Shown here in pieces: positions 1 to 32,587 of a stretch of 32,587 nucleotides of DNA. Both the position numbers and the translations under genes were made by a program. Source of the stretch: a virus. The stretch's first letter is position 1. Each line of letters starts with the position of its first letter. The stretch spans positions 1 through 32,587 of the IMG/VR virus record IMGVR_UViG_3300030419_001042; one strand, written 5' to 3'. The notes below the pieces were generated by a model. That model had not been told where the DNA came from, did no database searches, and worked only from the letters and a program-made list of their open reading frames with translations.

Positions 1-17
1 TAAATCATGCAGCTAAG

Positions 18-347
18 ATGTCTAAAAATCCACCTTTATTTAAAAAATTATTTGCAGGGAGTAGTGTAGAACAAGAAGCTATGGATGCATTTGCAGCTAA
101 AAAGAAAGCAGAAGCTATGGAAGAGGAGTTACGTAATTGGATTAACATGGTACATGGTCCAAATGCATGGAATGATCTTTTAAAGATGCAAGCTAAAATT
201 CGTAAGCAACGACAAGAAACCTTATATAAACAAGCTGAGCTGCGTAGAAATATGCTTCAAGTAGTAGGAATCATATTATTAGGAATCGTCTTTGTAGGGG
301 CTGTCGTAGGAACATTATGGATGCTTGTACAAAGCGAGACAATATGA
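18..347 (+). CDS. Small C-terminally anchored membrane protein, possible lysis protein
   Basis: A 109-residue protein with a charged, helical N-terminal part (about residues 1-80, rich in K, E, Q and A) and one hydrophobic segment at about 82-105 (LQVVGIILLGIVFVGAVVG), followed by a short polar tail. This predicts a single C-terminal membrane anchor with a cytoplasmic helical body. The reading frame stays open to the left edge, but another frame ends in a stop at 14-16, just before the ATG at 18, which supports starting here after a preceding gene. Its stop overlaps the next start (ATGA at 344-347). The neighbouring lipoprotein/transmembrane gene suggests a lysis cassette, so a holin-like role is possible. 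I see no diagnostic holin motif and do not assign one. Confidence 0.6.
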   Translation: MSKNPPLFKKLFAGSSVEQEAMDAFAAKKKAEAMEEELRNWINMVHGPNAWNDLLKMQAKIRKQRQETLYKQAELRRNMLQVVGIILLGIVFVGAVVGTLWMLVQSETI

Positions 348-571
348 TTTATGCACATAAAAATTATAGGCTTGAAGTAAGAAGAGATAAAGGTAAATTC
401 TATATTAATAATAAGTTATCATTCCAAGGATTTGCTTTTAAAGCATTAATAATGTTTATAGATAATTGTAATGATAATAATGTTAGGTCTAAATTTAAAT
501 CACAGTTATCTATGAGAGAACAATGTAAATTTAAAGAGAGGGGAAAAGATGATAAGGAGAAAACTTTATGA
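344..571 (+). CDS. Hypothetical small basic protein (75 aa)
   Basis: Unrecognised. The frame is open from an ATG at 317, but the start at 344 is preferred because it forms an ATGA overlap with the stop of the upstream gene, the usual sign of translational coupling. The product is 75 residues, basic, without a membrane segment or signal peptide, and rich in K, N and F. Its stop also overlaps the next start (ATGA at 568-571), so three small genes in a row are coupled stop-to-start. That arrangement suggests a shared lysis or host-interaction function, but the sequence itself gives no functional clue. Confidence 0.55.
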   Translation: MIYAHKNYRLEVRRDKGKFYINNKLSFQGFAFKALIMFIDNCNDNNVRSKFKSQLSMREQCKFKERGKDDKEKTL

Positions 572-990
572 GGTATTCAATACTGCTTATGTTATTATTA
601 GCGGGTTGCCGTACGGATTTTTCAGATATTGTTACAGGTGCTGGCGCGTCGGGCGCTGCAGCTGTTGCAAGTCTAGTTACAAGCAGTCCTGTGATAGTTG
701 CAGGTGTGACTGCGGGTGGTGCCCTGGCTGGAAGCATAGCAGTGGATGACGCACCTTTAAGTGCTGCTGACTATGGCGGTGAAGATGGACAGATAAATTC
801 GTTTTACGAACTAATGTCTTTCGCTATTGCAAACTTTATGCAACACATGATTGGTATCGCAGTTGTTGTTGGAGTACTATGGTTACTTGCTGGCTACTTA
901 GGTGCACGTAAGAAGAGACCTGAAGAAAAAGCTCTTGAATCACAGCTATCACTTTTAGTAGATAAGATCGGAAAAATGAAGGAGAAGTAA
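568..990 (+). CDS. Lipoprotein with transmembrane domain, candidate unimolecular spanin
   Basis: A 140-residue protein. The N-terminus is a short lipoprotein signal peptide with lipobox LLAGC, so Cys14 would be lipidated. A Gly/Ala/Ser/Val-rich stretch follows at about 23-58. A strong hydrophobic segment at about 93-112 (IGIAVVVGVLWLLAGYLG) is followed by a positively charged, helical tail (ARKKRPEEKAL...). A lipobox plus a C-terminal inner-membrane anchor is the arrangement of phage T1-type u-spanins, which link outer and inner membrane in the last step of lysis. The Ala/Gly-rich stretch could instead be a second membrane segment, which would argue against a spanin. It is coupled to the upstream gene by ATGA and separated from the next by one base. 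Confidence 0.6.
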   Translation: MRYSILLMLLLAGCRTDFSDIVTGAGASGAAAVASLVTSSPVIVAGVTAGGALAGSIAVDDAPLSAADYGGEDGQINSFYELMSFAIANFMQHMIGIAVVVGVLWLLAGYLGARKKRPEEKALESQLSLLVDKIGKMKEK

Positions 991-991
991 T

Positions 992-1705
992 ATGGAAATT
1001 CCTATATACAGAGGCGAGCCTTTATTCGTTGATAAACCTGGCTCATGGTGGTCACCATTTCCTGAAAAAGCCCAAGGATATAGGCAGAATATATTTCATA
1101 ATACATTTGATTTTAAAAAAGGTAATCCAGGTAAAATCTTAAAAGCTAAAACAAATCTAGATGATTTTAGAGAAGCTATGCGAAGAGTGATTGTAAAGCA
1201 TCATACTAATCGAGGTGGAAGTAAACCAATATTTGTAATGCCAGATAGACCTTATATGAAAATGTCTATAGCAGAGGCTTTTAAACAATTAGATAAAGAT
1301 ATAGCTGATATAAAAGCTGGTAAAATAACTTTAGAAAAGCTAGCTGAAAAGAATGCATTATTTAAAGAAGGATATTTTACAGGAAAACTAGGAGAAACTC
1401 TTAAACCTAGGGTAGCTTGGGGACAAACTTTAAGACCTCTTGTAGGTCCATTAGCAGATGCTACAAAGAGAACTGCTAAAACCTTAGGCAAAGGTGCACT
1501 TAAAGTTGCAGGGCCTGTTGGGTTAGGTATTGGAGTTCATGATAGTGTTAGGCCTGGAGGTGATTGGAGTAAAGGAATAGTAGGTGCATTTAAACCTTGG
1601 CATCCTGATCCAAATAATCCTGCTCATTCTCATTTACAAACAATGGATCAGTATAGAGAAAAGATAAAAAATCTAATTGGAAAAGGTCCTTTATCTAAGA
1701 ATTGA
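992..1705 (+). CDS. Hypothetical protein with possible ADP-ribosyltransferase-like N-terminus
   Basis: A 237-residue protein of unknown function. The N-terminal 60 residues read YRGE (6-9), then a GSWWSPFPEKAQGY block (about 17-30), then GKILKA. This spacing resembles the YRG ... WFT..P..A..Y ... GKVLKV pattern I associate with ADP-ribosyltransferase-like phage proteins, although a catalytic glutamate cannot be placed. The middle is charged and helical. Residues about 165-185 are glycine-rich and mildly hydrophobic, and the tail is rich in Pro, Asn and His. The start has a GGAGAAG ribosome binding site, and the gene ends inside promoter-like motif A at 1697-1722. It could equally be a structural protein of unknown role. 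Confidence 0.5.
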   Translation: MEIPIYRGEPLFVDKPGSWWSPFPEKAQGYRQNIFHNTFDFKKGNPGKILKAKTNLDDFREAMRRVIVKHHTNRGGSKPIFVMPDRPYMKMSIAEAFKQLDKDIADIKAGKITLEKLAEKNALFKEGYFTGKLGETLKPRVAWGQTLRPLVGPLADATKRTAKTLGKGALKVAGPVGLGIGVHDSVRPGGDWSKGIVGAFKPWHPDPNNPAHSHLQTMDQYREKIKNLIGKGPLSKN

Positions 1706-1722
1706 ACGTCCCCTATAACATA
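1697..1722 (+). promoter_or_regulatory. Putative phage promoter, motif copy A
   Basis: The core TTGAACGTCCCCTATAACA (1702-1720) matches copy B at 32154-32172 in 15 of 19 positions; over the wider 26-base block it matches in 21 of 26. It overlaps the stop codon of the upstream gene and lies about 20 bases before the nrdJ start. Single-subunit phage RNA polymerases use promoters of about this length with a TATA- or TAAA-like element just before the start site. That this is such a promoter is inference from repetition, strand and position. Confidence 0.5.
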
Positions 1723-1740
1723 CGCTTAAAGGGGGTAAAT

Positions 1741-3501
1741 ATGTTACACAATCAAGAATTTAAAGGACCAGAAGCATCTATCTCGCAAGAAATAGATGAA
1801 ATGAAATACCGTCAGAAAGACGAAAGTTTTGATCAAAAGATTAAAAGAATAGCCAGAGCATTATCAGATGGAATAGAACATCGATATGAACTAGAAAGTA
1901 TATTAGGCAATATGAGATTTTTACCAGCAGGTAGAGTACAATCTGCTATAGGATCTAATAGGATTACCACTGCATATAACTGTTTCGTGTCAGGAGTAAT
2001 CGAGGATAACATGAATAGTATAATGGAGAAAGCCAGTGAAGCTGCTGAAACAATGCGTAGAGGGGGTGGGATTGGTTATGACTTTAGTCGCATCCGACCA
2101 AGAGGCGACAAAATTAAATCACTCGATAGCCAGGCTAGCGGTCCTGTTTCCTTCATGGGTATCTTTGATGCTGTGTGTCAAACCATCGCTAGCTCAGGAC
2201 ACAGACGTGGGGCGCAGATGGGTGTCCTTAGGGTCGACCACCCGGATATTGAAGAATTCGTTATGGCTAAACGTAATTCTGATCGTCTTACTGGTTTTAA
2301 CGTTAGTGTTGGTGTAACTGATAAATTTATGGAGGCTTTGACAAATGATTTGGATAGCAGCTTTACATTGGAATTCGAAGGAAGACCATACAAGACCATA
2401 TGCGCAAGAGAGCTTTGGGATAAAATCATGGATAGCACTTGGGACTGGGCTGAGCCTGGTGTTTTGTTTATTGATCGTATAGCCGAGATGAATAATCTTT
2501 ACTACTGTGAAGATATATTTGCTACAAATCCGTGTGGAGAACAACCCCTACCACCGTATGGCGCGTGCTTATTAGGTTCATTTAATTTAACTAAATATGT
2601 TGAAGAGAAGATGGTTAATAGGGAAAGTGTAAATACATTTAACTTTCCTCAGTTTAAAGAAGATATACATCATGTCGTGAGGGCAATGGATAATGTTATT
2701 GATAGAACCATCTATCCACTTAAGCAGCAAGCAGATGAAGCTAAAGATAAAAGAAGAATGGGTTTAGGTGTAACTGGCTTAGCAAATGCTGGAGAGATAA
2801 TGGGTTTCCCATATGCCTCTGAAGAATTTATGACATGGGCTGAAAAAGTATTTGCATGTTTAAGAGATACCTGTTACAAAGCATCAGCTTTAGTAGCAAA
2901 AGAAAAAGGACCTTTCCCATTATATAGAGAAGATTATTTAAAATCTAATTTTGTTAGAGGCTTACCAGCTTCTGTTAAAAAGTTAATTAGAGAACATGGA
3001 ATTCGTAATAGTCACTTAACTTCTATAGCGCCTACTGGTACTATTAGTTTAGTTGCTGATAACGTAAGCGGAGGAATTGAGCCTGTATTTAATCATTATT
3101 ATGACAGAACTATTCAAACTTTTGACGGTCCAAAGACCGAGAGAGTAAAAGATTATGCCTATGAAAAAGGAGTAGAAGGACGATCAGCTAATGATATAAA
3201 TGTTAAAGAGCACTTAGCTGTATTATTACTCGCACAAAATTATATAGATAGTGCGTGTTCAAAAACTTGCAATGTAGGTGATGACGTTACATATGAAGAT
3301 TTCAAACAAGTTTATGTTGATGCCTGGAAGGGTGGGGCGAAAGGATGTACTACGTTTAGGCTTAGCGGTAAAAGATTTGGAGTACTCCAGACCGTGGAAA
3401 AAGAAGAGAACAACTCAGATGAGACTGAGACAGTTAAAGAAGAGGAGCAAGTTGAAGCTTGTTTTATAGATCCACAAAGTGGTCAAAAGGAATGTGCTTA
3501 A
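1741..3501 (+). CDS. nrdJ: Adenosylcobalamin-dependent (class II) ribonucleoside reductase
   Basis: Reduces ribonucleotides to deoxyribonucleotides for phage DNA synthesis using a B12 radical cofactor, which the host must supply. The frame is open from 1702, but the ATG at 1741 follows a strong AGGGGG ribosome binding site, giving 586 residues. Visible motifs, in order: YNCFVSG (first redox cysteine), the catalytic loop NPCGEQ, GACLLGSFNL (second redox cysteine), APTGTISLVADNVSGGIEPVF (phosphate-binding and glycine-rich region), and a Cys-containing C-terminal tail that could re-reduce the active site. No NrdB partner is present, as expected for class II. The gene sits between lysis-type and tail genes rather than with the replication genes, and has its own promoter-like motif. 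Parts near 2040-2260 look more GC-rich than the surroundings. Confidence 0.93.
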   Translation: MLHNQEFKGPEASISQEIDEMKYRQKDESFDQKIKRIARALSDGIEHRYELESILGNMRFLPAGRVQSAIGSNRITTAYNCFVSGVIEDNMNSIMEKASEAAETMRRGGGIGYDFSRIRPRGDKIKSLDSQASGPVSFMGIFDAVCQTIASSGHRRGAQMGVLRVDHPDIEEFVMAKRNSDRLTGFNVSVGVTDKFMEALTNDLDSSFTLEFEGRPYKTICARELWDKIMDSTWDWAEPGVLFIDRIAEMNNLYYCEDIFATNPCGEQPLPPYGACLLGSFNLTKYVEEKMVNRESVNTFNFPQFKEDIHHVVRAMDNVIDRTIYPLKQQADEAKDKRRMGLGVTGLANAGEIMGFPYASEEFMTWAEKVFACLRDTCYKASALVAKEKGPFPLYREDYLKSNFVRGLPASVKKLIREHGIRNSHLTSIAPTGTISLVADNVSGGIEPVFNHYYDRTIQTFDGPKTERVKDYAYEKGVEGRSANDINVKEHLAVLLLAQNYIDSACSKTCNVGDDVTYEDFKQVYVDAWKGGAKGCTTFRLSGKRFGVLQTVEKEENNSDETETVKEEEQVEACFIDPQSGQKECA

Positions 3502-3512
3502 TGGAGAATTAA

Positions 3513-5633
3513 ATGGCAAGTAAAGTTATACCAGTTACTAACTTACCTGAGTTTGGTGTAGTTAAAGATCCACCAACAGTTGGGTTAGCACCTAACATAT
3601 TTACTGATGCAAGAAATATAAGATTCCGAGATATGGCTGCATGGAAAATGAGAGGTGACACAGCATTATTTGCAGATTTAAATCCTACTATGCCTACTAA
3701 TTATTCTGCAGGTAAAATAGTTTTTGTTACTTGGTGGAATAATCCTAACTTAGTTCCTAGTAATAATACTTATTATGTATTTGTAATTGAACAATTATTA
3801 ACTTCTGATAGTAGTGTAAAAGGTCATAGAGTATTTATTCAAAAAGCAAATGATACTGCAGTTAATGCTATGAATGATGTAACACCTACTACAGATTTAC
3901 AAGGTACTGGAGCTAACTTAGGTTTTTCAGCATCTACTAATTGGCAATCAACTGAATTTGCAGGTGGGTTTTGTTTAATATTAAATAATGGTATTGAAGC
4001 ACCTCATTATATGATGGACCTTACTGATAATACTACTATAGGTGATGTACCTAACTTAGCTAAATTACCTGGATGGGAATCATATAACTCAGCTCCTAAA
4101 GTATTAGAGGCTACAGTTAGATTAGCGTTTGGTAGTACCGGAGTCACAATTGATAATCCTAGGTTATTTGATTTAGGACAAAAAATAGATTTTACTAAAA
4201 ACACTTTATTTGTAACTAAACAAACTCCTAATGAAACTACAACTGAATGTGCGCCTGTAGCTGCAGGAACTAATGCAGGAAGTAACGCGCCTAATGGTGG
4301 GGTAATAGCAACTAACTTTGTACCAGGAGATGTACCAGGAAGTCCTGCAACTAATCCAGCTGGAACAAACTTTCAGTATGCAATATATAATAATCCTGAT
4401 ACTAATACTACTAATATTGTTTTTAATACTAATATAGTAGCTGATGATGTTGTAAGATGTTTTGTAGTATCAAGGAATCCTATTGAGACTAGCTGTGGTG
4501 TTATAAGAGCATTTGGTAATTTCTTAGTTGCAGGTAATTTAAAAGAAACCACAACTGCTGGTACTATACGTATACTACCAGGAGTTGTAAGAACTTCTGA
4601 TGTTGCAGTACCAGGTTCAGTACCACAAAACTGGAATCCATTTGCACCAGGAACAAATACAGCAGACGAATTTACATTATCAGATACTGCGACTGTGCAA
4701 GACTTAGTACCGCTTCAAGGTAATATGTATATTTATACTAATACCTCTATACATAATTTAAGATTAACTAATAGTGCTGTAACACCTGTTGCATTTACAC
4801 CAGTTACTTCACAGTATGGTTGTCAAACAACTGATGGTGTTATAGAGTTTGATGGTAAACATTTAGTTGTAGGTAGTAATGATATTTATTTATTCTCAGG
4901 AAATCCTGGAAATATAGCTTCAATTGCTGATGCAAAAATTAGAGATTACTTTTATGAAAATTTAAATAATTCAAAAGCTAATTTATTATTTACATTACGT
5001 AATCAAGCTAATGATGAAATATGGATTTGTTATCCTAAAGGTACTAGTACTGTTTGTAATGAAGCATTAGTATATAACTTTAGATTAAATAATTGGAGTA
5101 CTAGAGATTTAAATGGAATTGTATCCGGCACTATCGCACCTGTTAAAGGTTCAGGAAATAATGAAAGACCTTGGACTACAAGCACAGTTAGCTTTGATAA
5201 ATTATTTCCAGTACTTGCACAAGTATGTACATCAGGAACAAGTAATTCTGGTTCTTCTATCTTAGCAGCAGATATAGGTTATACACATAGAGTATTAGAT
5301 AATAGTGATGACCCTTATACTTCTTATTTAGAGCGTGAAAATTTATCAGTAACTCCTGAGTTTTATACAGAATCTTTTAAGTCAATAGCTTTATTAACAC
5401 AAGGTACTGGTACATTAAATGTTAAAACAATTGCAAGTAATAGTCCAGGAGCTACAATAGATTTTACTAGTCCAACTGTTACAGGTACTTTTAATGTTGC
5501 TAGTTCATATAAATCTGATTCAAGATTAAATGGCAGATTTGTAAGTTATAGAATAGATGATGGCACAACTACATCAACATCATGGAACTTAGCAGGTATT
5601 CAAATAGAAGTTCAAGATGGAGGAACAAGATGA
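3513..5633 (+). CDS. Tail nozzle-like structural protein (T7 gp12 / P22 gp10-like)
   Basis: A 706-residue protein. The N-terminus contains the pattern NLPEFGVVKDPPTVGLAPN followed by FTDARNIRFRD and K.RGD, which is widespread at the start of podovirus tail tubular B/nozzle proteins. The rest is Thr/Asn/Ser-rich beta-strand-type sequence without membrane segments, as expected for a beta-propeller virion protein. Position supports the call: in T7 the nozzle protein immediately precedes the internal virion proteins, as here. Start ATG 3513 follows a GGAGA ribosome binding site. The stop overlaps the next start (ATGA). Identification rests mainly on the N-terminal pattern; a generic phage stabilisation protein is the alternative label. 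Confidence 0.6.
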   Translation: MASKVIPVTNLPEFGVVKDPPTVGLAPNIFTDARNIRFRDMAAWKMRGDTALFADLNPTMPTNYSAGKIVFVTWWNNPNLVPSNNTYYVFVIEQLLTSDSSVKGHRVFIQKANDTAVNAMNDVTPTTDLQGTGANLGFSASTNWQSTEFAGGFCLILNNGIEAPHYMMDLTDNTTIGDVPNLAKLPGWESYNSAPKVLEATVRLAFGSTGVTIDNPRLFDLGQKIDFTKNTLFVTKQTPNETTTECAPVAAGTNAGSNAPNGGVIATNFVPGDVPGSPATNPAGTNFQYAIYNNPDTNTTNIVFNTNIVADDVVRCFVVSRNPIETSCGVIRAFGNFLVAGNLKETTTAGTIRILPGVVRTSDVAVPGSVPQNWNPFAPGTNTADEFTLSDTATVQDLVPLQGNMYIYTNTSIHNLRLTNSAVTPVAFTPVTSQYGCQTTDGVIEFDGKHLVVGSNDIYLFSGNPGNIASIADAKIRDYFYENLNNSKANLLFTLRNQANDEIWICYPKGTSTVCNEALVYNFRLNNWSTRDLNGIVSGTIAPVKGSGNNERPWTTSTVSFDKLFPVLAQVCTSGTSNSGSSILAADIGYTHRVLDNSDDPYTSYLERENLSVTPEFYTESFKSIALLTQGTGTLNVKTIASNSPGATIDFTSPTVTGTFNVASSYKSDSRLNGRFVSYRIDDGTTTSTSWNLAGIQIEVQDGGTR

Positions 5634-7072
5634 CAGTTACCCAACCTTCTCAAGATCCTAATAAAGATGCAGCAACGTCAGCTTGGGAACAACAAGTTAC
5701 TGAAGCTACTAATAGAATACAGCATGAGATAGATAATATAAATGAAAGTGTTGTAACATCAAGTCCTAAAGTTGCTATTTATTCTAAGACACAAGATGGA
5801 GCAGTTCAATCTTTTACACCCCCTGCTGATGGAGATGGGTTTGTTGCTTACTATACTTATACAGATACATTACCTACTTTACCTGTAACTGGTCAAACTT
5901 TTTCAGCATTTTCAGATGAAGAAATTGATTATGAAATAGAACAGTACAGAGAAGTTGCTGGAAGACCTACAAATCCTGGTACTGTTTCATATGTCGTAAG
6001 TGGTGGATCATGGACTTCAAGTTCTAATTGGACTAAAACAAAACCTACAATGGCGGGAGTTAATGTATGGGTTTGTAAAGCACAAATTGTAGGATCTGCT
6101 GGTCAGACAGTTGTTGCTAAATGGAGTAATCCTAAATTATTATATGGTGGCCAAATTGGTGAAGGGACTTTATATTATACAACTGCACAAGCTAGTGCTC
6201 CTTCAGCGCCAACAGCAACAGGTTATGATTTTAATACAGGAACATTTACAGGTTTAACAAGTGGATGGCAGTATGTACCAATTACTTCAGCAATGGGTGG
6301 TGGTATAACTATATCAGATAAACATTGGCAAGTTAGTTTTCATGTAGAAGTATCTGAAACAAGTGAAGATCAAATATTTACATGGGGAACACCGGTTGGT
6401 TTTGTACCTATGGGCTCTACATTACAATCAGATAACTTTAGTTCAGGTAGTGCTGGTTGGCAAATAGTAAGAAATACAGGTAACGCAGAGTTTAATAATA
6501 TAACTGCAAGAGGTGTGTTAGATGCTAGTAGTATTACAACAGGTACTCTTGATTGTAGTGGTATAACTGTATCAAACTTAAATGCAGGTAGTATAACTAC
6601 AGGAACTCTTGATGCTAGTAATGTTACTGTAACTAATTTAAATGCTAGTAATATAACTACAGGAAATCTTACAGCTACTAATGTTAACTTTGGTGTTATA
6701 ATGCAGGTTGTTCAAGGTAGTTATAGTGGTAGTGCAACTGTAGCTACTCTTACTGCTACTAACAATAGTAATTTTAATACTATATTAGTCGCTATAGCTA
6801 ACTGTTATGTCTATTCAGGTGCTTCTGAAGAACAATCTGATGGAAGTAAAAATCCATCTACTGGTTCTAATACCTTAACATTAACAGGAACAGGAGTAAA
6901 TTTATCTGTAGGAGCATCAGCACCTACTAGTCAAAGAAATGAATCAAAATCTGCTACCATTAAATCAGGAACTTTAACAAAAGGTGCTACTTACACTGCA
7001 ACAAGTAGTGTTACTGGGAATTATACTTATGGTGGTAGTGGTAATATTTTAATATTTGAGGTCAAAATATAA
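5630..7072 (+). CDS. Tail fibre / receptor-binding-like protein
   Basis: A 480-residue protein. The frame is open from 5582, but ATG 5630 has a GGAGG ribosome binding site and overlaps the previous stop, so it is the likely start. The N-terminal part has a helical segment (about 15-45). The middle contains Trp/Ser/Thr-rich beta sequence with GGSWTSSSNWTKTKPTM-type motifs. Residues about 297-354 hold three 20-residue repeats of the form L(D/N)A(S/G)xITTGTLDAS. The C-terminus is Ser/Thr/Gly-rich. Similar repeats occur in the stalks of phage fibres and lambda J-type tip proteins, and fit a trimeric beta-helical shaft. Together with its place beside the nozzle gene this suggests host recognition. 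The exact fibre family is not recognised. Confidence 0.6.
   Translation: MTVTQPSQDPNKDAATSAWEQQVTEATNRIQHEIDNINESVVTSSPKVAIYSKTQDGAVQSFTPPADGDGFVAYYTYTDTLPTLPVTGQTFSAFSDEEIDYEIEQYREVAGRPTNPGTVSYVVSGGSWTSSSNWTKTKPTMAGVNVWVCKAQIVGSAGQTVVAKWSNPKLLYGGQIGEGTLYYTTAQASAPSAPTATGYDFNTGTFTGLTSGWQYVPITSAMGGGITISDKHWQVSFHVEVSETSEDQIFTWGTPVGFVPMGSTLQSDNFSSGSAGWQIVRNTGNAEFNNITARGVLDASSITTGTLDCSGITVSNLNAGSITTGTLDASNVTVTNLNASNITTGNLTATNVNFGVIMQVVQGSYSGSATVATLTATNNSNFNTILVAIANCYVYSGASEEQSDGSKNPSTGSNTLTLTGTGVNLSVGASAPTSQRNESKSATIKSGTLTKGATYTATSSVTGNYTYGGSGNILIFEVKI
6518..6691 (+). repeat. Three tandem 60-bp in-frame repeats in the fibre-like gene
   Basis: Units start at 6518, 6578 and 6638. The first two are 20 codons; the third is recognisable for 18. 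Each begins TTA (G/A)AT GC(T/A) and encodes the pattern L-(D/N)-A-(S/G)-(S/N)-I-T-T-G-(T/N)-L. Copies differ mainly at synonymous or conservative sites, so they are old or under selection as a protein repeat rather than a recent DNA duplication. Confidence 0.75.
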
Positions 7073-7546
7073 ATGATAAGATTAATAGAGGACAACGATA
7101 CATTTGACGCTATACAACTTATGAGAAGATACACAATTAATAATGGTGACTTCTTTGGTTTTGATTATAATGAAGCATCATGGATGAGATACTTCTTAGA
7201 TATAGTGGAACAACAAAAAACAAATCCACACTATTTAGCTATAGGTGATTTTACAGAACATAATATAGTGGGATTCTTAACAGCAACATCTTATGTAAAC
7301 CATTATGATAATAGATATGTAATGGATGTTAAAGATTGTATTGTAAATTTAGAAAATAAAAATAATGCTTTTGTAGTATACAGATTATTCGATGCTATGA
7401 TAGAGCATACTAAAAAACACGGTGGTAAACACTGGAGGGCAGACTCAGCACGAGGAGAAAGTGATTCGTTTAAATATGGAGAGGTATTAAAACGTAGATA
7501 TAATTGTCAAATAAGTGCGTCAATAAGGGGCGTCATAGGAGAATAA
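7073..7546 (+). CDS. GNAT-fold protein, possible T7 gp13-like internal protein
   Basis: A 157-residue protein. It starts IRLIEDNDTFDAIQLMR, the beta1-alpha1 pattern common in GNAT acyltransferase folds. A central strand (YLAIGDFTEHNIVGFLTAT) would be beta2-beta4, and a later helix (YRLFDAMIEHTKKHG) precedes WRADSARGES. No clear acetyl-CoA P-loop (Q/RxxGxG/A) is visible, so catalysis is doubtful. In T7, gp13, which lies just after the tail tubular genes, is also classed with the acyltransferase fold as I recall it, and this gene occupies the same position. It is either a degenerate structural GNAT or an acetyltransferase acting on phage or host protein. It is adjacent to the fibre gene, with no gap. 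Confidence 0.5.
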   Translation: MIRLIEDNDTFDAIQLMRRYTINNGDFFGFDYNEASWMRYFLDIVEQQKTNPHYLAIGDFTEHNIVGFLTATSYVNHYDNRYVMDVKDCIVNLENKNNAFVVYRLFDAMIEHTKKHGGKHWRADSARGESDSFKYGEVLKRRYNCQISASIRGVIGE

Positions 7547-7548
7547 AT

Positions 7549-8103
7549 ATGGGTGGAGGAAGAAAATCACCACAAACAACTACAGTTTCTGGAGGAATAG
7601 ATCCGGAATTTAAGCCGTATCTTGAGAGAGCACTGTCAGATGTTACTGCAAGATATGAAGCAGATGTTGCAGGTGGACCAGATGCAATTGTAGCAGCAAT
7701 GGATCCTAGTCAAACAGGAGCTCTTGATACTCAACAAGCATTAGCTAACCAAGCTATTACTGGAACTGGTGCTTATGATTATACAAATGCTATGAATAAA
7801 GATATACAAAATGTTGTAGGCTCAGCAGCAGGTCAAGCAGCACTTGGTGGTTATGGTGGTTCAGCTAGAGCACAGAAGATGATGGCTAGCGCAGTTGGTG
7901 ATAAGTCAATGCAGTATCAACAACAGCGACAGCAAGATATAGCAGGTGGAGCTAAAGCACTTGGAGAAGTTGGTAGTGCTAGACAAGCATATCAGCAACA
8001 AAGATTAGATGCACCACATACAGCAGCATCAAGATACTTTGGTTACTTAGGTTCTGCACCACAACAACAAACCCAGACTACAACTGGTGGAGGAGGTAAG
8101 TAA
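7549..8103 (+). CDS. Putative internal virion protein (T7 gp14-like position)
   Basis: A 184-residue protein. The frame is open from 7504, but ATG 7549 follows an AGGAGA ribosome binding site and starts right after the upstream stop, so it is preferred. Composition is Gly/Ala/Gln-rich with long stretches such as YQQQRQQD and PQQQTQTTTGGGGK, and there is no enzymatic motif. The N-terminus (MGGGRKSPQTTTV) resembles N-termini of small ejection proteins in many podoviruses. Its place at the head of a cassette of very large virion-type genes fits a gp14-like protein that forms part of the DNA-translocation channel. The assignment is by position and composition, not clear homology. The stop overlaps the next start (TAATG). 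Confidence 0.5.
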   Translation: MGGGRKSPQTTTVSGGIDPEFKPYLERALSDVTARYEADVAGGPDAIVAAMDPSQTGALDTQQALANQAITGTGAYDYTNAMNKDIQNVVGSAAGQAALGGYGGSARAQKMMASAVGDKSMQYQQQRQQDIAGGAKALGEVGSARQAYQQQRLDAPHTAASRYFGYLGSAPQQQTQTTTGGGGK

Positions 8104-9386
8104 TGTATCCTGAAGATGAAAAAAAAGAGCAAAGTATTATTAATGTAGCAAGTCCTGCTAATGCAGCACCAATGCCTGCTGCAAATTATCAGATAAGCGG
8201 ACCTCTTGCAGAACATAAACCAGATACTAAACTAAGAGATACTGCTGTTGATGTAGGTGGTAGTGTTGCAGGTAAAGGTATAGAAGGTGCACTCTTTGGT
8301 GGTGGACCTGAAGGAACTTTCTTTGAGAAAGGTTTGTGGGGATTAGGTAAAGGAGCTGGTGCTGGTAGTGCTTATAGCGCAGGTTGGGGATCTGCAATGA
8401 ATCCAATAGCTGCTGCTTTTAAAGGACCAGGTACTGCTGCAGCTACTAGTGGAGCTGGAGCTGGACTATCTGCAGGCATGGCAGCCGCTGCACCTTGGGC
8501 TATCCCTGCACTTATTGGTGCCAAGATGTTTGGTTTGTTTAATAAGGGTGGAAGCGTAGGACCTTTGAGTCCACAGTATAAAGAGCATGGTGGAGAAGCA
8601 GAAGATCCTTGGGATATAACTAGAAGGCATGTTCAAACAAGTTCTACTGCCCCAGGTGGAGAGCGTGGTGGATACCCAGAAGATCAGATGAGTCAGCGTT
8701 CAAAGAATATGAGAGTACCTTATCCTGGCTTTATGGATTTTGCAAGGATGACAAGTAGAAATATTTGGAATAGTGAAGCTCCTATGTGGGAAAAGATTAT
8801 GATGACTGGTGCAATACCAGTTGATTATGGTATGAGTAAATTAAAACATGCAATACATGATAAAGATTATGGGTTAACTAGAAATGCTATTAACTATGAT
8901 GATCCAATGGTTTTAAATCCTGGAGAAGTTCATCAGTCAATGCTGCTAGGACCACTTAGTGATATTAATTATAAAAATCAAGGTGGTGATATTGTGGATC
9001 AGCTTTCTATTCCAAGAGAAGTAAAGGTACAAATGCTACTAGATCAATATAAAGATATGTATGGAAGCGCTGGGTTACCTACTGATCCTGATACTAATAT
9101 GAGAAGTGCAATGCAAGAAAAAGCTGGCTCTATGCCTTCTGCTAGAAAAAGAGGTAGAGCTACTTGGTCAGATGTTTGGGGAGCTTTAGGTAATCCTTTA
9201 AGAGGTTCTGATTTACTTCCTGCTTATTTATTAGGTCAACTACCTGCGTTTAAAAATCAAATGATAGTTACTGATTCAGAAAGAAATCAAGGAATACCAT
9301 TTGGAGGACCACTCTCAGAAACTAAGCAAAGCAACCCTCAATCAACTAAGATAGAAAAGAAAGAGACTATTGAATATAAGAACTAG
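8103..9386 (+). CDS. Putative internal virion / ejection protein with Gly-Ala membrane-type segment
   Basis: A 427-residue protein with no recognised enzyme motif. Residues about 60-145 are very rich in Gly and Ala (for example GLWGLGKGAGAGSAYSAGWG and GLSAGMAAAAPWAIPALIGA), which could insert in a membrane. The rest is hydrophilic, and NPGEV near residue 272 resembles the LTPGEFVVN motif of the next gene. This layout suits a protein stored in the capsid and ejected to help form a channel across the envelope. It is coupled to the upstream gene by TAATG and followed after nine bases by another virion-type gene. The function is inferred from context only. Confidence 0.5.
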   Translation: MYPEDEKKEQSIINVASPANAAPMPAANYQISGPLAEHKPDTKLRDTAVDVGGSVAGKGIEGALFGGGPEGTFFEKGLWGLGKGAGAGSAYSAGWGSAMNPIAAAFKGPGTAAATSGAGAGLSAGMAAAAPWAIPALIGAKMFGLFNKGGSVGPLSPQYKEHGGEAEDPWDITRRHVQTSSTAPGGERGGYPEDQMSQRSKNMRVPYPGFMDFARMTSRNIWNSEAPMWEKIMMTGAIPVDYGMSKLKHAIHDKDYGLTRNAINYDDPMVLNPGEVHQSMLLGPLSDINYKNQGGDIVDQLSIPREVKVQMLLDQYKDMYGSAGLPTDPDTNMRSAMQEKAGSMPSARKRGRATWSDVWGALGNPLRGSDLLPAYLLGQLPAFKNQMIVTDSERNQGIPFGGPLSETKQSNPQSTKIEKKETIEYKN

Positions 9387-9395
9387 GAGTTTAGT

Positions 9396-12300
9396 ATGAA
9401 ATATAAGACTACTCAAAAAGATCGCTATGGGAATATGAGATCTTTGGAAATAGATACTGGTGAAAAGAATATGGAAGTTCCTCCTATGACTTCTATGATT
9501 CCTCAGTATGAAGCTGTTGGAGGATTAGCTGAGAATCATCCAGGAGAACCAAAGGGATCTGATACTGTACCGGCTTGGCTAACTCCTGGAGAATTTGTTG
9601 TTAATAAAGAAGCAGTAGATATATACGGTCCACAGATTAAAAAGATGAATGATGTAGGTAGAGAGATTCAAGATGGTAATATAAGTCCTAGTGAAGCTAG
9701 TCAAATTCCTATGTATGCAAGCACTGGTAAAGCAGCTAAAGAATACCCTGCAGAAAAAAAGTTAGCAAATCAAATAGAAATTTATGAACATTTAAAAAGT
9801 AGAGGATTATCTGATAAAGCTGTTGCTGGATTAATGGCACAGATTCAACATGAATCTGCTGGTACTTTTGATCATCAATGGCAAGAGCATAGTGGTGGCG
9901 GAGGTCATGGCTTATTTCAAATGGACCCAAATCCAGGTGGTTGGTTAGGTCCTTACAAACAGTGGCTTAGAAAAAAATATATGGATGATATAAATAAAAT
10001 GGAATTAGAACCTGTTGTTCCAGGTGGACCTGTTCTTAATCCTACAATGCAATTTGATTCACCTCAAAATCAATTAGACTTTGCAATAGATTTATATACT
10101 AATCCAAATGCTATTCCACATCCAACTGATCCTGGTCATTATTTTATAGGGGATCAGAATGCAGCAAGTATAAGATCTGTTCTTGGAAATCCAGATGTAG
10201 ATCTTACAGAGATGTCAAATATATTAGTAGATACTTGGATTAATCCTAAAGAAAAAATTAAGTATCCTGAGAATAGAATAGATAGACAAGAAGATACTCA
10301 AGCTATGTGGGATTTAATTCAAAGCGGTGCGTTTATAGGTGCTCAAGATCCTTCTGCAGTACCAACTTGGATAACAAGAGCCCAACAGATATGGCAAGAT
10401 ATGGATAAACCAAAGGTTGAAATACCAGAGGTCGATCCCAGTGCTAGTAGTTTCCTTAGTCGTTGGTTTCCTGGTCACAGCGGTAAAAAAAGTATTGTAC
10501 CTAAATTAGATTCTTCAGATCCATATGATTTTAAAAATAAAGGTGGTCCTATTTATGCATACTCAGGAGCAGGTGTTCAAGGACCAGGATTAGGAACTTG
10601 GGAAGAAGAGATGCTAAAAAACTTACAGCATGATTATGGTAATCCATGGAATCCTTTTGATAATATTTATTCTGTAGGTATGGATTATGGTCATAGACCA
10701 ATACCAGATCCAGCAACAACAGAGGAATCATGGTACAGTCAACTTAAAAATGAATTTAGTCCAGCTCCTTCTTTAGAAAATATAGAAGAGACAACAACTA
10801 CAGATGATAATCAAGTTTACGTACCAGGATGGAAAAAAGCTATTGCTGAAGCAGGTCAGTTTGATGACGCAAATGTAAATACAATAGAAGATATGGAAGA
10901 TGTAGCTGGAGATAAATTAAGGGATTTATATTTTAGTACTCGAGATCCTGAAAAAGAAAGGCTAGAAAGATTACAAGATGGTATGATTGAAGTAGAGACT
11001 CTTCCACCATTAGAAGCACCACCAACTCCAAGAGAAATGGGTTATGGAAACTTAGAAAGAAAGAAGTGGTTTGAGTTTGATCCATACACTGATATACCAG
11101 GTGGTGGTAATGTAAAAGAATTAGAAGACCAATACCTGGAAGCTGTACAAACAGTTGCTAGTTCTAATAGCAGCGATCCAGATTATCAAAGCAAAATGGC
11201 ATGGTTAAATAAAGTTACTGCTCAGCTAGAACAAGCAAAAAGTAATCAGAATATTATAAGAGAATGGGATGCTTTTAAAGCAGGTAATGAGAAGACAGCT
11301 AAGTTTGAAAAAGAAAGTGAAAAGAATTTAAGTGAAATTGAAAAGACAAAGAAATCAATTGAAGAATTAAAAAATCGTATAGCTGAAAGTTCAGATCAAC
11401 TTCTTACTGAAAAATTAAATAAACAACTTATACAACAAGAAATAAAATTAAATGAGTTAGAATATAAAAATGTTTCTGAACATTCTAACCCAGAAAATTA
11501 TAAGAAATCAACAGTAGAAAAACTTAAAGAAAGATTAGATCCAAAAGAAGAAACATTTATGAGTGGTAAGTATAAGTATTCTGATGCAGAAGATTATGTT
11601 GAAGCACAAAATAATGCACAGCAAAAGAACATAGTAAGTGCATCAGAAAAAGTAGCTCCTAAAGTAGCGCTTGAAATTGAAAGTAAACTTAATACACAAG
11701 CAGGGAAAAAAGCTATAGCAAATGCAGAAAGTAAATCTGAGACTGATCCTGAGAAAACTAAAGCTAGAAAGATGTTTGACTTTTTGTTTGGAGATCTTAT
11801 AGACCAAGGTGAAATAGGTAGAGCGATTGCTGTATACTTAGGATCTAGAGCTATGGGTTATGATCATGGCAGTAGTTTTGGTTATGTAGCTAGACAGTAT
11901 CTTGCAAGAGTTGATAAAAAGAATGCTATGGTTAATAAGTTCTTATTAGAAAATGCTGGTAAATACACTCCGGCTTCTGTGAAAAAGTTTAAGAAGACAG
12001 GTAATCCTGCAGATCTTATACCAATAGGTTCAACTCCTTATGCTACTGGTGTAAGAAAGAAATACTATAGCACTAATCCAAAACTTAGAGGTGGGCAGAT
12101 GGCTTATGAGTTTAAAGTAAAAAATGCTCAAGGTAATATAGCAACCTTCTGGTCTTTTGATAGTACAGGTAGAGATGATAGCTTGCGATTAAGAGATGGA
12201 TGGCAAGAGACAGATCCTAATTTAATTGATGATAAAGAAATATCACATATTGAAAAGATCATAAGAGATTTTCAATCAGGTGATGGTAAGAAAACTACTG

Positions 12301-12953
12301 GTTCTTCTGTCAAAGGTAATTTAAAAACTATCTATTGGGAGACTGGTGATTCTACTCCAGGTATGTCGCCAGCTGCAGCAGCAGATGAAATTGCAGGATG
12401 GTTAACTGATAGAGGTATTAAGCCTGGTAAGATAGGACAAGCTATTCATAATGCTTACGCTGCAATGATTGCAAAGAATAAAAAGCTTTATAATGAAGAT
12501 CCAAAGACTACTGTTAGGCATGAGTCTTTAATTCCTTTCTTAGAAGATGAGTTAATTAAAATGCGTCTTGAAGATATGCGATATTTAGATGCTAATAATA
12601 AGATGCATCTGATTCCTTCTCCAGTAAAAGCAAAGGTTAATGGTGAAGAAAGAGTTATGTCTAATGATAAACTTAAAGAAATCCAAAATAGAGTTGAAGA
12701 ATTCTATGGACCTGTACAAGCTACTGATTTATTCTGGGCAGAAATTAGTAAGTCATGGGAACAGCATGCTTCTGATGAGTATCAAGAAAAATACCAAAAG
12801 AAAGGTGGTAAGAAAGTAACTTGGAAAGAAGTGTTTATGGAAATGGCTAAGGAAAAGAAGTGGTCTGAGTATACGCCATTTGGTTTGTTTGCATTATCAG
12901 CAATAGAGCAGCAGATTGAAGCAGCATCTAATGAAAGCTATCAACCACAATAG
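9396..12953 (+). CDS. Large virion protein with tail-lysozyme-like domain
   Basis: An 1185-residue protein. Residues about 54-74 carry GSDTVPAWLTPGEFVVNKEA, a motif common in phage tape-measure and ejection proteins. Residues about 120-190 look like a phage tail lysozyme: a helix leading to GLMAQIQHESAGTFD, then GGGGHGLFQMDP, with Glu153 as candidate catalytic acid. This would cut peptidoglycan locally during genome entry. A long coiled coil lies at about 620-700 (E, K, L, I, N-rich). The C-terminal third is mixed helical sequence of unknown role. Start ATG 9396 follows TAGGAGTTTAGT. In T7 the murein hydrolase is in gp16; here it is in a different protein, so the ejection proteins are modular. 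Confidence 0.7.
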   Translation: MKYKTTQKDRYGNMRSLEIDTGEKNMEVPPMTSMIPQYEAVGGLAENHPGEPKGSDTVPAWLTPGEFVVNKEAVDIYGPQIKKMNDVGREIQDGNISPSEASQIPMYASTGKAAKEYPAEKKLANQIEIYEHLKSRGLSDKAVAGLMAQIQHESAGTFDHQWQEHSGGGGHGLFQMDPNPGGWLGPYKQWLRKKYMDDINKMELEPVVPGGPVLNPTMQFDSPQNQLDFAIDLYTNPNAIPHPTDPGHYFIGDQNAASIRSVLGNPDVDLTEMSNILVDTWINPKEKIKYPENRIDRQEDTQAMWDLIQSGAFIGAQDPSAVPTWITRAQQIWQDMDKPKVEIPEVDPSASSFLSRWFPGHSGKKSIVPKLDSSDPYDFKNKGGPIYAYSGAGVQGPGLGTWEEEMLKNLQHDYGNPWNPFDNIYSVGMDYGHRPIPDPATTEESWYSQLKNEFSPAPSLENIEETTTTDDNQVYVPGWKKAIAEAGQFDDANVNTIEDMEDVAGDKLRDLYFSTRDPEKERLERLQDGMIEVETLPPLEAPPTPREMGYGNLERKKWFEFDPYTDIPGGGNVKELEDQYLEAVQTVASSNSSDPDYQSKMAWLNKVTAQLEQAKSNQNIIREWDAFKAGNEKTAKFEKESEKNLSEIEKTKKSIEELKNRIAESSDQLLTEKLNKQLIQQEIKLNELEYKNVSEHSNPENYKKSTVEKLKERLDPKEETFMSGKYKYSDAEDYVEAQNNAQQKNIVSASEKVAPKVALEIESKLNTQAGKKAIANAESKSETDPEKTKARKMFDFLFGDLIDQGEIGRAIAVYLGSRAMGYDHGSSFGYVARQYLARVDKKNAMVNKFLLENAGKYTPASVKKFKKTGNPADLIPIGSTPYATGVRKKYYSTNPKLRGGQMAYEFKVKNAQGNIATFWSFDSTGRDDSLRLRDGWQETDPNLIDDKEISHIEKIIRDFQSGDGKKTTGSSVKGNLKTIYWETGDSTPGMSPAAAADEIAGWLTDRGIKPGKIGQAIHNAYAAMIAKNKKLYNEDPKTTVRHESLIPFLEDELIKMRLEDMRYLDANNKMHLIPSPVKAKVNGEERVMSNDKLKEIQNRVEEFYGPVQATDLFWAEISKSWEQHASDEYQEKYQKKGGKKVTWKEVFMEMAKEKKWSEYTPFGLFALSAIEQQIEAASNESYQPQ

Positions 12954-12962
12954 GAGTTTAAT

Positions 12963-15900
12963 ATGGACTTACCTAGAATAGATATACCTACTCTTCAAGT
13001 ACCTAAGCCTATTGCTGGAAGTGGTGGTCATAGGTTTATTGATGGTGATACATTAGTAAATGAAGAAGGTAACTTACTTAGAATAGAAGGTTTAAGTGCA
13101 CCAGAGATTAGACGTCTTATGGATTCTGGTTATCTTAAACCTGGTACTCCTGGTGGATTAGAAGCTACTAAACAAATTGAAGAACTTGCAAATCAATTTG
13201 GATATAATAATGTAAAGTATCTTACAAATGAAGATGGTTCTCCTAAGTTAGATGTTCATGGTCGACAGCTTGTTAGATTAAGTGATGAATATGGCAGAGA
13301 CTTTACAGAAACACTTACCCGTTATGGTATTAATAAGTTAAGTAGATATAGTTCTGAAGAAGAAATAGATAAGTATCGATGGGGATTAGCACAAAAATCT
13401 AATGCCAATCTTTTGGATAAACCTTTAAATAACTTTGAAAAGTCAGCTCTTATTTTAGATGATGCTGTAAAGTCAGAGCAATGGTACGATACTGAATTTG
13501 CAAAAGCTGCATTGAATGAAACCGAATTATCTAGGCTAACTGCAGAAAGACAACCAGGAGAATCACTAGCTGCATTTTCTTGGAGAATGAAAGAGGCTGC
13601 TAAGTATACAGGAGCAAGAGTACAACAAAGACATAAAGATAGAACTCTTGATAACCAAGCACTTCATCCTTGGGCTGAAGGATTTGATATAGGATGGAAT
13701 GGTGTTATTGAATCTTTGTATGGTGCTGCTGAATTACTTGGTGAAAAGACTGGATTTAATTGGTTAGAAAATCTAGGGGAAGCAGGTATTAAAAGACAAA
13801 GAGAATATCTTTTGACTAAGCCTGAATTAAAATTAAATATACTTAAGCCTGTATTAGATGATGATGGAAAAGTTATAGCTAATGAGTGGGATGTAGATGG
13901 AATAGGGGAATTCTTTGAATATACTGGTAATATGATGGCAGTATCTATTCCTTATATGGGAGTCACAGCAGCAGGTACTATGCTAGCACCAGCAACAGGC
14001 GGTACTTCTTTAGCAGCTGCTACAGGAATTGGAGCTATGTCAGGAGTAGGTTTAAGTATGGTTGCTCCAGTTGCTATGTATACTGGAATGACTTGGAATG
14101 ATATGGAAGGAGAAAATAAAAGTGCTATACTAGCAGCAGCTGGTGGTATTACTATGTCAGTCCTTGATAGATTAGGTATTAGAGCATTGATGGGAACAAT
14201 GACTGGTACTTTATTAAGTCCTAAGTATCGTAAAGAAATGGTTAAAGCATATATTACAAAACATGGTGGCACTGAGTCTGCTGCAAAAGCGGCTATTGCT
14301 CAGATGTCTAGAATGGAAGCAGCTAAGTTAGTAGGTCATGCAGCTAAAGTTGCTAAAGACCAATTAACTTACGGAAATATTTTAAGATCTTTTGCTGCTA
14401 GAGCTGGTATTGGATTTGGTATAGAGTCTATGACAGAAACAGGACAGGAACTTGCACAATATTTAGCAGCAACTTATGGAAGTGATAAGCCTTTTGATAC
14501 AGTAGAACTTCATAATAGATTAGTCAATGCTTTTGTAGCAGGTGGTACATTAGGTTCTGCATTCTCAGTACCTGGAACTGCTTATGATGTAGGGGCTTGG
14601 ACAGATGTTCATGTTAGAAAATCACCAGCAGAAGATAAAAGAAAATCTAAAGAAAGTAAAATGCAATTAGAAGAAGAAGCACACTTGCATAGTTACTGGG
14701 AAGAAGGAGATACTCTTCCTGAAGGAGTAAGAGTTGGTGACATAAAACAAAAGTATGTACATGGTAAACCTAAATCAATTCAAGATATTTATACTGATCT
14801 TAAAAAAGGTGCGCAGCATAGAGCAGATTCTAAAGCTGCAGAAATACAAACTCTTCAATTACAATTATCTGATCCTCAACTTCCTACTGAACAAAGAACT
14901 GCTATAATAGCAAGGATTAAAGCATTAAGAGAAGCCACAAATTTACAAACAAAAAAAGCTGCAGGTAGAAAGCAGCTTAAAGATAGAGAAGTTTGGCAGA
15001 AAATAAAAGATGCTGCAGCCGCTTTCCCTGTATTATGGAGAGGTGCTACTCGCCATTACTTTACAGATGCAAATGAAAAGTCTCCTGAAGTTAGACACTA
15101 TTCATCAGGTCTAGGTGCTTTCTTACATCCTGTATATTCAGGAGAAACTCTAGAAAATTTTAAACATAATACATTAACGTTCTTTAAAAATGTTTTAGGG
15201 CAAGTTGAGATAGCACCCGGTGATAAAAGAGATTTCAGTGCTGCAGCTGTGGCAGCAGCTCTTGGTTATAAAACTCTTGATACATTAAAAATATCTAAAG
15301 ATGTTTATGAATTTTATCAAAATCTTTTAGTCAGAGATAGCAAAGGAAATATTGTAGATAGTATACTTGCTGATGATATTGATTGGGATACTATGCCTAA
15401 ACATATAGTAGCAAAGAAAGACTTCTATTATAACCTTGCAAAAAGATTTGATAAGTTTAGTAAACAATTATTTGATGATCAAAAAAATTCAAGGATACAT
15501 TATTATAATCCAGATGGTACAGTAGATACAACTAGTGATACTGGTAAGACATTTACTATGGGTGAAATAAAAAACTATATTGGAAGATATAGATCTATTG
15601 ATAAAGTTAAAATTGAAAAAGATAAAGAAGGATTTATAAAAGATCTTATAGAACATAAAAAATATACAAGAGCTGAAGCTACAAAATTAGCAAATGCTAT
15701 ACTTGATAATGATGAACTTATTGATGAGAATAGTTTATTCGAAGTTGGTAAAGGTGTTCATATACCTTCTCAGCATAGAAATAGAAAATTAAATATGGCT
15801 GATGATCCTGTGTTAAGTAAATGGATGGAGCAAGATTTATTTATAAATATTTCTAATGCTGCTAAGTCAGCAGCCAGATATATTACTTATCAAAGATTTA

Positions 15901-17312
15901 TAGGTGATGATGGTGAGATTCTTAATGAAGGAATAGAGAGAGCAATAGAAAGCGGATCTATAAGTAGAGAAGAAGGAAATGCTCATGCTGCTTTTATACA
16001 AGATTATCTTGATGGTGAATCAGGTAACTATAAGAAAATACAAAATCCAAGGATTGCTAACTTACAAAAGAACTTATTAGTATGGACAACACTTGCTGGA
16101 TTACCTATGGCTACTATTTCTTCTCTTGTAGAATACATGATGATCTCAAGAGCACTAAGTCCTGAACAAATTAATAATGTTATAAAAGCTTCTGCTAAAG
16201 AATTTGCAGGTGCAATATGGGAAACCATGACAACTGCTACACCAAATATGAAGTTAGCTACGTCAGTTCAAGGACAGCTAGCTAAAGAAAAAAGGCAAGC
16301 TCGTTTAAAAAGATTAGGTTATTTTACTTGGGATACAGGTGCAGCACAAACTACAGGTGCTACTGAAAATACGTTTGCTTCAAGATATTTATTAGATAAA
16401 TATTTTAGAATAATTCTCTTACAACAGTGGACAGATATGACACGTAATATAAGGGGTGCACAAGCAGATGATTTTATTATGCATCACTTAAGTATTATAA
16501 GAGATCAAAGAACAAAGGGTACTTTATATGATAATGAAGTACAAGAATCAGAAGAGCATTTAAGAAACTTAGGAATTAATATAGAAGAGCTTTTAGAAAT
16601 AGATAGTATAAATGTTAAAAAACCTGATAATAAATCATGGGAAGAATTTCTACTTGAACAAAGACAAGCAGGTAGTAGGCTTGATAGAATATTAGCAGAT
16701 GCTGAATACAATTTTATTAATGAAGCTGTTGCATTACCTGGTACTGCAAACAGACCATTGTTCTATCAGAATCCACACTTAGCATTGTTCACACAGTTCC
16801 AAGGTTTTATTGCAACCTTTACTGCTAATCATATTCCTAGAATGTGGGGTGATTATGTAAAGAGGGGTACTCCTTCAATGAAGTATAATGCTTTTGCTAT
16901 CATAACATTAATGATTGCAATGGGATTTGTATCTCAATATCTAAAAGATTTATTAAAGTATGGAGGGAGTAGTCCTTACTTAGATTCAATGGAAAAACTA
17001 CAAAGAGGTTTAGGTGCATCAGGTATGTTAGGTGTAGCTGAGAGACCACTAAACTTTTTCTTTCCTATTTATGAAACATCTTCTAGTAATATGATAGAAG
17101 AAATATTTCATGGAGTAAGCGGAGAAGCCGCAGCTATATCTAATTTATCTAAGGCTGCAACAGGTGCTACTCAAATAATTGAAGGAGCTTTAACAGATAA
17201 AAGTATGGAGCCTGGACTTTATAAAGGATTTAAGACAGCGCCATTAACTGGACCATTCAATCAGTTTAATAGGTGGGCTGCTTCAAGACTTTCAGGAGTG
17301 TTTGAAAACTAA
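12963..17312 (+). CDS. Giant internal virion protein with N-terminal SNase-like nuclease domain
   Basis: A 1449-residue protein. Residues about 22-130 match the staphylococcal nuclease fold in order: FIDGDT (Asp27, Asp29), LLRIEG (Arg40), SAPE (Glu48), then DVHGRQLVRL (Arg101) and a GRDFTETLTRYGINKL helix. These correspond to SNase Asp19/Asp21, Arg35, Glu43 and Arg87; SNase Asp40 is replaced by Ser45. A hydrophobic Gly/Ala-rich block lies at about 325-425, and coiled-coil sequence at about 610-680. The C-terminal part has FTQFQGFIATFTANHIPRMW and a hydrophobic helix, of the type seen at the end of large podovirus internal proteins. Size and position match T7 gp16 (1318 aa). I infer an ejected protein that brings a nuclease into the cell or envelope. 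Confidence 0.65.
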   Translation: MDLPRIDIPTLQVPKPIAGSGGHRFIDGDTLVNEEGNLLRIEGLSAPEIRRLMDSGYLKPGTPGGLEATKQIEELANQFGYNNVKYLTNEDGSPKLDVHGRQLVRLSDEYGRDFTETLTRYGINKLSRYSSEEEIDKYRWGLAQKSNANLLDKPLNNFEKSALILDDAVKSEQWYDTEFAKAALNETELSRLTAERQPGESLAAFSWRMKEAAKYTGARVQQRHKDRTLDNQALHPWAEGFDIGWNGVIESLYGAAELLGEKTGFNWLENLGEAGIKRQREYLLTKPELKLNILKPVLDDDGKVIANEWDVDGIGEFFEYTGNMMAVSIPYMGVTAAGTMLAPATGGTSLAAATGIGAMSGVGLSMVAPVAMYTGMTWNDMEGENKSAILAAAGGITMSVLDRLGIRALMGTMTGTLLSPKYRKEMVKAYITKHGGTESAAKAAIAQMSRMEAAKLVGHAAKVAKDQLTYGNILRSFAARAGIGFGIESMTETGQELAQYLAATYGSDKPFDTVELHNRLVNAFVAGGTLGSAFSVPGTAYDVGAWTDVHVRKSPAEDKRKSKESKMQLEEEAHLHSYWEEGDTLPEGVRVGDIKQKYVHGKPKSIQDIYTDLKKGAQHRADSKAAEIQTLQLQLSDPQLPTEQRTAIIARIKALREATNLQTKKAAGRKQLKDREVWQKIKDAAAAFPVLWRGATRHYFTDANEKSPEVRHYSSGLGAFLHPVYSGETLENFKHNTLTFFKNVLGQVEIAPGDKRDFSAAAVAAALGYKTLDTLKISKDVYEFYQNLLVRDSKGNIVDSILADDIDWDTMPKHIVAKKDFYYNLAKRFDKFSKQLFDDQKNSRIHYYNPDGTVDTTSDTGKTFTMGEIKNYIGRYRSIDKVKIEKDKEGFIKDLIEHKKYTRAEATKLANAILDNDELIDENSLFEVGKGVHIPSQHRNRKLNMADDPVLSKWMEQDLFINISNAAKSAARYITYQRFIGDDGEILNEGIERAIESGSISREEGNAHAAFIQDYLDGESGNYKKIQNPRIANLQKNLLVWTTLAGLPMATISSLVEYMMISRALSPEQINNVIKASAKEFAGAIWETMTTATPNMKLATSVQGQLAKEKRQARLKRLGYFTWDTGAAQTTGATENTFASRYLLDKYFRIILLQQWTDMTRNIRGAQADDFIMHHLSIIRDQRTKGTLYDNEVQESEEHLRNLGINIEELLEIDSINVKKPDNKSWEEFLLEQRQAGSRLDRILADAEYNFINEAVALPGTANRPLFYQNPHLALFTQFQGFIATFTANHIPRMWGDYVKRGTPSMKYNAFAIITLMIAMGFVSQYLKDLLKYGGSSPYLDSMEKLQRGLGASGMLGVAERPLNFFFPIYETSSSNMIEEIFHGVSGEAAAISNLSKAATGATQIIEGALTDKSMEPGLYKGFKTAPLTGPFNQFNRWAASRLSGVFEN

Positions 17313-17323
17313 GGAGAATATAA

Positions 17324-20300
17324 ATGGTACAAACCAATTTACCAAGCGGAGTAGTAGGTGCAGACATCACACCGTCCGCTAAATTACAAGAGCGTAAAGA
17401 GTTAGCATCTCTTGCAAAAGGTGTAAACATTTTAACTCAGTCTGAGCTTGCAGCAAGATTAGAAAGGGATCGAGCAGCAGGAGCAGGTGCTTTTAGAGAG
17501 GAAGCTCTTCAACAAGAAGCTGATCAGATGAGAGCCTTAGAAGAAATAACTGCAGCTTTTCCTAATCAATCTGGGGCAGCACGTGAAGAATTTAAATATG
17601 CAGATGAACTATCAACAGCACCTACTGAAGCAGAAGAAGTAGATGCTACTCCTCAACTTAGTCAAGCACAGCTTATAGAAGAACTAAGTAAACCTGTTTT
17701 TACTATGCAAATAGATGAAACTGATGCACGAAATAATGAAAAATTACAAGAACTAAAACTACATAATAGATTGTTAACTAAAGCTGAAGCACTTTCTAAA
17801 AATTTAGGTGCGCCAGGTATGTTAAGTTACGAGTCGCTTCTTAATCTTTCTAAAGATCTAGTAGCCTCAGGACAAGCAGGCAAACCACTTCTTGATGCTT
17901 TAACTAGAGTACATTTAGCAGCTAAAAAAATGCAACAAGGTATAAGTCTTAAAGGTAGTATGACAAAAGCACAAAGAAAAATGTTTTTGCAAACAGGAAG
18001 TTGGAAGTTATCAGCACATGCAGCAGAAGATACTTCTCAAGGTGTAAGTGATATTATAGCTTCAGCAGATCCTGCTAAAAGAATGGAAGGAATAACTTAT
18101 AAAGAAACTACTCAAGCTGATGCTCCTATACGTTCAAGTAATCCAACTCTTAATACTAATATGACTAATATTGTATTAGATGTTTTAGAAGCAGGCTACT
18201 TAAATAACAATGGACAAATTGAAATTGATCCAGAACTTTTTAGTATTATGGCAATGAATGCTGAAGAATCTTTTATTACTTCTTTATATGCTACAGATCA
18301 AACAGAATCATTAGCAGATATAGTTATTGATGAAGATGCAGATACTAAGGTACCTAGACCTAAGAAGAATGATCCTAAAGCTGAACAAGATATTAAAGTA
18401 GCAGTTATTAGAAAGACAGATGGTCTTGAAAAAGTTGGTAGAAATATTTATAGAGAATATAAAAGAATGAAAGCTGTAAGTTTAGGTCAAGAACCTGATG
18501 CTTATCTGGCAGATATAGATGATATAAATAAAGAAGTCTTTATTCATTTAGGATCTAGAGCTAAAGAGTTTTATTATAAAGCTGTTTCAGCGGAAGCCGA
18601 TCCAGAGACTGGACTTTTAAGAAGGCCTAAGGGTGGAGGATTAGAAAAAGATCTTGTAGAGTATATCGTTACTCCTTATGGTAGCTCTGTATTTGAAGAT
18701 ATGTATAGAGTATACTCAGGTTTATTTGAAGCAACTGAAGTTAAGCCTCAACCTCATGCTGTTAAAGGAGGCGTTATTGCAGGTGAAGGTACTCAAATCA
18801 CTAGACGAATGACAACTTGGATGTCAGAATATATTGGTGATACTACTATGGCGTTTAATGCAATGGAAGTTCAGAATGCTATGCCTATAGTTAATGATAG
18901 TAGTAGAAGTTCTCTTAGTGCTATCTTATATATGCAAGCATTAGCAGGTGGAGGAAGAGTTGAACCAATAATAAATAGTGCAACTATGCAACCTATGCAT
19001 GCTAGGCATAATATATATACTGAGCCACAAAATAAAAGAAATTATTATGCAGATATATTTAAAATTGGTAGAAATAAATTTGATGATTTACAAAGTGAAA
19101 AGAGATCTTTACATGAAAGAGTAGACCAACTTAAAAGAGAAAGGCAAGCAGCACTTGGTGCTCAAAGCCAAGCAGAATTAGCTAATGTTCCTTCTGAAGA
19201 AGAGATTAAAATGGCTGAGGCAGTTGCTGAAAATTATAATCCTTCATCTATTCTTAAACTTGAAAGAGAAAAATCTATAAATATAGCAGAAGCAATACAA
19301 AGATATAACGGAGTTAACCATTTAACTTATGCATTACAATTATTAACTGGTAGAATGCATGCACAACAAACTCTTTATAATCCTCAGGCACATCCTATGG
19401 TTAGGAATGTAGTATCAGGTGGGCATGTATATAGCTGGATACCTGGTCAAGGCGGTCAAATAGAAAATGATTTTAAAGTTTTAATGACTGCTAAATTATT
19501 TGAAGATCCTAAAGTTTCTGATGTTTATAATTGGAAAAAAGATAAAGGCTTTCGTATGCCTGAAGAAAAAAGGTTACAAGTATTTAATGAACTTGAAGCT
19601 GAATCTAGAGCTAGACCTAATGAAGGATTATGGAATCAGTATGTAGCATGGGGAAGAGAGCTTATTGCTCTTACACAAAGAGCTGACAAGCCAAGAATTG
19701 CAAATTATTTAGCACAAATTAAAAAGAATGGATTGCAAGGCACTAGTTCTAACCCTATTATGGAACAAGTTAGAGCAGAGTTTTCACAAGATTCTTTAAG
19801 CGAACCTTTAAGAGTTTGGTTATCTGAGCATGAGCAAGAGGCTATTAAACATGCGGATTATCTAATGGCTTTAGCTAAGTATACTGATGCTAGAAAAGCA
19901 GGTAAAACTTTTCATGCAACTCAAGCATTTGAAATTGATGGTAAGACACATGGTCCTTTAACTATGGGTGCACAGTTTGGTAGTGTAGCAATGACCAAGC
20001 GTGGTGATATGATAACTGCAGTACCTCTTATTGACAAGTTAAAAGGTGATGACTTCATGGATCTAAGAGATGCTATGGCTAAGACTATGCTTGATGAATA
20101 CGCTAGACTAGCACAAAGTAATGCTTACAGATCTCAACTTGGTGGTGATAAGACTGATGCTCTAGGTGTGATACTGCGAGAAGCATTGAAAGATAGAGAA
20201 AATATGCTAAAGAAATCACCTATGACTTTAGGATATGGTCAAGTAGTAATGTCTTTAAAGAGGCATATTCAAAAAGTAGTAGATTTAAATCCTAAAATTA

Positions 20301-21553
20301 GAAAGATAGCAGCTGATAATAAATTAAAAGTAAATCAAGTAGTTGATTGGCTACATAATATGATGGTCAATGCTATCTATGCAAATATGGATGGGCATAC
20401 TATTGATACAATGAATACAATTAAACATATAGCTTGGCAATCAGTACTCTTAAATGAGATGCTAACTTTTTATCAGCCTACAGGACTTAAAGTATATTCT
20501 ACTGGTATGGAATACTTTCCAGATAAAAAAGTATCATGGGATTCTAAATCAACTCCTGATGATATGGATGCATTACCTAAAGCTATAACAGACTATAGCT
20601 ATATGGGAAAGGCATCTCCTCAAGCTATAAGAAAGTTTCCAAGTGGTGGAGCTGAGATAGGTGGGTTTACTGTTAGTAGAGTATTAGCTTCTTTAATACA
20701 AGGCTATGATCCTGATATGACACAAGGTGTATTTAATAATGTAAAGTTTACAGGTAAAGATAAGTATGGTAATTATGAATTTAAAACTACTAATTATTGG
20801 AATCAAATTAAAGAAGCCGCTTTTAATAATGGTGCAAGAATAAAAAGAATTAAAGATGGCAAAGAGGTATATGAAGGTAACCCATTTGTTATACAAATTT
20901 ATGATGCTTTCCTAGTAGATCTTGGAAGCTATTCTAAAGTTAAAGAGATTGCAAATAAAATTCATAAAGAAAGTATTATTAATGATGATGCTGCTTATAA
21001 AGTTTTTAATTGGTATGAGCAAGAAGCTAAACCTAAATTAGAAAAACTTAGCACTGATACAAATATGTATGATGTTGAAAAAGATTTTCTTAAGATTTAT
21101 ACTTTATTTACTGGAGAAAAATACCAAGCTAAGTTTGGTAATATTAATCCTTACAAAGAATTAGTTAAGTACCTTAAGAAAAATATAAGAATGGAATGGA
21201 ATAGAGAAGGTACTGAAGTTCAAGTCTGGAATGCCGCTAAAAATAAGATGGTCACTGAAAGAATAAACAAACAAACTTTAAAAGATTGGGATCAAAAAAT
21301 GCATAGCAAAGCATTTAAAACAGCTATCGATATAGAGAAAGAACTTACAACAATTGAAACAAAACCTTTAGATATGTTAAACACTACTGGAAAATTACCT
21401 GGTACAGAAATTGCACGTATATTAAAAGTACTTAATAAACATGCTGGTTTAGAACCACAAATAATAAAAGCTAAAAGCAATGTATCTGCAGGTAAAAAGG
21501 AAGTAAGGAAAGCATTATCTACTGGTGGTCCTTCAAATAATATTGATGCTTAA
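17324..21553 (+). CDS. Giant single-subunit RNA polymerase, likely N4-like virion RNA polymerase
   Basis: A 1409-residue protein at the end of the virion cassette. It contains the catalytic motifs of T7-family polymerases in order: GRMHAQQTLYNPQ (Arg677, compare T7 GRVY...FNPQ), motif A FEIDGKTHGP (Asp872, T7 Asp537), motif B KKSPMTLGYG (Lys963 and Tyr971; T7 Lys631 and Tyr639 in KRSVMTLAYG), and motif C IQIYDAFLVD (Asp1194, T7 Asp812 in IHDSF). Motif A to the motif B lysine is 91 residues here and 94 in T7. The arginine before motif B is one residue out of register. The N-terminal 400 residues are unlike T7. Location among ejection genes, a second T7-like RNAP elsewhere, and the size point to a compact relative of the N4 virion RNAP, co-ejected with DNA. 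Start follows AAGGAGAATATAA. Confidence 0.72.
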   Translation: MVQTNLPSGVVGADITPSAKLQERKELASLAKGVNILTQSELAARLERDRAAGAGAFREEALQQEADQMRALEEITAAFPNQSGAAREEFKYADELSTAPTEAEEVDATPQLSQAQLIEELSKPVFTMQIDETDARNNEKLQELKLHNRLLTKAEALSKNLGAPGMLSYESLLNLSKDLVASGQAGKPLLDALTRVHLAAKKMQQGISLKGSMTKAQRKMFLQTGSWKLSAHAAEDTSQGVSDIIASADPAKRMEGITYKETTQADAPIRSSNPTLNTNMTNIVLDVLEAGYLNNNGQIEIDPELFSIMAMNAEESFITSLYATDQTESLADIVIDEDADTKVPRPKKNDPKAEQDIKVAVIRKTDGLEKVGRNIYREYKRMKAVSLGQEPDAYLADIDDINKEVFIHLGSRAKEFYYKAVSAEADPETGLLRRPKGGGLEKDLVEYIVTPYGSSVFEDMYRVYSGLFEATEVKPQPHAVKGGVIAGEGTQITRRMTTWMSEYIGDTTMAFNAMEVQNAMPIVNDSSRSSLSAILYMQALAGGGRVEPIINSATMQPMHARHNIYTEPQNKRNYYADIFKIGRNKFDDLQSEKRSLHERVDQLKRERQAALGAQSQAELANVPSEEEIKMAEAVAENYNPSSILKLEREKSINIAEAIQRYNGVNHLTYALQLLTGRMHAQQTLYNPQAHPMVRNVVSGGHVYSWIPGQGGQIENDFKVLMTAKLFEDPKVSDVYNWKKDKGFRMPEEKRLQVFNELEAESRARPNEGLWNQYVAWGRELIALTQRADKPRIANYLAQIKKNGLQGTSSNPIMEQVRAEFSQDSLSEPLRVWLSEHEQEAIKHADYLMALAKYTDARKAGKTFHATQAFEIDGKTHGPLTMGAQFGSVAMTKRGDMITAVPLIDKLKGDDFMDLRDAMAKTMLDEYARLAQSNAYRSQLGGDKTDALGVILREALKDRENMLKKSPMTLGYGQVVMSLKRHIQKVVDLNPKIRKIAADNKLKVNQVVDWLHNMMVNAIYANMDGHTIDTMNTIKHIAWQSVLLNEMLTFYQPTGLKVYSTGMEYFPDKKVSWDSKSTPDDMDALPKAITDYSYMGKASPQAIRKFPSGGAEIGGFTVSRVLASLIQGYDPDMTQGVFNNVKFTGKDKYGNYEFKTTNYWNQIKEAAFNNGARIKRIKDGKEVYEGNPFVIQIYDAFLVDLGSYSKVKEIANKIHKESIINDDAAYKVFNWYEQEAKPKLEKLSTDTNMYDVEKDFLKIYTLFTGEKYQAKFGNINPYKELVKYLKKNIRMEWNREGTEVQVWNAAKNKMVTERINKQTLKDWDQKMHSKAFKTAIDIEKELTTIETKPLDMLNTTGKLPGTEIARILKVLNKHAGLEPQIIKAKSNVSAGKKEVRKALSTGGPSNNIDA

Positions 21554-21568
21554 GTGTCTCCTTAAAGA
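21550..21568 (+). promoter_or_regulatory. Putative phage promoter, motif copy C
   Basis: TTAAGTGTCTCCTTAAAGA matches copy B (32154-32172) in 16 of 19 positions and copy A in 12 of 19. Like copy A it overlaps the stop codon of the preceding gene, on the + strand. If active it would direct a transcript of only about 170 bases before the terminator at 21691-21739. Confidence 0.4.
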
Positions 21569-21606
21569 GGAAAGCAAAATGTAACTATAACTATAGAGGG
21601 TTTGAG

Positions 21607-21687
21607 ATGTGGCCGTTGTTTAATAAAAGATTTTTAGATTTTAATTATGACTATGTAGATTTTTCAAAATTGTTTAGCCGTTACTAA
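21607..21687 (+). CDS. Possible 26-residue microprotein
   Basis: A short frame with a good ribosome binding site (GAGGG ending six bases before the ATG). The product starts MWPLFNKRF and ends KLFSRY, with nine aromatic residues in 26 (five Phe, three Tyr, one Trp). It lies between promoter-like motif C and the convergent terminator and is the last + strand frame before it. No family is recognised. It may be an expressed peptide or a chance frame in a short non-coding RNA. Confidence 0.35.
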   Translation: MWPLFNKRFLDFNYDYVDFSKLFSRY

Positions 21688-21690
21688 TAA

Positions 21691-21739
21691 AAAAATACCC
21701 CTAAGAATATCTTATGATACTCTTAGGGGATTTTTTTTT
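21691..21739. terminator. Bidirectional intrinsic terminator between convergent operons
   Basis: The stem CCCCTAAGAATATC (21698-21711) pairs with GATACTCTTAGGGG (21716-21729) around a TTAT loop: 14 positions with one mismatch. Nine T follow on the + strand (21731-21739), and an A-run precedes the stem, giving TATTTTTT on the - strand. It can therefore stop both the rightward late transcripts and the leftward early ones. It abuts the stop codon of the 88-residue gene. Confidence 0.9.
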
Positions 21740-22004
21740 ACATCTTTTTTATTCTATCAAGAGCAAATCTTTTCCATTCACCCATAGCTTTTATACCTTC
21801 GGGTTCCATGTCCTGGCTTTTATACCATTCTAAACTTTCTTGATATTCATTTTCAATTATTAATTTATCTAGTTCTTCATCAGTCATAGAATCCGCAAGA
21901 CTTGGATCCATTCCTAATTCTATTAAAACTGTTTTGTTATCAGGTTCCAAGCCTAATCTTACTGGAAGTATTCCTTTCTCTTTCTTACGCGAAGAAGTAG
22001 TCAC
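21738..22004 (-). CDS. Hypothetical 88-residue protein after RNA polymerase gene
   Basis: Unrecognised, 88 residues, last gene of the leftward operon. The start is GTG at 22004: an AGAGG ribosome binding site lies nine bases upstream and no ATG precedes residue 31, so GTG is needed to keep the full frame. The first 17 bases after the GTG overlap the end of the RNA polymerase gene in another frame. The N-terminus is basic (SSRKKEKG), the middle acidic (DEELDKLIIENEYQES), and the end carries W and K residues. There is no membrane segment. Tight coupling to the polymerase gene could mean an accessory or regulatory role in transcription, but the sequence does not show it. Confidence 0.6.
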   Translation of the reverse strand: MTTSSRKKEKGILPVRLGLEPDNKTVLIELGMDPSLADSMTDEELDKLIIENEYQESLEWYKSQDMEPEGIKAMGEWKRFALDRIKKM

Positions 22005-24174
22005 TGTTCTTTACCTCTCTAATGTCTAAGCTACCTAGCTTAGGTTGTTGATAGTTAAAATTATCTGGATTAGTTACAATCATTCTTTCAATAACCTCAA
22101 AGAAATTAGAATAACTATACATTACTATAAACTCTTCTTTAATAAGAGCTAACAACTCATCTACATCACAAGCATGTACGCTGTATGAATCATGTACGGC
22201 GCCAAAATCCCCCGCCCATTTAGCAATCACTCTTGCCATATGAGAGGCATCCATAGAGTGAACAAAGTTAGGTGAGATCCCAGACATAAAAGATCTTATC
22301 TTTGGTTTGTCTGTAGGTTCTTTCCCAACATGTTGGATTCTTATAGTATCTGTTTCTTCTTTACTACCATCCTCTTTAGTTAAGATAGGCTTAACCTTTC
22401 TTTGACTACAGCTAATGATAGCTTTCTCTTTGAATTCATTCTCAACGAATGCTTCATATATAACTGGAAATCCAGATGGTGTTGTCCATCTTATAGATTT
22501 CTGTTTGATGTTCTTAGAATACTCTGATGCTATCTCAGCTTCAGCAATCTTCTGTAAGAACTTCATTGTTTGTAGTGGACCTGCACAAACACTATCAATT
22601 GCTTTGATTAAATGTTTAGCAAGTAACTCACAGTCCTCTTCAGTTATATTATACTTATCTAAGTACCCTTCCACATGACAGTCAAGATACATATTTTCTG
22701 CGATCTTCTGAGCTCCAGCACTGTATGCTCGAGTCATTGAACCACGTTTGGCTATACCTTTGCGTATATGTTTCATTGGCATTTGTCTTTCTTCAAACCA
22801 ATCAGGAACTCTCTTGATTAAATCTTTAGCACACTGTACATAAAAATCTTTTTGTATATCCTGTGGTACAATCCCAACTAACTCTCCTGCTTCTTTGTCT
22901 TTAGACATAGCACATAGATGTTGCCATCCATTATTAGAACCGTCAATTGGTATTGGAAGATAAGTAATATATTCTTCTTGATCTAGTGCATCTTTAATTT
23001 CTAATACACTAGCTAGCAAGCTAATAGGTTTCTCTGCAGCAGGACTTATAATTTCTTTATCAGCTATCTCTAATAGCTTATCAATATTATTATCAGTCCA
23101 TGCTTCACGATCTTCTAACGTCATTTTATCTACGGATATATCATCTAACTCTTCATCCTTTAAGTAAGGAAGATAGTCAGTTGTTAGCCACTTAGGAAGA
23201 TTATCTTTACTATAAGTTTCATTATAGCAACAAGCTATATGAATCTTAAGTCTTCTTAATCCTGCGTCTGTCATAGGTTTACCTTTAGCAAAAAGCATTT
23301 GACCTCTTGCTAAATCATTACCTTGAAAGTTTAGGAATGGTGTAGTATAATATATTCTACCACGATAATCTGCTTCTACATATTGATAAAATGATTTGTC
23401 ACCTATCAGTTTAGATCGTGCCATAGTTAAATCAAATTCTATTATCTTTGATTTATATTTCTTAGGAAAGTTTTTGTATTGATCTAGTATTTTATTTCTA
23501 TTACGATTTAAAATATTTCTAATCTTATTATTAACTTTCCATTCAGTTTGTTGTAACACATTCATGCTTTTAATAAAGCTGTTTGCTAAGTAAGGTTTAA
23601 ACTCTTTACTTCTATCATGTGTCCATCCTTTTATTACAGGTCTTTCAGTAGGTTGCATTAAAGAATTAATAGATTCAGGCTTTTCAAAGACAGTTCCTTT
23701 TAATAAATCCATGCTACCTTCAGGTACAAGTAAGTCCCACTTCTCTGGTATTACTATGTAATGTGCACGGCTTCTCTTTAAACTACGGTCTAAAGATTCC
23801 ACTGGAATAAATGTATTATCCCTGGTTTTACCTATATTAATCTGATGTGTTTGATAGAAAGGTTCTAAGAATAAATCTCCCATCATAACTCGAAGTCTAA
23901 ACCAATCCCAAGGTGCATCATCCTTATTAGAATACTTTATTTCTGTTAAGATATGAGTGCCAACTGCTACGCTTAAGTGCGTAAGGTTAGCTTCACCTTG
24001 GTATGATTTGTTTCCTCTCATACTATTACGAGCAAAGTGTTGTTGGATAGTGTCCATAGTAAATACTAAGTACGCTTTTAAATCTTCTAATGAAGTTTCT
24101 TTCAAAAGATTACAAGCAATATGCGCTTTAGATTTAGTAATCTTTTTCTTTAAGTACCCAAGCTGCTCCTCCAT
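21985..24174 (-). CDS. T7-like single-subunit DNA-directed RNA polymerase
   Basis: A 729-residue phage RNA polymerase, expected to transcribe part of the phage genome from its own promoters. Motifs: DYRGRIYYTTPFLNFQGNDLARG (269-291, T7 DWRGRVY...NPQGND), motif A DGSNNGWQHL (Asp411 = T7 Asp537), motif B AKRGSMTRAYS (Lys476 = T7 Lys631, Tyr484 = Tyr639), motif C VHDSYSV (Asp662 = Asp812), and a C-terminus SDYFFA matching the T7 SDFAFA foot. It is about 150 residues shorter than T7 RNAP (883), mostly before the catalytic core, where promoter recognition and melting reside in T7. T7 Gly640 is Ser485 here. Start ATG 24174 follows AAGGAGTAAA. Unusually it is near the end of its operon, not an early leading gene. 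It overlaps the deaminase gene by 25 bases. Confidence 0.93.
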   Translation of the reverse strand: MEEQLGYLKKKITKSKAHIACNLLKETSLEDLKAYLVFTMDTIQQHFARNSMRGNKSYQGEANLTHLSVAVGTHILTEIKYSNKDDAPWDWFRLRVMMGDLFLEPFYQTHQINIGKTRDNTFIPVESLDRSLKRSRAHYIVIPEKWDLLVPEGSMDLLKGTVFEKPESINSLMQPTERPVIKGWTHDRSKEFKPYLANSFIKSMNVLQQTEWKVNNKIRNILNRNRNKILDQYKNFPKKYKSKIIEFDLTMARSKLIGDKSFYQYVEADYRGRIYYTTPFLNFQGNDLARGQMLFAKGKPMTDAGLRRLKIHIACCYNETYSKDNLPKWLTTDYLPYLKDEELDDISVDKMTLEDREAWTDNNIDKLLEIADKEIISPAAEKPISLLASVLEIKDALDQEEYITYLPIPIDGSNNGWQHLCAMSKDKEAGELVGIVPQDIQKDFYVQCAKDLIKRVPDWFEERQMPMKHIRKGIAKRGSMTRAYSAGAQKIAENMYLDCHVEGYLDKYNITEEDCELLAKHLIKAIDSVCAGPLQTMKFLQKIAEAEIASEYSKNIKQKSIRWTTPSGFPVIYEAFVENEFKEKAIISCSQRKVKPILTKEDGSKEETDTIRIQHVGKEPTDKPKIRSFMSGISPNFVHSMDASHMARVIAKWAGDFGAVHDSYSVHACDVDELLALIKEEFIVMYSYSNFFEVIERMIVTNPDNFNYQQPKLGSLDIREVKNSDYFFA

Positions 24175-24584
24175 TTTACTCCTTTTACTTCTTTATTATT
24201 ATTATGTAGTAACAATATACCTGCTTCATCTTTATAGGTTTCACTAAATATAATTCTAGTTATACCACTTTGCATTATAAGTTTAGCACACTCCATGCAG
24301 GGTGAGAGGGTACAATATAATGTGGCACCCTCTGCATTCCCTACACTCCTCGCTAACTTACATATTGCATTTGCTTCTGCATGTATAACTTCAGGTAGTG
24401 TACTACCATTAGCATGCTTACATTCGTTAGGCATACCAGATGGCATACCATTAAATCCGAATGCAAGTATATTATTATCTTTAACAATTACTGCGCCAAC
24501 TTTATGCTCAGTATCGTGAGACATCTCACCGATCCTCTTAGCTATATCTAAATATAACTCGTCGTATCTTTGTTGTTTGTCCAT
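24150..24584 (-). CDS. Deoxycytidylate (dCMP) deaminase
   Basis: A zinc-dependent deaminase, 144 residues, converting dCMP to dUMP for thymidylate synthesis. The zinc ligands are HAE (68-70, with Glu70 as proton shuttle) and PCMEC (Cys96, Cys99). The N-terminal pattern HKVGAVIVKDNNILAFGFNGMPSG is typical of the family, as is the length. The start follows GGAGATCTA. In this operon it may supply dUMP, though the ThyA-family enzyme encoded upstream carries an Asp suggesting dCMP specificity, so the two could compete for the same pool. ComEB-type cytidine deaminases are the only close alternative. Confidence 0.88.
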   Translation of the reverse strand: MDKQQRYDELYLDIAKRIGEMSHDTEHKVGAVIVKDNNILAFGFNGMPSGMPNECKHANGSTLPEVIHAEANAICKLARSVGNAEGATLYCTLSPCMECAKLIMQSGITRIIFSETYKDEAGILLLHNNNKEVKGVKWRSSLGT

Positions 24585-26224
24585 TAGATCTCCGCGAAAA
24601 CGTCAGTTGAAGTTAGTCTCCCCGTTTTATTATTATAGATAGCTGCTCCTGCTGAACCAGTAAGACCAGTAAATCTAGATTTTAATACTCTAAACTTAAT
24701 TGTATTACGTTCAGTTGCGTTATCAGCTACTAGGTTTCTAGCGAATGCTACTATATCAAATGATATTTGTTTGATAGAGCCACTACCTTTAATATCATCT
24801 ATAGATGCTAGCTTACCTTCTTCAAAGGATGCCCCACCACCAGGAGCTTTTCTTAAGTGGGATATTAAACATAACCATACATTATGTTTCTTAACAATCT
24901 TAAGTAGATCACTCATTACTTTATCGATTGCTTCATTACCAGAGAGACCTTCAGATCCTTCTGATACTGCTATAGTTATATGGTCTAACACCAGGTATTT
25001 ACAACCCATTAAACACATATACTCTATCTTATCTGTTAATGTTGAGTCACCAACAGAACCTTGATGATCCAGTAATATTAATCGTTCATCACCGAATACT
25101 TTCTCAAAGCCTTGTCTTAAATCTAAATCAGTTAAGTTATTACTTTCATGATCTAGTCTTTGGTTAAGAGTCATCTCAATAAACTTCTCGGCTGTATCAC
25201 CCACACTTTCTTCAAGTGATATTAAACCAACTTTATTTTCTTCGACAACTCCATCAGCATCTGGTTTATCTTCAAGCAAATCAAGTATAATCTCTTTAAC
25301 TATTGTAGATTTACCAGAGCCAGTGCCACTAGTAAACAAAGTAATCTCACCTTGTCTTATACCTTTGAGCTTATCATTTAAACCTGATAAACAATTAGGG
25401 TAAGGTCTAGACTTAGTTCTTTGTCGCTGTTGAAACTGTTCCCATATAGATTCACCTACTATTAAACCAGCAGGTGACCAGGTTTCTGCATCCCAATAGC
25501 TTTGTAGTAAACTCTTAGAGCCATGCTTTAATAGCTGTTCACATGGATCTTTCTCTAATAGCTTAGCTACTTTAACTTTACCAGCACCAATTATCTTAGC
25601 AACTTTTTGTACTGCTGCTTGACCAGCTTCATCTTTATCAAAGAATAATATTACGGATTCAAACTTTCTAATCCATTCTCTTTGTTCAAGTACAACCTTA
25701 CAACCTGATGCACTTGGTATAGATACTACTGGAAATATTTTATTATATTTATCTAAGAAACTTTGTGCCACTGCACAAGCATCTAGCTCGCCTTCAGTTA
25801 TAACAAGTGTCTTACCACCGTTACTTACTGCCTGACCGAACAATTCTATATTAGTAAAGTTACCATGTGTTACAAAACTTTTAGGTAACTTACGTTCTTT
25901 ATATGCAATCACTTTACCATCATACTTATTTGTATACGGATAGAAGTGTGAACCACCGGAACCATCAGGATTTACTGCCATCTTAATTCCGAAGTGATCT
26001 ACTACTTGTTTACTTATACCACGAGAAGTAATTGCAAAGCTATTTAACTCGTGGATTTCATCGAGAGTTGTGTTGTTATTAGGTTTAACAACGGGTTCTA
26101 AGTCATTCATATTATTTACTTTCTTAGTTGAATATTGACATGAGAAACAGTATGCGCCGTCTTCATAAATTGTAAACGCATCTGATGAATCACACTTTGG
26201 ACATGCTGTCTGTCTGTAACTCAT
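24584..26224 (-). CDS. Primase-helicase (T7 gp4-like)
   Basis: A 546-residue bifunctional replication protein. The N-terminal zinc ribbon has Cys8, Cys11, Cys26 and Cys29 (CPKC...CFSC) for template recognition by the primase. A TOPRIM primase core follows, with VITEGELDA (Glu145) and FFDKDEAG (Asp196, Asp198). The C-terminal RecA-like helicase has Walker A GTGSGKST (300-307) and a Walker B strand YLVLDH. The size is close to T7 gp4 (566). It would make primers and unwind DNA for the PolA-type polymerase encoded in the same operon. Start ATG 26224 has an AAAGGA site. It overlaps rusA by 35 bases, and its stop overlaps the deaminase start. Confidence 0.93.
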   Translation of the reverse strand: MSYRQTACPKCDSSDAFTIYEDGAYCFSCQYSTKKVNNMNDLEPVVKPNNNTTLDEIHELNSFAITSRGISKQVVDHFGIKMAVNPDGSGGSHFYPYTNKYDGKVIAYKERKLPKSFVTHGNFTNIELFGQAVSNGGKTLVITEGELDACAVAQSFLDKYNKIFPVVSIPSASGCKVVLEQREWIRKFESVILFFDKDEAGQAAVQKVAKIIGAGKVKVAKLLEKDPCEQLLKHGSKSLLQSYWDAETWSPAGLIVGESIWEQFQQRQRTKSRPYPNCLSGLNDKLKGIRQGEITLFTSGTGSGKSTIVKEIILDLLEDKPDADGVVEENKVGLISLEESVGDTAEKFIEMTLNQRLDHESNNLTDLDLRQGFEKVFGDERLILLDHQGSVGDSTLTDKIEYMCLMGCKYLVLDHITIAVSEGSEGLSGNEAIDKVMSDLLKIVKKHNVWLCLISHLRKAPGGGASFEEGKLASIDDIKGSGSIKQISFDIVAFARNLVADNATERNTIKFRVLKSRFTGLTGSAGAAIYNNKTGRLTSTDVFAEI

Positions 26225-26633
26225 AGTTAACCGTCCTTTCTAGTAGGTCTTTATCATTTACTATTGTTAAAGGTAAAGCGTCTATCCATTTTTCTACTTT
26301 AACAAATAAATATTCTTTACCTTTAGCTGTTATGTGTTTATCTAATTTGATATGATAAACTTTATTATCATTAAACTTTTCAAAGATACCTTGGTATGTA
26401 TCTAACAGTGGCTTAATTACATTATCTAGGTCTGCCATTCTATTAGATACACCAGCAATAATTTCAAACTCCAGAAGATCTGAATCTTCAAAGGGCCATT
26501 CAACCCCTTGAAGTTCATCTCTTAATTCATTCTGATACTCTACGTACTTGATCTGCTTTATTGCTTTGTTCCTGTACGTCATTTGATTTGCTGACAGAGG
26601 TTTCACCTTGAATGTGTGCTTTAATATCTTCAT
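26190..26633 (-). CDS. rusA: RusA-like Holliday junction resolvase
   Basis: A 147-residue endonuclease that would resolve branched DNA before packaging. The diagnostic RusA block is MADLDNVIKPLLD (Asp68, Asp70, Lys74) followed by FNDNKVY (Asp89); these correspond to E. coli RusA Asp70, Asp72, Lys76 and Asp91, although the usual second acidic residue of the DD pair is Asn. The N-terminal KPLSANQ also fits. T7 uses the unrelated endonuclease I for this job. The start at 26633 lies 107 bases inside the end of the exonuclease gene, so both frames are coding there; the next in-frame ATG would remove the conserved N-terminus, so the long form is preferred. A GGAAAGA site precedes it. Confidence 0.85.
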   Translation of the reverse strand: MKILKHTFKVKPLSANQMTYRNKAIKQIKYVEYQNELRDELQGVEWPFEDSDLLEFEIIAGVSNRMADLDNVIKPLLDTYQGIFEKFNDNKVYHIKLDKHITAKGKEYLFVKVEKWIDALPLTIVNDKDLLERTVNYELQTDSMSKV

Positions 26634-27342
26634 ATTCTTTCCATGATGTTAACATTCTTAGTAACTTATGACTAAGATTTAATTGCTTTTCAGTTTGTCC
26701 ATGTTCTTTCCAAGCGGATTTAATCTTATTCCATTGTCTTGATAGTGGTACGCCAGCTAATATCTTTTCAGCTTTCTTAGGACCAATACCTTTAAGACCT
26801 GGAATATTATCTGTATTATCACCAGTTAAACATTGGATATATAAATTATGTAATGCTTCTTCTTCATTAACAAGCTGCCAAGTATCTTTACCATAGTTAT
26901 AATGGTGACCTGGTATTTGTAGTAAGTCTTTATCTATACCACAGATTACATAATCTTCTTTATTATCTAATGCTTCATGTGCCCAGATAGAAACTAAATC
27001 ATCTGCTTCCATACCATCAGCTTGAATAGCACCTTTAGATACAGCATATTTATGTAGATAATTTAAGCTGTCTCTTATTTTCTTATCAAGTTCAGGACGA
27101 TTAGATTTATAGTCAGGACTTAAATCTTTTCTGAAATTACCTTTACCTTTAACAGCATATAATACTACCAGCTTTTCTCTTTCATCAAAAGGATTAATCA
27201 TTTTATTTGATACTTCCATTTTCATGGTATTACAAAAAGCATTATAGCTTCTTCTTAATTGAGCTTGAGTCTTAGCTTTGTAAGCTATCTTAAAGAATAT
27301 AGAATCAGTATCTACTAACATAAACTTTTGGATTGCTTTCAT
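26527..27342 (-). CDS. 5'-3' exonuclease (FEN/T7 gp6-like)
   Basis: A 271-residue metal-dependent flap/5' exonuclease, likely removing RNA primers and degrading host DNA. Acidic motifs in order: MLVDTDS (Asp11, Asp13), EADDL (Glu112, Asp114, Asp115), GIDKDLLQIPG (Asp137, Asp139), and TGDNTDNIPG (Asp175, Asp178), followed by the helix-hairpin-helix GLKGIGPKKAE. The length is close to the T7 and T5 enzymes. ATG 27342 has a strong AAAGGAAAG site. The C-terminal tail (about 236-271) is encoded in the overlap with rusA and is polar, of low complexity and without motifs, so it is probably dispensable. Confidence 0.9.
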   Translation of the reverse strand: MKAIQKFMLVDTDSIFFKIAYKAKTQAQLRRSYNAFCNTMKMEVSNKMINPFDEREKLVVLYAVKGKGNFRKDLSPDYKSNRPELDKKIRDSLNYLHKYAVSKGAIQADGMEADDLVSIWAHEALDNKEDYVICGIDKDLLQIPGHHYNYGKDTWQLVNEEEALHNLYIQCLTGDNTDNIPGLKGIGPKKAEKILAGVPLSRQWNKIKSAWKEHGQTEKQLNLSHKLLRMLTSWKEYEDIKAHIQGETSVSKSNDVQEQSNKADQVRRVSE

Positions 27343-27456
27343 TTATCTTTCCTTTCTTTCTAATAATATACTCCAGGCGTGGGCAATAGAATAATTATTA
27401 ATACAAATATACTTTATTAATTTCTGTTTATATTGCCATAATAATACTTCATCCAT
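27343..27456 (-). CDS. Small coupled ORF, 37 residues
   Basis: A 37-residue frame exactly fills the space between the putative nuclease gene and the exonuclease gene. Its ATG overlaps the upstream stop (TAATG at 27458-27454) and its stop is directly followed by the exonuclease ATG. A GAAAGGAAA site precedes it. The product starts MDEVLLWQYK, has one Cys and one His, and ends LLERKER; no motif is recognised. The tight stop-start spacing on both sides supports a real gene, or at least translation through it to feed the exonuclease start. Confidence 0.5.
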   Translation of the reverse strand: MDEVLLWQYKQKLIKYICINNYSIAHAWSILLERKER

Positions 27457-27962
27457 TATTTATTTTTCCTTTCATCAACTATTTTATATGCAGTTGTATT
27501 TTCCATTTGCTTTATATGCTTACGAATATCTGCATAAAATCCGTTATATTTAGAAGGTCTAATTAGATCTATTAATTCCCAGTACTCTAATATACCTAGA
27601 GTATTTACTTGGACTGTATCTCCAGGAACTAATAAGCGTTGAGGTCTATTATGCCACTCACAGAAAATAAATGCATTTGTTATTTCTCTTTGCTGTAATA
27701 AGTAAATCATTTTATTACATGGTATATTATACCAAGTCTTAATAAACTTAACATCTACATTACCCCAGATCTGATCGACACCATCTACTTGCCAGGCATC
27801 ATGATCTTTCCATGTACCTCTATCAATTAAATGCCATTCAAATACTTCACATTCAATATCTAGTTTTAGTTGCTCAAAAGATCTACCTCTTGGATTATAT
27901 TTCTCAGCGCGAGCATCACGTTGATTAATAAAGTCTTTAGTTATTTTAATATCTACTATCAT
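27456..27962 (-). CDS. Hypothetical protein, candidate PD-(D/E)XK nuclease
   Basis: A 168-residue protein placed between the PolA and exonuclease genes. It is not confidently recognised. An acidic helix (IECEVFEWHLI, about 36-46) is followed by DGVDQIWGNVDVKFIKTWYN (about 61-80). A Glu, then Asp, then DVK on a strand is the arrangement of PD-(D/E)XK nucleases, with Asp71-x-Lys73 as candidate catalytic pair. A later strand (AFIFCEWHN) fits the fold core. A nuclease would fit the replication and recombination context; T7 carries endonuclease I in a comparable region. It starts directly at the PolA stop and ends in a TAATG overlap. Confidence 0.5.
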   Translation of the reverse strand: MIVDIKITKDFINQRDARAEKYNPRGRSFEQLKLDIECEVFEWHLIDRGTWKDHDAWQVDGVDQIWGNVDVKFIKTWYNIPCNKMIYLLQQREITNAFIFCEWHNRPQRLLVPGDTVQVNTLGILEYWELIDLIRPSKYNGFYADIRKHIKQMENTTAYKIVDERKNK

Positions 27963-29797
27963 TAATGAACCTCTGCATAGTTATTACCGATTGTACCTTC
28001 ACCTGCCATAATATCTACACCCATTTCTTTAGGGCCTTCAGCAAATGATTCGATTAGAATTTCTAATACTCGGTTAGCATCTTTATCTGCTGCTGACCAA
28101 GCTACCTCATCATGATAATAAAGTCTAGGTTGTGCATCAAGATTTTCTTCTTTAATCTTTCGCATCTGATAAGCTACTGCTGCTTTAGTTGTAATAGCCT
28201 CACAACTTTGTAGTAAATAATTAAGTGTCTGATAATCTTGAGGTGTATATACTTTACGTCCATCAAGACCAGGAATATAACCTTCAAGGCTAGAGCTATG
28301 ACAGTCTGTTACATTCCACATAGAAACTAGTTTATCTTTTAAGTCTTTTAATCCTGGTATAGCATTACCGTATGCTTCAATAGATTGTTTACCTCTCTTA
28401 ATATTACCAACACCTGTTAATACTTTACCAAGTTTAGTAGCACCAGCACCAAATAGAAATGCATAGATCCAAGTCTTTGCAGTTCGTCTATCAGTATCAA
28501 TGATGTCTGCATTATACTGATGTATATCTCCACTCATAATTTGGTTAGTGAGGTTATCATCTTTAGCATAATGTGCAAGAGATCTGAATTGATTACCACT
28601 AGAGTCAGCACCTACTATCTTTCTTCCAGGTTCTGCTGTTAATAATTCACGAAGTTCTTTACCAAGTTCAGCAGTTACTGCAGGTAGATTAGCAATAACT
28701 TCATGACGACATCTGAATGTAGGTGTACCTACTACCCATAGATTACCATGCAATCTGTTATTCTTTAGGTTTTCTATCCAACCTTCTACTACACCACGTC
28801 TAGATCTAAGTGTTGTCCAATGATGTATAGCAGATCCATCCCAACCTAATTTATCTAAAGAAGTTTTAGTTAGCTTAGGTGTTTTCTTAATGAACTCTCT
28901 ACCTAATCTTTCCATTTTCCAATCATCAGGTTCCCATCCGATTGAATATAGATATTCTTTAACTTGTTCTAAGTTACCTAGGTTTGCAGGCTTAGTTATT
29001 TTTCTTTGGAATGGTTCATTTATAGGCCATCTAAATGTATCTTCAGGTTTAACTTCAACACCTATGTATTCACTTAACATACGTGCAGTAGCTGCAGTGT
29101 AGTAACCTTTCTTAGTATACTTTGGTGTCTTAGGTTGCTTATCAATTAACCGAGTGACAGCTGGAAGTTTAGGTTCAATAATCTTTTCTATTTCATTCAT
29201 TCGAGATTTAATTTTATCTAATAAATTCAATGCTTTATCTTTATCGAATGACCATCCATAGTATCTACAGTAGGCATCGAACTTAGCAGTTGCCATTTCA
29301 TTTCGTAAACCTCTACGAATTTTAGGGTTACGCTTAGCCATAACATTAAGTTCGATTGTAAGTTGATTATAGATTGCAGCATTTAAATTAACATCTCTTA
29401 CACAATACTCCATCATTTTCTCAGAGAATTGTGACCAATCATCGTAGTCTCCTTTATGATATTTAAGATGCTCACCCCATCCAGCTAACCCATGTTTATG
29501 TGGTCGTCTGTAGTTTAATACTTGAGATGCTATCCATGTATCGAAGAATCTATCTCCATCATACAAATCAATATCATAAAGTTTCTTTATTATTAATGCA
29601 TCAAATCCTATTCCGTTATGTGCTATTAATAATTTTGCATGTTGTAATAGTGACAAACCCATTCTAATGTTACCATCATACTTATCTGATTCGTCAGTGT
29701 ATTTCATGATGCGCCCAGTGTCTATATCTTTTATGACTAGACACCAGATTTTAGTTGCATCAAGACCATCGGTTTCTATATCGAAAACCAATCTCAT
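27962..29797 (-). CDS. polA: Family A DNA polymerase with 3'-5' exonuclease (T7 gp5-like)
   Basis: The 611-residue replicative polymerase. The exonuclease domain has DIETDG (Asp6, Glu8), AHNGIGFD (Asn61, Asp66) and YCVRD (Tyr131, Asp135). The polymerase domain has motif A GADSSGNQFR (Asp398), motif B R-x3-K-x3-Y with Lys441 and Tyr445, and motif C YHDEV (Asp563, Glu564). Tyr445 aligns with T7 Tyr526 / E. coli Phe762; Tyr at this site is common in virulent phages and raises nucleotide incorporation speed. Gln403 replaces the nearly invariant steric-gate Glu (T7 Glu480, E. coli Glu710). At 611 residues it is shorter than T7 (704), so the thioredoxin-binding loop may be reduced. Start ATG 29797 has an AAGGA site. 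Confidence 0.93.
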   Translation of the reverse strand: MRLVFDIETDGLDATKIWCLVIKDIDTGRIMKYTDESDKYDGNIRMGLSLLQHAKLLIAHNGIGFDALIIKKLYDIDLYDGDRFFDTWIASQVLNYRRPHKHGLAGWGEHLKYHKGDYDDWSQFSEKMMEYCVRDVNLNAAIYNQLTIELNVMAKRNPKIRRGLRNEMATAKFDAYCRYYGWSFDKDKALNLLDKIKSRMNEIEKIIEPKLPAVTRLIDKQPKTPKYTKKGYYTAATARMLSEYIGVEVKPEDTFRWPINEPFQRKITKPANLGNLEQVKEYLYSIGWEPDDWKMERLGREFIKKTPKLTKTSLDKLGWDGSAIHHWTTLRSRRGVVEGWIENLKNNRLHGNLWVVGTPTFRCRHEVIANLPAVTAELGKELRELLTAEPGRKIVGADSSGNQFRSLAHYAKDDNLTNQIMSGDIHQYNADIIDTDRRTAKTWIYAFLFGAGATKLGKVLTGVGNIKRGKQSIEAYGNAIPGLKDLKDKLVSMWNVTDCHSSSLEGYIPGLDGRKVYTPQDYQTLNYLLQSCEAITTKAAVAYQMRKIKEENLDAQPRLYYHDEVAWSAADKDANRVLEILIESFAEGPKEMGVDIMAGEGTIGNNYAEVH

Positions 29798-29798
29798 A

Positions 29799-29978
29799 TT
29801 ATTCCTTTCTGCCAGACTCCTGCTGCGCTTTTAATTTATTGTTTTCATTAATTAAATTATCGAATACATTTAATAACATAAATTTCTTATCATCCCCAAT
29901 GATTGCTCTCCTAACATCATCTATTGTTAAAGGATTTTCTTTAGCTACATTGGTTTCTTGTAAATCATCTTTACTCAT
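29799..29978 (-). CDS. Small hypothetical protein, 59 residues
   Basis: A 59-residue frame fills the gap between the MazG and PolA genes. It begins nine bases after the MazG stop with a near-ideal AAGGAG site, and its stop lies just before the PolA start. The product begins MSKDDLQETNVAKEN, is charged and helical, and the C-terminal half (LLNVFDNLINENNKLKAQQ) looks like a short coiled coil. There is no membrane segment or motif. Spacing and ribosome binding site argue that it is real. A small accessory to the polymerase is conceivable but not shown. Confidence 0.7.
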   Translation of the reverse strand: MSKDDLQETNVAKENPLTIDDVRRAIIGDDKKFMLLNVFDNLINENNKLKAQQESGRKE

Positions 29979-29987
29979 ATATACTCC

Positions 29988-30506
29988 TTATTCGTATTGA
30001 GCGTTAGCTACATTGTTTTTAAGTTCATTATTAAGATCACGCTTTTCTCTTAATATTTGAAGTCTTTCTCTTTCTGATTCAAATATATCAGAGAGTATAC
30101 CACAATCTTCTTCAGTTATGTTAGGCCCTTTCCATCCTTCAGGTTTAACCATATCTGGTAAACCAAATGGATTCTTCCTGGATTTATTTGCTCCAGGTTC
30201 TTTAGCCATATTAGAATGATGTATCTTATCCCATGCTACATCGGCATTACATTTAAATAAATCTAATGTACCAATTGCAATAACAATAAGATCAATCAAA
30301 CCATCAACTACTTCTTTGTGATCTTTATTTAAGAAGGCTGCTTGAGTTTCTTCAAACTCTTCTTCTAAAAAGTCTAATCTAAATGCTAAGAAATCATTTA
30401 GTATTTTATAATTCTTTGAGCGGTACATATCTTCTACCCACTCTGTTGCACCAAACTTATAATGCATATCATTTATATCTGATAGCCATTCACTTTTTAA
30501 GGTCAT
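29988..30506 (-). CDS. MazG-like nucleoside triphosphate pyrophosphohydrolase
   Basis: A 172-residue all-alpha NTP pyrophosphatase. The metal-binding signature is visible: EEEFEET (about 48-54), then after 13 residues EVVDGLIDL (about 65-73), i.e. ExxE ... ExxD. A conserved-looking segment NMAKEPGANKSRKNPFGLPD follows, common in phage MazG-like/phosphoribosyl-ATP pyrophosphohydrolase proteins. Such enzymes cleanse or reshape nucleotide pools, or lower (p)ppGpp, during infection; the substrate cannot be told from sequence. The C-terminal 50 residues are a charged helix. It overlaps the ThyA-family gene by 17 bases and has an AAGGAG site. Confidence 0.75.
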   Translation of the reverse strand: MTLKSEWLSDINDMHYKFGATEWVEDMYRSKNYKILNDFLAFRLDFLEEEFEETQAAFLNKDHKEVVDGLIDLIVIAIGTLDLFKCNADVAWDKIHHSNMAKEPGANKSRKNPFGLPDMVKPEGWKGPNITEEDCGILSDIFESERERLQILREKRDLNNELKNNVANAQYE

Positions 30507-31293
30507 ACTTTATAAACTCCTTATGTTTATAGTCTAATATATTTAAATCTGTAGGTTCAAAATCTGTAAATTTAAATTGACGTAGTAAGCTGTATAATGG
30601 TGGTGCTGTTATAGCTCTACTCATTTGTTCAGTTACTTTATCAAAATGTTCTTCATAAATATGACAGTCACCTACAATTAAATTAATTCTTCTTGGTTTT
30701 AAGTTAGTAATACTTGCTATATTTGCTAAGAAAGTTGCTGCAAATATCATATCACTAGGAACACCAATCATCCAGTCACCAGATCTTTGATACATTGTTA
30801 GATCTAAATAGGATTCATAGCCTTCATCTTGTACATAAAATTGATACATAAAATGACAGCATGGTAAGCTAGATGTAGATATATTTTCAGGATTCCATGC
30901 ATCTACTATTAGTCTTCGGCTATGAGGATTTTCTTTAATATTCTGTATTAATCTTTCTATTTGATTAACACCATTATAATCAACCCAACTATTACCGTAA
31001 TCAATGCGTAGCTCGCCAGTATCAGGATCTCCGAACTCATTCCAATAATTACACCCCCATTTCTGAAAATCTTTTATATTTTTAGGTCCTCTAATTATTG
31101 CAGCATACTCACCTAGTACACTATTAATATTCATTTTACGTGTAGTAATTACAGGAAATCTATCATCACTCATATCGAAATGTAATGTTTGAGTAAATAA
31201 AGATTTTACCCAACCATTTCTAGTTTCCCTAAATTCACCATTCATTAGTATTTCATCTGCTATACGCAAATATTTACTTTCATATCTGCTCAT
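30490..31293 (-). CDS. ThyA-family enzyme: thymidylate synthase or dCMP hydroxymethylase
   Basis: A 267-residue methylene-tetrahydrofolate-dependent enzyme of the ThyA fold. Visible: RRLIVDAWN (phosphate-binding arginines 126-127), LPCCH (nucleophile Cys146, His147), YQRSGDW (Arg170, Ser171, Asp173), IGVPSDM and GDCHIYEEH (His211, Tyr213). In thymidylate synthases the segment is LGLPFNI, and its Asn (E. coli Asn177) selects dUMP. Here the position is Asp181, eleven residues after the arginine exactly as in E. coli. Asp at this site is found in T4 dCMP hydroxymethylase (FGFRND) and, when introduced in thymidylate synthase, favours dCMP. The enzyme may thus make 5-hydroxymethyl- or 5-methyl-dCMP. 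It is coupled by TAATG to the upstream gene. Confidence 0.85.
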   Translation of the reverse strand: MSRYESKYLRIADEILMNGEFRETRNGWVKSLFTQTLHFDMSDDRFPVITTRKMNINSVLGEYAAIIRGPKNIKDFQKWGCNYWNEFGDPDTGELRIDYGNSWVDYNGVNQIERLIQNIKENPHSRRLIVDAWNPENISTSSLPCCHFMYQFYVQDEGYESYLDLTMYQRSGDWMIGVPSDMIFAATFLANIASITNLKPRRINLIVGDCHIYEEHFDKVTEQMSRAITAPPLYSLLRQFKFTDFEPTDLNILDYKHKEFIKYDLKK

Positions 31294-31649
31294 TAATGTA
31301 ATGCCTTTCTACCTAGAAATTCTATTCTAGATTTTAAATCACCAATAGTTAATTCAGGTTCTATATCATCACCTTCTTCGTTAGTTCCTACAACTAAGGC
31401 TTTACCTGCTAATAATATAGGTTCAACAAAATAACTGTTGTCAGTATATCTAAAGAAGTAATTCATATTTGAAAGCATTCCTTTATCATCAACATACATA
31501 TATTGACCCCATTCATCTAAACGTACACCATCAATTGTATCACAATTTATAGTATCTTGGATCCAATGCAATCTTGAGTACTGCTTATTTCCTTCATAGA
31601 ATACTTCTTTAATAGTTTCATCAATAGGATTTATAAGTATTGCTCTCAT
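31293..31649 (-). CDS. DUF3846-like hypothetical protein
   Basis: A 118-residue protein. The order ILINPIDETIKEVFY, then a central YVDDKGML, then FFRY, and LAGKALVVGTNEEGDD resembles the DUF3846 family found in phages and plasmids (I...V.DEGLL....F......LAG.gLV.G.D.eGD). Family members have no established biochemical role that I know of. It is acidic, with no membrane segment. It lies in the nucleotide-metabolism part of the leftward operon and is coupled on both sides by TAATG overlaps. Confidence 0.6.
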   Translation of the reverse strand: MRAILINPIDETIKEVFYEGNKQYSRLHWIQDTINCDTIDGVRLDEWGQYMYVDDKGMLSNMNYFFRYTDNSYFVEPILLAGKALVVGTNEEGDDIEPELTIGDLKSRIEFLGRKALH

Positions 31650-31951
31650 TATCCTGACCTCATTACAGGTTTATCTAACTTTTTATTTTCTAAATATGCA
31701 GCAAACATTGCACAATAAACTGCCATGTCTACTAGCGTATCTTCTAATGATTCAAAGTTAATTTCTTTGTCTTCATTTTCTGCAAGACTTCTCATACGTA
31801 AATATTTAGTATGAATCATATGCATATACGACTTATTGCCGTATGGAAAGTAATCTTCTTCAGTCCACATGTCACCTTGATAATCAGCTTGCTTCTTTTC
31901 TTTAAGCTCAGCGGCTTCATGTAATATAGTTGAGGCTGTTACTTTTGCCAT
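31649..31951 (-). CDS. DUF1599-like small protein, possibly nucleotide-related
   Basis: A 100-residue, mostly helical protein. The pattern KKQADYQGD (about 18-26), FPYGNKSYMHMIHTKYLRM (35-53) and NFESLEDTLVDMAVYCAMF (65-83) resembles DUF1599 / nucleotide-modification-associated proteins, where a DYG element, a K-R-L helix and a DSL.DL.nY helix recur. The helix with alternating E and D (ESLEDTLVD) could bind metal as in all-alpha NTP pyrophosphatases. Its start overlaps the upstream small gene by 13 bases, and an AGAAAGGAAAG site precedes it. The family call is tentative. Confidence 0.55.
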   Translation of the reverse strand: MAKVTASTILHEAAELKEKKQADYQGDMWTEEDYFPYGNKSYMHMIHTKYLRMRSLAENEDKEINFESLEDTLVDMAVYCAMFAAYLENKKLDKPVMRSG

Positions 31952-32085
31952 TTGTCTTTCCTTTCTTTTTTACGATTATATTTCTTTTTGCTTTTAACAA
32001 CTTGAGGACGATACTTAGGATCTTCAAGTGTCTTAGCAACTGGGTTTACTTTAATAAGTAATGGATTTGTTATATGTATTTTCAT
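31939..32085 (-). CDS. Small basic protein, first gene of the leftward operon
   Basis: A 48-residue protein reading NPLLIKVNPVAKTLEDPKY, then a strongly basic tail KSKKKYNRKKERKDK. Small phage proteins with an NPVAK element and a KKKYNRKK-like tail are common, though I know no function; nucleic-acid binding is plausible from charge. Its ATG (32085) is only about five bases from the predicted +1 of the host-type promoter and has no good ribosome binding site, so it may be translated from a nearly leaderless message. It overlaps the next gene by 13 bases. Confidence 0.6.
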   Translation of the reverse strand: MKIHITNPLLIKVNPVAKTLEDPKYRPQVVKSKKKYNRKKERKDKWQK

Positions 32086-32096
32086 GATATACTCAT

Positions 32097-32124
32097 AATA
32101 TAAAATGGTTAAAAAAATTGTCGA
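32097..32124 (-). promoter_or_regulatory. Putative leftward early promoter (sigma70-like)
   Basis: On the - strand TCGACA (32124-32119, five of six matches to TTGACA) is followed after 16 bases by TATATT (32102-32097, five of six to TATAAT); an overlapping TATTAT gives an 18-base spacer. It lies directly upstream of the first leftward gene, where an early promoter is needed. The -35 sits inside the dyad at 32114-32144. An injected N4-like polymerase recognising the hairpin is an alternative reader. Confidence 0.45.
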
Positions 32125-32144
32125 GCGACAGCCGAGACAATTTT
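32114..32144. promoter_or_regulatory. Inverted repeat with alternative nested hairpin in divergent control region
   Basis: AAAATTGTC (32114-32122) and GACAATTTT (32136-32144) are perfect 9-base arms. Inside, TGTCG-AG-CGACA (32119-32130) forms a competing short hairpin using part of the left arm. On the - strand the outer stem is followed by seven T, so it could also terminate stray leftward transcription. It may be an operator, a terminator or a hairpin promoter. Confidence 0.5.
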
Positions 32145-32148
32145 AAAT

Positions 32149-32174
32149 AAGAATTAAATGTCCCCTAAAAGACA
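32149..32174 (+). promoter_or_regulatory. Putative phage promoter, motif copy B, with inverted repeat
   Basis: The core TTAAATGTCCCCTAAAAGA (32154-32172) is the best match to the shared motif. It lies 16 bases before the terminase small subunit start, the natural place for a late rightward promoter. It also contains a perfect 8-base inverted repeat, TAAATGTC (32155-32162) and GACATTTA (32171-32178), around CCCTAAAA. Confidence 0.5.
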
Positions 32175-32189
32175 TTTATGGAGGTTATT

Positions 32190-32587
32190 ATGGGTTATGA
32201 AAATTGCGGTAAGCACCCAAATTCTCTTGCACAGCTTAGGCCAGTTATAGATTCTGATACTGCTCGAGAGATGCAAGCACGTGGCGCAGAGAAACGCCGT
32301 CAGAATAAAGCGCTCCGAGAAGCTATGAGATTATCAGCCTCCGAGTTTAAAAAGATTAGAGATGAAGTTATAACTGAGATGCCTTCTGCTGTTGATATAT
32401 TGAAGGTTCAACTAGCAAAAGCAATACAAGTAGAAGACCAAGAGACTATAGAACGTTTAGCTATAGCACTTGCCGAATATGAGCAACCAAAGTTACAACG
32501 AGTTGATCAGACCAGTTTGTCGTTAGATGCGTCAGAGTTGTCTGAGGATGAATTGCAAAAGAAGATTGCAGAGCTGTCGACCGCAAG
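32190..32587 (+). CDS. Terminase small subunit-like protein (partial, runs off the right edge)
   Basis: 132 complete codons are visible and the frame is open at the edge. The N-terminus has HPNSLAQLRP, followed by a helix with QARGAEKRRQNKALREAMR. The visible C-terminal end reads YEQPKLQRVDQT, then SLDASELSEDELQKKI, a pattern common at the end of phage terminase small subunits. This protein binds the packaging site and recruits the large subunit. ATG 32190 has a clear GGAGG site five bases upstream. Base composition looks somewhat more GC-rich than the leftward operon. Large terminase, portal and capsid genes are expected to follow outside the window. Confidence 0.65.
   Translation, partial: MGYENCGKHPNSLAQLRPVIDSDTAREMQARGAEKRRQNKALREAMRLSASEFKKIRDEVITEMPSAVDILKVQLAKAIQVEDQETIERLAIALAEYEQPKLQRVDQTSLSLDASELSEDELQKKIAELSTA

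Follow-up and report, generated by a model that had tools for sequence, protein, structure and literature searches.

How can a phage carry a DNA-cutting enzyme beside its own genome? The question is raised by a giant gene in the window, which is the whole stretch of DNA that was analysed, an IMG/VR virus record of 32,587 bases with a podovirus-type genome. The + strand of the window carries structural genes, and the - strand encodes an RNA polymerase, a primase/helicase, an exonuclease, a DNA polymerase, a dCMP deaminase, and a thymidylate synthase; ribonucleotide reductase (RNR), thymidylate synthase, and dCMP deaminase are encoded by the same phage as the giant gene. A preliminary description, made from the sequence, had proposed that the 1449-residue product of this gene (the carrier) begins with a domain resembling staphylococcal nuclease (SNase).

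Table 1 Features of the carrier gene and its neighbours in the window.
Feature	Position	Strand	Basis
Preceding giant protein, 1185 residues, N-terminal Phage_lysozyme2; cassette gene 1	9396..12953	+	PF18013, E 2.6e-9, residues 125-180
Carrier gene, 1449-residue giant virion-type protein	12963..17312	+	ORF with ATG start; phrog_6958 match
Predicted SNase-fold domain, residues ~19-146	13017..13400	+	AlphaFold2 models; match to SNase structure, Z 10.5
D27-G28-D29-T30, equivalent to SNase D19-G20-D21-T22	13041..13052	+	D27 and D29 in 58/58, T30 in 56/58 distinct sequences
R40, equivalent to SNase Arg35	13080..13082	+	58/58 distinct sequences
S45, at the position of SNase Asp40 (Ca2+ ligand)	13095..13097	+	Variable among 58 distinct sequences
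E48, equivalent to SNase Glu43	13104..13106	+	58/58 distinct sequences
R101, equivalent to SNase Arg87	13263..13265	+	58/58; paired by hhalign with the Arg of thermonuclease D-R-Y-x-R
Carrier core, residues ~236-1449, common to LUZ24-like virion proteins	13668..17312	+	Full-length alignment with tf_51, JB8, and BroderSalsa
Following giant protein, 1409 residues; cassette gene 3	17324..21553	+	ORF; no recognised domain

Fold of the N-terminal domain

The assignment of residues ~19-146 of the carrier to the SNase fold, an OB-type barrel with three helices, is confirmed by the predicted structure, a profile-profile match, and residue conservation, although Pfam misses the domain in the window sequence. 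The predicted structure contains strands 24-27, 30-32, and 38-41, helix 65-78, strands 83-86 and 102-107, and helices 114-120 and 132-149, which is the order of strands and helices in SNase. An AlphaFold2 model built from a 10-sequence alignment has a mean pLDDT of 69.8; its best 50 matches in Foldseek are exclusively to staphylococcal nuclease (E from 3.5e-5), and its comparison with the SNase structure gives a Z of 8.5. A second model, of residues 1-420 from a 52-sequence alignment, has block pLDDT values of 63-91 across residues 11-150, and its residues 19-145 match residues 11-136 of the SNase chain with a Z of 10.5 and an rmsd of 3.5 over 117 aligned residues.

The domain shares with staphylococcal nuclease and the thermonucleases (PF00565) the fold, the secondary-structure order, and the positions of D19/D21/T22, R35, E43, and R87. 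By contrast, its connection between E48 and the first helix is longer and contains a GTPGG motif, there is an insert before R101, a serine occupies the position of Asp40, and the domain, rather than forming a free enzyme, makes up the N-terminal part of a giant phage protein. The preliminary description, which a different predicted fold would have contradicted, is borne out in the nature of the domain and, according to the translation of the ORF, in each residue that it had named, including Ser45 as the only changed one. However, it had ended the domain at position 13352, which is too short, because the last helix runs past this point.

The homology is not apparent from the window sequence by itself. 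No SNase was returned when it was searched directly against Pfam, PHROG, and the PDB sequences, so the single sequence is insufficient for recognition; PDB profile searches returned no SNase at a significant E-value, with one giving it only at E 0.76, and PF00565 had no match in four whole phage records. Relatives were therefore collected stepwise from viral contigs, beginning with close ones, continuing down to 34% identity, and then reaching locus L034 and others. The L034 domain (FIDADT...YRLAGVDAPE...FDPLGRE) has PF00565 as its sole Pfam match, with E 0.016, and PF00565 is also the Pfam family most commonly matched in a 20-member alignment of relatives (4/20 members). The best relative scores 16.1 bits against a Pfam gathering cut-off of 21, and the window sequence is not detected. 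We describe this sub-cut-off score as a detection limit, and the domain as a divergent family with the SNase fold that PF00565, in its present form, does not cover.

When the L034 domain was compared with plasmids by tblastn, the matches were mostly to proteins annotated 'thermonuclease family protein', every one of them at a weak E-value. Eight plasmid-borne thermonuclease-family proteins were assembled and aligned independently, and hhalign matches the phage domain to this alignment with a probability of 94.5, an E of 8.4e-8, and a score of 50.8, whereas 100 column-shuffled thermonuclease alignments score at most 18.6. The match pairs D29, R40, E48, and R101 with D, R, E, and R of the thermonucleases. 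Weak matches to glycoside hydrolase, beta-amylase, sorcin, and other proteins were short and inconsistent among relatives and were set aside as chance; a 59-codon frame of Pseudomonas phage Y10 that might have been a SNase segment had E 3 and was dropped.

Occurrence and active site among relatives

Relatives were surveyed with residues ~1240-1360 of the carrier, about 1100 residues from the domain, as the anchor, because this avoids selecting them by the SNase domain itself. The survey yielded 80 loci, 15 of which are cut off on the 5' side. The domain is present in all 65 loci with an intact 5' end: it is fused at the N-terminus in 64, and in one (contig 3300006166_000223) a stop codon sets it apart as a 142-residue ORF. 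By contrast, tf_51, JB8, and BroderSalsa, which are LUZ24-like homologues of the carrier, are without its N-terminal ~230 residues, the SNase domain included. Judging from these genomes, the domain is fixed in the marine podoviruses of a CRP-7-like group and is absent from the LUZ24-like homologues. A KPP25-type homologue (CRPAP1904, 2107 residues) was examined and has no such domain, the apparent alignment being spurious. Matches in Pelagibacter and Bacteroidetes MAG contigs were not taken as evidence of the host, because phage contigs are easily misbinned.

The group includes a cultured member, Roseobacter phage CRP-7. Its gp34 (QBQ72827.1, 1368 residues), annotated as a hypothetical protein, resembles the window in its N-terminal DGDT...R...E...DPYGR domain, in the cassette, and in the order of replication genes, but has Asp, as SNase does, at position 40 of SNase. 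CRP-7, a podovirus, was isolated from Chinese coastal water on an RCA-lineage roseobacter, and the word 'nuclease' is absent from the main text of the paper that describes it (PMC6918029).

Seven of the 127 domain columns are invariant among the 54 distinct sequences of the survey: D27, D29, R40, E48, G64, R101, and G111. Five of them correspond to SNase Asp19, Asp21, Arg35, Glu43, and Arg87, and the chance that all five SNase positions would fall in seven of 127 columns in a random draw is about 8e-8. The same five are invariant in a wider set of 58 distinct domain sequences, so that loss of Arg40, Glu48, and Arg101 in homologues, which the preliminary description had named as evidence against a nuclease, occurs in none of them.

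In SNase, Asp21 and Asp40 are Ca2+ ligands and Arg35, Glu43, and Arg87 are catalytic. The second ligand, Asp40, is not kept in the window protein, and its position varies among relatives (D 30, S 15, E 7, N 4, T 1, Q 1 in the 58 sequences; D 27, S 14, E 7, N 4, T 1, Q 1 in the 54). Every residue found there has a side-chain oxygen that could face Ca2+; the change to serine in the window may reduce Ca2+ affinity. The dN/dS ratio of the domain in close pairs is roughly 0.05-0.34, which corresponds to purifying selection. The pattern of conservation resembles that left by a working enzyme, and from it we infer that the domain is catalytically competent. The presence of the domain in every intact member and the constancy of its active site suggest that a nuclease borne by the particle plays an important part in infection.

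Two loci of the family deserve separate mention. In contig 3300006166_000223 (L005:1440-1868 and L083), a TAA stands where a relative has CAA, and the ORF ends directly after the SNase domain; the core could restart from an ATG that follows the TAA within a few codons. The TAA is either a natural split or a sequencing error. Between L152 and L157, synonymous divergence is 0.88 in the SNase domain and 0.18 in the rest of the giant ORF, a difference suggesting that recombination has swapped the domain between close phages.

The carrier protein and possible roles of the nuclease

Residues 958-1337 of the carrier match phrog_6958, 'virion structural protein', with E 5.4e-18, and this family is matched by 17 of 18 relatives of the carrier. 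The core is homologous over residues ~236-1430 to phrog_6958 and to LUZ24-like tf_51, which is annotated 'phage particle protein'. The carrier is the second of three giant genes, in the order giant-lysozyme, giant-SNase, giant, and a homologue of the third giant protein comes after the carrier in four other loci (L007, L058, L041, and L132). The first position of the cassette is occupied by Phage_lysozyme2 in the window and by a Pesticin-type lysozyme in CRP-7 gp35 (L067:16184-19855); on this comparison, the type of lysozyme is exchangeable there. The third giant protein has no Pfam or PHROGs domain and diverges faster than the carrier. The carrier gene thus belongs to a late cassette that encodes large proteins, a peptidoglycan hydrolase among them, as the genes of podoviral ejection proteins do. 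A PDB sequence search gave no relevant match to solved ejection proteins, and homology to T7 gp16 was not detected. Fusion to a giant virion-type protein, as the preliminary description had it, is well founded; of its term 'ejection-type', the virion family and the three-gene cassette after a lysozyme-bearing protein stand, but ejection itself is not part of this support. Of the roles that it had offered for the nuclease (cutting host nucleic acid, penetrating DNA-containing material, or attacking competing genomes), the present findings favour none over the others.

Ejection proteins of short-tailed phages exit the head and build a channel across the cell envelope. Two kinds of enzymatic domain are known from the ejection proteins of podoviruses: peptidoglycan hydrolases and, in N4-like phages, an RNA polymerase. 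SNases cleave both DNA and RNA and require Ca2+ well above cytoplasmic levels, which is plentiful in seawater and the periplasm. Because Ca2+ is scarce in the cytoplasm, a periplasmic nuclease outside the ejection tunnel would spare the phage DNA inside.

T7 gp16 offers a parallel in architecture: it is a giant ejection-type protein encoded in a late structural cassette, with an enzymatic domain of ~150 residues at its N-terminus. It differs from the carrier, a putative ejection protein, in having a peptidoglycan hydrolase instead of a nuclease. In gp16, the transglycosylase is formed by residues 1-156, which come to lie around the gp15 tunnel in the periplasm, whereas the remainder of the protein crosses the inner membrane; enzymatic domains are known to move between ejection proteins (PMC8954989). 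In phage SU10, five ejection proteins are released, one of which has transglycosylase activity (PMC9509320).

The explanation that we prefer, tentatively, is that the carrier is an ejection protein and bears the domain as an accessory enzyme, a Ca2+-dependent endonuclease of the SNase type that is competent for catalysis and probably acts in the periplasm. Within this explanation, computation supports the fold, the invariant active site, the fusion, the fixation in these phages, and the assignment of the core to a virion family; the nuclease activity, its location, and its target we infer. By analogy with T7 gp14-gp16, the three giant proteins would leave the head on infection and form a conduit across the envelope. 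The N-terminal domain of the second protein would lie on the periplasmic side and external to the DNA tunnel, as the transglycosylase domain of gp16 does, so that the first giant protein would bring a muramidase and the second a nuclease, both at their N-termini. Ca2+ from seawater and the periplasm would activate the nuclease, and the low Ca2+ of the cytoplasm would keep it inactive; the DNA of the phage, inside the tunnel and then in the cytoplasm, would be spared. Nucleic acids on the cell surface or within the periplasm may serve as substrate, for example stray DNA, DNA of aborted or superinfecting phages, or extracellular DNA around the cell. The steps from ejection to periplasmic placement to substrate are reasoned one from another, with the placement taken from T7. 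Against the explanation count the serine at the Asp40 position, the lack of detectable homology to T7 gp16 or any solved ejection protein, and the danger that a Ca2+-dependent nuclease enclosed in the head would be expected to pose to the phage's own genome, seawater being rich in Ca2+. It is doubtful, though conceivable, that a marine podovirus group has built a Ca2+-gated nuclease into its genome-ejection machine, with compartment and tunnel geometry letting the phage destroy foreign nucleic acid at the envelope, rival phage genomes included, while its own DNA is unharmed.

The alternatives are each unlikely, and are given here by falling likelihood. The same active nuclease could enter the cytoplasm with the ejection protein early in infection and cut RNA or the chromosome of the host, with host shutdown and a supply of nucleotides to the phage as the result. 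The invariant active site, the activity of SNases on both DNA and RNA, and the nucleotide metabolism genes and exonuclease of the window would fit such a role. However, the Ca2+ need of SNases lies well above cytoplasmic levels, the entering phage DNA would be exposed, and a virion holds few copies of an ejection protein. Action within the particle, at assembly or ejection, is a somewhat poorer candidate: the domain would trim or nick packaged DNA, clear nucleic acid trapped in the procapsid, or act on the portal-side genome end. The carrier family is a virion component, and the LUZ24-like phage tf has defined nicks in its packaged DNA (PMC3517423); but tf_51 is without the domain, which therefore does not make the nicks of tf, an unspecific nuclease in a full head would be hazardous, and no link to packaging genes was seen.

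Least probable is that the domain is a folded module for binding nucleic acid or protein, such as for gripping DNA or docking to the tunnel, with catalysis unneeded. OB-folds and degenerate SNase domains, for example the Tudor-SN repeats, often only bind, and Asp40 is replaced in half of the family. Degenerate SNase domains lose their catalytic residues, however, whereas here the equivalents of D21, R35, E43, and R87 are kept in every distinct sequence while nearly all other columns drift.

Nuclease domains in other phage proteins

Both the SNase fold and ejection proteins that bear an enzymatic domain are already known. The open-licence literature searched yielded no phage virion or ejection protein with a SNase or thermonuclease domain, and nucleases go unmentioned in a 2022 review of ejection proteins; within that literature, a giant virion protein on which a SNase domain is fixed throughout a phage group is apparently new. 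SNase domains do occur in other phage genomes, including SPbeta YokF, Staphylococcus phage nucleases, and the Methylophilales phage Melnitz, but those inspected are separate small genes, unlike the window domain inside a giant virion protein.

Three further observations were made in the genomes and families compared. The annotation of CRP-7 splits the B12-dependent ribonucleotide reductase (L067:7381-9999) into two parts separated by another ORF, possibly because of an intron or other insertion. In Melnitz-3 (Methylophilales phage; marine Kyanoviridae), a free SNase-like gene (L163:1495-1908) lies inside the baseplate gene cluster and may encode another virion-associated nuclease. Thermonucleases match positions ~1100-1247 of the 2317-position profile of phrog_8809, a giant phage protein family of unknown function, with E 5e-29, and this family is possibly a second giant phage protein with a SNase domain.

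Follow-up and report, generated by a model that had tools for sequence, protein, structure and literature searches.

A candidate compact N4-type virion RNA polymerase encoded opposite a T7-type RNA polymerase in an uncultured podovirus-like lineage

The last gene of the late arm in a 32,587-nt virus record (IMG/VR IMGVR_UViG_3300030419_001042) encodes a 1409-residue protein that is likely to be a compact, cysteine-free virion RNA polymerase (vRNAP) of the N4 lineage, packaged in the particle and driving the early arm, with a T7-type RNA polymerase (RNAP) then serving the middle and late genes. The computed evidence comprises homology, fold, catalytic residues, gene order, the absence of cysteine, co-varying hairpins in sister genomes together with their placement, and a second motif repeated ahead of late-strand genes. 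Virion RNA polymerases as such are already known; this one would be a compact form outside the Schitoviridae.

Genome organization

The record, analysed over its whole length and referred to below as the window, is a fragment of a genome. A preliminary description made from the letters alone had reported two polymerase ORFs, and both are present. They are listed with the element between them.

17324..21553, + strand: candidate for a compact N4-type virion RNA polymerase; 1409 aa, cysteine-free
21985..24174, − strand: T7-type single-chain RNA polymerase of 729 aa with 10 cysteines; its gene converges with that of the vRNAP
21698..21729, − strand: terminator-like hairpin with a T-run, between the two converging polymerase genes

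The second ORF, described earlier as an evident T7-type RNAP, matched PF00940 (8.3e-59) and PHROG 414 (8.4e-101). Terminator-like sites are not significant as a class, because 3 were found in the window and 3.9 are expected in shuffles. The window contained no detectable tRNA and no Rfam match.

The window has two convergent arms, and so do 18 relative contigs, in each of which a single T7-like RNAP accompanies a single vRNAP homologue. The late arm ends with the compact RNAP gene, next to those for ejection-type proteins. Of 61 distinct testable loci, reached via the vRNAP itself, 59 have a convergent T7-like RNAP no more than 1.5 kb away, and the remaining two have it at 1.8 and 2.4 kb. Exact terminal repeats of 77–280 nt mark four relative contigs, which measure 57.6–58.8 kb; the idea of a small T7-like genome was therefore mistaken, the relatives being two-armed and the window only a 32.6-kb record. 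Three MAG contigs of mixed phyla were uninformative about the host of the group.

Catalytic residues and fold

With approximate borders, the 1409-aa protein consists of a variable N-terminal extension (about residues 1–210) and a single-subunit RNAP domain (about 260–1409). The motifs proposed earlier were located at the residues named, as TGR677...YNPQ, EID872GKTHG, K963KSPMTLGY971G and IYD1194AF.

19352..19354, + strand: Arg677, GR...NPQ motif, in 49/49 family members
19937..19939, + strand: Asp872, motif A (EIDGKTHG)
20210..20212, + strand: Lys963, motif B
20234..20236, + strand: Tyr971, motif B
20903..20905, + strand: Asp1194, motif C (IYDAF)

The family alignment held 49 non-redundant members including the window protein, picked out of 101 ORFs with 900 aa or more; the complete ORFs recovered for the family range from 1117 to 1426 aa. 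R677, D872, G873, K963, M967, Y971, G972 and D1194 were invariant (49/49), while G676 was conserved in 43/49. The catalytic set of single-subunit RNAPs (Arg, Asp of motif A, Lys/Tyr of motif B, Asp of motif C) was ordered as expected in every member. Since R677, D872, K963, Y971 and D1194 do not vary, the motifs cannot be put down to chance.

Direct searches with the 1409-aa protein found nothing significant in Pfam, PHROGs, PDB sequences (phmmer) or phage isolates. A 23-row profile run against PDB sequences gave a single insignificant match (E 0.91), a peptide-pattern scan using the window protein alone found nothing, and tblastn with four family members found no phage isolate. The relatives were reached via the neighbouring RNAP and then via a mixed alignment. 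To our knowledge there is no virion proteome, isolate or transcription start for the group.

The AlphaFold model of the core (pLDDT 90.7, pTM 0.88) matched T7 RNAP (8dh5) with Z 25.6 over 541 residues at 4.9 Å, and the N4 mini-vRNAP (3c46) with Z 20.0 over 597 residues at 4.7 Å. Foldseek against the PDB returned 72 matches at E ≤ 0.001, and the 50 listed of these 72 were all single-subunit RNAPs. A prediction without a palm/fingers polymerase fold would have refuted the reading; the models instead find high-confidence matches among single-subunit RNAPs, both solved and predicted. That Asp872, Lys963, Tyr971 and Asp1194 share one active site is inferred from the fold match and the profile alignment; the geometry is unmeasured. 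The alignment to the N4 RNAP domain extends to the last residues of the model, and the giant CTD of N4 is absent. By structure alone, T7 elongation complexes score equal to or above N4. Structure thus cannot decide between N4 and T7, and the kinship with N4 rests on sequence profiles.

Profile kinship with N4 vRNAP

Pairwise profile comparison of the 49-member family with 12 N4-like vRNAPs gave a probability of 99.0 and E 8.6e-18 over 716 columns, with all four motifs in register with their N4 counterparts. The comparison with 26 T7-like RNAPs gave 71.8 and E 3.5e-5. For the window clade alone, E was 7.1e-11 against the N4 set and 0.45 against the T7 set. As negative controls, two neighbouring protein families were compared with both sets, and the four comparisons gave E 0.08–0.68. 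The proposed N4 kinship is upheld by these profiles, which together with the fold models support the earlier interpretation of a compact N4-type second polymerase.

PMC10654107 gives ExDGxxxG as an N4-vRNAP motif. It is present in the window as EIDGKTHG; most sister-clade members have Y instead of E. The enzyme therefore resembles N4 gp50 and the N4-like vRNAPs in its homologous RNAP domain, register of motifs, ExDGxxxG and lack of cysteine. It differs from them in having 1409 residues, under half the length of the N4 enzyme, without the giant CTD: vRNAPs of reference genomes span 2842–3820 aa (PMC10654107), and that of Alteromonas phage R22Y has 2083 aa (PMC11705849). It shares fold, catalytic residues and motif order with the T7 and mitochondrial RNA polymerases, but its profile similarity to T7-like enzymes is far weaker than to N4 vRNAP, and unlike them it lies in an ejection cassette and has no cysteine.

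Hairpins of the early arm

A repeated hairpin, family A, has 11 copies in three relative genomes, every one of them in the early arm and on the early strand. The covariation score of this family was 0.345, compared with 0.140 ± 0.022 for shuffled sequences, and was reached by none of 500 shuffles. Two covariation measures were not above the shuffles, namely pairs with both sides changed (4; reached by 78/500) and further pair types (500/500); the other three exceeded them. The test took in 18 of the 21 sequences found by a pattern requiring no stem complementarity, but a good many of the loci had been supplied by the first scan, in which some stem positions were restricted to Y or R. Copies L218:2907-2940, L225:4955-4988 and L249:836-869 were left out; the last pairs imperfectly. 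Judged from sequence, the family-A hairpins are candidate N4-type hairpin promoters.

The early-arm hairpins could instead be intrinsic terminators or RNA-processing sites, with host RNA polymerase reading the early genes. We regard this as unlikely. It draws on the 14 of 40 family-A copies with an upstream ORF that start within 43 nt of that ORF's end, and on the window's own clade (below). Family A itself fits poorly: a T-run follows none of 43 copies and a purine-rich tail 39 of them, 24 of 42 end at most 100 nt before the next ORF, most commonly at 54 nt, and the stems co-vary. G010, G011 and G013 each have a copy in the gap that separates the first early ORF from the divergent TerL, a place at which no transcript running rightward would need to end. 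Eleven of the 43 copies lie within ORFs of 60 aa or more. The 43 are not independent, because many come from closely related contigs. Three of the flank-checked 43 (L217, L237, L256) resemble chance matches in coding sequence.

Eighteen of the contigs holding one of 71 pattern-A stretches were searched for vRNAP. Six carried it, including both contigs above 57 kb; the 12 negatives are 11–26 kb long.

No copy of family A was found in the clade of the window, which has a different hairpin.

32114..32144, − strand: hairpin bearing a C(TGTC)G tip and a T-run, ahead of early-arm genes; promoter or terminator undecided

It is one of 14 C(TNNC)G hairpins of this clade in early-arm gaps on the early strand. 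There is one more on the other strand (G005) and one within a late gap, and coding sequence holds 57, counting both strands. With the early gaps shuffled by mononucleotide, the mean was 0.62 and the maximum 4 in 200. Thirteen of the 14 end in T-runs and several start about 15 nt or less after the end of the preceding ORF, as a terminator would, so the hairpins of the window's own clade may be terminators.

Further hairpins are repeated in the early arm of other relatives: family B (G014, 4 copies), C (G016, 3), D (G012, 2) and E (two sites in G008, one in the end repeat and hence seen twice, and one in G015). The B and C patterns also match unrelated long contigs of 37, 55, 137 and 350 kb without vRNAP, and the 4 of 22 searched B/C-pattern contigs with vRNAP were all already-known members. 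Families B–E are supporting evidence and not decisive. DNA folding was unexceptional both for a family-B hairpin (z −1.47) and for the N4 site at 93 (z −0.66).

A second motif may mark promoters of the T7-like enzyme.

32156..32169, + strand: AAATGTCCCCTAAA, candidate T7-like RNAP promoter; repeated before late-strand genes in relatives; no shuffle control

The candidate T7-promoter-like motifs, proposed to serve middle and late genes, take the forms CCTTATAGG / AAATGTCYCCTA. They were picked genome by genome after repeats had been seen, and 7 matches fall inside predicted ORFs.

Ejection cassette and absence of cysteine

Three cassette proteins precede the vRNAP candidate in the late arm.

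8103..9386, + strand: cassette protein of 427 aa, cysteine-free, without a family match
9396..12953, + strand: 1185-aa ejection-cassette protein with phage tail lysozyme domain (PF18013, 2.6e-9), no cysteine
12963..17312, + strand: ejection-cassette protein of 1449 aa, cysteine-free, matching a PHROG virion structural protein (5.4e-18)

Neighbours bearing SNase and lysozyme domains had been proposed. The lysozyme domain was recovered in the 1185-aa protein; Pfam found no SNase domain in the 1449-aa protein or in its N-terminal 200 aa searched alone.

None of the 1409 residues of the window protein is a cysteine, and 46 of 49 members have none, with 3 in total over the family. In the 26 T7-like RNAPs, the majority of which are encoded on the same contigs, the figure is 14.7 per 1000. 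In N4, gp50, gp51 and gp52 have none, and RNAPII gp15 and gp16 have 4 and 9. PMC3715699 describes a vRNAP without cysteine and links this to tail passage. The major capsid protein of N4 likewise has no cysteine, so its absence is not proof of ejection. Packaging of the 1409-aa protein in the virion remains an inference, better supported now because of zero cysteine, the position at the end of the late arm and the early-arm hairpins in three sister genomes.

A working single-subunit RNAP might also be made late and used in the cell, for late transcription or priming, without being packaged, its place in the cassette being accidental. Packaging has no direct proof, and the fold is as near to the cytoplasmic T7 RNAP as to N4, yet we think this improbable: the lack of cysteine is shared with N4 gp50–52 and the cassette proteins and not with the T7-like RNAPs, the gene ends the late arm beside ejection-type proteins, the profile is nearest to N4 vRNAP, and the early arm has hairpins.

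Comparison with known phages

As in N4, the candidate vRNAP gene is the last of the late arm, after the ejection proteins and convergent with the other arm. N4 has the gp15/gp16 heterodimer, and the window group has a single-chain T7-like RNAP instead.

The closest isolate by T7-like RNAP (35% identity) is Roseobacter phage CRP-7, a 58.1-kb podovirus. It has the same two-arm gene order, three cysteine-free giant proteins ending the late arm, and two early hairpins with an identical 7-nt loop and differing stems. Unlike the window protein, gp33 of CRP-7 at the vRNAP position lacks intact motifs and a significant profile match to the family. A decayed vRNAP was considered for gp33 from motif remnants seen by eye (EADARQSNAG, ARGLVVAGLYG, IHDALI) and rejected on profile E values of 0.06 (family), 0.16 (N4) and 0.28 (T7). 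That the 1409-aa protein is itself an RNAP-derived ejection or structural protein, with the fold kept and catalysis lost, is very improbable: ejection proteins can be large and act as conduits, and gp33 occupies the same place without cysteine or intact motifs, but the five catalytic residues are invariant in 49/49 members despite identity to the window protein falling to 16–21% in the sister clade.

Genes of the Autographiviridae all run in one direction. The window group has the T7-type RNAP of that family and not its gene order, its two arms being convergent. Schitoviridae share a core of seventeen conserved proteins. They have three RNAP genes, including a vRNAP of about 3500 aa, and genomes of 59–80 kb, according to PMC7650795. 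The window does not fit the three-RNAP pattern, having one 729-aa T7-like RNAP and the 1409-aa enzyme; a third gene beyond the window fragment is not excluded, but no enzyme of giant size is present. The end-redundant relatives measure 57.6–58.8 kb; the window is only a fragment.

Putative vRNAPs of StenR_269, DES1 and Zobellviridae (PMC10747016) are likewise large cysteine-free proteins of podoviruses outside the Schitoviridae. As presented there, the proposal relies on size, helix content and a lack of cysteine; here it rests on motifs, profile and fold.

Proposed transcription cascade and implications

In the preferred reading, the 1409-aa enzyme would be a late product that enters the particle together with the ejection proteins and is later injected along with the DNA. 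In the cell it would transcribe the early arm from extruded DNA hairpins, in the sister lineages and probably here. One early-arm product would be the 729-aa T7-type polymerase, predicted then to take on the middle and late genes, using T7-like promoters of the ordinary double-stranded kind. The order of the cascade is inferred, and so are packaging, ejection, RNA synthesis and the recognition of hairpins by the 1409-aa enzyme. With an RNAP carried in the particle, transcription of the phage's own genes could start without the host enzyme. Whether this uncultured podovirus-like lineage outside the Schitoviridae does rely on two phage polymerases without host RNAP, its hairpin loops and stems having diverged with the compact packaged enzyme, is in our judgement evenly poised.

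PMC7650795 calls a very large virion-associated RNA polymerase of about 3500 aa characteristic of and unique to N4-like phages. A published IMG/VR search dropped candidates below 2500 aa, a step said in PMC10654107 to remove nearly all T7-like RNAPs; as described there, this cut-off would have discarded the compact class too. If our reading is right, virion-carried transcription extends well beyond the Schitoviridae. The compact form would show the minimum of a vRNAP, able to work although it lacks the CTD of roughly 1400 residues; in N4 this giant part would then have been added later or be dispensable. The group would also offer several independent sets of hairpin promoters for studying how the hairpin code evolves with its enzyme.

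Gene layout and relatives of the 1409-aa protein

The record is linear (32,587 bases). Its genes run mostly rightward from the left end to 21553 and then leftward from 31951 to 21985, and the rightward (late, structural) arm closes with three giant proteins of 1185, 1449 and 1409 aa. A terminator-like hairpin sits between the two converging polymerase genes.

1702-3501, within the rightward structural arm: ribonucleotide reductase large subunit gene (599 aa, 13 cysteines)
Rightward arm: 1185-aa protein with a tail lysozyme domain
Rightward arm: 1449-aa protein, PHROG virion structural protein (5.4e-18)
17324-21553, plus strand: 1409-aa protein, candidate virion RNA polymerase (vRNAP)
21985-24174, minus strand: 729-aa T7-type RNA polymerase
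Leftward (early) arm: MazG-like, thymidylate synthase, DNA polymerase, exonuclease, primase-helicase, dCMP deaminase and the 729-aa polymerase
32114-32144, early strand: hairpin with a C(TNNC)G tip, one of 14

Ribonucleotide reductase genes lie in the late arm of Roseobacter phage CRP-7 too. Degenerate 60-nt repeats (60–75% alike) occur at 5427-6667, inside tail-fibre-like genes. The N-terminus of the 1449-aa protein (12963-13562; DGDTL...RIEGLSAPE) looks by eye like the start of a staphylococcal nuclease; Pfam reported none in this stretch.

As a direct query the 1409-aa protein gave no matches. Through the neighbouring RNAP, 60 loci were reached, many of them short fragments, and tblastn placed a homologue in 33. 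A search of viral_contigs with an alignment headed by remote members turned up 119 encoding stretches, and the 80 best were retained. The family profile was matched at E <= 1e-5 by 119 of 728 redundant ORFs of at least 300 aa (156 loci plus the window). The final alignment holds 49 non-redundant sequences including the window's, selected among 101 ORFs with a minimum length of 900 aa; sister-clade members share as little as 16–21% identity with the window protein. The remotest members (L045 6153-9767, E 1.5e-25; L050 7632-11144, E 1.1e-35) keep all catalytic residues, with diverged motif surroundings (DGKQNG, DGNSNG).

Fold and kinship of the polymerase

R677, D872, G873, K963, M967, Y971, G972 and D1194 are identical in all 49 aligned members. 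Two structures were predicted, a core model (residues 471-1409, 42 rows; pLDDT 90.7, pTM 0.88) and a long model (residues 210-1409, 23 rows; pLDDT 78.2, pTM 0.72). Each matched 72 PDB chains at E <= 0.001, and the 50 chains listed for each were all single-subunit RNA polymerases. In VIA-align, the core model superposed on T7 RNAP with Z 25.6 (541 residues, 4.9 Å) and on N4 mini-vRNAP with Z 20.0 (597 residues, 4.7 Å); the long model gave Z 24.3 (532 residues, 5.2 Å) and Z 22.6 (709 residues, 6.8 Å), respectively. On these models the single-subunit fold anticipated in the preliminary description is settled, and the protein is virtually certain to be an RNA polymerase, RNA synthesis itself being inferred. 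The predicted fold alone cannot decide between T7 and N4 kinship.

Kinship was assessed by single pairwise profile comparisons with 12 N4-like vRNAPs (N4 and L144-L154; 10 classified in Schitoviridae) and 26 T7-like RNAPs (those of T7, the window and CRP-7, and 23 from relatives). The 49-sequence profile aligned with the N4 set over 716 columns (probability 99.0, E 8.6e-18), in the register (family/N4) GR/GR, NPQ/NPQ, DGxT/DGxT, K963/K670, Y971/Y678 and IYD1194/IFD951, compared with probability 71.8 and E 3.5e-5 for the T7-like set. The two reference sets matched each other at E 1.9e-8. Taken by itself, the window clade (18 rows) gave E 7.1e-11 against the N4 set and 0.45 against the T7-like set, while two neighbouring giant protein families, used as controls, gave 0.08–0.68 against both. 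ExDGxxxG, a criterion for recognizing N4 vRNAPs (PMC10654107, partial text), is present in the window protein; Y replaces E in most of the sister clade. Judged from these profiles, the protein is closer to N4 vRNAP than to T7-like RNAPs, and its membership of the N4 lineage is hardly in doubt.

Two polymerases and probable virion packaging

Searching with the vRNAP itself found 62 distinct loci, 61 with at least 2.6 kb downstream. A convergent T7-like RNAP lay less than 1.5 kb away in 59 of these 61 and at 1.8 and 2.4 kb in the other two. Both polymerases were present in the window and in all 18 long contigs, which were chosen among vRNAP carriers. Exact end repeats were found in contigs G001, G008, G012 and G013, all of 57.6–58.8 kb; the cut ends of G009 and G005 fell outside the test.

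The window protein contains no cysteine in 1409 residues. Neither do 46 of the 49 family members, the remaining three having one each. The 26 T7-like RNAPs average 14.7 per 1000 and none is cysteine-free. The ejected N4 proteins gp50, gp51 and gp52 are cysteine-free, and the N4 RNAPII subunits have 4 and 9. Absence of cysteine is not unique to ejected proteins, since the N4 major capsid protein lacks it as well. The 1185- and 1449-aa proteins and a 427-aa protein of the same cassette also have none. According to the available part of PMC3715699, a cysteine-free vRNAP was observed in particles by mass spectrometry, and the missing cysteine was tied to the protein's route across tail and periplasm. 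The late arm closes with the vRNAP gene in both N4 and the window, and the two arms converge there. Packaging of the 1409-aa protein in the virion is highly probable on this indirect evidence.

Candidate promoters

In three sister genomes, CCAC[AG]GGGG with flanking inverted repeats, some imperfect (family A), occurs four times in G010, three in G011 and four in G013, always on the early strand of the early arm; the other two matches (G016, G018) are on the other strand. A scan of viral_contigs returned 71 stretches. Of 21 sequences from a pattern that did not require the stem arms to be complementary, 18 were tested: 96.3% of their stem cells paired, and the covariation score was 0.345 versus 0.140 ± 0.022 after shuffling, reached by none of 500 shuffles; slid controls gave 0.116 or less. 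Two of five covariation measures were not above shuffles. No T-run follows any of the 43 copies with flanks, and 39 carry a tail rich in purines, typically TTTAAAAGAGA. The copies end less than 100 nt before the next ORF in 24 of 42 cases (commonest distance 54 nt) and start within 43 nt of an upstream ORF end in 14 of 40; 11 of the 43 are internal to an ORF of 60 aa or longer. In three genomes one copy stands between the divergent TerL and the first early ORF. These hairpins resemble N4 early promoters, described as a GC-rich heptamer with flanking inverted repeats and a few As ahead of the start site (PMC4496689, partial text). Distinct repeated hairpins occur in the early arm of other sister genomes, but their patterns also match unrelated contigs. 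Hairpin promoters in sister genomes are probable.

In sister genomes, the interval from TerL to the first early gene contains many small hairpins and short repeats (L169 13716-14130; L199 3101-3241, that is, G016:C1:43101-43241), including a 12-nt CTGTGAGAGATC array in G016, and may be an origin or packaging site. The CRP-7 early region has two hairpins (L063 329-352 and 1129-1153) that share exactly the same 7-nt loop, TGTAATG, on different stems, each self-complementary.

The window clade yielded no family A hairpins. Early-arm gaps of eight of its members hold C(TNNC)G-tip hairpins, 14 on the early strand and one on the other, compared with a mean of 0.62 and a maximum of 4 in 200 shuffles of these gaps. 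They may be terminators, because a T-run ends 13 of the 14 and several start about 15 nt or less past the preceding ORF's end. Others, such as that at G001 32681, have the next ORF about 50 nt ahead and the previous one 300 nt behind. Whether the window's own phage uses hairpin promoters is an even call.

A second, non-hairpin motif (ATACCCCTTATAG, TAAGTTCCTTATAG, ATAAGTCCCTTTAG, TGTAACCCTTATGG; window-clade form AAATGTCYCCTAWA) recurs in 15 sequences including the window and recalls the T7 promoter, CACTATAGG. In many it precedes TerL, a late gene of 581–589 aa or a solitary early-arm gene on the late strand; seven matches fall inside predicted ORFs. It is proposed, without a shuffle control, as a promoter for the T7-type enzyme. 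A AAATGTCYCCTAWA-type motif stands before a recurrent late-strand gene of 131–136 aa inside the early arm (G001, G002, G003, G005, G006, G007; window 32178-32587).

Comparison with described phages

In CRP-7, the vRNAP position is occupied by gp33 (L063 17859-21566), a cysteine-free protein of 1235 aa and possibly a decayed or replaced vRNAP. Stretches resembling motifs A–C by eye (EADARQSNAG, ARGLVVAGLYG, IHDALI) had no profile support. In the available part of the CRP-7 description, the only polymerase named is the T7-like RNAP (PMC6918029).

A literature search, with bioRxiv preprints and most subscription journals outside its scope, found no vRNAP of this size class. Complete homologues in the two locus sets measure 1117–1426 aa. 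N4 vRNAP has 3500 aa, those of reference genomes 2842–3820 aa (PMC10654107, partial text), and that reported for Alteromonas phage R22Y 2083 aa (PMC11705849, partial text). In PMC10654107 every candidate shorter than 2500 aa was discarded. For StenR_269 and Zobellviridae, vRNAPs were proposed from size, cysteine absence and helices (PMC10747016, partial text). The window is not placed in the N4-like family, because the available text of PMC7650795 defines it by three RNAP genes and a vRNAP of about 3500 aa.

The structural alignment to N4 extends to the window protein's C-terminus, leaving no equivalent of the N4 CTD. Because repression of the RNAP domain by the N4 CTD is reported in the available text of PMC12633501, a natural vRNAP relative without a CTD is of interest.
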